From contig JAGKQI010000053.1 of the NCBI GenBank assembly GCA_018806915.1, positions 186,001 through 250,000 on the forward strand: a stretch of 64,000 nt of DNA, read 5' to 3'. The notes beneath the pieces are model-generated. The model was not told the origin of the DNA and did not search any database. It worked only from the letters and a program-made list of their open reading frames with translations. Positions 1-64,000 of this stretch are shown here, piece by piece. The translations under genes were made by a program, and so were the position numbers. Numbering within the stretch: position 1 is the stretch's first letter; every line of letters begins with the position of its first letter. The stretch is from Phytophthora colocasiae (taxonomy: Eukaryota; Oomycota; Peronosporomycetes; Peronosporales; Peronosporaceae).

Positions 1-1500
1 GCTGCACCACCTGCTGCTTCTGCAGCAGGAACAACAACCTCACCAGTGCCCACTAGCACTGCTGCTTCCAGCGGTTCGACAGAGAAGCTCTCTGTCACCG
101 ACTATCATGCTCTCCACAAGGAGAAGCAAGCGAAGAAGACTTCTTCCTCGTTAGCAGGGATCAAACACCCTGCTGTTCCTCTCAAAGAACTCTTTGGAGA
201 GGACTACGAAGACATCCTCGACTACGAGGAGGATGTCGAGGAGGGGGAAGTTGATGTCAAGGCTCCCGCTCCCGTGTCTTCGTCCGAAGACACGTCAGAC
301 CCACCCGTGGGATCTCGACGACCTCGTGATGAGGCCTCGGACGCTTCAAGCTCGAAGCGTCCGCGCAGTGATGATGAAGCGTCCCCCATGTCGAGGGCGC
401 TCACTGCCCCGCGCACTGATCCGCCAGTGCGCACACGATGGATGCCTACTGAGACAGAGATCCATGACCGGTTCGGTGCTAGTTCACCACCGAACCCGAT
501 ACTGTTGTACGCATGCAACAGTATCAACGACGACGACGTCGCCGTTGAGGTTGTCTTTGAGTCCGAGACTCAAAGACGCGACTACTATTTCGGGCTCTTC
601 CATGAGCTCCGATACTATGCAGCGAAGAAGACTTCGCGCAAGAGCAAAATGCCAGAGTGGCAGGCACTTTGTCAGTCGTGGAATGCCTTTGTTGATAACT
701 TCAACAAAGACCCGAAGGCGTATCGCGAGCGCGTTGCTGCGGCTCGCGATCGCTACTACACTTACACTACGCGTGGTAAGTGTGAACGCCTCCATGATCA
801 GTCCATGGAAGCGGGGATTCCATGTGCCGTTCCCTTTGGCACACCCTGTCCGTGTTGCCAACCCTTGGCAACACGCCTCAGCGAAAGGGATCTCCTGGGG
901 TACACGCTTGTCCGTGTACCCGATCACATCAAGGAGCTCCGTGGTCGTATTGTGCCACGCGGAGCTCCGAGTGCTGTGGCTGACCGCAGCACTCCTCGTG
1001 CAGGGCTTACCCCTGCAAGTTATGGTGGGCTTCGTACGCCCTCACCATTTCCGGAACGTCCTCCATCAGGACGTTCTGCGGCTCCCATGTATCTCGATGG
1101 GGAGGAAATCCTCTCCAACGAATACGAAAACGAACCCCTTGAGAGTTCGTTCTCTTATGAGCCACGATCCGCTCAACAATCCAGCGGATCGCTCCACGCG
1201 CGTCGCGCAACGGCGGCGGAGGGGGTGGGAACACTCCCTCCGCATGGTCAACGCTATGACCATGACGATCGTGCCCTGCACGATCGAGTTGCTGCGCTGG
1301 AGCAGACACAGAGCGCTGAGATAGCTGCTCTGAAGCAGGAGGTTCGTGTCCTCCGTGCTGAGGTCTGCGAGGCAGCTCAGACTGCCTCGAACCTCTCGTC
1401 CGATCTTGGGACGAGAGTGGGCCGGTTGATCGACCGTGTCGACGGTCTCGAAAAGGCCTTTCAGGCCTCTCGCACTACTCAGTCGGACTACCAACCCTAG
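1..1500 (+). CDS. Antisense ORF of family A (aORF-A), 5' end outside window
   Basis: The frame is open from base 1 to the TAG at 1498-1500, about 499 residues; the ATG lies left of the window. In copy A3 the equivalent ATG is at 46246. It runs opposite to the pol gene of its own element. The N-terminal part is Ser/Pro/Ala-rich with an acidic patch (EEDVEEGEVDV) and basic KRPR-type clusters. The middle holds a compact aromatic-rich stretch around residues 190-270 (motifs such as WQALCQSWNAFVDNF). The last ~85 residues form heptad-like coils (RVAALEQTQ, IAALKQEVRVLRAEV). From 1007 to 1500 it lies directly over the pol chromodomain on the other strand, and both frames remain largely readable. 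The arrangement recalls antisense genes of retroviruses such as HTLV-1 HBZ, but I see no homology and assign no function. A GTAAGT at 776-781 has no frame-compatible acceptor. Confidence 0.7.
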   Translation, partial: AAPPAASAAGTTTSPVPTSTAASSGSTEKLSVTDYHALHKEKQAKKTSSSLAGIKHPAVPLKELFGEDYEDILDYEEDVEEGEVDVKAPAPVSSSEDTSDPPVGSRRPRDEASDASSSKRPRSDDEASPMSRALTAPRTDPPVRTRWMPTETEIHDRFGASSPPNPILLYACNSINDDDVAVEVVFESETQRRDYYFGLFHELRYYAAKKTSRKSKMPEWQALCQSWNAFVDNFNKDPKAYRERVAAARDRYYTYTTRGKCERLHDQSMEAGIPCAVPFGTPCPCCQPLATRLSERDLLGYTLVRVPDHIKELRGRIVPRGAPSAVADRSTPRAGLTPASYGGLRTPSPFPERPPSGRSAAPMYLDGEEILSNEYENEPLESSFSYEPRSAQQSSGSLHARRATAAEGVGTLPPHGQRYDHDDRALHDRVAALEQTQSAEIAALKQEVRVLRAEVCEAAQTASNLSSDLGTRVGRLIDRVDGLEKAFQASRTTQSDYQP

Positions 1501-2009
1501 GTAGTCCGTGCTGCACGTACGGCTTCAACCGCCCGACGTAGAAGGTCGGGTGGAGCCTCATGCTGGACGGTATGTCCAGCTGGTACGCGTTGCCGTGCCG
1601 TTCAAGTACTTTGAACGGCCCAATGAATCGTAGAGCAAGCAAGCTTGCTCCAAAGTCAGACACTGCATGTCTAGGTGGGTTTTGTGTAGCTAACAAAACT
1701 AATGAACCCTTTTCGAATTCATTTGTGTTGCCTCTACCAACAGTATCAGCGTTCAGCTTCTGTCGATCGACAGAAGCTGCGATAGCATCCTGGACAAACC
1801 GTATGACGGCTTGTCTTCGCTGGACAAAGTCTAGCGCACTCGAGCTGACTCCTATCAGCTTGTCGCCTTTGTCAGCAGCAGGCCCTGCCTGCTCGCTATC
1901 ATCTCTCATGTCTGTGCCCGGCACAGACATTGCGCGCTCGTTCCTGCTCGAACGAGACGTCGCACGCGTCACCGCAGCTGATAGTGTGCTGCTATCAGTT
2001 GCATTCTGC

Positions 2010-2063
2010 GGTTGTTCGGACGCAACCGTAGATCCTGGTTGTTCGGACGCAACCGTAGATCCT
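2010..2063 (-). repeat. 27 bp tandem duplication in A1 integrase tail
   Basis: Two identical 27 bp units (2010-2036 and 2037-2063) duplicate nine residues (motif STVASEQP twice) in the linker after the integrase core. Copy A2 has one unit, so the duplication is private to A1. Confidence 0.85.
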
Positions 2064-2677
2064 CCCCCACTTAAGGAGGAAACTACCCCACCGAGCATGC
2101 TCGGCAATCGTGGATGCCTCATGGCATTCACGTAGAACGGTGTATGCCCCGTCGAGGCATGCACCGAGTTGTTGATGGCAAACTCTGCCATCGGCAAGCA
2201 CTCGCTCCAGTGCGGGAACGAGTGAGCGTAGCTCTTCAACGTGTCACCCAGTACACGGTTGACACGTTCGGTCTGTCCGTCCGTCTGCGGATGATCCGCA
2301 GTCGACATTGACAATCGTGAACCAAGAAGTGTAAACACTTCTTGCTAGAACCGCGCTGTGAAGCGTGGATGACACAATGTCGAGCGGCATGTCATGGTGT
2401 TTGAACACCATGTCAACAAACAGTCGCACAGTCTGCGCGGCTGTAACAGAAGACGGGACGGCAGCAAGATGAACCATCTTGCTGAATCTGTCCACAACGC
2501 TTGCTGTCAGGCGGAAGACCGAAGACAAAGTCCATGGACATGGACTGCCAACATTCCGACGGAGTCGGAAGTGACTGAAGAGGAGCCTGCGAGAACCGCG
2601 CAGGCTTCACGCGTTGACAAACCTCACAAGTACGTACGTACTCGCGAACCCACTTGTACTGGTGGTGCCAGTAGAAG

Positions 2678-2682
2678 TCACG
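2678..2682. other. Target-site duplication of B1 (right-hand copy after un-inverting)
   Basis: TCACG directly left of the B1 3' LTR is the reverse complement of CGTGA at 19894-19898, directly left of the B1 5' LTR. The uninterrupted target in A2 reads ACGCGTGACTTC at 12441-12452, so the duplicated bases are CGTGA. Confidence 0.8.
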
Positions 2683-3095
2683 TGCAGCGGGGCTGCGTAG
2701 GTGTGCACGGCACAGAGGAAGTTTAGTTGACTCGTAGAGTCCTGCTTGCAAGGCACTAGCCTTCGGTTCTATACAAGAACCAAGTAGTCCACTAAATACG
2801 GGACTACCACAATCAGTGTCCCTATAATAAAGGAACTAACACTAATTATGTAAAATGCAAACTGATTTTTATTGACTTTATTGCCCTAATCCTAAATGTA
2901 ACGGATTTAGTATCTAGCATACTAAATCCTAATCAAAATGCAATGTGTGGCTCTGAGCTAGCTACCAGCAACTGGCTACATATGTGACGTGTGAGAAACA
3001 CTATGTGTCGTACACAGATCTGTGACTTGTGACCTGGATGGTGTATACCACACCGACTGTAGCCAAGGCGCACAGCGCCGTGTAACCCCGTTACA
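2683..3095 (-). repeat. B1 3' LTR (family B, 413 bp)
   Basis: On the minus strand it starts TGTAACGGGGTTACACGG and ends CCCCGCTGCA, a TG...CA LTR of 413 bp. It matches 19899-20311 (same length), 25413-25824 and 25974-26383. Several perfect hairpins are visible, for example GGATTTAGTA/TACTAAATCC. A polypurine tract abuts its 5' end. Confidence 0.9.
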
Positions 3096-3108
3096 CCCTC
3101 CCCCACCA
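3096..3108 (-). promoter_or_regulatory. Polypurine tract of B1
   Basis: Read on the minus strand, GGTGGGGGAGGG lies immediately before the LTR start TGTAACGGGG, the expected position and composition of the plus-strand primer site. Confidence 0.8.
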
Positions 3109-3390
3109 AACCGCGGATACGGAGTATCTACAACTGCAGACATAACTGCCTTGTCAAGGCCTGTCACCGGCAACTTTCCGATAAAAGAAATCTCTCAACG
3201 AGAGTGCGCGTGCGCGCTGGCTCAACGAGCACATTCTCCAATTCTCCCCAGCGAGCCAACCGCTCCTGAGGTGTCCCGTGACCAGGCGTCTACGCTTCAG
3301 CGCCTCAGCGCTTTCCGGTCTGAGCCCTCGGCTCCTCTCACGCTCCCCGTTTCGGAGTATTTCGCGGCGTCTCGCCTTCGCTACGGAGCG

Positions 3391-5016
3391 ATGTTCAAGG
3401 CAAGCCCGACGTCAAGTGGTAGCGGTGGCTCACCCTTCGAGTACACGACAGCGTCGCCGACGCGCGACCCACGTCGCTCTCCTACGGAGGAAGGCGAGGT
3501 CGAAGTGGACTACGAGGAGTCCGAACTGGGCGATGCCCCTGCGTCTCCTGCTCCTGCGAGCTCTCGGACGACTCGCTCCACGTGATCCACGTCGGTACTC
3601 AATTCCTCGGCAGCTGCGTCAGCCCAATCCATTCCCAGAGGGACCTTCGAGCCTCGTGCTCAACGCGTTGCGCAACGCACCACCACTTCCTGCTCGCGAT
3701 GAGCCAGAGTCGATCAGGGGCGTCGAGGACGCGATCACGAACCCACTGGATGAGGCGCAGGAGGCCTCTATGAGCGGTGCTTCAGAGTCACGTCGACCGG
3801 TCCAACGGGACATCGTGGGGACTTCGTCGCGACGCGACTACGGCTTCGAGCCTCGTGACCCTGCCGAACAGGTGAAGCAATTGATGGCACAGCCAAACCT
3901 GCACGGTTACGCCATAGGCGCACCACCTCGCACGGTGACCGAGACTCAGCAACAGCAAGGGCTCCATGAGCGTTTCTTGACCCCGCAGGTGTGCACACTC
4001 GCCGAGTATCGGCAACGCTTAGATAAGCAACGACGACGGGAGTCTGTACCTCAGATGAGGACTTATCCACTCCTTCTCCAAACTGGAGAGACTACCCGGG
4101 ACTACATGGTCCATGTGGCCACCTGGGCCGAGGCTTCACGGAAGCTCGCGTCGTTCGATCGGCTCATGGAGAGCTGCGCCGAGGTGGACGTCCGCCTCGC
4201 TCGAGGTCTACTCTTCCAGTACGCGAAGCTACGCGTGCGGCCCGGCCGCTTTCCTCGCCACACGACGGCAGTGGCTCCCGCCTCTCAGGCCACTATTCCT
4301 GCTTCGCAGGCTCCTCCAGTCTCCGAGAGAGACTCGCTGGCTGTGCCAGCCACGGACCAGAGCCTGAGCTCGGCTGCTAGTCCGTCAGCTTCTCACACTA
4401 GTGGTGAGAAGCGGGTGTCGACCGAGTGGTCGACCTCGAGCCCTTCGGGCGCCCCCGATCTTCGCGATCAAAAGCGTCCACGACGTCAGGGCAGTCCTGC
4501 CTCAGGGGCCCTTCAAACTCTCACGAGTTTTGGGAATGAGGATATCCACGCCACTTCACCAGATACTGGTTTTGACTACGTGGCGACGCCGCGCCATCAG
4601 GCGCTCCACGTGGTAGTGGGGAGTCCCCTGCTCATCGAGCAACGGCGGAGGAGGCCGATTCGCTGCGGAACGCAATACTCGACGAGTGTGATGAGCGCTA
4701 TTTGTCGCGGCGCGCTTGGTATCAACTCGATCACTCGATCGGTACTCTCCAGAGTCAGACTCAGTCTCTTCAGGGGAACCTGGAGAGCGTTTGGCATTCG
4801 CATGCCCGTCTCGCTCATGACATGGAGGAGATTGAAAGCCGGATGGCTTGGCTCGAAGGTCCTCAGTCCCTGACTGCTCGCCTGCACCAGCAGGAGCTTC
4901 AGCTCGCTGAGCTGCGGGGTCAGGTGACGTTGCTGCTGCAGATGACGCAGTCTGGGCGCGTGTCGTCGGCGCCAGCGCCTCCGCGCTCACCCCCGCGGGG
5001 TCCCGATATGGCTTAA
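3391..5016 (+). pseudogene. Antisense ORF of family B (aORF-B), B1 copy, frameshifted
   Basis: This is the counterpart of aORF-A, opposite to B1 pol. The first plausible ATG is at 3391, although the frame is open upstream. An acidic N-terminal segment (EEGEVEVDYEESELGD) reads to a TGA at 3583-3585. The next frame carries the body: a Gln/Arg-rich core (FLTPQVCTLAEYRQRL, DRLMESCAEVDVRLARGL) and a Ser/Pro region. A further shift at about 4570-4576 leads into a C-terminal coiled coil (TARLHQQELQLAELRGQVTLLLQ) ending at 5016. Order and composition parallel aORF-A (acidic, core, Ser/Pro, coil), including a shared RATA(A/E)E motif before the coil. The second shift is also present in B2. Function unknown. 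Confidence 0.65.
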
Positions 5017-6045
5017 GCAAGCCGACGTAGAACACAGGATGTGTTCGCATACGCTTTGGCAAGTCAAGCGTGTATGCCAGGCCCTTCTTGGCCACGACCG
5101 TAAATGGTCCGATGAAGCGCGGACGCAATTTCGTCTTAAAGACGCTCGACACTGCATGTGTAGGTAGGCTCTTAGCGTTTAATAAAACGTGGTCACCGAC
5201 CTTGAACTCCCACATGTTGCTTCTACCTTTTGCATCAGCTTGTTCCTTCTGAACGTCTTGGCTTTCAGCCATCGCGTCACGCACACGGCGTAAGACGCTA
5301 AGCCTCATCGAGAGGAAGTCATCGACTTGTTTACGTACAGCAGAAGGGCTGATATCAGCAAGATCGGCGTCGAGCGACGGCGCAGCCTCTCCCCCACCAA
5401 GCCCAAGGCTACCGCGTGGCGGAGTGAGCGGGACGCGCGGATGCGCAAGGCCGTTCACGTAGAACGGGGTGAAGCCTGTCGAGGCATGCACCGCATTGTT
5501 CATTGAGAACTCAACGAGAGGGAGCATAGCGCTCCAACGCTTCGGCGTTTCAGCGCATACGCTGAGGAGGATGTCCTCCAGGACGCGGTTCACGCGTTCG
5601 GTCTGACCGTCGGTCTGCGGATGGTCCGCCGTGGACATGTCCAGTCGAGTGCCCAGCACCTTGAAGACGGACGTCCAGAAGTGACCCGTGAAACGGGGGT
5701 CTCGATCCGAGACAATGGTCTCTGGCAGCCCATGCTGGCGGAAGACCCGATCGATGAAGATCGTCGCTGTACCAGCGCCATCGACGGTGTCCGGCACAGC
5801 CGCTAGGTGAGCCATCTTGCTCAGACGGTCAACAAAGACCACCACGCCCGTGTTGCCTGCCGAGTCCTTCGGCAGGCCAAACACAAAGTCCATACTTATG
5901 GACTGCCAACACCCAGTGGGTACAGGCAAGCTCGCCAAAGGCGCACCGCATGCGGCGAGGGTTTAACCCGCTGGCACGTCTCTCACGTGCGCACATATGT
6001 GCTGACCCACTTGTACATCTTCGGCCACCAGTACATGGAGCTCAC
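4398..6045 (-). pseudogene. B1 integrase and chromodomain
   Basis: Minus-strand integrase: zinc region (CETCQRVK), catalytic core with the Asp, Asp and Glu contexts all present (SISMDFVFGL, IVSDRDPRF, HPQTDGQTERVN), a GPY/F module (RFIGPFTVVAKKG), then a Ser/Pro-rich linker and a chromodomain (QYLVKWRGYPHSQNS). Breaks: a small shift near 5945 between the zinc region and the core, a 1 nt loss near 4570-4576 inside the chromodomain that is shared with B2, and a B1-only TGG to TGA in the chromodomain. The pol frame ends at 4398. The 619 bp from 4398 to 5016 is also covered by aORF-B. Confidence 0.85.
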
Positions 6046-8006
6046 CGAGCCGTAGGTCTTCTCGCGACCGAGGTGGCGGCCTCGTAGAGGATACGGTACT
6101 TCAGATCCTCATCGTGAGGAACCACCACACGTGGTGGGTCATCCTGACCCGTGCTGTAGTACAGCAGACCGCCTTCCAGGCTGTAGCGTTGGAGTCTCGC
6201 CTTTAGGCGTCGTGACAGAGTCACCTTTGAGTCCTTAAACTCATCGCTCCCTAGAGCTTGAAGCAGCGCGACACAGGAGTCGTCCTGAGCGTACGCTGCT
6301 CGAACCATGTCCGTCACGGACGATGTCACCGAGGTGACATGAGATAAATCATAGTCCGGGCGACGTGATAACGCGTCAGCGAGGACGTTCTGCCTGCCAG
6401 GCTTGTACTTCACCTCGAAGTTATACTCCGCAAAGAAGGAGAGCCATCGGGCCATCCTCTGCGAGAGGTGGGGCGACTGCGTCGCGGTGCGTAGCGACGC
6501 ATGATCCGTGTAGATCACGAATGGCTTGGAGCCGAGCAGGTGAACCCTGAATTTGACGAGAGCGTACTTCATCACAAGTAGCTCCTTGTCATGAACTGGA
6601 TAGTTCTTCTCAGCAGCCTTGAGCTGCCGAGACTCAAACACAATGACGCGTTCGCGCCCTTCGGCGTCCGCTTGTAGCAAAGCACTGCCGATGGCAAAGT
6701 CCGAGGCGTCACAGACGACGATGAACGGACGATCGGGGTCTGGCAACGCCAGTATCGGTGCCTGAAGCAGGCTATCCTTGATACAAGTGAACGCATTCTC
6801 GTGCTCGGCACGCCATACCCATTCGGCATCCTTCTTAAGGAGATCCGTCAGTGGCCGAGCCAACTCAGCGTAGTTCTCGCTATACTTGTGCAAGTAGTTG
6901 GCCAAGCCCAGCCACTTACGCAAGTCCTTCTGGTTCAAGGGAACCGGCCAATCCACAATGGCCTTGACCTTTGCTGGATCAGCACGAAGGCCATGCTTCC
7001 CAATGAAGCACCCTAGGAAGGGGATTTCTTCCGCGCCAAAGACGCACTTGTCTGCGTTGGCGTACAGTTTGTTCGTGCGCATGCACTCGAGCACTGCTCT
7101 CACGTGTTCCACGTGTATCTCGACATCAGACTTCCGACTGTGGACGAACACATCGTCAAAGTACGTCTGTGCGAATGCCCGTAGAGGCCTGAACAACTGC
7201 GTCACTAGACGATTGAACGTTGCAGGCGCATTCGACAGCCCTTGGGGCATGACGAGCCACTCCCAGAGCATACCGCTCGGGGTGCTCACCGCTGTAAGCG
7301 GAATATCACTGGCTCGCATGAGGAGCTGATAGTAGCCATCGACTAAGTCGAGCGCACTGTACATGGTGCAACCCACCATGTTGTTCTGAACACCATCCTT
7401 CCTAGGAATCGGCGTCTGCGCCGGAATTGTGGCAGCGTTAAGCTTATTAAAAGCGTGAACGATACGCCACTTGCCATTCGGCTTTCTGACACAGAACGTT
7501 GGCGCGGAGTGCGGAGACTTGCTCTCGCGCACGAGACCCGCCGCGTGCTTCGCACGGAAGAAGGCGTCAATGACGTCGCATTGCTCTTTAGGAAGAGGCC
7601 ACTGCCGGGTCACGCAGTATTTAGTTCCGGGAACTAAGTCGATCTCGTGACGAACGCCTCGGTCAGGAGGCAGGCCACTCGGTGGTTCCTTCGAGACAAC
7701 GTCTCTATATTCCTTCAGCAAGGAGTAGAAGTGATCCGAGGGATTCTTGAGGATCTCCGATCCGTTCCTGGCGTTCAACGCCTTCTTGACCTCGGTCAAG
7801 ACGGACTCGTCAACGAGGGACGATGAGTTTAACTCCTCTTCAGGTCGGACGATGACCACCTCAGCGAGTTCGCCAGCCTTTAAGGCATCGCCAAAGTCGG
7901 CGAACGACATCTCCTCTAGCTCAAGGAGCTTGTCAATACTCGGCACTGCCGTCCACTCCATCAACCAGAGTGTATAGCTTCCCACAGCCCTCCTGTGCGT
8001 TGACAC
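6042..8006 (-). CDS. B1 reverse transcriptase and RNase H segment
   Basis: A long open minus-strand segment of Ty3/Gypsy pol. RT motifs in order: HEIDLVPGTKYCVTRQWPLP, the motif A region SALDLVDGYYQL, the MPQGLSNAPATFNR region and the catalytic YFDD box (QTYFDDVFVHS). RNase H follows with its acidic residues in VCDASDFAIG, KELLVMKYAL and TDHASLRTA. The frame ends at 6042 after YEAATSVARR, where sequence expected before the integrase HHCC finger is missing. B2 has the same lesion. About 25 bp is also missing near 7945 at the junction with the protease linker. The segment is open but the polyprotein is not continuous. Confidence 0.85.
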   Translation of the reverse strand: MSTHRRAVGSYTLWLMEWTAVPSIDKLLELEEMSFADFGDALKAGELAEVVIVRPEEELNSSSLVDESVLTEVKKALNARNGSEILKNPSDHFYSLLKEYRDVVSKEPPSGLPPDRGVRHEIDLVPGTKYCVTRQWPLPKEQCDVIDAFFRAKHAAGLVRESKSPHSAPTFCVRKPNGKWRIVHAFNKLNAATIPAQTPIPRKDGVQNNMVGCTMYSALDLVDGYYQLLMRASDIPLTAVSTPSGMLWEWLVMPQGLSNAPATFNRLVTQLFRPLRAFAQTYFDDVFVHSRKSDVEIHVEHVRAVLECMRTNKLYANADKCVFGAEEIPFLGCFIGKHGLRADPAKVKAIVDWPVPLNQKDLRKWLGLANYLHKYSENYAELARPLTDLLKKDAEWVWRAEHENAFTCIKDSLLQAPILALPDPDRPFIVVCDASDFAIGSALLQADAEGRERVIVFESRQLKAAEKNYPVHDKELLVMKYALVKFRVHLLGSKPFVIYTDHASLRTATQSPHLSQRMARWLSFFAEYNFEVKYKPGRQNVLADALSRRPDYDLSHVTSVTSSVTDMVRAAYAQDDSCVALLQALGSDEFKDSKVTLSRRLKARLQRYSLEGGLLYYSTGQDDPPRVVVPHDEDLKYRILYEAATSVARRPTAR

Positions 8007-9003
8007 TTGACGTCACGGACGACTCAGACGCAGAGCGTCTCGCCCATAGGGCCTTACGACGTCGTCGTCTAGCCGACGAACGTCCACTCGACGGAGTACG
8101 TGCCGCCGCACAGGTTTCGGCCCCTTCAGGCCCAGTGTCAGTGACACTCTGCGATCCACTCGGTCGACGACCGATGTCGCTCAGCGGAGTACGTGCCGCT
8201 GCACAATCAATGACCGTAGCTGGTCCAATGTCAGGGACATTCAGCGATCGACTTGGTCCAAGACCAGCATCGCTCGGCGGAGTACGTGCCGCCCCACAGG
8301 GATTACGTGGGCTCTGCCCACACGTTGACTCACTGTCAACCAGCGCTACGCGCTCAATAGGACTGCGGTCCCCACACTCGGTGCTGTCCACTAGCTCGGA
8401 CACACCGACCTCCAGCATCATAGCCGATTCGGCTCGATGCTCGCGCCAATAGCGCTTCTGCTTCCTAGCAGAGGTGGGTTCATGACTCGCCAAAGCTCCA
8501 CTAGGAGAGAAGTGCGTTGCACCTAAGGTCTTCGACCTCCAATCGATCCAGGGCTCGTGGCGCTCCAGCCACGCCATACCAAGGATGAGGTCGTACCTCG
8601 AATCCAGGTCCAAGACCAAGCAGCGTTCCACGCTGTCAAAGTCCAGGAATTTCAGCCGCAGGTCCATGACGACCTTGGCTGCCGTGACACGGACGCCCGT
8701 CGCTAGACGGACAGTGACGGTGTCACCTCTTCGCGCTCGAAGCGCCTCAGCATATTGCTGACTATCCTCAACGGTGGAGCGTCTGACATAGTTGCCAGAC
8801 GCCCCCGAATCGATCAACACGATCCATGGCTTGTCAAAGCCCTTCACGTCCACCTGGACGACCAGCAAGCCCTGCTTGCTCACCCGTTCCGTGTTCAAGA
8901 GCACGGAGCTCTTCGGGGCTGAGCCCCAGTGCCTCTCACGCACTGCAGAACTCAGTTCTTCCCCAGTAGACCGCCCCGCGTCTACTGGGAGCCGGCGTTT
9001 CCC
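7933..9003 (-). CDS. B1 protease and PR-RT linker
   Basis: A retropepsin-like aspartic protease with active-site motif LIDSGASGNYV and the flap-side motif LILGMAWLERHEPW. It sits in the -1 frame relative to gag and begins at the slippery site at 8997-9003. After the protease comes a long linker containing three ~39-residue repeats and then a basic RRRRRK stretch. The frame ends at 7933 because of a deletion. Use of Ser rather than Thr after the catalytic Asp is common in such elements. Confidence 0.8.
   Translation of the reverse strand, partial: GKRRLPVDAGRSTGEELSSAVRERHWGSAPKSSVLLNTERVSKQGLLVVQVDVKGFDKPWIVLIDSGASGNYVRRSTVEDSQQYAEALRARRGDTVTVRLATGVRVTAAKVVMDLRLKFLDFDSVERCLVLDLDSRYDLILGMAWLERHEPWIDWRSKTLGATHFSPSGALASHEPTSARKQKRYWREHRAESAMMLEVGVSELVDSTECGDRSPIERVALVDSESTCGQSPRNPCGAARTPPSDAGLGPSRSLNVPDIGPATVIDCAAARTPLSDIGRRPSGSQSVTDTGPEGAETCAAARTPSSGRSSARRRRRKALWARRSASESSVTSSVNAQEGCGKLYTLVDGVDGSAEY
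8065..8330 (-). repeat. Three ~39-residue repeats in the family B PR-RT linker
   Basis: On the minus strand the unit reads approximately C-A-A-A-R-T-P-x-S-x-x-G-x-x-P-S-x-S, followed by V-x-D-x-G-P. Three diverged copies are visible here and again in B2 at about 23535-23790. DNA units are ~115 bp and contain short inverted repeats such as AGTGTCA/TGACACT. Confidence 0.7.
8962..9003 (-). promoter_or_regulatory. -1 ribosomal frameshift signal, gag to protease, B1
   Basis: The minus strand carries the heptamer GGGAAAC (8997-9003) in the phase required for -1 slippage (G GGA AAC), a 7 nt spacer, then a 10 bp stem CCCAGTAGAC/GTCTACTGGG (8962-8971 with 8980-8989). The gag stop lies inside the stem. 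Protease is in the -1 frame. The same arrangement is found in B2 and B3. Confidence 0.75.
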
Positions 9004-9501
9004 TGGGCAGAGCCCAAAGCGGGACCCGCGGCAGGGTTGCGGCCACTTTGGCCGGCGCGCTCTTTGCGCAGAGGGCAGTTGGGCCTCAGGTGTGAGGGAC
9101 TGCCGCATGTATAGCACCGGCGGGTGCTCATACGCTGCACCGCAGCTCGTAGCTCAGCTACCTCATCTTCAGCATAGCTGAGGTCCATGGGCTCAGGTCC
9201 ACCGGACCCTGTGCTGATAGCACCGACCCTCGACAACTTAAAGTTGTGCTCGGCATTCAATGCCACGCTGACAGCATCTTCGAAGCTGCGGGGGTTCTGA
9301 CGGAATGCCTCCGTCCTGGCCACGCCAGCTCTCAGACCTTCCATAAAGATAGTCACGGTGACCACCTCAGGTAGAGGATCGGCAGCCATGCCGGCGATGA
9401 GCGTGCGCAGCTCTTGGACATAGTCCACCAGATCCTTCTTGTGACCGCACGCGATACGCCTGGTTAGGCGGAGCAAACACTTGCGTGAGCTTGGCCTTTA
9501 G
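8982..9501 (-). pseudogene. B1 gag, C-terminal part
   Basis: The C-terminal half of Gag: capsid-like helices ([37 protein letters not shown]) and one zinc knuckle CYTCGSPSHLRPNC (CX2CX4HX4C). About 25 bp is missing near 9445 relative to B3. The N-terminal half is at 20369-20775, across the inversion breakpoint. Confidence 0.8.
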
Positions 9502-9502
9502 C
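9501..9502. other. Left breakpoint of an ~11.3 kb inversion
   Basis: Left of this point is B1 gag (minus); right of it is B2 integrase (plus). The partner breakpoint is 20775/20776. Swapping the two ends restores contiguous B1 gag and contiguous B2 integrase with 1-2 bp of ambiguity at each junction. Confidence 0.75.
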
Positions 9503-10450
9503 CCTTGCTGTTCGCAAGCAAGTCGATGACTTCCTCTCGATGAGGCTTAGCGTCTTACGCCGTGTGCGTGACGCAATGGCTGAAAGCCAAGATGTTCAAA
9601 AGGAACAAGCTGATGCAAAAGGTAGAAGCAACATATGGGAGTTCAAGGTCGGTGACCACGTTTTATTAAACGCTAAGAACCTACCTACACATGCAGTGTC
9701 AAGTGTCTTTAAGATGAAATTGCGTCCGCGTTTCATCGGACCATTTACGGTCGTGGCCAAGAAGGGCCTGGCATACACGCTTGACTTGCCAAAGCGGATG
9801 CGAACACACCCGGTGTTCTACGTCGGCTTGCTTAAGCCATATCGGGACCCCGCGGGGGTGAGCGCGGAGGCGCTGGCGCCGACGACACGTGCCCAGGCTG
9901 CGTCATCTGCAGCAGCAACGTCACCTGACCTCGCAACTCAGCGAGCTGAAGCTCCTGCTGGTGCAGGCGAGCAGTCAGGGACTGAGGACCTTCGAGCCAA
10001 GCCATCCGGCTTTCAATCTCCTCCATGTCATGAGCGAGACGGGCATGCGAATGCCAAACGCTCTCCAGGTTCCCCTGAAGAGACTGAGTCTGACTCTGGA
10101 GAGTACCGATCGAGTGATCGAGTTGATACCAAGCGCGCCGCGACAAATAGCGCTCATCACACTCGTCGAGTATTGCGTTCCGCAGCGAATCGGCCTCCTC
10201 CGCCGTTGCTCGATGAGCAGGGGACTCCCCACTACCACGTGGAGCGCCTGATGGCGCGGCGTCGCCACGTAGTCAAAACCAGTATCTGGTGAAGTGGCGT
10301 GGATATCCTCATTCCCAAAACTCGTGGGAGTTTGAAGGGCCCCTGAGGCAGGACTGCCCTGACGTCGTGGACGCTTTTGATCGCGAAGATCGGGGGCGCC
10401 CGAAGGGCTCGAGGTCGACCACTCGGTCGACACCCGCTTCTCACCACTAG
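9502..10450 (+). pseudogene. B2 integrase C-terminus and chromodomain
   Basis: From the helical region after the integrase core (MRLSVLRRVRDAMAES) through the GPY/F module (RPRFIGPFTVVAKKG) and Ser/Pro linker to the chromodomain (QYLVKWRGYPHSQNSWEF), ending with TAG at 10448-10450. The A-run at 10275-10278 carries the same 1 nt loss as B1, so the chromodomain is out of frame with the rest. Here the chromodomain Trp codon is intact. Confidence 0.8.
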
Positions 10451-11010
10451 TGTGAGAAGCTGACGGACTAGCAGCCGAGCTCAGGCTCTGGTCCGTGGCT
10501 GGCACAGCCAGCGAGTCTCCCTCGGAGACTGAAGGAGCATCCTGCGAAGCAAGGATAGTGGCCTGAGAGGCGGGAGCCACTGCCGTCGTGTGACGTGGAA
10601 AGCGGCCGGGCCGCACGCGTATCTTCGCGTACTGGAAGAGTAGACCTCGAGCGAGGCGGACGTCCACCTCGGCGCAGCTCTCCATGAGCCGGTCAAACGA
10701 CGCGAGCTTCTGTGAAGCCTCGGCCCAGGTGGCCACATGGACCATGTAGTCCCGGGTGGTCTCTCCGGTTTGGAGCAGGAGTGGATAAGTCCTCATCTGA
10801 GGCACAGACTCCCGTCGTCGTTGCTTATCTAAGCGTTGCCGATACTCGGCGAGTGTGCACACCTGCGGGGTCAAGAAACGCTCATGGAGCCCCTGTCGCT
10901 GCTGAGTCTCAGCCACCGTACGTGGAGGATCGCCTATGGCGTAACCATGCAGGTTTGGCTGCGCCATCAACTGCTTCACCTGCTCGGCAGGGTCACGAGG
11001 TTCGAAGCCG
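9832..11010 (-). pseudogene. aORF-B, B2 copy, truncated
   Basis: The minus-strand antisense ORF lacks its N-terminal part, cut at 11010. It carries the same core (LMAQPNLHGYAIG, FLTPQVCTLAEYRQRL) and ends in the same coiled coil at 9832. As in B1 the coil is reached only after a -1 shift at the A/T run near 10275. It overlaps the B2 pol end from 9832 to 10450 on the opposite strand. Confidence 0.65.
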
Positions 11011-13157
11011 AGACGCCGATACCGCGAAAAGATGTTATCATCGATTCGATGGCCTTGAGCACTATCTTCAGTGCTCTAGATCTGCGTGATGGATTCTACC
11101 AAATCCTCATGCGTGAGAGGGACATCCCTCTCACAGCGGTAAGCACTCCAAGCGGTATGCTTTGAGAGTGGCTCGTCATGCCGCAGGGACTTAAGAACGC
11201 CCCTGCGACGTTCAATAGATGCGTGACACATCTATTGCGCTCGGTGCGCGACTTCGCACCGAGTTACTTCAACGACGTGTTCGTCCACAGCCGGGCTGTG
11301 AACGGGAAGACGGACATTGAGATGCACAAGGTGCATCTCCGGAAGCTGCTAGAGCTTATGAGGAAACATAAGCTCTATGCGAACCTGAAGAAGTGTATCT
11401 TCGGGGCGAGCGAGATACCCGTGCTGGGGTGTCTCGTGGGGAAAGACGGCGTGCGCCCTGACCCAGAGAAGGTCAGAGTGATCAATGAATGGCCCACGCC
11501 ATCCAATGTGAAGGAACTGAGGCAGTTCCTTGGGCTTGCCACGTACTTGTGCAAGTACGTGGACAACTATGCGGGCAAGATTCGCCCGTTGTCACAGCTT
11601 CTCAAGAAAGAAGCTGAGTGGATTTGGACGACCAAGTGCGAGGATGCATTCGGTGCAGTCAAGCAGGGCTTGACTGAAGCGCCGATCTTGGCCGTGGCAG
11701 ACCAAGATCGTCCATTCCACGTAGTGTGCGATGCATCCGACTTTGCAATCGGATGTGCATTGGTGCAACACAATCACGAAGGGCGTGATCATGTAGTCTA
11801 CTATCAATCGCGTCAGCTGAAGCCAGCTGAGCGTAACCATCCCGTACATGACAAGGAGCTCCTTGCCATGAAGTATGCACTCGCAAAGTTCCGAGTGTAT
11901 CTACTTGGGAGTAGACCGTTCGTGGTCTATACAGACCACGCATCATTGCGGACGGCGATTAAGTCGCCGCACATCTCGCAACGTATGGCGAGATGGTTGT
12001 CCTTCTTCGCGGAGTACAACTTCCGGGTGGAGTACAAACCCGGAAGACTCAATGTAGTGGCCGACGCGTTATCGCGTCGACCTGACTATGCGGAGACGGT
12101 CGACGCCAACGCTGTTGGCGTCGTGAGGACAAGTGTGCCGTCGTCAACGTTGATTGACGACGTGAAGAACGCGTATGCAAGGGATGCAGACGCGAAGGGG
12201 CTGCTGGAGTTCCTCACAGCACCTTCCGACGTGGCACGTCGGAAGCTAACCCCTCATCTTCGAGCTCGTGTACACCGCTATCGTGTACACGAAGGTCTAC
12301 TGTTGTATAGTGCAGTAGACGACAATGCGGATCGCATTGTCGTTCCGAATGATCATGACCTCCGATTGAGGATCACGTTCGAGTATCACGATGCCCCCAC
12401 GGCAGGGCATCCGGGTCGTGAGAAGACATACACTCTTCTCACGCGTGACTTCTACTGGCACCACCAGTACAAGTGGGTACGCAAGTACGTACGTGCTTGC
12501 GAGGTTTGTCAACGCGTTAAGCCTGCGCAGTTCTCGCAGGCTCCTCTTCAATCACTACCGACTCCGTCGGAGTGTTGGCAGTCCATGTCCATGGACTTTG
12601 TCTTCGGTCTTCCGCCTGACAGCAAGCGGAGGACGGGCATCGTTGTCTTTGTGGACCGATTCAGCAAGATGGTTCATCTTGCTGCCGTCCCGGCTACTGT
12701 TACAGCCGCGCAGACTGCGCGACTGTTTGTTGACATGGTGTTCAAACACCATGGCATGCCGCTCGACATTGTGTCGGACCGTGACCCACGCTTCACAGCG
12801 CGGTTCTGGCAAGAAGTGTTTACACTTCTTGGTTCACAATTGTCAATGTCGACTGCGGATCATCCGCAGACGGACGGACAGACCGAACGTGTCAACCGCG
12901 TACTGGGTGACACGCTGAAGAGCTACGCTCACTCGTTCCCGCATTGGAGCGAGTGCTTGCCGATGGCAGAGTTTGCCATCAACAACTCGGTGCATGCCTC
13001 GACAGGGCATACACCGTTCTACGTGAATGCCATGAGGCATCCACGATTGCCGAGCATGCTCGGCGGGGTAGCTTCCTCCTTAAGTGGGGGGGATCTACGG
13101 TTGCGTCCGAACAACCGCAGAATACAACTGATAGCAGCACACTATCAGCTGCGGTGA
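11011..13157 (+). pseudogene. A2 RT, RNase H and integrase core
   Basis: RT motifs IFSALDLRDGFYQIL, MPQGLKNAPATFNR and the active-site box, which reads YFND instead of YFDD, so a catalytic Asp is Asn. RNase H shows VCDASDFAIG, KELLAMKYAL and TDHASL. The integrase zinc finger (YHDAPTAGHPGREKTY, CEVCQRV) and core Asp, Asp, Glu contexts (SMDFVFG, SDRDPRF, QTERVNR) are complete. A TGG to TGA stop occurs at 11163-11165 in RT, and a 1 nt change in a G-run near 13090 shifts the frame after the core. The same YFND occurs in A1. This stretch shows an exceptional density of perfect hairpins. Confidence 0.85.
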
Positions 13158-14033
13158 CGCGTGCGACGTCTCGTTCGAGCAGGAACGAGCGCGCGATGTC
13201 TGTGCCGGGCACAGACATGAGAGATGATAGCGAGCAGGCAGGGCCTGCTGCTGACAAGGGCGACAAGCTGAAAGGATTCAGCTCGGGTGCGCTAGACTTT
13301 GTCCAGCGAAGACAAGCCGTCATACGGTTTGTCCAGGATGCTATCGCAGCTTCTGTCGATCAACAGAAGCTGAACGCTGATAATGTTGGTAGGGGCAACA
13401 TAAATGAATTCAAAGTGGGTTCATTAGTGTTGTTAGCTACACAAACACCTGCCTAAACATGCAGTGTCTGATTTTGGAGCAAGCAAGCTTGCTCCAAGAT
13501 TCATTGGGCCGTTCAAGGTACTTGAACGGCACGGCAACGCGTACCGGCTGGACATACCGTCCAGCATGAGGCTCCACCCGACCTTCTACGTCGGGCGGTT
13601 GAAGCCGTACGTGCAGCACAGACTACCTAGGGTTGGTAGTCCGACTGAGAAGTGCGAGAGGCCTGGAAGGCCTTCTCGAGACCGTCGATATGGTCAACCA
13701 ACCGGTTCACTCTCGTCCCAAGACCGGACGAGAGGTTCGAGACAGTCTGAGCTGCCTCGCAGACCTCAGCACGGAGGACACGAACCTCCTGCTTCAGAGC
13801 AGCTATCTCAGCGCTCTGTGTCTGCTCCAGCGCAGCAACTCGATCCCCTCCGCTGCCGTTGCGTGACGCGCGTGGAGCGATCCGCTGGATTGTTGAGCGG
13901 ATCGTGGCTCATAAGAGAACGAAATCTCAAGGGGTTCGCGTCTTTGAGTCTCGGACTCAAAGGCAACCTCACTGGCGACGTCGTCGTCGTTGATACTGTT
14001 GCATGCGTACAACAGTATCGGGTTCGGTGGTGA
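13158..14033 (+). pseudogene. A2 integrase tail and deleted chromodomain
   Basis: The tail follows in other frames: linker, GPY/F module (RFIGPFKVLERHG), Ser/Arg-rich linker, and only the first half of the chromodomain (IRWIVERIVAHKR). An internal deletion of several hundred bp at ~13950 joins it to sequence that lies antisense to the N-terminal part of aORF-A. The chromodomain and the aORF-A core were therefore lost together. Confidence 0.75.
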
Positions 14034-14544
14034 ACTAGCACCGAACCTGTCATGGATCTCTGCCTCAGTAGGCATCCATGGTGTGCGCACTGGCGTATCA
14101 GTGCGCGGGGCAGTGAGCGCCCTCGACATGGGGGACGCTTCGTCATCACTGCGCGGACGCTTCGAGCTTGAAGCGTCCGATGCCTCAACACGAGGTCGTC
14201 GAGATCCCACGGGTGGGTCTGACGTGTCTTCGTCCGAAGACACGGGAGCGGGAGCCTTGACATCAACCTCCCCCTCCTCGAGGATGTCTTCGTAGTCCTC
14301 TCCAAAGAGTTCTTTGAGAGGGACAGCAAGATTCTTAATCTCTGCTAGAGAAGAAGACTTCTTCTTCTTCTCGTGCTTCTCCTTATGGAGAGCATGGTAC
14401 TTGGTGACAGAGAGTTTCTCTGTCGGACCGCTGGAAGCAGCAGTGCTAGTGGGCACTGCTGAGGTCGTTGTTCCTGCTGCAGGCAGCAGGTGAGGCTTGC
14501 GCGTCCGCAGTAGCGGACGGAGACGTGGGCGTTGGCGAGTCCAT
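13624..14544 (-). pseudogene. aORF-A, A2 copy, internally deleted
   Basis: The minus-strand ATG is at 14544 (start motif MDSP). After a shift near 14470 the acidic and basic N-terminal region is intact (EEGEVDVKAPAPV, SSKRPRSDDEASP). The central aromatic core is deleted between ESETQRRE and PLEISFSYE, and the coil is out of frame. Bases 13624-14033 lie over the remnant pol end. Confidence 0.65.
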
Positions 14545-14645
14545 TGCGAAATGAACTCGGATTTCTCGTGGGAACTTGACGGTCTTGTCAAGTTCTGTTG
14601 ATTGACGTATCGAGACCGATACGTCAAATCTTAACGGGGGGATGG

Positions 14646-14697
14646 ATACCTCGGCGCCAGTGTCCAGGAGCAAGATCGCTCTTTCATGATTGATCTT
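14646..14697 (+). other. 52 bp of family D protease sequence trapped between polypurine tract and 3' LTR of A2
   Basis: In A3 the polypurine tract ending GGGGGGATGG directly touches the LTR start TGTAACGG. Here 52 extra bases separate them. Together with the preceding GATGG they match 57762-57818 (D1 protease gene, antisense to its coding strand) over 57 of 57 bases. Five bases (GATGG) are common to both at the left edge. Confidence 0.9.
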
Positions 14698-15157
14698 TGT
14701 AACGGGGTTACACGTACAAGTGGTTGTACCACTTGTAACTCTAACAGTTAGGATAACTGTTAGAGGTTGGAAATGGGCCTCAGACCTTGGTGTGCTGTAC
14801 ACACCAAAGGATACCTGGGCGAACCACATTATTGGGTGGTTCGTGTGCATTTGTGCATATTATTGGTAGAAAGTAACGGATTTCTACCAATCACTGAGCA
14901 GAGTTTCTGCCAACCACACGTTGGCAGACCCTTTAGAAATAGATTACAAACAGTTTTAGGAGGTCCATAATTGGCTTATGCCAAATTCAATAACAGTTCT
15001 CATTTTACGGTATTTTGCAGTTTAATTTAGTTATATTTGATTTAATTATACTTATTTAAATAAGTATACTTAAATTAAGTCTATTCTAATTGCACGCTTC
15101 CTCATATACCTAAGCGCGCGTGTACGCCACCTAATAGGTCTAGGTAGACCCATTACA
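14698..15157 (+). repeat. A2 3' LTR (family A, 460 bp)
   Basis: Starts TGTAACGGGGTTACACGTAC and ends CCCATTACA; the reverse-complement copy is 45678-46144. It is packed with perfect hairpins, for example CTCTAACAGTTA/TAACTGTTAGAG (14739-14765), TACAAGTGG/CCACTTGTA (14715-14737) and ATTGGTAGAAA/TTTCTACCAAT (14862-14891). The central 15000-15100 stretch is AT-rich. Confidence 0.9.
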
Positions 15158-15487
15158 GACTTTCCCCGACGATGAGTGCCTAAAGGTTGGCAGAAAGTCT
15201 CTCAGAAGAAGGTATCTCTGAGAGACCTCATCCCGTTGCCGTCCTGTGTGACGATGATGGTTTAAGGAATATAATTATACCCACAAGATACCAAGTATCG
15301 CGCACCGGACGTAGCGCACCCCGCGCATATCCCAATTGGACTTCGTGCGTTGCAGCATACGTGCTCCGCACCCTAAAAACATTCATGGATTTCTGGTATC
15401 ACGCAGGGAAACTCTGATATCACACCATGAAGTCTGACGTACATGGAGTCTGACGTACATGAGTCTGGTGAACATGATTCTGGTAAA
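15158..15487 (+). repeat. Fragment of an LTR-C
   Basis: Matches the interior of the C1 LTR (about 27150-27510), including the GACGTACATGA motifs, with fewer motif copies. A2 inserted into it on the left. On the right it is joined to A1 gag near 15488, replacing the first ~36 residues of gag. Confidence 0.85.
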
Positions 15488-16337
15488 AGATCCAGAGTGG
15501 GAAGCTCTCCAAAGACTTTCACAAGTCATTGGAGAGGCAGCAGTAGCTACGATGCTTCGTACGCTATCGCCGACAGAGCAACATGGTGTTGCTCTGGGGT
15601 ACATTGTTAAGGAGCAACGAGATGTTGCTGCCTCGGTGGCTTCCCCGAAGCCACGCGTTGAGTCGTTGAAACTCCACGTGAGTACCTACACGGAGAAGGA
15701 GGACGAGACCCTCCTTCGTTGGCTTGTCGAACTTGACACAGCCGTTGCGGCTCGACGTATCGTCGATCCGATGTCGAAGGTCGCGTTCGCCATGTCATGT
15801 CTTGGCGGACGTGCGGCCTATGGGCGCCGACTCTCGGATCCTACGTGCTTCAGCACGTACGAGGTGTTCAAAGAGGAACTCAAGCTTGCGTTTGAGCCTC
15901 CGAAGAACGAGTTCAGATCGAGAGCGGAGTTTCTCGATCTGCAGCAGGGCAAGGATGATGTTCACACCTTTGCCCAGCGTGCTCGATACTTGGTATCGAA
16001 CATAGTGGCCAACCCGATCGACGACGCGACCAAGGTCGTCACGTTCATGAAGGGACTAAGAGATGGTCCCGTCAAGACGTATCTCTTCCGAGAGTACCCG
16101 AATACTCTCGAGGAGGCGATCAGCCTTGCAATGCAAGAGGAGTTTAGCCGGCGTCAAGCTAAACTCCATGCGAACGCGCCGAAGCCGGCGCGTCCTGTTG
16201 TGAAGACGGAAGGTCCGGAGCCTATGGACCTCTCGAGTGCTACGACTGCTGGTCAACAACAGCGTAGGAACGGCAAGGCACGGGGAGTCCTACTGGTAAT
16301 GCAGTCTCGCGCGACGAACTCGGACACGCGACGTTGA
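15488..16337 (+). pseudogene. A1 gag, N-terminally truncated
   Basis: A capsid-like Gag of ~280 residues: DPEWEALQRLSQVIGEA, an SKVAFAMSCLGGRAAYG region, EFLDLQQGKDDVHTFAQRAR, the Ty3/Gypsy-type FMKGLRDGPVKTYLF helix, then EGPEPMDLSS. No zinc knuckle is visible before the stop at 16335-16337, unlike family B. The reading frame also runs 29 bases into the LTR-C scrap, which I take as chance. The authentic start is represented by the fragment at 25825-25943. Confidence 0.8.
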
Positions 16338-16342
16338 AGGCT

Positions 16343-16948
16343 GCTGCCCCCAGCGAGAAGGTTTCTCGCTGCGAGATGCAAGATGACAAGCCAGGCCTTG
16401 TCATCCTGAACGTAATGTCGAAGAGAGCGAACTCTCTTCGTGCCCTAGTGGACTCGGGCGCGTCGAACAACTTTGGTTGACAGGGAAGTCTTCGAAGGCT
16501 TCACTTCGAAGAGACCGACACGCCTCGCGGCGTGTTGGAGGTGCGGTTAGCAACAGGTGCCACCGTAAGTACTGAGAAGCGCGTAGTCCGTGTGCGCTTC
16601 TCTTACAAACGAAGGACGTTTGCAGAAGATCTTATCGTCTTGGATCTAGACGATAAGCTCGACTTGGTATTAGGCATGCCGTGGCTTGCACGGCATGACC
16701 CGGTGATCAACTGGGAGAAGCGTACGCTCGTACGCTTCAACAACACATGCGCGACAGAGAGCGATGGCCCTGTCAGTGCTGCACATGCACCGGCCGGTGC
16801 ATGTGAATCCCCAGTTGAGACAGCAGCGGCCGCCGCTGCCTCCGATCGCCGCCGGCGACCATCAACGACTCCGAGAGTCGTTGTGAGAAAATGTGTGTCG
16901 ACTCAGAAATCTGAGCCGAAGGGTCGCGGTCACATGAGTGATGGTTAG
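16343..16948 (+). pseudogene. A1 protease
   Basis: An aspartic protease in the -1 frame relative to gag: ALVDSGASNNF at about 16443-16475, then an in-frame TGA at 16475-16477, then VRLATGATVSTEKRVVRV and LVLGMPWLARHDPVINW. No slippery heptamer as clear as that of family B was found at the gag end. Confidence 0.75.
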
Positions 16949-17094
16949 GTGAATGTGAATTACATGACGCGTAAACATCTGAATGATGTTTGTCACATGA
17001 GTGATGGTCAGGTGAATGCGATTCACCTGAGAGAAGGTAACATACCGGTATCCTTGGAGGTACTTCAAGCCCCCAAGGGTCGCGCCGACGACGT

Positions 17095-17365
17095 CGCGTC
17101 AACTCTGGGAGTTGACGAAATAAATAAAATTCGGGGGACCGAAAGGCGTGCGTCCACTGGCGCGTCGCTGCTAATTCTGGGAACTAGCGATCGCGCATAA
17201 GCTCCGGGAGCTGATGATGCGTGTACAGGCGAACATTCGCTGTTAGTTCGGGAACTAGCGATCGTGCGTCAGCTCTGGGATCTGACGATACGTGTACAAG
17301 CGATCACTCGCTAGCGCAGGAAGCTAGCAAGAGCACGTCGACTCCGGGAGTCGACAATGCGGTTG
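17095..17365 (+). repeat. Array of stem-loops in the A1 PR-RT linker
   Basis: A run of short perfect stems with near-identical loops of the CTCTGGGA/CTCCGGGA type, for example TCAACT/AGTTGA, GTCAG/CTGAC and GTCGACtccgggaGTCGAC, spaced ~40 bp apart and each followed by GACGA-like bases. Stem sequence varies while the loop is kept. Reading frames in 16949-17800 are broken and no domain is recognised there. Confidence 0.6.
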
Positions 17366-17800
17366 CTTCATCCGTAGTGGCGGGTGAAGTTGCTCCATCC
17401 GTAGGAGCGGATGGAGGCGCAGCGGTTCAGGGAACCGACTGCGCGGCAGGAGGTGCTGGCGGTTGCAAACGCCCAGCACCCGAAGAACCTGCGTGCTCAC
17501 GTGCAGCGGTGCTGCACGCGATGAGCGACACACAAGCAGTGCTTGGATGTGCGAGTCAGCGGATTCCATCCGCTGACGATTGCGATAAAGTCCCGTCCAA
17601 GGTGGGATGCCTTGGACGTGGAGCGCCTGGAGCTGAGCTCCATGGCAGAGCTTTGCGAGTCCCAGTCCGTGACTGTGGAGAGTGTGTCTGCAGGACAGAC
17701 ACCGAGTGTCAAGGCGTTGAACGTCTTGACACGAACAGATACTGCGGTACAGTATCAGAGCGCGCGGCACCAGCTCAGTGAGCTGTGTGAGTCTTAGTCC

Positions 17801-19898
17801 GTGACTGAGGAGGGTGTATCTGCAGGGCAGACACCGAGTGTCGAGACGTTGAACGTCTTGACACGTACTAGTACTGGGTTACAGTACCAGAGGATGCGGT
17901 TGGAGAATCCGCCGACGTGTGCGTCGGTGTTGACCGCACTTCCAACGATGAGTTGGAAGCGCTTCGCGCGGGACTTGTACGATGGACGCATCGAACAAAG
18001 TTGCATTCTCTCGGATATCGAGAGAGTGGATCGCGAAGCCGAGAAGCTGAAGCAGCTCATCGTCGATGGCATCACTGAGGGCGATGACCCCCTCAGTGCG
18101 AAAACCAAGAAGCAACGCTTCGAGGAGCAGAGTTGGGACTCATTGAAGTCGAGTCCCATTCTGCGGAAGTACAAGGATGTACTCCCGGACGAGATTCCTT
18201 CGGAGCTTCCGAAGGACAAGGGCGTACAGCACGAGATTGATCTCGTGCCGGGCACGAAGTACTGTGTTACACGGCAGTGGCCACTGCCGCGTGAACAAGT
18301 TCAAGCGATCGACAACTTCTTTGAAAGTCATCGTCCTGCAGGTCAAGTGCGGGAATCGAAGTCCCCGCACAGTGCCCCAACGTTCTGTGTTAAGAAACCA
18401 CAGGGCGGCTGGCGCATCGTTCATGCGTACAACAAGTTGAACGATGCGACGATACCGGCGCAGACGCCAATACCGCGAAAAGATGTTATCATCGATTCGA
18501 TGGCCTTGAGCAATATCTTCAGTGCTCTAGATCTGCGTGATAGATTCTATCAGATCCTCATGCGTGAGAGGGGCATCCCTCTCACAGCGGTAAGCACTCC
18601 AAGCGGTATGCTTGGGAGTGGCTCGTCATGCCACAGGGGCTTAAGAACGCTCCTGCGACGTTCAATAGATGTGTGACACATCTATTGCGCTCGGTGCGCG
18701 ACTTCGCACCGAGTTACTTCAACGACGTGTTCGTCCACAGCCGGGCTGTGAACGGGAAGACGGACATTGAGATGCACAAGGTGCATCTCCGGAAGCTGCT
18801 AGAGCTTGTGAGGAAGCATAAGCTCTATGCGAACCTGAAGAAGTGCATCTTCGGGGCGAGCGAGATACCCGTGCTGGGGTGTCTCGTGGGGAAAGACGGC
18901 GTGCGCCCTGACCCAGAGAAGGTCAGAGTGATCAATGAATGGCCCACGCCATCCAATGTGAAGGAACTGAGGCAGTTCCTTGGGCTTGCCACGTACTTGT
19001 GCAAGTACGTGGACAACTATGCGGGCAAGATTCGCCCGTTGTCACAGCTTCTTAAGAAAGAAGCTGAGTGGGTTTGGACGACCGAGTGCGAGGAGGCATT
19101 CGGTGCAGTCAAGCAGGGCTTGACTGAAGCACCGATCTTGGCCGTGGCAGACCAAGATCGTCCATTCCACGTAGTGTGCGATGCATCCGACTTTGCAATC
19201 GGATGTGCATTGGTACAACACAATCACGAAGGGCGTGATCATGTAGTCTACTATCAATCGCGTCAGCTGAAGCCAGCTGAGCGTAACTATCCCGTACATG
19301 ACAAGGAGCTCCTTGCCATGAAGTATGCACTCGCAAAGTTCCGAGTGTATCTACTTGTGAGTAGACCGTTCGTGGTCTATACAGACCACGCATCATTGCG
19401 GACGGCGATTAAGTCGCCGCACATCTCGCAACGTATGGCGAGATGGTTGTCCTTCTTCGCGGAGTACAACTTCCGGGTGGAGTACAAACCCGGAAGACTC
19501 AATGTAGTGGCCGACGCGTTATCGCGTCGACCTGACTATGCGGAGACGGTCGACGCCAACGCTGTTGGCGTCGTGAGGACAAGTGTGCCGTCGTCAACGT
19601 TGATTGACGACGTGAAGAACGCGTATGCAAGGGATGCAGACGCGAAGGGGCTGCTGGAGTTCCTCACAGCACCTTCCGACGTGGCACGTCGGAAGCTAAC
19701 CCCTCATCTTCGAGCTCGTGTACACCGCTATCGTGTACACGAAGGTCTACTGTTGTATAGTGCAGTAGACGACAATGCGGATCGCATTGTCGTTCCGAAT
19801 GATCATGACCTCCGATTGAGGATCACGTTCGAGTATCACGATGCCCCCACGGCAGGGCATCCGGGTCGTGAGAAGACATACACTCTTCTCACGCGTGA
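17801..19898 (+). pseudogene. A1 RT, RNase H and start of integrase
   Basis: RT (HEIDLVPGTKYCVTRQWPLP, IFSALDLRDRFYQIL), then a 1 nt deletion near 18612 that shifts the frame at PSGML. The remainder is open: MPQGLKNAPATFNR, YFND in place of YFDD, RNase H with VCDASDFAIG, KELLAMKYAL and TDHASL, and the histidine half of the integrase zinc finger (YHDAPTAGHPGREKTY). It is cut at LLTRD by the B1 LTR. Motif A also has Arg in place of Gly after DLRD. Confidence 0.85.
19894..19898. other. Target-site duplication of B1 (left-hand copy)
   Basis: CGTGA adjoins the B1 5' LTR. The partner is TCACG at 2678-2682 in reverse orientation, displaced by the inversion. Confidence 0.8.
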
Positions 19899-20311
19899 TG
19901 TAACGGGGTTACACGGCGCTGTGCGCCTTGGCTACAGTCGGTGTGGTATACACCATCCAGGTCACAAGTCACAGATCTGTGTACGACACATAGTGTTTCT
20001 CACACGTCACATATGTAGCCAGTTGCTGGCAGCTAGCTCAGAGCCACACATTGCATTTTGATTAGGATTTAGTATGCTAGATACTAAATCCGTTACATTT
20101 AGGATTAGGGCAATAAAGTCAATAAAAATCAGTTTGCATTTTACATAATTAGTGTTAGTTCCTTCATTATAGGGACACTGATTGTGTGAGTCCCGTATTT
20201 AGTGGACTACTTGGTTCTTGTATAGAACCGAAGGCTAGTGCCTTGCAAGCAGGACTCTACGAGTCAACTAAACTTCCTCTGTGCCGTGCACACCTACGCA
20301 GCCCCGCTGCA
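19899..20311 (+). repeat. B1 5' LTR (413 bp)
   Basis: TGTAACGGGG...CCGCTGCA, the same length as 2683-3095. It contains the 11 bp-arm hairpin GGATTTAGTAT/ATACTAAATCC at 20065-20091. The first bases after the LTR (TCTAATAGCAC) correspond to TCTGGTAGCAC in B3, the likely primer-binding site. Confidence 0.9.
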
Positions 20312-20368
20312 TCTAATAGCACTTGTAGTCAATCCAACTCCTGAGTTGAAGACTGTTTCTCTGTGAGA

Positions 20369-20775
20369 ATGGAGCCAGAAGCATACGCTCACTTGACTCC
20401 GAGTCAGCGGGACACGCTTAACAAGCTTACGTCCTTGCTGGGCCCTGAAGGTATGGCACACCTTGCGTCGCAAGGGCCGGAGGCCGTCAACGCGCGCCTC
20501 GAGGCATTTGCCTCGTACGAAAACGCTTTCGTCGAGCACATTCAGCGGAATGTAAAAGGGGTTACCCCCGCTCCGAGAGCTAAGCCCGTCACGCTCACGA
20601 AGGAGAGAACCTCCTGTTGTGGACCCGAGAGGTCGAAATGGCAATAGGGGCCACCATGCTCCAGTTGGAAGGCCAACGCGTGGCCTTCGCCGTTTCTAAG
20701 CTCGAAGGGCGAGCACGAGAATGGGCCTTGACGTCTGGGACGTCGGTAGAAATGGCCTTCCCCACTTGGGGTGAG
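20369..20775 (+). pseudogene. B1 gag, N-terminal part
   Basis: ATG at 20369; [19 protein letters not shown] as in B3. A ~24 bp deletion after ~20595 removes the KTFHGHEG region and shifts the frame. Ends at the inversion breakpoint. Confidence 0.8.
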
Positions 20776-21475
20776 GGCTGACATCAGCAAGCTCGGAGTT
20801 GAGCGACGGCACAGCCTCTCCCCCGCCAAGCCTAAGGCTACCGCGAGGCGGAGTGAGCGGGACGCGCGGATGCGCAAGGCCGTTCACGTAGAACGGGGTG
20901 AAGCCTGTCGAGGCATGCACCGCATTGTTCATGGAGAACTCAACGAGAGGGAGCATAGCGCTCCAACGCTTCGGCGATTCAGCGCATACGCTGCGGAGGA
21001 TGTCCTCCAGAACGCGGTTCACGCGTTCGGTCTGACCGTCGGTCTGCGGATGGTCCGCCGTGGACATGTCCAGTCGAGTGCCCAGCACCTTGAAGACGGA
21101 CGTCCAGAAGTGACCCGTGAAACGGGGATCTCGATCCGAGACAATGGTCTCAGGCATCCCATGCTGGCGGAAGACCCGATCGATGAAGATCGTCGCTGTA
21201 CCAGCGCCATCGATGGTGTCCGGCACAGCCGCTAGGTGAGCCATCTTGCTCAAACGGTCAACAAAGACCACAACGCCCGTGTTGCCTGCCGTATCCTTCG
21301 GCAGGCCAAACACGAAGTCCATACTCATGGACTGCCAACACCCAGAGGGTACAGGCAAGCTCGCCAAAGGCGCTGCCGCATGCGGCGAGGGTTTAACCCG
21401 CTGACACGTCTCGCACGTGTGCACATATGTGCTGACCCACTTGTACATCTTCGGCCACCAGTACATGGAGCTCAC
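20776..21475 (-). pseudogene. B2 integrase core
   Basis: Zinc-region half (MYWWPKMYKW, CETCQRVKPS), core Asp, Asp and Glu contexts intact (SMSMDFVFGL, IVSDRDPRF, HPQTDGQTERVN), ending at the right inversion breakpoint after ELADVS. The histidine half of the finger is separated by the same lesion as in B1 (frame ends YEAATSVARR at 21472). Confidence 0.85.
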
Positions 21476-23964
21476 CGAGCCGTAGGTCTTCTCGCGACCG
21501 AGGTGGCGGCCTCGTAGAGGATACGGTACTTCAGGTCCTCATCGTGAGGAATCACCACACGTGGTGGGTCATCCTGACCCGTGCTGTAGTACAGCAGACC
21601 GCCTCCCAGGCTATAGCGTTGGAGTCTCGCCTTTAGGCGTCGTGACAGAGTCACCTTTGAGTCTTTAAACTCATCGCTCCCTAGAGCTTGGAGCAGCGCG
21701 ACACAAGAGTCGTCCTGAGCGTACGCTGCTCGAACCATGTCCGTCACGGACGATGTCACCGAGGTGACATGAGATAAATCATAGTCCGGGCGACGTGATC
21801 ACGCGTCAGCGAGGACGTTCTGCCTTCCAGGCTTGTACTTCACCTCGAAGTTATACTCCGCAAAGAAGGAGAGCCATCGGGCCATCCTCTGCGAGAGATG
21901 AGGCGACTGCGTCGCTGTGCGTAGTGACGCATGATCCGTGTAGATCACAAACGGCTTGGAGCCGAGCAGGTGAACCCTGAATTTGACGAGAGCGTACTTC
22001 ATCGCAAGTAGCTCCTTGTCATGAACTGGATAGTTCTTCTCAGCAGCCTTGAGCTGCCGAGACTCAAACGCAATGACGCGTTCGCGCCCTTCGGCGTCCG
22101 CTTGTAGCAAAGCACTGCCGATGGCAAAGTCCGAGGCGTCACAGACGACGATAAACGGACGAGCGGGGTCTGGCAACGCCAGTATCGGTGCCTGAAGCAG
22201 GCTATCCTTGATACAAGTGAACGCATTCTCGTGCTCGGCACGCCATACCCACTCGGCATCCTTCTTAAGGAGATCCGTCAGTGGCCGAGCCAACTCAGCG
22301 TAGTTCTCGCTATACTTGTGCAAGTAGTTGGCCAAGCCCAGCCACTTACGCAAGTCCTTCTGGTTCAAGGGAACCGGCCAATCCACAATGGCCTTGACCT
22401 TTGCTGGATCAGCACGAAGGCCATGCTTCCCAATGAAGCACCCTAGGAAAGGGATTTCTTCCGCGCCAAAGACGCACTTGTCCGCGTTGGCGTACAACTT
22501 GTTGGTGCGCATGCACTCGAGCACTGCTCTCACGTGTTCCACGTGTATCTCGACATCAGACTTCCCGTGCTCAGCACGACTGTGGACGAACACATCGTCA
22601 AAGTACGCCTGTGCGAATGCCCGTAGGGGCCTGAACAACTGCGTCACTAGACGATTGAACGTTGCAGGCGCATTCGACAGCCCTTGGGGCATGACGAGCC
22701 ACTCCCAGAGCATACCGCTCGGGGTGCTCACCGCTGTAAGCGGAATATCACTGGCTCGCATGAGCAGCTGATAGTAGCCATCGACTAAGTCGAGCGCACT
22801 GTACATGGTGCAACCCACCATGTTGTTCTGAAGAACATCCTTCCTAGGAATCGGTGTCTGCGCCGGAATTGTGGCAGCGTTAAGCTTATTAAAAGCGTGA
22901 ACGATACGCCACTTGCCATTCGGCTTTCTGACACAGAACGTTGGCGCGGAGTGCGGAGACTTGCTCTCGCGCACGAGACCCGCCGCGTGCTTCGCACGGA
23001 AGAAGGCGTCAATGACGTCGCATTGCTCTTTAGGAAGAGGCCACTGCCGGGTCACGCAGTATTTAGTTCCGGGAACTAAGTCGATCTCGTGACGAACGCC
23101 TCGGTCAGGAGGCAGGCCACTCGGTGGTTCCTTTGAGACAACGTCTCCATATTCCTTCAGCAAGGAGTAGAAGGGATCCGAGGGATTCTTGAGGATCTCC
23201 GATCCACTCCTGGCGTTCAACGCCTTCTTGACCTCGGCCAAGACGGACTCGTCAACGAGGGACGACGAGTTTAACTCCTCCTCAGGTCGAACGATGACCA
23301 ACTCGGCGAGTTCGCCAGCCTTCAAGGCATCGCCAAAGTTGGCGAAGGACATCTCCTCTAGCTGAAGGAGCTTGTCCACACTTGGCAAGTCGTCCAGCAG
23401 GACACTGCCTTCGGCACTGCCGCCCACTCCATCAACCAGAGTGTATAGCTGCCCACAGCCCTCCGGTGCGTCGGCACTTGACGTCACGGATGACTCAGAC
23501 GCAGAGCGTCTCGCCCGAAGGGCCTTACGACGTCTTCGCCTAGCCGAAGAGCGTCTACTCGACGGAGTACGTGCCGTCGCACAAGTTTCGGCCTCTTTCG
23601 GCCCAGTGTCAGAGACACTCAGCGATCCACTCGGTCGACGACCGATGCCGCTCAGCGGAGTACGTGCCGCTGCACAATCAATGACCGTAACAGGTCCAGT
23701 GTCAGAGACACTCAGCGATCGACTTGGTCCACGACCAGTATCACTCGACGGAGTACGTGCCGCCCCACAGGGGTTACGTGAGCTTTGCCCACACGTTGAC
23801 TCACTGTCAACCAGCGCTACGCGCTCAACAGGACTGCGGTCCTCGCTATCGGTGCTTTCCACTAACTCGGACACACCGACTTCCAGCATCATAGCCGACT
23901 CGGCTCGATGCTCGCGCCAATAGCGCTTCTGCTTCCTAGCAGAGGTGGGTTCATGACTCGCCAA
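21472..23964 (-). CDS. B2 RT and RNase H segment, with PR-RT linker
   Basis: From the linker repeats (CGAARTPSSDTG) through RT (HEIDLVPGTKYCV, SALDLVDGYYQL, AYFDDVFVHSRAEHG) to RNase H (VCDASDFAIG, KELLAMKYAL, TDHASL). Single in-frame stop TGA at 21799-21801, where B1 has TTA (LADALSRRPD). After it the same frame continues to 21472. It is the best preserved family B RT in the window; its active-site YFDD is intact. Confidence 0.85.
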
Positions 23965-24476
23965 AAAGCTCCACTAGGAGAGAAGTGCGTAGCACCTAAG
24001 GTCATCGACCTCCAATCAATCCATGGCTCGTGGCGCTCCAGCCACGCCATGCCAAGGATGAGGTCGTACCTCAAATCCAGGTCCAGAACCAAGCAGCGTT
24101 CCACGCTATCGAAGTCCAAGAACTTCAGCCGCAGGTCCATGGGGACCTTGGCCACCGTGACACGGACGCCCGTCGCTAGACGGACTGTGACTGTGTCACC
24201 TCTTCGCGCTCGAAGCGCCTCAGCATATTGCTGACTACCCTCAACGGTGGAGCGTCTGACGTAGTTGCCAGACTCTCCTGAATCGATCAACACGATCCAC
24301 GGCTTCTCGAAGCCCTTCACGTCCACATGGACGACCAGCAAGCCCTGCTTGCTCACACGTTCCGTGTTCAAGAGCACGGAGCTCTTCGGGGCTGAGCCCC
24401 AGTGCCTCTCACGCACTGCAGAACTCAGTTCTTCCCCAGTAGACCGCCCCGCGTCTACTGGGAGCCGTCGTTTCCC
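23889..24476 (-). pseudogene. B2 protease
   Basis: VLIDSGESGNYV (Ala to Glu within the active-site motif), then LILGMAWLERHEPW. A 2 nt insertion near 23965 (shared with B3) takes the frame out after FSPSGA. It begins at the slippery heptamer GGGAAAC (24470-24476, minus strand) in the -1 frame, as in B1. Confidence 0.8.
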
Positions 24477-25355
24477 TGGGCAGAGCCCGAAGCGGGACCC
24501 GCGGCAGGGTTGCGACCAGTCTGGCCGGCGCGCTCTTTGCGCAGATGGCAGTTGGGCCTCAGGTGTGTGGGACTACCACACGTGTAGCACCGACGAGTGC
24601 TCATACGCTGCACCGCAGCTCGTAGCTCGGCTACTTCATCTTCAGCATAGCTGAGGTCCATGGGCTCGGGTCCCCCGGACCCTGTTCGAAGGTGCGAGGA
24701 TTCTGACGGAATGCCTCCGTCCTGGCCACGCCAGCTCTCAGACCTTCCATGAAGATAGTCACGGTGACCACCTCAGGTAGAGGATCGGCAGCCATGCCGG
24801 CAATGAGCGTGCGCAGCTCTTGGACATAGTCCACCAGGTCCTTCTTGCCCTGTCGGCAAAGGCGAAGCGTGACCGCACGCGATACGCCTGGTTAGGTGGA
24901 GCAAACACTTGCGTAAGCTTGTTAAGCTCACCCCAAGTGGGGAAGGCCATTTCTACCGACGTCCCAGACGTCAAGGCCCATTCTCGTGCTCGACCTTCGA
25001 GCTTAGAGATGGCGAACGCCACGCGTTGGCCTTCCAACTGGAGCATGGTGGCCCCCATTGCCATTTCGACCTCTCGGGTCCACAACAGGAGATTCTCTCC
25101 TTCGTGCCCGTGAAAGGTCTTCACGCTGAGCGTGACGGGCTTAGCTCTCGGAGCGGGATTAACTCCTTTTACATTCCGCTGAATGTGCTCAACGAGAGCG
25201 TTCTCGTACGAGGCAAATGCCTCGAGGCGCGCGTTGACGGCCTCCGGCCCTTGAGACGCAAGGTGCGCCATACCTTCAGGGCCCAGCAAGGACGTAAGCT
25301 TGTTAAGCGTGTCCCGCTGACTCGGAGTCAAGTGAGCGTATGCTTCTGGCTCCAT
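24455..25355 (-). pseudogene. B2 gag
   Basis: ATG at 25355; [15 protein letters not shown], capsid-like region, then a shift near 24850, a deletion that removes the DAVSVALNAEH segment, and the zinc knuckle CYTCGSPTHLRPNC near the end. Confidence 0.8.
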
Positions 25356-25412
25356 TCTCACAGAGAAACAGTCTTCAACTCAGGAGTTGGATTGACTACT
25401 AGTGCTACCAGA

Positions 25413-25824
25413 TGCAGCGGGGCTGCGTAGGTGTGCACGGCACAGAGGAAGTTTAGTTGACTCGTAGAGTCCTGCTTGCAAGGCACTAGCCTTCGGTTCT
25501 ATACAAGAACCAAGTAGTCCACTAAATACGGGACTCACACAATCAGTGTCCCTATAATGAAGGAACTAACACTAATTATGTAAAATGCAAACTGATTTTT
25601 ATTGACTTTATTGCCCTAATCCTAAATGTAACGGATTTAGTATCTAGCATACTAAATCCTAATCAAATGTAATGTGTGGCTCTGAGCTAACAGCCAGCAA
25701 CTGGCTACATATGTGACGTGTGAGAAACACGATGTGTCGTACACGGATCTGTGACTTGTGACCTGGATGGTGTATACCACACCTATTGTAGCCAAGGCGC
25801 GCAGCGCCGTGTAACCCCGTTACA
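25413..25824 (-). repeat. B2 5' LTR (412 bp)
   Basis: Reverse-oriented family B LTR; TGTAACGGGG at 25824 and CCGCTGCA at 25413. It interrupts family A gag after CCAGAGTGGGAAGC. Confidence 0.9.
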
Positions 25825-25973
25825 GCTTCCCACTCTGGCTCTGACAGGTTGGCACAGTCCGTGCGCGTCACGGACATGTGAGGGGTCCCAGTGGATCCCT
25901 GATCCATTGGGGAGTTCTCTACCCCACGTTCGTATGACTCCATACGAACGAACTGCAGTCGGTCGTGGGACGG
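25825..25973 (-). pseudogene. Family A gag start fragment (A4)
   Basis: A 149 bp remnant between two family B LTRs. Minus-strand ATG at 25943, then MESYERGVENSPMDQG and LSEPEWEA, at which point the B2 LTR begins. A1 gag has the matching PEWEA, so this shows the natural N-terminus of family A Gag. Bases 25944-25973 would be 5' leader. Confidence 0.75.
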
Positions 25974-26383
25974 TGTAACAGGGTTACACGGCGCTGCGCG
26001 CCTTGGCTACAGTTGGTGTGGTATACACCAGCCAGGTCACACGTCACAGATCTGTGTATGACACATCGTATCCCACACGTCACATATGTAGCCAGTTGCT
26101 GGCTGTTAGCTCAGAGCCACACATTACATTTGATTAGGATTTAGTATGCTAGATACTAAATCCGTTACATTTAGGATTAGGGCAATAAAGTCAATAAAAA
26201 TCAGTTTGCATTTTACATAATTAGTGTTAGTTCCTTCATTATAGGGACACTGATTGTGTGAGTCCCGTATTTAGTGGACTACTTGGTTCTTGTACAGAAC
26301 CGAAGGCTAGTGCCTTGTAAGCAGGACTCTACGAGTCAACTAAACTTCCTCCGTGCCGTGCACACCTACGCAGCCCCGCTGCA
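25974..26383 (+). repeat. B3 5' LTR (410 bp)
   Basis: TGTAACAGGGTTACACGG...CCGCTGCA. It is followed by TCTGGTAGCACTAGTAG; the TGG two bases after the LTR suits a primer-binding site. The tRNA was not identified. Confidence 0.9.
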
Positions 26384-26440
26384 TCTGGTAGCACTAGTAG
26401 TCAATCCAACTCCTGAGTTGAAGACTGTTTCTCTGTGAGA

Positions 26441-26896
26441 ATGGAGCCAGAAGCATACGCTCACTTGACTCCGAGTCAGCGGGACACGCTTAACAAGCTT
26501 ACGTCCTTGCTGGGCCCTGAAGGGATGGCGCACCTTGCGTCTCAAGGGCCGGAGGCCGTCAACGCGCGCCTCGAGGCATTTGCCTCGTACGAGAACGCTC
26601 TCGTTGAGCACATTCAGCGGAATGTAAAAGGAGTTAATCCCGCTCCGAGAGCTAAGCCCGTCACGCTCAGCGTGAAGACCTTTCACGGGCACGAAGGAGA
26701 GAATCTCCTGTTGTGGACCCGAGAGGTCGAAATGGCAATGGGGGCCACCATGCTCCAGTTGGAAGGCCAACGCGTGGCGTTCGCCATCTCTAAGCTCGAA
26801 GGGCGAGCACGAGAATGGGCCTTGACGTCTGGGACGTCGGTAGAAATGGCCTTCCCCACTTGGGGTGAGCTAAAGGCCAAGCTCACGCAAGTGTTT
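26441..26896 (+). CDS. B3 gag, part 1 (before the C1 insertion)
   Basis: ATG at 26441. [19 protein letters not shown], capsid-like region with [36 protein letters not shown] and [13 protein letters not shown]. The frame resumes in phase at 44467 once C1 and one copy of GTTT are disregarded, so B3 gag was about 323 residues and open when C1 inserted. Confidence 0.85.
26893..26896. other. C1 target-site duplication, left (GTTT)
   Basis: GTTT immediately before TGACACG; the second copy is 44463-44466. B1 gag (reverse complement of 9469-9494) shows a single uninterrupted GTTTGCTCC here. Confidence 0.85.
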
Positions 26897-27040
26897 TGAC
26901 ACGTTGCTAATTACGATTTTTCGAGTGGATATGGACGTTTCGCTGTGATGTGATTGGACATATAATGGATTGTGGGAGAAAGGGAGATGTGGGACGAGGT
27001 TATGTCCCGTGCGACAATAATGGATCTGTGGAAGAAAACC

Positions 27041-27052
27041 GCTATATATATT
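27041..27052 (+). promoter_or_regulatory. TATA-like element in LTR-C
   Basis: GCTATATATATTAA, followed ~20 bp later by CACCTGTACTGC. A second TATATATTA occurs near 28290, closer to the LTR end; which one serves the genomic RNA cannot be decided from sequence. Confidence 0.35.
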
Positions 27053-27419
27053 AACCTTCACCTGTACTGCAAAGGGGCCCAAGAGATCAGAAGTGTTCCT
27101 CGGAAAAGTGCACAAACTCCGAGAGACAACAACACTCAGTCTGATCACCGGACTTTCCCCGACGATGAGTGCCTAAAGGTTGGCAGAAAGTCTCTCAGAA
27201 GAATGTATCTCTGAGAGACCTCATCCCGTTGCCGTCCTGTGTGACGATGATGGTTCAAGGAATATAATTATGCCCACAAGATACCAAGTATCGCGCACCG
27301 GACGTAGCGCACCCCGCGCATATCCCGATTGGACTTCGTGCGTTGCAGCATACGTGCTCCGCACCCTAAAAACACTCATGGATTTCTGGTATCACGCATG
27401 GAAACTCTGATATCACACC

Positions 27420-27730
27420 ATGAAGTCTGACGTACATGAGTCCGACGTACATGAAGTCCGACGTACATAAAGTCCGACGTACATGAGTCTGACGAACATG
27501 ATTCTGGTAAACAAGTCTGATGTGTCCGGCTTATACAAGCAATATTCCAGACATTTACCAGTTTCCGATGAACAGACTCCGACGTACAAGACTCCGATGA
27601 TCAGACCCAAGTGTCACGACTCTGGTATCACAACTCTGATGTACATGATTCCGGAGTACATGGTTCCGATGAACATGTCTCCGACGCACATGATTCCAGA
27701 CCCTGATGAACAGGATACCAGACTCTGACA
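27420..27730 (+). repeat. Clustered GACGTACATGA-type motifs in LTR-C
   Basis: Repeated T-C-Y-G-R-Y-G-W-A-C-A motifs (for example TCCGACGTACATGA, TCTGACGAACATGA, TCCGATGAACA) at irregular 15-40 bp spacing. The same motif recurs, on both strands, throughout the C1 coding regions. The 3' LTR copy is at about 43085-43395. Confidence 0.7.
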
Positions 27731-28795
27731 CTCTGAAGTCCACCCCATACTGAAACCAAGTGTACCCAACACGACCTCACGCAATCAAGTGAAACGCAAC
27801 CTGCCCATCCCTGTAATGACATCATTAAGTGTCGACTCGACAAGATCTGCAGCATCGACTACCATAGTGAGCCCAAGTGAAGATTCCTGAGTTATACTGA
27901 GACCAAGTGTATATGAGAATATGGAAGACAGAAGACAGAGAGATACGAGATAGATAACCAGAGTTCAATTTGCTCGGTACCCCCGAGTTCAATTTGCGTT
28001 ATAACCCCAAAGTCGATTCGTCGGTTCATTGGAAAGTGTAAGGCCACGACAAAGCTTTGAGTCGTGTGATCTCTCACCTATCAAGCCCCGTTAGGTGGAG
28101 ATCAGCGTAACGTAGAGACCTGAGAGGACCCACCTATTCCATTTACTAGTTGGGTCGTTTGTTTTGTCTCTAGCGGTAGCCCATTTCATATTGTACGTTT
28201 GGACAGGTTTTGGGAGCTAGACAGTCGCTCTCAAGACGCTCGGTAGACTGTTATATAACTGATAGTGTATTGGTTTATTTTTTTTCCCTCTATATATTAG
28301 AGGGTGGTGCGCGAAAGTTACGGGAATACCAGACAGACCAGGTGTCTGGTGAACATTTCCTAGTTGACCTGGAGAACTAGCCCACTGCTCAAGGGCCAGG
28401 AAAGAATAAGAGCAGCTACATATTTGTATATCGGAGCTCTATATTGCGGTTATCTCGGAAGTCTAACTACTGGACTTCCCACTGTATTAATTTCTCTTTT
28501 GTTTTCAGAAATCTCTGGTGTACACAAGTGTTCACCGGAAAACGTTCGACTCTCAAGCGCTCCTGTGAGGACCAGAAGGACATTAGACGGTCTACGCAAG
28601 GAACCCTCACTCTCACACACACTCTCACGACCCCGGCGAGGGTCTCATTACCAAGACAACGAACCTACGAGGACAGCACAAGGTAACACACGCCCACCTT
28701 GCTGTGCGACTCTGGTATCACTACCGGTAGTCACACTTCCAGGTTCACTGTACGCCCCTGCACCGCGGTAAAAGTTGCACCGACTTAGCGACAAC

Positions 28796-28813
28796 TGGTG
28801 CGCGTGCCCGGAT
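28796..28813 (+). promoter_or_regulatory. Putative primer-binding site of C1
   Basis: TGGTGCGCGTGCCCGGAT starts two bases after the 5' LTR, where a match to a tRNA 3' end (CCA) is expected. The tRNA is not identified. Confidence 0.55.
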
Positions 28814-28885
28814 CTTGGTATCGTGATATCACCGGATCTAAGAGAGTTTGAGAAGAGGGTTTCCTGTCAAGCGTCTATATTCAAG

Positions 28886-30301
28886 ATGGCTTCACATGGA
28901 ACTACAAGAGGAGGACGTCGGGGACGCGGTGGTCGCAGTATGGCGACACGTCAGTCGAAGCGTCTTCAAGGTCTTCCGCCTGACGAACAACCCGACTTGG
29001 ATGCTGTTCAGAAGGCGGCACGCGAGAAGAGGAAGGCTGCACGTGAAAAGGAAGCAGTCGAGGAGGTGAACGTCCCGGAACCGGCGGTCGAAGACCAGCC
29101 TGCTGCGGAGCCTGAAGCCCAAGAGACACCCGATGTGTCTGGCGAACAAGGTTCTGAGGAAGGTCCGTCCGAAGCTGAAGCTTCTGGTGACGAGGTGGCC
29201 ACTGCCCGTGAGGGTGGTGATGAGGCGTCTGAGGGAGGCGCCGATGTGGTTGAGTCCCCGGAGGTCATTGACTTATGTTCTGAGTCGACGGCTTCTGGGA
29301 AGTCCGTGGGGGAAGTGAAGACGGAACCCAGACTGGTTGATGAACGTGTCTCGAAGACTCCAAAGTCCGAAGACACTCCGATGTCTGACGACATGACGAT
29401 GAAGTCCGAAGATTTTCTGAAGACACCGTCTGATGAGTCTGGGAGGGCTAATTCGCTGGATGGAGAACGTGCCCTGAAGTACGTACGCCGTGAGTTCCGC
29501 CGCTGGAGGGACATGGACGCTGGAAGAATTGTTCCGCCGAACGTCGAATACGCCAGGCGAACAGCGAAGCCTGACGCGAATGTCTTTCAGAAGGCTGCGG
29601 CAGCGACGGGCGACTACATCAAGTGGCGGTGTTCTTCAGTATTCCCAGAAGACATGTGGATATCGGAGTTCTGCTTGAGGCGCCATAGTTTTGACCGAAT
29701 CCAAGACTTATCGTACGTCGAGATCTCAATGAATACTCTGACGGCACCTGAATGTGTCGCTGTCCTTCAGACGATGCTGTACGAAGCAGGATTTGCGTTC
29801 CAGAACCTGCTACCGAGGTGGTCTCAGACCCAAGCGTCTGCTATCTTCGAACCTCAAGTGCGCAGTGTGGCGACGGAGCTTCAGAGCCGACTTGCTGAAG
29901 AACTGGTTGAGTGGGCCACTGTGACCGCCAGGTCACAGGTTAATCGACTCCCAGAAGACACAAAAGCAGGTAACGAAGCACGTCAAGGCGAAGCTGATGG
30001 TATATTACGCGATGAGAGTGCTGACCTACAAGGACGACAGCTGATCATGAGACTCCGGGTGACCGGACTCAGAGTCACACATAGTTCTGACGGGTCCAGC
30101 AGTGGAGAACCGCCGCAGTCCAAGCGCCTGCAGCACGGTCCGCCACGCCCGCAAGTCTCGTCGACACCATCTGCGCTGTCGACGCCATCGCTGAGTTCGC
30201 TGCCGGTATACGAGAGTCACTCTGATAGCACTCGCTTGGAGTCTGGTGTGCCAATGTCTGAAGATCGAGGTAGCTCTCCGACGACTGATGCGCCGGTGTA
30301 A
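28886..30301 (+). CDS. C1 ORF1, extra 5' ORF of unknown function
   Basis: ATG at 28886 (MASHGTTRGGRRGRGGRSM), 471 residues. The N-terminus is Arg/Gly-rich and basic. Then comes a Lys/Arg/Glu helix (KAAREKRKAAREKEAVEE), a long acidic Ser/Glu region with KSED/MSDD motifs, and a more ordered part around residues 190-340 (FPEDMWISEFCLRRH, LTAPECVAVLQTMLYEAGF), ending Ser/Pro-rich. I recognise no domain. An ORF before gag is known in plant Ogre-type elements, but no similarity is claimed. The stop TAA at 30299-30301 is followed 83 bp later by gag. The gag frame (-1) is open from 30289, so a shift or re-initiation are both possible; no slippery heptamer was seen. Confidence 0.7.
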   Translation: MASHGTTRGGRRGRGGRSMATRQSKRLQGLPPDEQPDLDAVQKAAREKRKAAREKEAVEEVNVPEPAVEDQPAAEPEAQETPDVSGEQGSEEGPSEAEASGDEVATAREGGDEASEGGADVVESPEVIDLCSESTASGKSVGEVKTEPRLVDERVSKTPKSEDTPMSDDMTMKSEDFLKTPSDESGRANSLDGERALKYVRREFRRWRDMDAGRIVPPNVEYARRTAKPDANVFQKAAAATGDYIKWRCSSVFPEDMWISEFCLRRHSFDRIQDLSYVEISMNTLTAPECVAVLQTMLYEAGFAFQNLLPRWSQTQASAIFEPQVRSVATELQSRLAEELVEWATVTARSQVNRLPEDTKAGNEARQGEADGILRDESADLQGRQLIMRLRVTGLRVTHSSDGSSSGEPPQSKRLQHGPPRPQVSSTPSALSTPSLSSLPVYESHSDSTRLESGVPMSEDRGSSPTTDAPV

Positions 30302-30384
30302 GTGTCATCGGGACCTCGCGTACGTCGGATGACCACTCGTCGGGACTCCAGACCTCTCGTGGAAGTTCCACAGACTCGTCGCTG

Positions 30385-33111
30385 ATGTCCATGAGTCGAG
30401 GGGCGTCTGCACATATGCCGTTGTCCGTCGGAGGTCTGGCAATGATTGCCCAAGGTGCTGAAGCCGGAGGAATGCTCGCCGGAGAGTCTATGGGAATCCA
30501 CGTGACACGAACGCTGATGCCGGTGAAGTCGGAGCCTGAAGACTTCGAGATGTTGGAAGAGAAGCCGGAGTTTCCGGAAGTGAAGTCCGAGAGACAGTTG
30601 TCTACCAGAAATTCTGTGCAAGATTCTGTTCACCGGACGCCGGAAGCCCCATCATCGTCCGCCTCGAGTCGTGGGAGAAGCCACCAGAGCAGGCATCAGA
30701 GTCTGAAGAGCGAGGATCGCCAGAAAGTGTCTTCCAGACGCCTGAGTTCCGTTGTGTCAAGCCACACACGAAGTTCCCAGAGATCAGGCCCAGCGCAGAT
30801 CGAACTGAACGCTATGCGGCAGCAACAGGTATGGCAGCGTCGAATGGAACAGGAGCAGAAGGAATTTCTGGCCAGAGAACGTCTGGAATCCATGGAGCGT
30901 GAACGTCGACGTGAACAACAGGAACTTGATACGCGCCAGCAGATCCAGACACTTACCGACCGACTACTCGAATCTGAGAGCGCCAGACTGGAAGCCCAGA
31001 GACGCGCGGATGACTTGGAAGAACGTCGGAATCAAGCGTCAGAGTCCAATCTCAAGTACCATTCAAAATCGTCTGAGAGACAGGTGTCCGATGAACAAGT
31101 TTCTGGTGAACAGTTTTCCGACGTACAGCGTCTGGAGACCGAGTTTTCAGATCGCTGGAAACAACGGGAAGCCGAGGCCGAAGCCGAACGTGCGCGTTGG
31201 GCAGACGAGCTGAAACGTGACTGGATTTCGCAAATGGAGACCTTACGACAGCGGGTGCACGACGTGGAGTCGGAGCGCGACAGGGAGCGGGAAAGTTCCC
31301 AGAACATGCAGCGTTTCCAGGCCGCAGAATTGAGGAACCTTCGTGCAACATTGTCCCAAGTTCAAGGGGTCGCCCACCCTGAAGTAGCAACTTCAAGTCG
31401 GATCCCCGGTGAACATGACCCTAAACCGGCAACCGGACTTCTGGTGAACAGTCGGGATACGGAGGATTGCACACCTGGGGTTAGGGGATCAGAAAGAGTC
31501 GCCAGTAGGGGTAGGGTTACACCCATTAAAACGACGGAGGCCTTCCATGCGCCTCTTCCCCTACGGAGATCGACCGAAACCAAGCGCGCGAAGGCTGGAA
31601 GGCATGGCGCGGCCACCGCGGCCGCTACGACGACCCAGACGGCTCAAGCGGCTCTCCTGACCGAGGTCAAGACTGAAGGAAGGCGCCCAGCGACTCCCAG
31701 GCGCGATGGACACCGGAAACCGAGTGAAAGACGCTCCGAAGATGGTCGGGACGCTCCGCGAAAGCCTGGAAGACGCAGGAATGATCCCGATCCGGGCGGA
31801 AGCTCCAGCGATTCAAGCTCGGACCCAAGTGATTCGTCTTCTGATGACTTGGATCCTCCGGAGGTGGTCAACCTGACTTCTGCATCCCAGGGACAAGCTG
31901 GAGCGACCCTGCTGACCATGAGGCCCTTTATAAACTCAAGTATCATCGGAGAATTTGATCCCCAAGCGACATTACGAGAACGGGTTCACTGGTGGGAGCG
32001 CTTCGTGAACATGGCATCTCAGGGAGCATGGACGAACAAGACCCGCATACAGGAACTCAAGCTGAAGCTCCCGGTGTCTGCCAGAGATTGGTTCAACCAG
32101 CTCCCGAAGAGTGTTTCCCGGGACTGGAAGGAATTATCGTCGGAGTTTCGCAGGCGCTATTGCAACGCCCGGTCATCATACTCCGAGAGATATTTCACGA
32201 TGGAAATGAAGAGTTCCGAGACTCCGTTGGACTTCTTTTATCGCCTGAACTCGGCCGCCGGGAAAGCTGAGGTGGACTTCAGAAAATCCTCCAGACGCCT
32301 GGAGAAACACGTTCTGAGGTACATCACCAAGCTGAAGGATGAGCGTCTGAAGATCGCGTTACAAGGCCGGAAGTTCAGGAGTATCTCGGACTTGGAATAC
32401 GCTCTGCAACAGGACGAAGATGTCTGGCGAACTGCTGATCAAGACACTACGACCACCAGACATCGGGATTTCCGAGCGGACAATCTCCCACGCGGACAGT
32501 TTAAGCCGAAGCGTATGGGGAAGACTTACGTCGCCCGAGAAGCAGACCCGAATGCCTCTGACGATGTCGATGCGGACACCAGAACTCAAGAGAAGGATAC
32601 CAGAGCTTCGTCGTCAGAACACGATCGCGAGATGTCTGGTGTACAACCTTCGTCTGGTGTACAATCTGCCTCTCAGGCGCCTGGCGGTGCTGATTGGACT
32701 CAGACTCTGACAAACGAAGTTTATCGGGTCATGGACAACATGGGATGGCGACCGCCGCCCCAGTCTCCCCGAGGATCATCAGGTCAAGACTTCCAGCAGA
32801 CACGTCGCGAAAACCCTGACTACTGGAACAAGTTCTGCGAGAAGTGTCGCCGCTCGGGTCATTCAGAAGAGAGCTGCTGGAGAGACATTGTCTGTGACAG
32901 ATGTCAGGAGAAAGGTCACCCGAGCATAATGTGCCGAGTACCGCCGTGTGAGGTTTGCGGAAAGGTGTACTCTGGGAGACCATGCGAAGACATCAAGACC
33001 CTGGAATCCCTCAAGAAACTAGCCCGTCAAGGTACACTGAAGGACCTGCCGGATCACCTACTGGAGAGACTCCTGGGTGACGAGGCTGACTCTGGGAAAC
33101 AGTTAAACTAG
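30385..33111 (+). CDS. C1 Gag with long N-terminal coiled coil and zinc knuckles
   Basis: 908 residues. Residues ~130-330 are a charged coiled coil (RRMEQEQKEFLARERLESM, QTLTDRLLESESARLEAQ). A Ser/Asp-rich spacer follows, then the capsid-like part (LRERVHWWERFVNMASQG, ELKLKLPVSARDWFNQLP, RYFTMEMKSSETPLDFFYR). Near the C-terminus are CEKCRRSGHSEESC and CDRCQEKGHPSIMC (CX2CX4HX4C), plus a third Cys-rich turn. It ends with TAG directly after the heptamer GTTAAAC. The capsid region resembles the family D gag at 58103-60316. Confidence 0.85.
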   Translation: MSMSRGASAHMPLSVGGLAMIAQGAEAGGMLAGESMGIHVTRTLMPVKSEPEDFEMLEEKPEFPEVKSERQLSTRNSVQDSVHRTPEAPSSSASSRGRSHQSRHQSLKSEDRQKVSSRRLSSVVSSHTRSSQRSGPAQIELNAMRQQQVWQRRMEQEQKEFLARERLESMERERRREQQELDTRQQIQTLTDRLLESESARLEAQRRADDLEERRNQASESNLKYHSKSSERQVSDEQVSGEQFSDVQRLETEFSDRWKQREAEAEAERARWADELKRDWISQMETLRQRVHDVESERDRERESSQNMQRFQAAELRNLRATLSQVQGVAHPEVATSSRIPGEHDPKPATGLLVNSRDTEDCTPGVRGSERVASRGRVTPIKTTEAFHAPLPLRRSTETKRAKAGRHGAATAAATTTQTAQAALLTEVKTEGRRPATPRRDGHRKPSERRSEDGRDAPRKPGRRRNDPDPGGSSSDSSSDPSDSSSDDLDPPEVVNLTSASQGQAGATLLTMRPFINSSIIGEFDPQATLRERVHWWERFVNMASQGAWTNKTRIQELKLKLPVSARDWFNQLPKSVSRDWKELSSEFRRRYCNARSSYSERYFTMEMKSSETPLDFFYRLNSAAGKAEVDFRKSSRRLEKHVLRYITKLKDERLKIALQGRKFRSISDLEYALQQDEDVWRTADQDTTTTRHRDFRADNLPRGQFKPKRMGKTYVAREADPNASDDVDADTRTQEKDTRASSSEHDREMSGVQPSSGVQSASQAPGGADWTQTLTNEVYRVMDNMGWRPPPQSPRGSSGQDFQQTRRENPDYWNKFCEKCRRSGHSEESCWRDIVCDRCQEKGHPSIMCRVPPCEVCGKVYSGRPCEDIKTLESLKKLARQGTLKDLPDHLLERLLGDEADSGKQLN

Positions 33112-33160
33112 CAAGCCCGTCGGATGGGGATCCGAAACGCGCCGGGCAAGGCACACCCCC
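33102..33160 (+). promoter_or_regulatory. -1 ribosomal frameshift signal, gag to pol, C1
   Basis: G TTA AAC at 33102-33108 in the correct phase and directly before the gag TAG (33109-33111). The pol frame (-1) is open from here. A stem follows: TCGGAT/ATCCGA inside GCCCG/CGGGC. GUUAAAC is a known functional slippery sequence in arteriviruses. D1 has the same heptamer-TAG arrangement. Confidence 0.65.
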
Positions 33161-33176
33161 AGAGTTATGTGTTCTA

Positions 33177-36100
33177 GTGTACGTAGGACCGGAGCTGAAA
33201 ACAACCCAACCTAAAAATCAACATTGCATGACCGCTTTAGCTCAAGAATCAGCCATGTCTTCAGAAATTCCGCGTCTGAGAGACAGTTCATCGGACTTTC
33301 CGAGAGACTGTTCACCGGACTTTCCGAGAGACAATGAACCGCCTCTGGACGACACAATCCAGTTTCGTCTAAAAGACGGGGAATGTTATGGCTGGTGGGA
33401 GGATCACTACCCTAATCCTGCAAAGCGTGATGTGGTTATGGTGCATGGCGCTGTCAATGATCATCGGACCAAGATTCTCCTGGACACCGGTGCGACTATC
33501 AACATCCTGAGTTACGACTTTGCGCGTAAGCTCGGACTCAGGCTTAAGTCACACAAACAAACAAGAGTGTCTGGGATGGGAGGAGTTCCGACGTACATTG
33601 GTGCCAGTGCTGAGATCAAGCTGACTCTCGGACCGAGAGTGGTTTACATTGTTGATGTCTGGGTTGCGAATATCGGCGAAGGTATAAACGTGCTATTGGG
33701 AATGGGATTCATGTTCGCTGCTGGTCTGAGGATCAGCGTCCGTGAGGGACTGGTATCTATGCCAGACGAAGTCGTGGTGATGATGTGCAGCTGGGAGCCC
33801 GGTGATCATATCGGCAGGAACAGGTCCATCAGACCAAGTGAAGCTGTGCTTCGGAGACCTGGTGAAGAATTTGTTGTTCGCATTGATTATGGTCCGACGA
33901 ACCCACAACGAGAAGTCGTGTGGGCGGGACGTGGAGATCGTTGGGTGACTCAGCTGATTTATGCAGCCCGGTCATGGCCTGTGGCGGTGCGCGTGGTGAA
34001 CATTTCTGACAAGAATACTTGTGTGAATGAATTTTCTGACGTTGCAAGGATTGTGGAGTATGGATTTTTCCCACGACATGGTCGCTTTGTACGGCCAGGC
34101 TCTGCAGCCTATCGTGACTGGGAAGTTTTGATTCTGGAGAACACTCCGTCACCAGAGACGAAGAGACGTCTGAAGGCCGGAGCTGACTTGGAAGATTTGA
34201 TACCTCAACCTCCGTGTGTGGATCACCCGGTATACCCGTGGCCAACTAAGATATTGCAGCGCCCAAGGCTGGACAATGCTCGAGTACAGTTTGTGAGGCC
34301 TACTTCGGTCCCACGAACAAAACGAGTTCGTTTCGCTTTGGATGTGGCTACGCAGACAGATGACTGGGTGGATGCCGGAAAAGAGGAGACCCGAGATACC
34401 GGTGTGGACACCGGAGATCTGGAAGTGGCATCAGAGAAAACGTCTCCGAAAGACTCTGGAACCACATCTGGAATTTCGAGTAACATGGTCGAGGATGAGG
34501 TCACCCTGAGTGTTTCTGGTGAACTGTCCATGGGAGATGAGGATCCGACAGACTGTTCATGGGACATCCCAATTCAGAGTATGCCAGGCACCCCTGTGGA
34601 AAAGCTCCGAGCCGAGTACGAGCGGTGCATGCGAGTCACGAATGAGGAATTGGATCTAGAACCCGGTGTCTACGTACGGGAAGGAACGGACCTACTTTCT
34701 CAATTACGTGACCAACTGGTTATGCTGCCTGAATTGGAAGATTTGACCCCCGAATGCGACATCGATAAGGCTGACGTCGGAGTACCCGGAAAAACGACAC
34801 CGGAAATGGAGCAGAAACTCAGGGATATCTTGAAGTATCACCGGAAAATCTTTCTGGGAGACGGCAATGCCGCACCTGCCCCGGCACGGGGCGTGGTCTG
34901 TGACTTGGACGTGGGAGACGCTAAACCTGTTGCCCAGCGTCCGAGGTCCGTTGCCCCTCACCTGATGATCAAAGTGTATGAACTGCTGAAGAAGCTCATG
35001 GAGACCGGACTCATCGAGTATTCGACTTCGCCCTGGGCATCACCAATAGTGATTGTCCTCAAGAAGAATGGTGTGGATATACGCATGTGCATTGATTATC
35101 GAGTGGTGAATGGTTTTATCCAGTTGTCGCGTTATCCGTTGCCCCTGATAGACGATCTGTTGATTGGATTTGAGGCAGCACTGTGGTTTATGAGTCTGGA
35201 TATGGCGAGTGGTTTTTGGGCTATTCGAATGACGAAGCGTGCAAGGCTGATCTCAGCGTTCATCTGCCCATTTGGACACTTCCAGTGGGTAAGAATGCCC
35301 TTCGGTCTGAAGAACGCCCCTCTGGTGTACCAGGCTATGCTGGATAACTGCCTGTGGGGGTTTGTGCGATTGTCACCTGAAGAAGAGGCTGACGTTGATC
35401 CTGATGTGTTAGAATTCCTGAAGTTAGAACCCCAGAACTCGGACGTACATGGTCTGATGTCTGGTGAACAACTTCAGAACTCTGATGAACACATGACGGA
35501 GGTTCCGGTGCTCACCGACCAAATGACTGTCTTTCAGAGGAACATCCCAGTCCCGTCCTTCATGGGACCGGTACTCGGCCGAAGTTCTTACATTGACGAC
35601 ATTGCTCATGGGGCGCCCACCTGGGATCAACTTTGTGAAGATCTGAACGCCTTGCTTTTCAGACTCAGATACTGGAACATTTCTGTGAGCTTGCCTAAGA
35701 GCGAGTTCGGGAAGCTGACGATTCCTTATCTGTCACATGAGATCAGTGCTGAAGGACTGAGAGCCACGCCGAAGATCGTCAAAGGAGTGGAAGAATTGCC
35801 GTTCCCGTCGACACTCAAGGGAGTACAGAGTTTCATGGGAAGTCTGAATTACTACAACAAGTTTATCGAAGACTTACCAGTGATCGCTGCTGTGCTCTAC
35901 GAGTTGTCTGATGAACAGATTCGTGCTGGTCGAGATTTGGCTCGAGCTAAGGAAGCCTTTGAGATTCTGAAGCGCAAGATTGTCTCGACACCGTTCCTCA
36001 GACACCCAGATCACACCAGACCCTTTGTTATTATACCTCATGCGAACCCGTGGGCTGCTTCAGCCGTCTTGGGACAGGAGTACGATGGAGTGATACACCC

Positions 36101-36869
36101 CGTACGGTTCACTGGACGTGTGCTGAATGAGGCAGAACTCCGGTATCACATCGCAGAGAAAGAGGTCATAGCGATCCTCAGGGTTCTGGAGAACTTTCGG
36201 GCTCTGGTGAACACGAGTCCCGTGATCACGGTGTACACCAGACATTCAGTGTTGAAATGGCTCCTGTCATCCGGTTCGGCTGATGGTCGGAACGTGAAGT
36301 GGGGATTGAAGTTGTCACATTGGAACTTGGAGGTTCGCAGGATCCAGCGAGATGAAGATGGTCTCCCGGCTATTCTCGGAGCGGGCATCACACCCCGTGA
36401 ACACCTCGATGAGGTCTCTGAAAACCTCATCCCCGTCAAGGGGCGAGTCAAGCCTCCAGCACCCATTAGCGTGGAGATGCTAGAGGCTGATTACCGAGAT
36501 TGTGTTCTGAGTTTTGATGGTGCCGCCAAGACATCCACTCGCCTGGGAAGCTGCGGATGTGTACTCTGGGAGCTCCCGGGGTGGAACATCCTGGAAGCCC
36601 AAGGGTTCGCTCTGAAAGACGTCACTGTGAATGACTCAGAGTACTGTGGTCTGATCAATGGATTGAAGTTAGCTTTGGAACGTGGTATTCGAGACGTGGT
36701 GGTTGTCGGAGACTCTCGTATCGCTATCCAGCAAGCTCAAGGACTGATCAATTGTAATCAGCCGAACCTGCAGCGGAAATTGGCCGAGTTTGAGTCTCTG
36801 AAGATCAAGTTCCAGTCTCTGAAGCTAGTGCACGTGAAGCGTGAGTTCAATCAAGCAGCGGACTATTGA
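33177..36869 (+). CDS. C1 Pol: protease, RT, RNase H and second RNase H
   Basis: The open frame reaches back to the slippery site at 33102. Protease: ILLDTGATINIL at about residue 100, LLGMGFMFAAGL. RT from about residue 600: SPWASPIVIVLKKNGVDIRM, motif A SLDMASGFWAIRM, FGLKNAPLVYQ, active site YIDD (SSYIDDIAHG) separated from the preceding motif by a ~75-residue insertion rich in Ser/Glu. A gypsy-type RNase H follows (HANPWAASAVLGQEY, AEKEVIAILRVLENF). Then comes a second, plant/archaea-like RNase H with acidic residues in SFDGAAK, NDSEYCGLINGLKLAL, GDSRIAI and FNQAAD. It stops at TGA 36867-36869, where the integrase ORF begins in the -1 frame; a single base loss near 36865 probably separates the two. 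Confidence 0.9.
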   Translation: MYVGPELKTTQPKNQHCMTALAQESAMSSEIPRLRDSSSDFPRDCSPDFPRDNEPPLDDTIQFRLKDGECYGWWEDHYPNPAKRDVVMVHGAVNDHRTKILLDTGATINILSYDFARKLGLRLKSHKQTRVSGMGGVPTYIGASAEIKLTLGPRVVYIVDVWVANIGEGINVLLGMGFMFAAGLRISVREGLVSMPDEVVVMMCSWEPGDHIGRNRSIRPSEAVLRRPGEEFVVRIDYGPTNPQREVVWAGRGDRWVTQLIYAARSWPVAVRVVNISDKNTCVNEFSDVARIVEYGFFPRHGRFVRPGSAAYRDWEVLILENTPSPETKRRLKAGADLEDLIPQPPCVDHPVYPWPTKILQRPRLDNARVQFVRPTSVPRTKRVRFALDVATQTDDWVDAGKEETRDTGVDTGDLEVASEKTSPKDSGTTSGISSNMVEDEVTLSVSGELSMGDEDPTDCSWDIPIQSMPGTPVEKLRAEYERCMRVTNEELDLEPGVYVREGTDLLSQLRDQLVMLPELEDLTPECDIDKADVGVPGKTTPEMEQKLRDILKYHRKIFLGDGNAAPAPARGVVCDLDVGDAKPVAQRPRSVAPHLMIKVYELLKKLMETGLIEYSTSPWASPIVIVLKKNGVDIRMCIDYRVVNGFIQLSRYPLPLIDDLLIGFEAALWFMSLDMASGFWAIRMTKRARLISAFICPFGHFQWVRMPFGLKNAPLVYQAMLDNCLWGFVRLSPEEEADVDPDVLEFLKLEPQNSDVHGLMSGEQLQNSDEHMTEVPVLTDQMTVFQRNIPVPSFMGPVLGRSSYIDDIAHGAPTWDQLCEDLNALLFRLRYWNISVSLPKSEFGKLTIPYLSHEISAEGLRATPKIVKGVEELPFPSTLKGVQSFMGSLNYYNKFIEDLPVIAAVLYELSDEQIRAGRDLARAKEAFEILKRKIVSTPFLRHPDHTRPFVIIPHANPWAASAVLGQEYDGVIHPVRFTGRVLNEAELRYHIAEKEVIAILRVLENFRALVNTSPVITVYTRHSVLKWLLSSGSADGRNVKWGLKLSHWNLEVRRIQRDEDGLPAILGAGITPREHLDEVSENLIPVKGRVKPPAPISVEMLEADYRDCVLSFDGAAKTSTRLGSCGCVLWELPGWNILEAQGFALKDVTVNDSEYCGLINGLKLALERGIRDVVVVGDSRIAIQQAQGLINCNQPNLQRKLAEFESLKIKFQSLKLVHVKREFNQAADY

Positions 36870-38839
36870 CGTCCAAGACTCTTGTTCTTGGCGAGTCCTG
36901 GCAGGTCCAAGACCCTGACGAACTGACTCATCTGAAACTGGTGTCCAAGATCCCAGAGAAGTTGATGAAGCCTCCCGAAGGAGTATCTTCTGAAGTTCTG
37001 GACGATGTTCACCAGACCTCTGGTGAACACGATTGTACACCGGAGATGGATGACCCAGGGCCAGAGTCTGCGCCCCTGCCTCATGCGGCCAAGGTGCTTG
37101 TTGCCATCACTCGTGCACGCAATCAGGAAGAAGCAAACCTACCAGATGACGTGGAGGCTCGTGAACCTATGGGTCCACTGAAGTTTCAGGAAGAACGCTG
37201 GCGGCGGATTAAAGTTCACCAGACTCAAGATGTTCATCTGGCAGAACTCATCAAGTTCCTTAAGGGTGACGTGGGAGATCTACCACGACCCCGAGTAAGG
37301 AAGCTTGCCAGGATTGCCGATGATTTCATCTTGGATTCCAGAGACGTTTTGTACCGCCTCAGCCGTGCTACCAGAGAACGTCCGAGAGACATGGTTGATG
37401 AACTCAGACTTGTGGTTCCCAGAGACTTGCATGCTGATATGCTGCACTATGCTCATGGGGATTACCAGGGTGCTCACCAGGGAATCAAACGTACGTTCGA
37501 GAAACTGAGCTCCGAGTTTTACTGGATTGGTATGTACGCTGATGGGGAAAGGTTCGTTAAGGAGTGTATGGACTGTGCAAGTGGCAAGGGGCGTCCCCCG
37601 AATCCTGGACCGTCGCCCGGCAACATCGAGCCCAGTCGACCTTTTGAAGTAGTGTCCATGGATTTCGTGACGCACATGCCAAAGTCCGCCAGAGGCAACA
37701 CGTTCCTGTTGTTGTTCCAAGACATGTTCTCAGGATATGTGATGTGCAAGCCTATGAGTATTACTACGGCTCAAGATGTCGCTGAGGCCTACGAGGAACG
37801 TGTCTTCCGGAACTTCGGAGCTAGTTCCCTGATACGCCATGATCAGGACCCTCGGTTCATGAGTGAAGTGTTCAGGTGTTTCCGGGATCTCCTGGGAAGC
37901 AGACAGCGAGCGACTCTGGCGTACCGTCCCCAGGCGAACGGCCAACAAGAACGGTCTGTTCAGACGGTCGTGCGTGCCATCAAGGCCTACATCGCTGAAG
38001 CTGATCAAAGTGACTGGGATGACCACGCCGAACGTCTGATGTTCGCGTTGAACACATCCTTTGATGCGACCCGTCTGGAAACACCTTTCTTTCTGGTGCA
38101 CGGATGGGATGCTCACGGGACTGTGTCCGCGATGCTTGGTCCAAAGCCTTCTGGTGTACAAGAGCGCACTGCTTATGAGTGGCGTCGAAAGATGCAACGA
38201 GATTACAGCTACGCTCAAGCATGTGCTGAAGAACTTCAGAAGAAGGTCAAGCGAGAGCGTTCTGAAGAACAGACCCGGAAGTGGAAGGAGTTGTCGGAAC
38301 GCCTGAAGTCTGGATTTGCCGTCGGTGATGCCGTGTGGCTATACATCCCCAAGGTACAAACGGGGTTGAGTCGGAAGCTCGCACACATGTGGCATGGTCC
38401 TTTCCGGATTAAAGAGATGTTGGATGATTTTCGTGTGAAACTGAAGGTCGAGGACACCGGGTATCGGGTGAACCCTTGGGTGCACATAAGTCGCCTGAAA
38501 CCGAGAGCCCTGTCTCCCAGAAGACCGACTATGGAACTTGATGTCCATGAGGATGATAACTTTGATGCAGCACTGTTGCCAGAAGACAGTTGGGAGCCCG
38601 ACACCGAGAATGATGAATACGAAGTGGAAAAGATACTAGACACTCGGTGGAGCAAACGTACCAGGACCTTCAAGAGACTTCGCGAATACCTGGTCAAGTG
38701 GAAGGGGTACGACGAGACAGAGTGGCTACCCTTGTCAAAGCTGAACTGTGGCGCTTTGTTATATGAGTTCAATCAGAGCGCACGAGCGCGAGCTCGTTTC
38801 CAGGCAATGCAAGCTGGAGACGATCACCCCAGAGTTTAA
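36866..38839 (+). CDS. C1 integrase with chromodomain
   Basis: Zinc region (HYAHGDYQGAHQG, CMDCASGKG), catalytic core with Asp in SMDFVTHMP, Asp in IRHDQDPRF and Glu in NGQQERSVQ, a GPF-type module (KLAHMWHGPFRIKEM), then a chromodomain (YEVEKILDTRWSKRTRTFK, REYLVKWKGYDETEW). 657 residues without internal stop. The first codon is not ATG; I take this as the continuation of Pol after a 1 nt frameshift. Ends at 38839, about 385 bp before the convergent antisense ORF. Confidence 0.9.
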   Translation: MTSKTLVLGESWQVQDPDELTHLKLVSKIPEKLMKPPEGVSSEVLDDVHQTSGEHDCTPEMDDPGPESAPLPHAAKVLVAITRARNQEEANLPDDVEAREPMGPLKFQEERWRRIKVHQTQDVHLAELIKFLKGDVGDLPRPRVRKLARIADDFILDSRDVLYRLSRATRERPRDMVDELRLVVPRDLHADMLHYAHGDYQGAHQGIKRTFEKLSSEFYWIGMYADGERFVKECMDCASGKGRPPNPGPSPGNIEPSRPFEVVSMDFVTHMPKSARGNTFLLLFQDMFSGYVMCKPMSITTAQDVAEAYEERVFRNFGASSLIRHDQDPRFMSEVFRCFRDLLGSRQRATLAYRPQANGQQERSVQTVVRAIKAYIAEADQSDWDDHAERLMFALNTSFDATRLETPFFLVHGWDAHGTVSAMLGPKPSGVQERTAYEWRRKMQRDYSYAQACAEELQKKVKRERSEEQTRKWKELSERLKSGFAVGDAVWLYIPKVQTGLSRKLAHMWHGPFRIKEMLDDFRVKLKVEDTGYRVNPWVHISRLKPRALSPRRPTMELDVHEDDNFDAALLPEDSWEPDTENDEYEVEKILDTRWSKRTRTFKRLREYLVKWKGYDETEWLPLSKLNCGALLYEFNQSARARARFQAMQAGDDHPRV

Positions 38840-39223
38840 ACTCTAAAACCTATTCTGAAAACTCTGGTGAACAGTGATGTTCACCGGACGATGTATTTCA
38901 GAGATGAGGTGTCTGAGAGACATGTCTTTCGGAAAATGATTTCGGGGATACGTGACTCCCAGAGATGGTGATTGTTATGTGAATTTGTATGGAGATGATT
39001 TTGTGGTTGTGTGTGTATGATGGAATTTTACGAAGTGGATTATGATGATGCTATGAGAAGAGGATTACTGAACGACATGTGAGGATGTTAAAGGAGAAGG
39101 TCGTCGGGGAACTATATTTGGAATTGTTACTACGCTACGATATGCAGACGACAAAGTTGTTCTGGAAGAAGAAGTGTAGTCCCCCGGAGATGTCGTGAAG
39201 AGTACACCAGACTTCTGGTGTAC
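38840..39223. other. Convergent intergenic stretch in C1
   Basis: 384 bp between the ends of pol (plus) and the antisense ORF (minus). No ORF. It contains palindromic pairs of the family C motif (TCTGGTGAACA followed by TGTTCACCGGA near 38865-38890; GTACACCAGAcTTCTGGTGTAC at 39202-39223) and TG-rich sequence. A place to look for poly(A) or 3' end signals of both strands. Confidence 0.5.
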
Positions 39224-39622
39224 TTACTTGAGAGAGACAGGATTTTCGGCGCGTTCAGCGGGCGTCAGAGCTTGTTTCCGGAGATCGGATGGCACGAAAT
39301 CCATCCAGTCCTTGTCGGAAGACGCTGTGGCCCACTGCGTGCGCGCTGGTTCAGCTGCGTCGATAGCCTCAAGCTGCTTGCGCAAGCTCAGGCACTTGGG
39401 ACCTCCGATCTCCCGTGCACGTGGGTCTTGCCAGATCCATGGGCAATATTTGTCCGGAATCTTCCAGATGCCAGGCTCAAACATGAGCGTCTCCGGGAAA
39501 TCCTTGTGCTTCAGAATCTTGGACACAGCCCCTCGGTATTGGCGCAGTAGAGATGCACGTCGGAGCCCACGTTCCTTATGCTGTTCACCGGACAGCAAGT
39601 CATCATCGGGATCCATGATCAC
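39224..39622 (-). CDS. C1 antisense ORF, in-frame continuation after a stop
   Basis: 132 codons in the same frame as the upstream ORF, separated from it by TAA at 39647-39649 plus 24 nt. Contains FEPGIWKIPDKYCPWIWQDP, which resembles LDPYFLHFPTIRDRVYWYPG in the D antisense protein. The TAA is therefore more likely a nonsense change or read-through point than the natural end. Confidence 0.55.
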   Translation of the reverse strand: MIMDPDDDLLSGEQHKERGLRRASLLRQYRGAVSKILKHKDFPETLMFEPGIWKIPDKYCPWIWQDPRAREIGGPKCLSLRKQLEAIDAAEPARTQWATASSDKDWMDFVPSDLRKQALTPAERAENPVSLK

Positions 39623-39646
39623 CCAGTGAGTACGTTCCCACAGCGC

Positions 39647-42307
39647 TTAAGCGTGCTTGCGCATGAGAGATGCGAGTTCTTCGATGTCCGCCTGAACCAA
39701 GGGACAGAGATCGTCACACCGGTGAAAGTACAGCTCGGTCCGACGGTTCTGGTACATGACGTCCCAGGGCGCTGGCACTTCGTCCAGCAGAGCTTGGTAC
39801 TTCCTGGAGTTCCAGCGTTTCTTCAGGCGTGCCAGACTGTGTCTGTGGGGCTCGAAGTCTGGGAACCCGGGAGTCTGCCCGATGGCCGTCTTGGTGTCAC
39901 TGGTCGGCTGGACCGGGATACCGTAGTACAGCCACGACGAACAATGTGTGTCCGGGGCCTCGATCGTCAGCAACTCCTTTGGTGTCAGCAACTTGTACGA
40001 CTTGGACACCAGACTTGACTTCCGGAGTTTACCAGAAGGTCGCTTGCCCGAAGAACTCTTAGTCGACTTGGAGTCTTGAGACTTCTTGTCCTTGGAACTC
40101 GACTTGGGCGAACCACCGGACCTCGTGCTCTTGGGACTAGACGTGGAGGTGCCACCGGACTTCTGACCGCTTGACTTGGACCTAGATGCCTCGTGTACAC
40201 TATCCCGCTTGGACTTCTTGGTAGGGATTATTGGACCCGAGTCGTCTGAATCGCTGGACTCATTGTCCCGTGGACGCTTGTTGCCGGCATGCGAATGATC
40301 ATCAGACTCATCGTCGTCAGAGTCATCGCTGTTGCTGCTCGACTTTTCATCGTCAGAGCCACTGTCGCTAGACGCAGATTCTTGTTCACCAGACTCCTTG
40401 AAGTCCGGGTCCTTCTGAGGGTCATTCTCTGTGGACTCAGGCTCACTGATAGGATATGGGACGTGAGCATCCAGCGTCTCCCAGACCGGCGGCTCCACAT
40501 CGTTCTTCTGAAGACGGCGCAGTTCCTCCTCAGCCATCTTGTAATACGTCTCTGGGACGTACGAAGTCCACGGGGTCTGATCCAGCTTGCGCCAGTACAT
40601 CATGCTCACTAGCATTTGTACCAAGGGGCGCCCCGTGAACAGGCTGTGGGCAGGCTTGTCCGTGCGCAGCCACTTCATCGCTGTCTCGTAGGAAATGCCG
40701 GCGAGTAGAGCCAAGCGCAAGTCCGGACGAACTTCTTTCCAGACGACTCCAGCCGGTAACGTGGTATGAACCGCGTCCTTGGATACCGGAGACTTAGCGT
40801 TCGCCGGACGCACTGAATCGATACCAGGCGTGTAGTTCTTGGGGCGGTCCTGAGGAACACGAGCCCGATGTTTCCCAGAAGGTCTGGTAGGCTTGGGTGG
40901 CGGAGAACCGGAAGATTTGGTCGACCTGGTGGGTGACCCATACTTGTTCACCGGGCGAGTGCCTGACTTCTTGGAGCTGCCGGTATGCTCACCGGAGACC
41001 GTCACACCACTGCCCGCACCCGTCAGATCCAGCACTTTGGCCGATTTCTTGGCCGCTGCTGCTTGGTCGGACCGATGTTTAGCCAGACGCTTGGAGAAGT
41101 CAGGGATTTCCGCCTTGCGCTGATCCATCGCATTCACGTTGATGATGGTGTCCCAGTCTCCAGGCGGCGCCGTGCCTTCTTGGAAGTTCACCAGAAGCTC
41201 TCGTAGACGTACCCAGCTGCCGTTCAACTCCCCGTGTTCAAATAAGTACTCCAGAAAACCCCAGGAGTCTGTGGCTGTGGTCGTGGGGCGAGCCTTCAGC
41301 AACCGGACCTCCGCTTGAGAGTCCTCCAAGCGTTCTTCCAAGGCCGACTTCTCAGCTTCCAAGGCATCGATCTGGTCCTGATAGTGCGACGCGAGGTTCT
41401 TGGACTCCGCGTTCACACGATCTTCGGTCTCACCAGCAGTACGCCGGGCGTCCAGCACTTCATGGCGCCAATACTGGCAGTTGAAGACCCACTGACGCTT
41501 GAGATCTTCGGACTCGTTCTGGATAGCGGCCGTGTCCACCAGAGATGCACCGCCCTGGGACTCTACTTGGAGTCGAAGCCGACGGTGAGCGCCAGCCATC
41601 TGCTTCAGGTAACCCGATGTCTTGTACACCCGCTCGGCGAGGCGCTGATGAGGGAGGTGCAGGAGGATTGCCGCCAATTCCCGGAGGACGTCAACGGATC
41701 CCATGTGTGCCTCAAGACTCATGCGGTTCCGACTGTCCACGTGGGGAACAAGCATCTGACTTTCAGTGAAGTCGGGGATGACACGCTCGAGCTCCGAGAT
41801 GTCTGCCGGTGTGAAGCCTTCAAGGCCAACTAGTACACCAGGCCCACCATAGATATTCGCGATGTGGTTGCCCACACGGAAGTCCTCGGCGAGCGCCGGA
41901 ACACCAACCAAGAATGGTTGCCCCTCAGGTCGTGGCTCAGGATCCACCCAGTTGGAAGGGACGTCGGGCTTCTCTTCGTCCAACGGTTGTTGCCCAGGCC
42001 CAAACAGATCGTCCACCTCGGTGGTGGAGAGAATGTGGGGGCCTCTGTGAAGCGAAGGCAAGACGCCAGGAGGATTCGCAGAGGCAGAAGTTACAGACGT
42101 ATCAGGCATGTTCACATGCTCATCGCCGTCAGCAGCATCAACGCCCTGCTTAGGAGCGGCGGACGCGCTCGACTGTGAGGCTGGGGCGCTTGAGCTGCCA
42201 CCAGGTGATGCGGGAATACCGTCACCACCACCTCGCGATGCCGTGGATGCCGAAGCGGGCCCAGTGCCCGAGGCGTTGCCACTAGTAGGAGCCAATGGAG
42301 AACCCAT
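39647..42307 (-). CDS. C1 antisense ORF (aORF-C), 886 residues
   Basis: Minus-strand ORF between pol and the 3' LTR. The frame is open from 42508, but the first ATG in good context is at 42307 (MGSPLAPTSGNASG). Order: Ser/Gly/Pro-rich N-terminus; a predicted folded part (VGLEGFTPADISELERVIP, VDVLRELAAILLHLPHQRL); coiled coil (LASHYQDQIDALEAEKSALE); basic Ser-rich linker; LLAGISYETAMKWLRTDKP; acidic Ser/Asp run; KKSKRDSV and a Ser/Lys tail with nuclear-localisation-like clusters; and a C-terminal globular part. No known domain recognised. Uninterrupted length, near-identical LTRs and similarity of layout to the D antisense protein argue for a real gene. A promoter in or next to the 3' LTR reading outward-in is inferred. 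Confidence 0.75.
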   Translation of the reverse strand: MGSPLAPTSGNASGTGPASASTASRGGGDGIPASPGGSSSAPASQSSASAAPKQGVDAADGDEHVNMPDTSVTSASANPPGVLPSLHRGPHILSTTEVDDLFGPGQQPLDEEKPDVPSNWVDPEPRPEGQPFLVGVPALAEDFRVGNHIANIYGGPGVLVGLEGFTPADISELERVIPDFTESQMLVPHVDSRNRMSLEAHMGSVDVLRELAAILLHLPHQRLAERVYKTSGYLKQMAGAHRRLRLQVESQGGASLVDTAAIQNESEDLKRQWVFNCQYWRHEVLDARRTAGETEDRVNAESKNLASHYQDQIDALEAEKSALEERLEDSQAEVRLLKARPTTTATDSWGFLEYLFEHGELNGSWVRLRELLVNFQEGTAPPGDWDTIINVNAMDQRKAEIPDFSKRLAKHRSDQAAAAKKSAKVLDLTGAGSGVTVSGEHTGSSKKSGTRPVNKYGSPTRSTKSSGSPPPKPTRPSGKHRARVPQDRPKNYTPGIDSVRPANAKSPVSKDAVHTTLPAGVVWKEVRPDLRLALLAGISYETAMKWLRTDKPAHSLFTGRPLVQMLVSMMYWRKLDQTPWTSYVPETYYKMAEEELRRLQKNDVEPPVWETLDAHVPYPISEPESTENDPQKDPDFKESGEQESASSDSGSDDEKSSSNSDDSDDDESDDHSHAGNKRPRDNESSDSDDSGPIIPTKKSKRDSVHEASRSKSSGQKSGGTSTSSPKSTRSGGSPKSSSKDKKSQDSKSTKSSSGKRPSGKLRKSSLVSKSYKLLTPKELLTIEAPDTHCSSWLYYGIPVQPTSDTKTAIGQTPGFPDFEPHRHSLARLKKRWNSRKYQALLDEVPAPWDVMYQNRRTELYFHRCDDLCPLVQADIEELASLMRKHA

Positions 42308-42550
42308 GGTTGCAGGATCTTCTTCTGACTTGTGTGTCAGAAAGGAAATCGGGATGTGGCCGTTTGTGGGATACGACAGTTGGCTATTTCTGAGTCTGAT
42401 GGAATCAGACTGAGCGACAGGACACCAGAGATTCTGAAATCCCGGGAGTTTTGAGAGCGTCACAGCTACACTATGTTCACGGGACCTCTGACGTACTGTC
42501 CTGGCCATGATGCTCAGTTTGGAGAAAGTTCCGCACTGACGAATTATGAC

Positions 42551-42563
42551 CAGGAGGGGCGGT
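42551..42563 (+). promoter_or_regulatory. Polypurine tract of C1
   Basis: CAGGAGGGGCGGT immediately before the LTR start TGACACG. Confidence 0.75.
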
Positions 42564-44462
42564 TGACACGTTGCTAATTACGATTTTTCGAGTGGATATG
42601 GACGTTTCGCTGTGATGTGATTGGACATATAATGGATTGTGGGAGAAAGGGAGATGTGGGACGAGGTTATGTCCCGTGCGACAATAATGGATCTGTGGAA
42701 GAAAACCGCTATATATATTAACCTTCACCTGTACTGCAAAGGGGCCCAAGAGATCAGAAGTGTTCCTCGGAAAAGTGCACAAACTCCGAGAGACAACAAC
42801 ACTCAGTCTGATCACCGGACTTTCCCCGACGATGAGTGCCTAAAGGTTGGCAGAAAGTCTCTCAGAAGAATGTATCTCTGAGAGACCTCATCCCGTTGCC
42901 GTCCTGTGTGACGATGATGGTTCAAGGAATATAATTATGCCCACAAGATACCAAGTATCGCGCACCGGACGTAGCGCACCCCGCGCATATCCCGATTGGA
43001 CTTCGTGCGTTGCAGCATACGTGCTCCGCACCCTAAAAACACTCATGGATTTCTGGTATCACGCATGGAAACTCTGATATCACACCATGAAGTCTGACGT
43101 ACATGAGTCCGACGTACATGAAGTCCGACGTACATAAAGTCCGACGTACATGAGTCTGACGAACATGATTCTGGTAAACAAGTCTGATGTGTCCGGCTTA
43201 TACAAGCAATATTCCAGACATTTACCAGTTTCCGATGAACAGACTCCGACGTACAAGACTCCGATGATCAGACCCAAGTGTCACGACTCTGGTATCACAA
43301 CTCTGATGTACATGATTCCGGAGTACATGGTTCCGATGAACATGTCTCCGACGCACATGATTCCAGACCCTGATGAACAGGATACCAGACTCTGACACTC
43401 TGAAGTCCACCCCCATACTGAAACCAAGTGTACCCAACACGACCTCACGCAATCAAGTGAAACGCAACCTGCCCATCCCTGTAATGACATCATTAAGTGT
43501 CGACTCGACAAGATCTGCAGCATCGACTACCATAGTGAGCCCAAGTGAAGATTCCTGAGTTATACTGAGACCAAGTGTATATGAGAATATGGAAGACAGA
43601 AGACAGAGAGATACGAGATAGATAACCAGAGTTCAATTTGCTCGGTACCCCCGAGTTCAATTTGCGTTATAACCCCAAAGTCGATTCGTCGGTTCATTGG
43701 AAAGTGTAAGGCCACGACAAAGCTTTGAGTCGTGTGATCTCTCACCTATCAAGCCCCGTTAGGTGGAGATCAGCGTAACGTAGAGACCTGAGAGGACCCA
43801 CCTATTCCATTTACTAGTTGGGTCGTTTGTTTTGTCTCTAGCGGTAGCCCATTTCATATTGTACGTTTGGACAGGTTTTGGGAGCTAGACAATCGCTCTC
43901 AAGACGCTCGGTAGACTGTTATATAACTGATAGTGTATTGGTTTAGTTTTTTTTCCCTCTATATATTAGAGGGTGGTGCGCGAAAGTTACGGGAATACCA
44001 GACAGACCAGGTGTCTGGTGAACATTTCCTAGTTGACCTGGAGAACTAGCCCACTGCTCAAGGGCCAGGAAAGAATAAGAGCAGCTACATATTTGTATAT
44101 CGGAACTCTATATTGCGGTTATCTCGGAAGTCTAACTACTGGACTTCCCACTGTATTAATTTCTCTATTGTTTTCAGAAATCTCTGGTGTACACAAGTGT
44201 TCACCGGAAAACGTTCGACTCTCAAGCGCTCCTGTGAGGACCAGAAGGACATCCGACGGTCTACGCAAGGAACCCTCACTCTCACACACACTCTCACGAC
44301 CCCGGCGAGGGTCTCATTACCAAGACAACGAACCTACGAGGACAGCACAAGGTAACACACGCCCACCTTGCTGTGCGACTCTGGTATCACTACCGGTAGT
44401 CACACTTCCAGGTTCACTGTACGCCCCTGCACCGCGGTAAAAGTTGCACCGACTTCGCGACA
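42564..44462 (+). repeat. C1 3' LTR (1.9 kb)
   Basis: Ends CTTCGCGACA and is followed by GTTT (44463-44466), the right target duplication. Differences from the 5' LTR by eye: one C-run length change, one base added before the T-run, and about six substitutions. Confidence 0.9.
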
Positions 44463-44466
44463 GTTT

Positions 44467-44982
44467 GCTCCGCCTAACCAGGCGTATCGCGTGCGGTCAC
44501 GCTTCCTTGCTTGCCGGCAGGGCAAGAAGGATCTGATGGACTATGTCCAAGAGCTGCGCACGCTCATTGCTGGCATGGCTGCCGACCCTCTACGTGAGGT
44601 GGTCGCCGTGACTGTCTTCATGGAAGGCTTGCGAGCTGGCGTGGCCAGGACGGAGGCATTCCGTCAGAACCCCCGCAGCTTCGAAGATGCTGTCAGCGTG
44701 GCATTGAATGCCGAGCACAACTTTAATTTGTCGAGGGTCGGTGCTAACAGCACAGGGTCCGGGGGACCCGAGCCCATGGACCTCAGCTATGCTGAAGATG
44801 AAGTAGCCGAGCTACGAGCTGCGGTGCAGCGTATGAGCACTCGTCGGTGCTACACGTGTGGTAGTCCCACACACCTGAGGCCCAACTGCCCTCTGCGCAA
44901 AGAGCGCGCCGGCCAGACTGGTCGCAACCCTGCCGCGGGTCCCGCTTCGGGCTCTGCCCAGGGAAACGACGGCTCCCAGTAG
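44467..44982 (+). CDS. B3 gag, part 2 (after the C1 insertion)
   Basis: Continues in phase from 26896: [68 protein letters not shown] and the zinc knuckle CYTCGSPTHLRPNC. Stop TAG at 44980-44982 within the frameshift stem. No lesion seen, the only intact family B gag here. Confidence 0.85.
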   Translation, partial: APPNQAYRVRSRFLACRQGKKDLMDYVQELRTLIAGMAADPLREVVAVTVFMEGLRAGVARTEAFRQNPRSFEDAVSVALNAEHNFNLSRVGANSTGSGGPEPMDLSYAEDEVAELRAAVQRMSTRRCYTCGSPTHLRPNCPLRKERAGQTGRNPAAGPASGSAQGNDGSQ

Positions 44983-45002
44983 ACGCGGGGCGGTCTACTG
45001 GG
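44961..45002 (+). promoter_or_regulatory. -1 ribosomal frameshift signal, gag to protease, B3
   Basis: GGGAAAC (44961-44967) in phase G GGA AAC, 7 nt spacer (44968-44974), 10 bp perfect stem CCCAGTAGAC/GTCTACTGGG (44975-44984 and 44993-45002) with an 8 nt loop. Protease is in the -1 frame. All three family B copies keep every part of this layout. Confidence 0.8.
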
Positions 45003-45677
45003 GAAGAACTGAGTTCTGCAGTGCGTGAGAGGCACTGGGGCTCAGCCCCGAAGAGCTCCGTGCTCTTGAACACGGAACGTGTGAGCAAGCAGGGCTTGCT
45101 GGTCGTCCATGTGGACGTGAAGGGCTTCGAGAAGCCGTGGATCGTGTTGATCGATTCGGGAGCGTCTGGCAACTATGTCAGACGCTCCACCGTTGAGGGT
45201 AGTCAGCAATATGCTGAGGCGCTTCGAGCGCGAAGAGGTGACACAGTCACAGTCCGTCTAGCGACGGGCGTCCGTGTCACGGTGGCCAAGGTCCCCATGG
45301 ACCTGCGGCTGAAGTTCTTGGACTTCGATAGCGTGGAACGCTGCTTGGTTCTGGACCTGGATTTGAGGTACGACCTCATCTTTGGCATGGCGTGGCTGGA
45401 GCGCCACGAGCCATGGATTGATTGGAGGTCGATGACCTTAGGTGCTACGCACTTCTCTCCTAGTGGAGCGTTTTGGCGAGTCATGAACCCACCTCTGCTA
45501 GGAAGCAGAAGCGCTATTGGTGCGAGCATCGAGCCGAGTCGGCTATGATGCTGGAAGTCGGTGTGTCCGAGTTGGTGGACAGCACCGAGTGCGAGGACCG
45601 CAGTCCTGTTGAGCGCGTAGCGCTGGTTGACAGTGAGTCAACGTGTGGGCAAAGCTCACGTAACCCCTGTGGGGCGG
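44968..45677 (+). pseudogene. B3 protease, truncated
   Basis: VLIDSGASGNYV and the LIFGMAWLERHEPW region; after FSPSGA a 2 nt insertion shared with B2 shifts the frame (continues MASHEPTSARKQKRYW at 45473). It is cut by the A3 LTR after NPCGA, just at the start of the linker repeats. Confidence 0.8.
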
Positions 45678-46144
45678 TGTAATGGGTCTACCTAGACCTA
45701 TTAGGTGGCGTACACGTGCGCTTACGTATATGAGGAAGCGTGCAATTAGAATAGACTTAATTTAAGTATACTTATTTAAATACGTATAATTAAATCAAAT
45801 ATAACTAAATTAAACTGCAAAATACCGTAAAATGAGAACTGTTATTGAATTTGGCATAAGCCAAATTCTTTTTTTTTCTCTACTAAAACTGTTTATTATC
45901 TATTTCTAAAGGGTCTGCCAACGTGTGGTTGGCAGAAACTCTGCTCAGTGATTGGTAGAAATCCGTTACTTTCTACCAATAATATGCACAAATGCACACG
46001 AACCATCCAATAATGTGGTTCGCCCATGTATCCATTGGTGTGTACAGCACACCAAGGTCTGAGGCCCATTTCCAACCTCTAACAGTTATCCTAACTGTTA
46101 GAGTTACAAGTGGTACAACCACTTGTACGTGTAACCCCGTTACA
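45678..46144 (-). repeat. A3 3' LTR (467 bp)
   Basis: Reverse copy of 14698-15157, ending TGTAACGGGG at 46144. The polypurine tract (GGGGGGATGG on the minus strand) adjoins it directly, unlike in A2. Retains the long hairpins of the family. Confidence 0.9.
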
Positions 46145-46245
46145 CCATCCCCCCGTTAAGATTCGACGTATCGGTCTCGATACGTCAATCAACAGAACTT
46201 GTCAAGACCGTCAAGTTCCCGAGAGAAATCCGAGTTCATTTCGCA

Positions 46246-47685
46246 ATGGACTCGCCAACGCTCACGTCTCCGTCCGCTTCTGCGGACGCGCAAGCCCTAC
46301 CTGCTGCTTCTGCAGCAGGAACAACAACCTCACCAGTGCCCACTAGCACTGCTGCTTCCAGCGGTTCAACAGAGAAGCTCTCTGTCACCGACTACCATGC
46401 TCTCCACAAGGAGAAGCAAGCGAAGAAGACTTCTTCCTCGTTAGCAGGGATCAAACACCCTGCTGTTCCCCTCAAAGAACTCTTTGGAGAGGACTACGAA
46501 GACATCCTCGACTACGAGGAGGATGTCGAGGAGGGGGAAGTTGATGTCAAGGCTCCCGCTCCCGTGTCTTCGTCCGAAGACACGTCAGACCCACCCGTGG
46601 GATCTCGACGACCTCGTGATGAGGCCTCGGACGCTTCAAGCTCGAAGCGTCCGCGCAGTGATGATGAAGCGTCCCCCATGTCGAGGGCGCTCACTGCCCC
46701 GCGCACTGATCCGCCAGTGCGCACACGATGGATGCCTACTGAGGCAGAGATCCATGACCGGTTCGGTGCTAGTTCACCACCTAACCCGATACTGTTGTAC
46801 TCATGCAACAGTATCAACGACGACGACGTCGCCGCTAAGATTGTCTTTGAGTCCGAGACTCAAAGACGCGACTACCATATCGGGCTCTTCCACGAGCTCC
46901 GATACTATGCAGCGAAGAAGCCTTCGCGCAAGAGCAAAGTGCCAGAGCGGCAGGCACTTTGTCAGTCGTGGAATGCCTTTGTTGATAACTTCAACAAAGA
47001 CCCGAAGGCGTATCGCGAGCGCGTTGCTGCGGCTCGCGATCGCTACTTTGGCAACACGTCTCACCGAAAGTGATCTCCTGGAGTACACGGTCGTCCGTGT
47101 ACCCGATCACATCAAGGAGCTCCGTGGTCGTATTGTGCCACGCGAGGCTCCGAGTGCTGTGGTTAACCGCAGCACTCCTCGTGCAGGGCTTACCCCTGCA
47201 AGTTATGGTGGGCTTCGTACGCCCTCACCATTTCCGGAACGTCCTCCATCAGGACGTTCCGCGGCTCCCACGTATCTCGATGGGGAGGAAATCCTCTCCA
47301 ACGAATACGAAAACGAACCCCTTGAGAGTTCGTTGTCTTATGAGCCACGATCCGCTCAACAATCCAGCGGATCGCTCCACGCGCGTCGCGCAACGGCGGC
47401 GGAGGGGGGGTGGGAACACTCCCTCCGCGTGGTCAACGCTATGACCATGACAATCGTGCCCTGCACAATCGAGTTGCTGCGCTGGAGCAGACACAGAGCG
47501 CTGAGATAGCGGCTCTGAAGCAGGAGGTTCGTGTCCTCCGTGCTGAGGTCTGCGAGGCAGCTCAGACTGCCTCGAACCTCTCGTCCGATCTTGGGACGAG
47601 AGTGAGCCGGTTGATCGACCGTGTCGACGGTCTCGAGAAGGCCTTCCAGGCCTCTCGCACTGCTCAGTCGGACTACCAACCCTAG
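46246..47685 (+). pseudogene. aORF-A, A3 copy, with true start and frameshifts
   Basis: ATG at 46246 (MDSPTLTSPSASADA), about 100 bp inside the LTR edge; this gives the likely start of the family A antisense gene. N-terminal and core regions are open to ~47050. A 107 bp loss relative to A1 then shifts the frame, and two extra G in the G-run at 47403-47410 shift it again. The C-terminal coiled coil (IAALKQEVRVLRAEV) ends at 47685. The G-run change also shifts the chromodomain frame on the other strand. Confidence 0.7.
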
Positions 47686-48054
47686 GTAGTCCGTGCTGCA
47701 CGTACGGCTTTAATCGCCCGACGTAGAAGGTCGGGTGGAGCCTCATGCTGGACGGTATGTCCAGCCGGTACGCGTTGCCGTGCCGTTCAAGTACTTTGAA
47801 CGGCCCAATGAATCTTGGAGCAAGCTTGCTTGCTCCAAAGTCAGACACTGCATGTTTAGGTAGGTTTTGTGTAGCTAACAAAACTAATGAACCCTTTTCA
47901 TTTGTGTTGCCTCAACCAATAGTATCAGCGTTCAGTTTCTGTCGATCGACAGAAGCTGCGATAGCATCCTGGACAAACCGTATGACGGCTTGTCTTCGCT
48001 GGACAAAGTCTAGCGCACCCGAGCTGACTCCTATCAGCTTGTCACCTTTGTCAG
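47190..48054 (-). pseudogene. A3 integrase tail and chromodomain
   Basis: GPY/F module (RFIGPFKVLERHG), linker, and the complete chromodomain (IRWIVERIVAHKTTNSQ, RFRIRWRGFPPHRDTWEP) ending at 47190. Linker and chromodomain are in different frames because of the G-run at 47403-47410. Confidence 0.8.
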
Positions 48055-48814
48055 TGTGGTGGAGCGGATCTGGCCAAAATCTGGTTGAGGCCGATCGCGA
48101 TCGCCACTTGCGCCCAGACACCGACTAACGGAGGGGGTCCCCCGATGATCCGTGATCTTGTTGCGTGTAGTGTTCACCTTGTGTACCCGTCGGTAGGCGG
48201 GTTACGCTCTTCCAGGTGGCTTCTGAAGATGTCTCGGGACGAGAAGAATGTCTTGGGTGACGCAGGGGTTTGAGATAGCGTGGGAATACTTCACTCTACC
48301 TCGGAGGGGTTGATCCGGGTCACAGGCGAGTTCTCGAGCCTTGATCCGGTCGCCTGATCTTCGATCCCAGGTCTTCCAAAGGTCCAATGTAGGGGATCTG
48401 ATCCCTTCCTTTACGATGCTTGACGCTTCCTATAGCGGGTGTCTTGATGGGTTGAGAGTCGACGAGATCGTCAGGCCAAGCAGCCAATTCCTTCCGATCC
48501 GCAGTTCGCACGTAAAGGATAGATCACTAGATAGGGTAAAACTGGCCAATGTATTATCCAGAATTAACCTCTATGCTAGATCTCTTCTCCTTACCTTCTT
48601 GATGCTGGTGGGCTAATGTAATTCCCGGTTCCAGTCTTGAATGAAGACACTTGTGAGGTCCAGAGCAAATTCGATTCTGTTTATGATTATTCCTATGTCT
48701 ACTAGTCCCATCCTCATCCGCTATCCTACGATTACCTGACATCCGGCTACACAGCTGCCCCTCCGATCTTCGATCTCGATCTCACCTAGCCCCTGATCGC
48801 GATCGCGATCTACC

Positions 48815-48890
48815 GATCTGTCGATCCGCTGATCTGTCGATCTGCCGATCTCGATCAGCCGATCAGCCGATCAGCCGATCTCGATCAACC
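48815..48890. repeat. GATC-rich short tandem repeat, left LTR-D
   Basis: Irregular 8 bp units of the type CGATCTGT/CGATCAGC. The right LTR has a longer array at 61095-61225, so the two LTRs differ in repeat number. Confidence 0.7.
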
Positions 48891-49544
48891 ATCTCGATCA
48901 TCGATCTTGGTCCATCGTCTTGAACAATGATCTCGATCAGCAACCTTCATACTTGATCTCGCGTGCCTGTGTCGTCGACATTCCAGGTCTTGATCTTCCT
49001 GGACTTGACCACCGCTCCCCATGCGACCAACGTTGCCATCATGTCCCCTCGGCAGCATCTCACGGTTATGTTGTCACCGGCCCACCATACATCGCACCGG
49101 TCCCGATCCTCTGCTGCCTTGATCTCCTACTCATGCGATCTCAGGCAAGGCGCCCTTTTCTCCTCCGACCCTGAGCCGCTACGCGGGACCGTACGGCGGG
49201 GTTCTCCAACCACTTAGTCTCACTCGACCAAGACGCCATCCATCATCGCTGGCGAGATCGAGACGAACATCGATCTGGATCCATTCGTCAGCCATCGTTC
49301 GCGCAATCTGGGGTCATCAACTGACATCTTGCTTCGCCAGAGGCCCCTGTCGCTTGATCCGACTCTCTCTGGGCCTGACGTTGCCTTTTCTCGGATTTCT
49401 TATTCGTGCTTCACCACATCCGCCCCCAGCCTGCAAGTTGGTCCGTCTCGGTCCACTTCAGGTCTCATTCTCCAATCTTCAGCCCAAGGCACAAGTCACC
49501 CCGACAACACTTCGACCACCATCAACTGATCCCTTCCAGTCTCC

Positions 49545-50430
49545 ATGAGTCAGCAAGGAAGTGATCCTGGGAGCGATTATCTGCCTACACCTCCCGATTC
49601 CCCAAGATCTCCTGACGGTCCGCCATCTCCCCACTCCGACATCTCGCGACGTTCGTCGGGTCCGGCTCCAGACCACGCGCGCCCGCTCTCATCCGATGAG
49701 GCTGGGCCGATGCCGGGCAGTCCAGGGCGGGATCGCCTGATGCGCGAACGCGATCAGCTAAGTCGTGAAGCCATGGAACTTCGGGCGCATGTCGACGCCA
49801 TGGGGCGGTTCCGGGCGGACCAGCAGGGCGAGATCGCGCGTCTGGAGCGCGAGATCGCTGATCTCGCGGAGGAAGCCTCTGATCTCGATGGGTTGCGTAT
49901 GCAGGTTCACCAGCTCCGATCGGAACGCGACGAGTTCGCGCGGCGTCTCAACTCTGCTCAGGCAGACCTAGATCGAGCTACAGAGGACCGGGATCGTTTG
50001 ACTGAAGAGGTGGAACAAGCCACTAGCGAGATCCAGGATCTCCAGGCGGAAGCCCGGATCCATGCTTGCGATCTGGCTGAGGCGAAGCAAGACTCCGTCA
50101 CCGCCAAGGCCAGCTACAACCGGATCTCGGCTGATCTTGCACATCTCCAACTGGATTCCAGCCCCACGCCTTCGACCGGGGCTCCCACCCGATTGGCCCT
50201 GGCTGAGCGAGATCGAGCCTTGGCGGACTCCGCCCGAGCGACCGCTTCCCTGACCAGTATCGCTGCCGAACGTGACATGGTCACCGATCAACTCGCCCAC
50301 GCTAACTCCGAGCTGAACCGAGTCACTTCGGAGCGGGATCGCCTACTCGTGGAACGAGACCAAGCGTTCGCAGATCGCGACAGAGCACAGACGGATCTCA
50401 GCACCGAGCGACAGCGATCCACTCGTCTAG
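49545..50430 (+). CDS. LTR-D antisense gene (aORF-D), exon 1, left copy
   Basis: ATG at 49545. Ser/Pro-rich start (SDYLPTPPDSPRSPDGPP), then ~230 residues of nearly unbroken coiled coil (RDQLSREAMELRAHVDAM, LEREIADLAEEASDLDGL, LNSAQADLDRATEDRDRL). It ends at a GT splice donor at 50431; without splicing the frame stops at TAG 50445-50447, giving 300 residues. Opposite in direction to gag-pol and wholly inside the LTR. The right LTR copy has the same ORF with few substitutions. Function unknown. Confidence 0.75.
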
Positions 50431-50493
50431 GTACGCATATAGTCTAGATCCCCCTCCACCTGACCATGATCACTCATATTCTGTTTGTCGTAG
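50431..50493 (+). other. Putative spliceosomal intron in aORF-D (63 nt)
   Basis: GTACGC...CACCTGACCATG...TTTGTCGTAG. It contains an in-frame TAG; removal joins ...RSTRL to EDDLIGTHAEVQELEASL and keeps the coiled-coil heptads running. The right LTR copy is 60 nt, three bases shorter, still phase-preserving. Oomycete introns are typically this short. Confidence 0.6.
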
Positions 50494-52132
50494 AGGATGA
50501 TCTGATCGGTACCCATGCCGAAGTGCAGGAGTTAGAAGCGAGTCTTCAAGCACTGCAGGAGAACTACGATCAGGCGGAAGATAACGTATGGGCGACTACC
50601 AACGTCCTGACCGAAATGGTGTCTCGGCTCCGCGCTGCTCAAGATGAACGGGGGGTCAAACGTGCTCTCAGTCCGCCCCCATCTCCCGCTACATCGCCCC
50701 CGCACAAGGCCTCGCGGACGGAGCCTCCCCCGACCGATCACAACGCGGCCACACCTGACGTTCCCGCTGGAGACCAACCTGGTGGCCAGGCCCAGGCGAC
50801 CGAGCTCGAAGAAAAGCACGAGGAAGGCCCAGACCCCTTCGATCTGGGTCCTGAACCCGCGATCCCGACTGGGCCGGATGCGGAGGAAGCAGATCGCACC
50901 CAGGCCACCTCGCAAGTGACCGTGGAAGCACCTTCCCCGAAGAAGGGTGGCTCGGATCGGTCCAAACGCAAGCCCGATCCGGAGCATGACGATGACGAAG
51001 AGGATTCTGGCGCTGGATCCGACGACGCTCTTCGGGCTACGATACTCCGATCGCTGTCGTGGCACCGCCGGCATGGAAATCCTCCTCCAGCATCCGGTGA
51101 TCAAGGGGGGTCTGCTTCTTCGACGCCTCCGGCGCAGCCGACACCTTCGGGCGGCAGTTCCCCACAGACTCCGATCACTTCTCCTCAGGGGTCCCCGAGG
51201 GGTAGTCCAGCTGGCGGGAGCCCTCCCGGTGGGGGATCTCCGGGTGGCGGCTCTCCCGGCGGCTCGCCGCGCCCCCAGCTGCACCCTCCTCTGTTCGCGA
51301 TCAGCTCGTCTATTCCCGGGTATGCGAACGTCCGGCAGTTTGCGGCGGGTGATGTCTTCCCGTGGGATCCGATGTTCATCGGAACTTTGGCGATCGTCGG
51401 TATGATCCTCTCCACATTGTCCAAAAGGCTGCTGCTACCTCCCGGATTCCTCTACCCAGCGAGATCACCGGCTAATCGCCCTTCCCGAGCCGGGGTCGGT
51501 TGGTTGGCTAGCCTGATCACTGGGCCCAACGTGCAGGCCCTACTTGCTACCCGACCTTGGGAGGTGCTCCGCAACCGACCGGCCCCCCTCACCTTCGATC
51601 TCGGTCTACATCGTCGTGCTGGAACTGTGCTGGGGCAGATCGCGGATGCCTACGCCGCCTTCGAGTCAGATCACTTGCAGGCCTACTGGAATCGACCCAT
51701 TATCTCGAGATCACGAAGGCGATGTATGAAGCTGATCCTGATCTCCATCGATACTACCTCGAACGTCGGCAACGGCGTAGCCGCACCGGAGAACGTTGGC
51801 GGCTGCTATTGGGACGATTCCTGCCCATGATGCGGGCGATGTGGGCGGACATCGATCTTCTGCTCGATCCCTACTTCCTGCACTTCCCCACTATCCGTGA
51901 TCGGGTATACTGGTACCCCGGATCGGTCTCCCGAATGGCTAACCTGGCCCAGCCGACTCTGAACCGACCGGAGCCCACCGATCTGATCTCTGCGTTGGCA
52001 GAATGCGATCAAGAGGACCTTTGGCGCAACCATTACCGCGATCGGCCGGCAGATCACCCGTCTCGGCAGATCCCACGGCTCGAAAACAAGTTTAACCCGC
52101 CTGCTCCACCTACACCTCCTGGGACTCCTTGA
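50494..52132 (+). CDS. aORF-D, exon 2, left copy (frameshift near 51700)
   Basis: Rest of the coiled coil (NVLTEMVSRLRAAQDERG), then a Pro/Ser-rich and charged linker (KKGGSDRSKRKPDPEHDDDEE) with GSP repeats, and a folded C-terminal part (VRQFAAGDVFPWDPMFIG, LITGPNVQALLATRPWEVL). A shift at the C-run near 51700 is needed to continue with YLEITKAMYEADPDLHRYYL and DPYFLHFPTIRDRVYWYPG, ending at 52132. The last part shows weak resemblance to the C-terminus of the C1 antisense protein. Confidence 0.65.
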
Positions 52133-52390
52133 TCTCGCGATCTCGGCCAGTCCGGAGGTGATCAGCTGAACCTGGAGTCGATCAGTACGTCTACATGTTC
52201 TTCATCACGATCCGGTGCCTCACCGCGCGATCTCGATTCCAGCTTAACTTCCGTTCAATCCCACGTAATTTCTCCAACTTCAAAGATCAGCGTTCATCTC
52301 CATACTTGCTCCACAGTTTCGATCCCACTTAGCATCCTCGAAATCTCCATTTCTTCCTTCCAATCACTCCGGTTTCACATGCATATACAA

Positions 52391-52430
52391 GAAAAATATA
52401 AAATCTCCACGAAAAATATAAAATCTCCAC
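52391..52430 (-). repeat. 2 x 20 bp direct repeat with TATA-like core near the LTR-D start
   Basis: Two tandem copies of a 20-mer containing AAATATAAAA, about 60-100 bp inside the transcription-side end of the LTR. They could contribute a promoter; position alone does not prove it. Confidence 0.5.
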
Positions 52431-52491
52431 ATCCGATCCAGATAGACATCCAGATCTGCATCCGCGATCTCGGCGTTGTGACCTGGTCACA

Positions 52492-52504
52492 CCGCCCTCT
52501 TCGC
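52492..52504 (-). promoter_or_regulatory. Polypurine tract of D1
   Basis: Minus-strand GCGAAGAGGGCGG directly before the LTR start TGTGACC. Confidence 0.7.
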
Positions 52505-52506
52505 GT

Positions 52507-54733
52507 CTACACCTCTTCGTGCGACTGCATCACGCCAAACCGATTTCGGTTAGCATGATCACGTAGGAACGCACTCAGTATGGCTCCACAGTTAAGATCA
52601 GCTTCATCAACCCAAGTCGGTTCGTCATAACCGACCCAGTGCACCAGGAATTCACGATAGATCCGGCCGTAGCGAGTTCGTTTTCCACTTCGCATGTCCG
52701 AGATCCGTTCGACCTCGTACTCATCGGCATCCAGATCTGGGACCCAACTGTCCTCCGGAAGGAGGATCTCATCGAAATCGAGCCGATCTGCTTCATCCAC
52801 CGTCAACTCGATCCGCGGTCGATCCGGGAAATTCCGCACCAGCTTTAGCTTAAAAACATGGACCACTGGGAAGATATGGTAATCAGATCCCGCGATCTCC
52901 AGCTTGATCGTGAATTCATTGAGCTTCTCTGCAACACGGAACGGGCCGTGCCAAAGGTGAGCGAGTTTACGCGCGTATCCTTCCTTCACACTCTAGATAC
53001 AGCCAAACCCGTGATCCAGCTTCGATCTGATGCGGATCGACATCCTCATTGTGCCGATCGGCTCGATCTGCAATCGCCTCTCGTAGTCTAGCGTTGACCT
53101 GTTCTCGCGACTGCTGGTAGTATCTCTGAACCCGATACCTCCACCGTCTTGGATCGCGATCGTGGCGTCTGGTCGATCCGATCGGGATCGTTGCCTCCAA
53201 CGTCGATCTCGGATCCCATCCATGTACCAGGTAGTGAGGGGTATCTCCCCGAACCCGATCGTGAGCCGTGTTAATGGCGAACGTCAGTCTCTCCGCGTAT
53301 TCATCCCAGTCCTTCTGATCGAGATCTTGAACATACATCTTGATCGCCCTAGTCGCCGTTTGCACCATCCGTTCCGCAGTCCCGTTGGCTTGTGGCCGGT
53401 AGGCCATCGTCGCCCGTTGTCGCTGCCCCAGGATCTTATTGAACGATCTGAAGAAGTCGGACATGAAACCCGGTTCTCGATCGTGCCTGATCATCTCGCT
53501 AGCACCAAATCTGCGGAACACGCACTCTTCATAGGATTCTGCGACGGTCTGGGCCGATCGGGAGGAACTGGCCTTCGCGATCACATATCCCGTGAACAGA
53601 TCGACCCAGATCAGTAGTTCGGTGTTGCCTTTGTTAGATCTGGGCAGGGAGGGTATGTGATCCATCGCTATGATCTGGAACGGGTATGTTGCTTGCAGAT
53701 TCCCCGGCGACTCGCCCCGGATCGTGGGCCTCCCTTTTCCAGTCTCACAGTCTACACACTCGCCTACGTATCGCTGCACGCTCCGATATAATCCCCTCCA
53801 ATGGAAATGATCTCGGATCCGCTGATAAGTACGTCCGAACCCCTGATGTCCCCCTTCCAGAGTCGTATGGTAGTGGTGGAGGACATCCTGCTGTAGCGTT
53901 TCTGGAACTACGAGTCTCATCAGGCGGTCGCGATCACCACTTGATCTCGGCCCTGGTGGGCAGTAAAACAGCAGATCTTGTTCGTCTACCTCGTACTCGG
54001 AGGCGATCTTGGCGTAGGATACAGATTCGGCTCGAGTAAGATCCGCGATCTGTTCAGCCAGGTACCTCTTTAGTCCGGCGATCCAGACCTCCTCGTCCTG
54101 GGCTCGCCTGATCCGATCAATCCGCATCTCCCGGATCAGTTCCTCTCGCAGGACAGCGGCACCAGGTCGCGCTCGGTCTGCACGCGTGGCTACTGCCGAC
54201 ACTTGTGCAGTTCGATCTTCAACTCGAGGGGCCAACACCTCATCAAGCCGATTTAGGGTGATCAGATCGCACCGATCTGCCTCATCGTGGACCTCGATCC
54301 CGCTTCCTCGCTGCAGTGCGGCACTCGCCAAGCTATCTGCGCTCCCATTCCAGTCTCTCTTCACATGGACCAGCTCATGATCTCCCCAATTCCGCAAGTG
54401 ATCTAGCACCTTCTGTTTCAGTAACGTCAATCCTGGTGCCTTACAGTCGATCTCGCCCCGGACTTGTCGGATCACCAGGTTCGAATCGCCACAAACGACC
54501 AAACGGCGGCGTTCTAACTGTGCGATCATGCCAAGACCTAGCAAGAGTCCACGGTATTCCGCTTCATTGACAGTAAGGCTTTCAGCATAATCTGATCTAG
54601 CCTTGATCACTTTCCACTCGGGTAAACTCCACACGATCGCGCTGAAAGCGCCTCCTCCTCGTTTCACGCGTGCCGATCCGTCGAAACTTATAACCCACAA
54701 CTCCTCATCTGGGTCTACGGTGGGGATCGGCAT
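52507..54733 (-). pseudogene. D1 second RNase H, integrase and chromodomain
   Basis: Second (plant/archaea-like) RNase H: SFDGSARVK, NEAEYRGLLLGLG, GDSNLVIRQ, NGSADSLAS. Integrase: HYHTTLEGGHQGF and CVDCETGKG finger, catalytic Asp in AMDHIPSLP, Asp in IRHDREPGF, Glu in NGTAERMVQ. Then a GPF module (LAHLWHGPFRVAEK) and chromodomain (YEVERISDMRSGKRTR, REFLVHWVGYDEPTW) ending at 52507. A frameshift near 52985 breaks the ORF before the GPF module. Confidence 0.85.
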
Positions 54734-56716
54734 CTGGATCCGACGTTTTGGCTCCTTTCGTGGCGCGATCGCGATCAGAGCTTCGTCGATCTCCGATCTG
54801 GGCGTTATGTTAGCTGCGATCGCCCCCAGTATCTCATCCTCTCCCTTCGTACACTTCGTGATCTCGAGTGTCCACGGGGACAGAAGAGCAGACCATTGTC
54901 CCAGACGTCCTTAGAGGCCGGCAGATTTGAACAGCCAGGCAAGCGTTGAGTGTCGGGTTAGGACCTTGATCCGACGTCCCACCAACAAGGTGTAGTGTAG
55001 ATCCAAGATCCGAAGTAGAGCCAACACCTCCTTTTCGGCAACATTATAATTCAGCTCGTTGGTCTTCAAGGTTCGGCTGGCAAACGCGACCGGGTGGTAG
55101 ATCTGGTCGTGTTCCTGCATCAGTGCGGCGGAAATCGCCCAGTCACTAGCATACACAATCACCACGGGTAATTTCGCCGTGTCGAAGTGACGGAGGATCG
55201 GGGTCGACGCGATCTTGGCTTTCAAGGCTGTAAACGCTCTATATGCTCTACCCCACCTCTCGCCGCCAGTTTTTTGGGCCAGATTGGCTTCGATCTCGCT
55301 TGAACAGGGGGGAGGCATCGCCCCCAAGTCGGGATCGGGTACACTATCCCCTTTTTGAGTCGAGGTGTCTGGTGATCCACCCTGATTCGACTTAAGCGCA
55401 ACGCGATCTCGAGTGATCGGGTCCGTGTTATCCATGATCCTTCGTAGATCTGGTCGCTTCTTCAGTTCTGCGAACTCCACCTCACGTAGTTCGTACAGGA
55501 CCGATGCATATATCGCATAATCCTCGATGAACCGACTATAGTAATTCAAACTTCCAAGGAACGATTGCATAGATCGGAGTGATCCAGGGAATGGTAGATC
55601 CGTCAGAGACTTCAGGTCTTTCGGGTTTGCCTCCAATCCATCGATCGACACTTTGTGTCCGAGATATTCCACTTTATCCATGCCCCAGAAGCTCTTTGCC
55701 ACACTGATCGAGAGATTCCACTTATCACAGGCCTCCAATAGGTCTTCCACCCGATCGCACATCTGATCCCATGATCCAGCCGTGATCAAGATATCGTCGA
55801 TGTATGATCTCCGTCCTAGCACCGACGGGCGACCGGGATCTTCCGGGATTCCTGATTCGAACACATCCGCAGAGCCTTCCACATCTCCGGACTGGGAGAT
55901 CTTCAAAAATCCATATAGGGCATTGTCCACAAGACGTTGATAGATCTGAGGGGCGTTCTTCAGCCCGAACGGCATGCGATTCCACTCGAAAAGGCCAAAT
56001 GGAGTGATGAAAGCCGAGATCGCGCGAGCTCAATCGGTCATTGATACGACCCAGAATCCACTCGCCATGTCTAATGAACAATACCACAGAACCTTGTCAA
56101 GATCTTCTAACAGGTCATTGATCAGAGGCATCGGGTAGATCATCAGCCTTGTGAGACCGTTCACCAGCCGATAATCGATACATAGTCGGATGTCTACACC
56201 GTTCTTCTTGATGATCACCACGATCGGAGATGCCCATGGCGATGTCGATGGCCGAATGATCTTGGCAGCTAGGAGTCCTTTGATAAGATCCGATACTTTC
56301 TCGCGAAACTGTGGCGCCACCTTTCGGACTCGTTGTGCGATCGGCTTTGCATCATCCACGTCGATATCGCATATAACACCCTTGGCCGCTGGAGGAAGTG
56401 CATTTCCCTTTCCGATCAGGAGATGTCGCTTCTTCCAAATAATTTGTCGAAGTTTCTCGATCTCCTCCGGGGTAGCCGATCCCGGATTCCCTACTTGCAG
56501 ATCTTCAATCCTGACTTCTTCAGTGGTGGAGATCTGGATCTCTGGTACTACTGCGAGATTATCGGCTAGATCTTCGGCCGAAAAATCGCCACTTTCGTGT
56601 AAGTGGGTCTGATCAGCGTTCTCGATCCCTTCAGGAGATGCCGGATCCGGTTCATCCGTTGATTGATCACGCAGCCTATCGTCCTTGGCTGTCAAGATCG
56701 GGGTGTCTTTAACCAT
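54734..56716 (-). pseudogene. D1 reverse transcriptase and gypsy RNase H, two in-frame stops
   Basis: Minus-strand RT: STSPWASPIVVIIKKNGVDI, motif A SLDMASGFWVVSM, FGLKNAPQIYQR, active site YIDD (RRSYIDDILITAG), then gypsy RNase H (YASDWAISAALMQEHD, AEKEVLALLRILDLH). One frame runs from 56716 to 52967 but is interrupted by TGA at 56030-56032 (where Arg CGA is expected) and TAA at 54911-54913. Both are single-base nonsense changes. Confidence 0.85.
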
Positions 56717-56738
56717 GGGGACGGCATCGGCGTCGGAT

Positions 56739-58112
56739 TCATGTTTGATCTCGATTAAAATCTGGTTTTTCTGTTTTTACCTCGATCTCTTCTTCGCATG
56801 TCTGATCTGTCCGATCTGGGGCCTGATCTGGCAAGCTCTCATTCGTCTCAGTCTCACCGCCCCCTGCTTCGCCACTCGGGGTCTTGTCGGAACTGATCGT
56901 AATCGGTGTGGTATCCATGGGATCCGGTTGGGGATCGATGAATGCGACCTTGACTTCGACTGCGTCGGTCGATCGGGTTGGTGATCGAGGTTCTAATGTC
57001 GATATTGGCGCAGGATCAGGATCGGTCCTGGTTGCCCCACCTCGGCGGAGTATGGATCGCGGCGTAACGTAGGTCGGCCGTTCGACCGACGGTAAGGGGA
57101 TCTCTACGGATTCCTGAAGTTCTGGTCTTGCGTCCACAGTCGCTTCTAGAGCTAGGTTCTGCCACTCCATGTAGCGCCGGGACCCGACCGACACAAACCC
57201 GGGGAATCGAGGAACTTTTTCTTGATCCAGTACCATTCCGACATGTAATCTGTGATCCAGTCGTAAAATCTTCTCGCTCAAATTCGTGATCACTAAGTAC
57301 CGAGTTCGACCGGGTCCATCTACCACAGTAGGTACCCATCGGTCGCCTCTGGTCACCCACAATTTCTCCGTCGCCGATAATTTCACTCTCGATGCGATCT
57401 CTTCAGATCCCCCAACTGGGATATGTAGATCTTCCTCCAATTTCACCGATCTTACCTTCTCCCCGTATAATCTCTTGCGACCACTAAGTAGGATCCCCAC
57501 TCCGTTAGGTAAGCACATCGATCCCTTCGCAAGATCCATCCGGACCCCAGCCGGGATCATGAAATCCATACCCAGGATCGCATCTTGCCCGGATAGATCC
57601 CCGATCCAAATATCGAAAAAGTAGACCAAGTATCCCGCAAGCGTGATCTTGACCCTCGTTCTTCCCTCGGTGGTGTACACATTATCACCGATCCCAACAC
57701 ACTCCTGTCTCTGACTAGTGTCAAAGTGGCACCCAACCTTACGAGCAAAGGTGGTATCCAAGATGGATACCTCGGCGCCAGTGTCCAGGAGCAAGATCGC
57801 TCTTTCATGATTGATCTTGCCTGAGATCTTGGCTTGGCGGAACCATTTTCCTGGTGCGTGGTATTTCCAATACCCCCTGGATTCTCCTTCCTTGAGATCC
57901 AGAGCCACTTCCGCACCAGATCGAGAGAACTCATCGATCCGGGGAAGACTCGCGATCTTAGCAGTATACGAATGCAACTTACATGTATTACCGCGCAGAT
58001 CCGAATTCTCCCTATCTTGATCTCTCGATTTCTTGTTCACATATGCATAGATGCAGTACTCAGAACGCTCGGCTCGTACCGGTTTCCAAACCGGCGAGCG
58101 TCCTAGTTTAAC
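56739..58112 (-). CDS. D1 protease region
   Basis: In the -1 frame relative to gag, from the slippery site at 58106-58112. Aspartic protease with ILLLDTGAEVSILDTTFARK and AILGMDFMIPAGVRM, preceded by GESRGYWKYHAPGKWFRQ. A ~250-residue C-terminal extension follows, with no domain I recognise. It ends at 56739, 23 bp before the next in-phase start, in a different frame from RT; a small indel in the A-rich stretch near 56770 probably separates them. Confidence 0.8.
   Translation of the reverse strand, partial: VKLGRSPVWKPVRAERSEYCIYAYVNKKSRDQDRENSDLRGNTCKLHSYTAKIASLPRIDEFSRSGAEVALDLKEGESRGYWKYHAPGKWFRQAKISGKINHERAILLLDTGAEVSILDTTFARKVGCHFDTSQRQECVGIGDNVYTTEGRTRVKITLAGYLVYFFDIWIGDLSGQDAILGMDFMIPAGVRMDLAKGSMCLPNGVGILLSGRKRLYGEKVRSVKLEEDLHIPVGGSEEIASRVKLSATEKLWVTRGDRWVPTVVDGPGRTRYLVITNLSEKILRLDHRLHVGMVLDQEKVPRFPGFVSVGSRRYMEWQNLALEATVDARPELQESVEIPLPSVERPTYVTPRSILRRGGATRTDPDPAPISTLEPRSPTRSTDAVEVKVAFIDPQPDPMDTTPITISSDKTPSGEAGGGETETNESLPDQAPDRTDQTCEEEIEVKTEKPDFNRDQT
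58079..58112 (-). promoter_or_regulatory. -1 ribosomal frameshift signal, gag to protease, D1
   Basis: Minus-strand GTTAAAC (58106-58112) in phase, directly before gag TAG (58103-58105). The hairpin CCGGTTT/AAACCGG begins 11 nt downstream (58079-58094). Same heptamer and stop as in C1. Confidence 0.65.
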
Positions 58113-60316
58113 ATCTTTTCCACCTTCTCGGGGAACAATCCGGCATGTCGGGTCGGGTCGTACCACTTGCGGATCTGGTTGTAGAATTCTTCCATGGGGC
58201 ATTCTCCAGCTTCATGGATCTCCCCACAACCACGGCATGTATACAGACAGCGACAGCGATCCGTTGGGTGACCCCTCTTCCCGCACTTATCACAGGTTAG
58301 ACGTCTCCAGCAGTCTAGATCCGTATGCTTCCGCGATCCACAGTGTGAACAGCGACCTCGATCATGATCTGATGTACCCCTGCGATCCGTGATCCGGCCT
58401 CGATCTTGCGCGTTCGTGTGCGATCGCGACTGATCCTGTTGGTGGGGAACGCCCCCAGTACCGATCTGCTTGTCTTCCGACGCGGCAAGATATATCCTCC
58501 GGAGATCGCCTTCAGAATCGGATCCGTCCGATCCGGATATTTCCTCTGATTCCGAGCTCGGATCTTGGGTTTGGATCGCCCGTACCACCGCTCTGGTGGG
58601 TGCTGCCGGGGCACTGGCCGGTGCCTTTTGTCTGTACTTCGATCCGAACGCAGATTTACGCTGTCTGCTTTTCGCCCGTTCTCGGGCACGAAGTACCTCC
58701 TCCAGTTCATCGACGTCGCTCAGTCGGAGTAGGGTCAGCCGATCAGCTAACTCCGGATCTCCCAATGTCTCGATGTAGTGGTCTACATGTTCCCGGCGGG
58801 CCTTAGGGCTCCCATCCTTGATCTTCAGCCTAGCCCGTAAAGCCGCCACGTTGAGCCGGTAGAGATAATCGAGAGGCGTCTCTTCTGATCGCTTGCGAGC
58901 GTGATAGTATTGCCACGCGACCGACATACCCAACCCACAATACTGGGTCTGGAAACTGTCCAGCAGATCCGCCCACTTGGTTTTCGTCGTTCGACTGAGC
59001 TGCCTGTACCAATTCTTTGCCGGCCCCACCATCAGATCTGCAAACGTGAGGCATTTCTCTTCTTCCGTAGCCTGATCGCGCTGAAACGCTGACTTGACCT
59101 TACTGATCCAGGCCCGAGCGCGATCTTCGTCCAGATCTTTACCCGCAAAATCTTTCAGATCCGAGATCGCTGAGATCCGGACCCGCTGGATCATCGACGA
59201 TCCTCCTTGACCGATCGCCGCGGATGCGATCGCTGCTCGGCTCGACATCTGTCCACCGGAACTCGGTATGCCCAGATCGTCCGGATCGTATTCCCATGCA
59301 TCAGGGTCTGTGGCCGTAACGGACTCTATGTCAACATCCAACTCTCCTTTGATCGGCGATCGGGGTGTCGCGAGATTCCGTTCTTTTAAGAAACGATCCA
59401 TCGCCATTTGGAAGTAGTCGTCCAACTTGTTGCTCGATCCAGTGGAATTAGTCGTCGGCGCAGTCTGGTCTGTCCGGATCCGGCGATTTTCTTGCTGATC
59501 AGGTGTCTTAGCCTCCAGTTTCGTGGCCACCGATCGTGTATCTTGCTTCTTCATACGCGATTTCAGGAATTTGGCACCGGAGGGGCCCAGCGACATGCGT
59601 TGCAGCCTTCTCGGGCTGTCGGAGTCTGGTTCCGAAGTCGCTGACGCGTAGCATGACGATCCAGTCTGATAGCCTAGATCGGGCGTCAATGGGCGTTCGC
59701 CGACCAAGACTTTGAGAGAGTTGAATAGATCATGGGTCGCAGATTGAATCGCTTCCAGTTCCAGATCAAATAGGGAGTTTGGGTCGAATTCTCCAGCCAC
59801 TAAACCAGCCTCTTGGAGCAGATCAAGTAGAATCTTCACCGCGTTCAGGCGGTCCGAGCTAGTCCGGGGTTTCGACACTGGGCCGGTGAGGTTACCGATC
59901 TGGCGGACTTGTATGATCGTAAGAACGGGATCGTTAAGCAAGGTCTCGCTTAGCATCTTCCTGTAATAGGCCTGCTCGATCGCGTCCTTGGTAATCGTCG
60001 ATCTCGGGCTGATCATATCTTCTGGCTCAGAGTCTGGAGCTTTCAATTTCGTCCGGGTGCTCTTGATCTTCTTTTTCTTGGTCGATCTTGAGGCGACAGT
60101 GGACTTGGTGAGCAGGTTAGGTTTCAGCTTTGCTGATTCCTTATCGCTCGTGTGCAGATCTCGATTTTCATCGAGATCCGCGGTGGCCCTCGAAGGGGCC
60201 TTGGGAGGAATTCGAGGTTTTTCTTCAAGATCTGGATTGCTATCCAGGTCTGCCTCGTGCCTGTCAGTAGAGATCCTCCCAGAACTCTGCTGATCTGTGG
60301 ATCTTTCTGTTTTCAT
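58103..60316 (-). CDS. D1 Gag
   Basis: ATG at 60316 (MKTERSTDQQSSGR), 737 residues. The frame is also open upstream into the LTR. Disordered, charged N-terminal half. Capsid-like part: FAGKDLDEDRARAWISKV, WYRQLSRTTKTKWADLLDSF, HARKRSEETPLDYLYRLNV, HYIETLGDPELADRLTLLR. Zinc fingers CSHCGSRKHTDLDC and CDKCGKRGHPTDRC plus a further Cys-rich turn (CRGCGEIHEAGEC). Uninterrupted although pol of the same copy is broken. Confidence 0.9.
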   Translation of the reverse strand: MKTERSTDQQSSGRISTDRHEADLDSNPDLEEKPRIPPKAPSRATADLDENRDLHTSDKESAKLKPNLLTKSTVASRSTKKKKIKSTRTKLKAPDSEPEDMISPRSTITKDAIEQAYYRKMLSETLLNDPVLTIIQVRQIGNLTGPVSKPRTSSDRLNAVKILLDLLQEAGLVAGEFDPNSLFDLELEAIQSATHDLFNSLKVLVGERPLTPDLGYQTGSSCYASATSEPDSDSPRRLQRMSLGPSGAKFLKSRMKKQDTRSVATKLEAKTPDQQENRRIRTDQTAPTTNSTGSSNKLDDYFQMAMDRFLKERNLATPRSPIKGELDVDIESVTATDPDAWEYDPDDLGIPSSGGQMSSRAAIASAAIGQGGSSMIQRVRISAISDLKDFAGKDLDEDRARAWISKVKSAFQRDQATEEEKCLTFADLMVGPAKNWYRQLSRTTKTKWADLLDSFQTQYCGLGMSVAWQYYHARKRSEETPLDYLYRLNVAALRARLKIKDGSPKARREHVDHYIETLGDPELADRLTLLRLSDVDELEEVLRARERAKSRQRKSAFGSKYRQKAPASAPAAPTRAVVRAIQTQDPSSESEEISGSDGSDSEGDLRRIYLAASEDKQIGTGGVPHQQDQSRSHTNAQDRGRITDRRGTSDHDRGRCSHCGSRKHTDLDCWRRLTCDKCGKRGHPTDRCRCLYTCRGCGEIHEAGECPMEEFYNQIRKWYDPTRHAGLFPEKVEKMLN

Positions 60317-61094
60317 CGGTGCCTCCGTCGATCCAACTTTCGTAGGTGTGGTGGAGCGGATCTGGCCAAAATCTGGTTGAGGCCGATCGCGATCGCCACT
60401 TGCGCCCAGACACCGACTAACGGAGGGGGTCCCCCGATGATCCGTGATCTTGTTGCGTGTAGTGTTCACCTTGTGTACCCGTCGGTAGGCGGGTTACGCT
60501 CTTCCAGGTAACTTCTGAAGATGTCTTGTGACGAGAAGAATGTCTTGGGTGACGCAGGGGTGAGGAGATAGCGTGGGAATACTTCACTCTACCTCGGAGG
60601 AGTTGATCCGGGTCGTAGGCGAGTTCTCGAGCCTTGATCCGGTCGCCTGATCTTCGATCCAGGTCTTCCAAAGGTCCAATGTTGGGGATCCGGTCCCTTC
60701 CTTTACGATGCTTGCCGCTTCCTATAGCGGGTGTCTTGATGGGTTGAGAGTCGACGAGATCGTCAGGCCAAGCAGCCAATTCCTTCCGATCCGTAGTTCG
60801 CACGTAAAGGATAGATCACTAGATAGGGTAAAACTGGCCAATGTATTATCCAGAATTAACCTCTATGCTAGATCTCTTCTCCTTACCTTCTTGATGCTGG
60901 TGGGCCAATGTAATTCCCGGTTCCAGTCTTGGATGAAGGCACTTGTGAGGTCCAGAGCAAATTCGATTCTGTTTATGGTTATTCCTATGTCTACTAGTCC
61001 CATCCTCATCCGCTATCCTACGATTACCTGACATCCGGCTACACAGCTGCCCTCCGATCTTCGATCTCGATCTCACCTAACCCCTGATCGCGAT

Positions 61095-61225
61095 CTCGAT
61101 CTACCGATCTACCGATCTACCGATCTGTCGATCTGCCGATCTGTCGATCTGTCGATCTGTCGATCTGCTGATCTGCTGATCTGTCGATCTGTCGATCTGC
61201 TGATCTGTCGATCTGCCGATCTCGA
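61095..61225. repeat. 8 bp tandem repeat array, right LTR-D
   Basis: About 16 units of CGATCTGT with CGATCTAC, CGATCTGC and TGATCTGC variants. Roughly double the left array. Confidence 0.8.
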
Positions 61226-61899
61226 TCAGCCGATCTCGATCAACCATCTCAATCATCGATCTTGGTCCACCGTCTTGAACAATGATCTCGATCAGCAACC
61301 TTCATACTTGATCTCGCGTGCCTGTGTCGTCGACATTCCAGGTCTTGATCTTCCTGGACTTGACCACCGCTCCCCATGCGACCAACGTTGCCATCATGTC
61401 CCCTCGGCAGCATCTCACGGTTATGTTGTCACCGGCCCACCATACATCGCACCGGTCCCGATCCTCTGCTGCCTTGATCTCCTACTCATGCGATCTCAGG
61501 CAAGGCGCCCTTTTCTCCTCCGACCCTGAGCCGCTACGCGGGACCGTACGGCGGGGTTCTCCAACCACTTAGTCTCACTCGACCAAGACGCCATCCATCA
61601 TCGCTGGCGAGATCGAGACGAACATCGATCTGGATCCATTCGTCAGCCATCGTTCGCGCAATCTGGGGTCATCAACTGACATCTTGCTTCGTCAGAGGCC
61701 CCTGTCGCTTGATCCGACTCTCTCTGGGCCTGACGTTGCCTTTTCTCGGATTTCTTATTCGTGCTTCACCACATCCGCCCCCAGCCTGCAAGTTGGTCCG
61801 TCTCGGTCCACTTCAGGTCTCATTCTCCAATCTTCAGCCCAAGGCACAAGTCACCCCGACAACACTTCGACCACCATCAACTGATCCCTTCCAGTCTCC

Positions 61900-62785
61900 A
61901 TGAGTCAGCAAGGAAGTGATCCTGGGAGCGATTATCTGCCTACACCTCCCGATTCCCCAAGATCTCCTGACGGTCCGCCATCTCCCCACTCCGACATCTC
62001 GCGAGGTTCGTCGGGTCCGGCTCCAGACCACGCGCGCCCGCTCTCATCCGATGAGACTGGGCCGATGCCGGGCAGTCCAGGGCGGGATCGCCTGATGCGC
62101 GAACGCGATCAGCTAAGTCGTGAAGCCATGGAACTTCGGGCGCATGTCGACGCCATGGAGCTGTTCCGGGCGGACCAGCAGGGCGAGATCGCGCGTCTGG
62201 AGCGCGAGATCGTTGATCTCGCGGAGGAAGCCTCTGATCTCGATGGGTTGCGTATGCAGGTTCACCAGCTCCGATCGGAACGCGACGAGTTCGCGCGGCG
62301 TCTTAACTCTGCCCAGGCAGACCTAGATCGAGCTACAGAGGACCGGGATCGTTTGACTGAAGAGGTGGAACAAGCCACTAACGAGATCCAGGATCTCCAG
62401 GCGGAAGCCCGGATCCATGCTTGCGATCTGGCCGAGGCGAAGCAAGACTCCGTCACCGCCAAGGCCAGCTACAACCGGATCTCGGCTGATCTTGCACATC
62501 TCCAACTGGATTCCAGCCCCACGCCTTCGACCGGGGCTCCCACCCGATTGGCCCTGGCTGAGCGAGATCGAGCCTTGGCGGACTCCGCCCGAGCGACCGC
62601 TTACCTGACCAGTATCGCTGCCGAACGTGACCTGGTCACCGATCAACTCGCCCACGCTAACTCTGAACTGAACCGAGTCACCTCGGAGCGGGATCGCCTA
62701 CTTGTGGAACGAGACCAAGCGTTCGCAGATCGCGACAGAGCACAGACGGATCTCAGCACCGAGCGACAACGATCCACTCGTCTAG
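61900..62785 (+). CDS. aORF-D, exon 1, right copy
   Basis: Same start and length as 49545-50430, with a handful of substitutions that keep the frame and the coiled coil. Being a second copy in the other LTR, it shows that the gene is part of the LTR rather than a separate insertion. Confidence 0.75.
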
Positions 62786-62845
62786 GTACGCATATAGTCT
62801 AGATCCTCCACCTGACCATGATCACTCATATTCTGTTTGTCGTAG
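62786..62845 (+). other. Putative intron in aORF-D, right copy (60 nt)
   Basis: GTACGC...CACCTGACC...TTTGTCGTAG; three bases shorter than the left copy at a C-run, still a multiple of three, same in-frame TAG. Confidence 0.6.
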
Positions 62846-63702
62846 AGGATGATCTGATCGGTACCCATGCCGAAGTGCAGGAGTTAGAAGCGAGTCTTCA
62901 AGCACTGCAGGAGAACTACGATCAGGCGGAAGATAACGTATGGGCAACTACCAACGTCCTGACCGAAATGGTGTCTCGGCTCCGCGCTGCTCAAGATGAA
63001 CGGGGGGTCAAACGTGCTCTCAGTCCGCCCCCATCTCCTGCTACATCGCCCCCGCACAAGGCCTCGCGGACGGAGCCTCCCCCGACCGATCACGACGCGG
63101 CCACACCTGACGTTCCCGCTGGAGACCAACCTGGTGGCCAGGCCCAGGCGACCGAGCTCGAAGAAAAGCACGAGGAAGACCCAGACCCCTTCGATCTGGG
63201 TCCTGAACCCGCGATCCCGACTGGGCCGGATGCGGAGGAAGCAGATCGCACCCAGGCCACCTCGCAAGTGACCGTGGAAGCACCTTCCCCGAAGAAGGGT
63301 GGCTCGGATCGGTCCAAACGCAAGCCCGATCCGGAGCATGACGATGACGAAGAGGATTCTGGCGCTGGATCCGACGACGCTCTTCGGGCTACGATACTCC
63401 GATCGCTGTCGTGGCACCGCCGGCATGGAAATCCTCCTCCAGCATCCGGTGATCAAGGGGGGTCTGCTCCTTCGACGCCTCCGGCGCAGCCGACACCTCC
63501 GGGCGGCAGTTCCCCACAGACTCCGATCACTTCTCCTCAGGGGTCCCCGAGGGGTAGTCCAGCTGGCGGGAGCCCTCCCGGTGGGGGATCTCCGGGTGGC
63601 GGCTCCCGGCGGCTCGCCGCGCCCCCAGCTGCACCCTCCTCTGTTCGCGATCAGCTCGTCTATTCCCGGGTATGCGAACGTCCGGCAGTTTGCGGCGGGT
63701 GA
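62846..63702 (+). CDS. aORF-D, exon 2, right copy, frameshifted
   Basis: As 50494 onward, to the GSP-repeat linker. A 2 nt loss near 63605 (CTCTCCCGG to CTCCCGG) shifts the frame, ending at 63702; the undisturbed frame of the C-terminal domain is still readable to the window edge. Confidence 0.65.
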
Positions 63703-64000
63703 TGTCTTCCCGTGGGATCCGATGTTCATCGGAACTTTGGCGATCGTCGGTATGATCCTCTCCACATTGTCCAAAAGGCTGCTGCTACCTCCCGGATTCC
63801 TCTACCCAGCGAGATCACCGGCTAATCGCCCTTCCCGAGCCGGGGTCGGTTGGTTGGCTAGCCTGATCACTGGGCCCAACGTGCAGGCCCTACTTGCTAC
63901 CCGACCTTGGGAGGTGCTCCGCAACCGACCGGCCCCCCTCACCTTCGATCTCGGTCTACATCGTCGTGCTGGAACCATGCTGGGGCAGATCGCGGATGCC

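Follow-up and report, generated by a model that had tools for sequence, protein, structure and literature searches.

The window, a 64-kb stretch of the genome of Phytophthora colocasiae, carries pieces of three families of element, A, C and D (Table 1). Family A is a high-copy, young Ty3/Gypsy LTR retrotransposon with a chromodomain. Compared with the reference copy, L018, its first copy in the window is missing sequence between 13845 and 13936, and the match of its second copy stops at 19898, where another repeat starts (19899-20775). The original prediction took a set of reversed pieces for a further family, B; these are A in the opposite orientation (1-2682 and 45678-48054), 91-97% identical to it, and since the two make one family they are not two independent cases of the pattern described below. 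Within the internal region of A lies a direct repeat (17648-17760 and 17780-17892 in the window, 86% identical), whose counterpart in L018 is at about 3500-3900 (element 2200-2570); similar hairpin motifs recur there.

Table 1. Features of the window, in window coordinates; percentages are identities to the reference copy L018, and IR denotes a perfect inverted repeat.
Feature	Position	Strand	Basis
Family A, reversed copy (the former family B), hairpin-saturated	1..2682	-	pol 91.1%, 3' region 95.9%
Putative antisense gene region of A	8-1724, 13401-14645, 46145-47894		match to L018
Family C, related Ty3/Gypsy, few perfect hairpins	5345..9212	-	RVT_1, RT_RNaseH; 5 IRs in 1971 nt pol
Family A copy 1, 3' half (end of reverse transcriptase, RNase H, integrase, 3' region) and LTR, hairpin-saturated	11011..15157	+	pol 98.1%, 3' region 97.1%/94.2%, LTR 96.3%
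Open frame of A copy 1: end of reverse transcriptase, RNase H, integrase; 26 IRs	11166..13157	+	Pfam RVT_1, RT_RNaseH, Integrase_H2C2, rve
Stretch first described, 18 IRs, arms 9-11, loops 10 or less	11213..12831	+	IR scan
Part of the putative antisense gene region, pol-LTR interval of copy 1	13936..14645	-	94.2% to L018 3' region
LTR of A copy 1, hairpin-dense (14739-14765, 14862-14891)	14698..15157	+	96.3% to L018 LTR
Family A copy 2: gag, protease, reverse transcriptase, RNase H, start of integrase	15489..19898	+	88.0-97.6%; Retrotrans_gag, RVT_1, RT_RNaseH
Family C, second copy, few IRs	20775..24685	-	2 IRs in 2175 nt
Family D element, hairpin excess slight or absent	28772..38839	+	0-2 IRs per ORF
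Family A, second reversed piece (3' region and LTR), hairpin-saturated	45678..48054	-	3' region 94.8/96.9%, LTR 94.2%

A search of the genome (92.5 Mb in 105 contigs) returned 1028 first-look candidate copies of A; 40 of these were scored, and all are 98-100% identical to A pol. Twenty copies were fetched. Eleven are bounded by two clear LTRs; the other nine (five in which no LTR pair was found, four partial) were left out of the density set and retained in the variant counts. The bounded copies are 7.8-8.3 kb long (8,256 nt for L018) and their LTR pairs 95.9-100% identical, above 99% in nine of the eleven; the LTR start TGTAAC is printed in eight and the end ATTACA in ten, and a 5-bp target duplication is readable in eight. 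The domains of L018 are spread over several frames in the order Retrotrans_gag, RVP_2, RVT_1, RT_RNaseH, Integrase_H2C2, rve, SH3_Tf2-1, Chromo, with RVT_1 partial and under the cut-off in L018, above it in the window copy; neither copy has a Pfam match to RVT_3. Among the 120 matches listed, the nearest to A protein come from Phytophthora species, with proteins at 87-88% identity among them and 88% for the best. The pol of D (33090-36869) has RVT_3 as an extra RNase H-like domain beside its Gypsy RNase H; Chronos and other oomycete Ty3/Gypsy elements (PMC5348765) resemble A in their chromodomain and D in this added RNase H, and the main text of that paper makes no mention of hairpins, palindromes or antisense.

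The original prediction was that short perfect inverted repeats saturate this element, even inside conserved coding sequence. All 17 arm pairs it placed between 11213 and 12830 proved to be perfect inverted repeats, their arms 9-11 bp and their loops 1-10 nt long; one that it had missed (12020-12046, 9-bp arms, 9-nt loop) brings the total for this stretch to 18 (arm at least 9, loop at most 10), and its estimate of about 0.1 expected by chance is of the right order of magnitude. The four pairs that it named elsewhere are also present, making 21 of 21. Its extension of the pattern to gag and the LTRs holds at 15574, 14739 and 14862; the fourth pair, at 20065, is real but belongs to the adjoining repeat, outside the A match. 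The hairpin observation is thus confirmed, and it is stronger than first described.

Scanning the whole window yielded 211 perfect inverted repeats (arm at least 8, loop 0-12), whereas five dinucleotide shuffles, each done within 1-kb blocks, gave 11, 8, 10, 12 and 9. The excess is concentrated in three blocks (1-2682, 11011-19898 and 45678-48054): the A segments, 13,947 nt in all, hold 170 of the 211 (12.2/kb), and the remaining 50,053 nt hold 41 (0.82/kb). Codon-preserving shuffles, proposed with the first description and made here 200 times for each window ORF, do not match the observed counts in A: its pol frame has 26 inverted repeats where the shuffles average 0.84 and reach 4 at most (18 with arms of at least 9, shuffle mean 0.27, maximum 3), and its gag has 8 (mean 0.26, maximum 2). 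The 11 window ORFs outside A have 0-5 apiece. Counts in C and D are low, as had been claimed; one C pol frame, with 5 repeats, also exceeds its shuffles (mean 0.81, maximum 4). Chance and base composition are excluded by the two kinds of shuffle, which also leave the A pattern unexplained by codon use or protein sequence.

Nor is the pattern a property of the genome at large, given the 0.82/kb outside A in the window and the 0-2.5/kb in the flanks of the 11 bounded copies, inside which density is 13.9-15.1/kb. All six regions of L018 (LTRs, gag/protease, pol, chromodomain region and antisense region) are dense, at 11.5-19.0/kb. A richness in repeats of every kind is likewise excluded: 7.8 kb of L018 has 118 inverted repeats, 10 direct and 2 mirror repeats, and one shuffle of it 2, 0 and 1, respectively; the 10 direct repeats may be local tandem repeats.

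The geometry of the hairpins is restricted. Arms in A are mostly 8-11 bp, with a peak at 9 bp and a maximum of 13 bp, and 37 of 155 hairpins have loops of 0-2 nt. Sorted by loop length, L018 has 72, 41 and 9 inverted repeats in the classes 0-5, 6-10 and 11-15 nt (five shuffles: 0.6, 0.4 and 0.2); in the classes 16-20, 21-30, 31-40 and 41-60 nt, where it has 1, 1, 1 and 6 (shuffles: 1.4, 1.2, 1.0 and 3.0), no clear excess is seen. With loops up to 14 nt the hairpins span about 23 nt, the middle half of them covering 21-25 nt and 90% of them 19-29 nt, a spread narrower than is obtained by permuting the loops (p=0.0008); chance repeats (n=1993) show no such link of arm and loop. Arm length also falls with the GC content of the arm (rho -0.26, p=0.004, n=115; -0.23, p=0.015 after allowing for local GC), as expected if stability matters; the corresponding rho for chance inverted repeats is -0.003 (n=1307), and E1, a relative of A described below, shows no link (rho 0.13, n=41). 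Spacing between hairpins is random (mean 44, SD 40), which excludes a regular tiling.

To compare arms with loops, variants were collected from 24 sequences, the 20 copies and the four window pieces, sites with fewer than 12 letters being excluded and, in pair counts, pairs whose majority state is not Watson-Crick. Shared variants per site number 0.025 in arms, 0.054 outside hairpins and 0.127 in loops. Over positions 1-7797 of the L018 element, the ratio of shared to single variants is 0.30 in arms, 0.49 outside and 0.91 in loops when hairpins are picked from L018 (arm vs loop p=1e-6, arm vs outside p=0.004), and 0.40, 0.48 and 0.84 when they are picked from any copy (arm vs loop p=2e-4, arm vs outside not significant, p=0.16). 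Conservation of arms relative to loops is thus solid; relative to the outside it is not. Compensatory changes across copies, another check proposed at the outset, are few: a single arm pair has both of its sides altered, whereas breaks confined to one side number 48 shared and 199 single, and some broken arms are present in many copies. Single variants in the 24 sequences are mostly G to A (222) and C to T (166), a dominance that may reflect methylation or a mutational defence.

Relatives of A in the same genome carry the pattern in graded form. E1, whose pol protein is 54-58% identical to that of A, is intermediate: four 2.25-kb pieces of its pol hold 8-10 inverted repeats apiece, a 9.8-kb stretch around one copy holds 44, and its frame of 1632 aa holds 23, where 100 shuffles average 1.91; C (pol protein 59% identical to A, 2 inverted repeats in each of three 2.25-kb pieces) and D are low. 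A search for intermediate subfamilies recognised no new family among the 55 of 4702 candidates scored, the best rows being 81-87% in the reverse transcriptase part and at places resembling those of A; a scan of viral contigs gave 5 pattern matches and no relative.

Between pol and the 3' LTR of A is an antisense open frame of 552 aa (L018:7462-9117, minus strand). It has 493 matches at E<=0.001, and the 120 listed, nearly all Phytophthora hypothetical proteins, are 43-88% identical over 33-91% of its length; no Pfam domain was found in the protein. The frame is open over at least 500 aa in 10 of the 20 copies, and it holds 30 inverted repeats against a mean of 1.16 in 200 codon-preserving shuffles. 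Its matches point to a conserved gene. Antisense ORFs lie behind pol in other families too (C, 3185-4873, plus strand; D, 39647-42577, minus strand, 976 aa; E1, copy L036, 476 aa); the A, E1, C and D proteins have no mutual blastp match at 1e-3. An antisense gene as the sole cause of the hairpins is excluded by D, with its 976-aa antisense frame and few hairpins.

We give about even odds to an explanation in which selection on the A lineage has favoured short, local pairing within each of the two strands, perhaps as a shield against RNA silencing. Somewhat unlikely in our judgement, though the main rival, is a mutational drive that requires no function of the hairpins: when the element's reverse transcriptase, or a host polymerase acting on it, changes template at a fold-back, one arm would be rewritten from the other, and the hairpins would persist through the conversion of breaks. 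Template switching does act on A, where it flips loops: of the 101 hairpins whose loop is at least 2 nt long and can be inverted, 10 occur among the 24 sequences with the loop in both orientations. At one loop of copy L026 the 5' LTR reads GGA and the 3' LTR TCC; because both LTRs are made from one template, the inversion most simply took place after insertion, in chromosomal DNA, rather than during reverse transcription. Such a drive would also suit the strictly Watson-Crick, strand-symmetric character of the hairpins, the 122 perfect stems (arm at least 8) in L018 as compared with 31 one-mismatch stems (arm at least 9 including the mismatch), and the frequency of loops of 0-2 nt.

There are precedents. 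Nematomorph mitochondrial genes contain perfect palindromes for which conversion is favoured by the authors because imperfect repeats are not in excess (PMC6649704); like A they have many perfect inverted repeats and few imperfect ones in conserved coding sequence, but they are mitochondrial and reach 284 bp, whereas the arms of A stop at 13 bp and lie in a nuclear retrotransposon, LTRs included. Template switching at short inverted repeats in yeast genes is reported to homogenise arms and, in wild yeast, to invert the spacer between perfect arms (PMC8604942), and it has been linked to RNA hairpins (PMC8794818); A resembles these two systems in loop or spacer inversion at perfect arms, AA to TT flips included, and differs in its density, which is element-wide and not scattered, and in having no recognised arm homogenisation. 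Among top-ranked results in open-licence papers we found no report of a hairpin-saturated retrotransposon, which is weak evidence of absence.

The arms themselves speak against the mutational drive. Of 190 distinct multi-base clusters of changes, 11 were picked out as exact local reverse-complement copies by a filter that demands eight extra matching bases and at least two changes, and so misses short arm copies and single-base corrections; annotated loops account for ten of the 11 and the centre of a shorter stem for the other, and none falls in an arm, so that no arm copying or homogenisation was recognised within the reach of the filter. Inserted copies are thus decaying without visible correction, with the single both-sided change set against the 48 shared breaks and with broken arms in many copies, and this speaks against conversion maintaining the hairpins today, not against template switching having produced them. 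A drive of this kind would also have to stop at 13 bp, trade arm length against GC and pass largely over family C. Of the two causes originally put forward, template switching that perfects quasi-palindromes therefore stands as regards loop inversion, not as regards the arms; selection for structure is the better supported, through the conservation of arms relative to loops, the trade with arm GC, the narrow span and the fixed residues described below, except in its plainest form.

That form, selection for an ordered structure of the sense RNA only, on the scale of the whole element and serving packaging, stability or regulated reverse transcription, we consider decidedly improbable. In the ordered RNA structure of RNA viruses, a folding energy excess runs along the whole genome. 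A likewise shows a predicted excess along the whole element: minimum free energy per 200-nt window, relative to 20 shuffles of each, is in excess by 36.9% (sense) and 46.7% (antisense) in A, 13.3% and 18.6% in C (20775-24685), 4.9% and 4.3% in D and 1.5% in another 8 kb, and z in A (mean -5.5 sense, -6.8 antisense) is below -2 in 39 of 41 sense windows (95%) and in all 41 antisense windows. Loops are purine-rich (59%, 53% outside), and C and E1 too are predicted to be less accessible than their shuffles; that C, whose predicted accessibility is below that of A and the lowest of the sets tested, is structured without perfect hairpins argues against hairpins as the only route to a closed RNA. 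A differs from the viral structures in the size of its excess (37-47%), in its perfect short Watson-Crick stems on both strands, in being a retrotransposon, and in showing no preference for G.U pairs, which an RNA strand would tolerate. Arm variants give G.U and A.C pairs equally (shared 18 vs 17, single 64 vs 64); the 31 one-mismatch stems of L018 include 6 G.U and 12 A.C, and the pairs flanking stems show no G.U excess (17 G.U, 14 A.C). The arms are therefore not kept through sense RNA alone; moreover the sense and antisense strands have equal absolute predicted energy, and the excess is the larger in antisense.

Selection at the DNA level, on cruciforms or on folded minus-strand cDNA (through protection of single-stranded cDNA or effects on chromatin), fits the equality of the strands, the strict Watson-Crick pairing, the inclusion of the LTRs and the loops of 0-2 nt just as two-strand RNA selection does, but arms of 8-11 bp are short for cruciform extrusion and we hold this the least probable of the readings considered.

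The hairpins appear to be older than the present copies. In a comparison of pol with proteins picked by hand from the 120 listed matches to A protein, 16 as ingroup and 9 as outgroup, residues under arms match the A-type proteins of other Phytophthora more often than residues outside arms do (0.893 vs 0.851) and the outgroup families less often (0.586 vs 0.666); by circular shifts of the arm mask the contrast has p=0.0017, ingroup and outgroup taken singly p=0.066 and p=0.027. The simplest reading of these alignments is that residues were altered to suit hairpins in an A-type ancestor and then held. This suggests that the hairpins are old and common to several Phytophthora species, and if so they should occur in those species. 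Five of 22 E1 hairpins (arm at least 7) share their centre with an A hairpin to within half a base, where a rough hand estimate expects about 0.5, as does one of five in C; the excess may come partly from conservation of the protein. Some of these shared hairpins have covarying pairs; in the one over the motif LSKMVHLA, E1 has G-C as its outer pair where A has C-G.

Under selection for pairing of both strands, the whole A sequence would have been recast as short perfect Watson-Crick hairpins standing close together, which selection acting on the element lineage would maintain for the local pairing they give to both complementary strands; template switching on chromosomal copies would be a side effect, flipping loops and perhaps contributing to the making of the first stems. 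Sense transcripts, antisense transcripts and cDNA would each fold within about 25 nt, and this self-folding would make it harder for them to anneal with one another or with small RNAs. A stem of no more than 13 bp should serve Dicer poorly as a substrate, and the element would be partly shielded from host silencing. We prefer a shield to other functions because of that stem length, because both strands are involved, and because Gypsy elements of P. infestans have small RNAs in both senses mapped along them (PMC3522703), the longer small-RNA class of that species arising mainly from transposable elements (PMC3804510). Against it, inverted repeats are reported as the strongest sources of small RNAs in P. 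infestans (PMC3804510), and the few hairpins of D, despite its long antisense ORF, also count against this explanation. So do the predicted low accessibility of C, which has no such hairpins, the missing link of arm length and GC in E1, the random spacing, and the loss of significance for arms against the outside when hairpins are picked from any copy. A more specific version is unlikely. Phytophthora has three main small-RNA classes, two of them of 21 and 25/26 nt; A would consist of self-folding units of about 21-26 nt matching these sizes, so that both strands and the small RNAs derived from them fold, a silencing shield extending over the whole sequence, written by recoding of the proteins and kept across Phytophthora species.

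Family A offers a natural, high-copy system in which to ask whether perfect hairpins in coding DNA are copying errors or are selected, with a built-in comparison in the graded hairpin density of A, E1 and C in one genome. It also allows one to ask whether mobile elements escape RNA silencing by structure alone.
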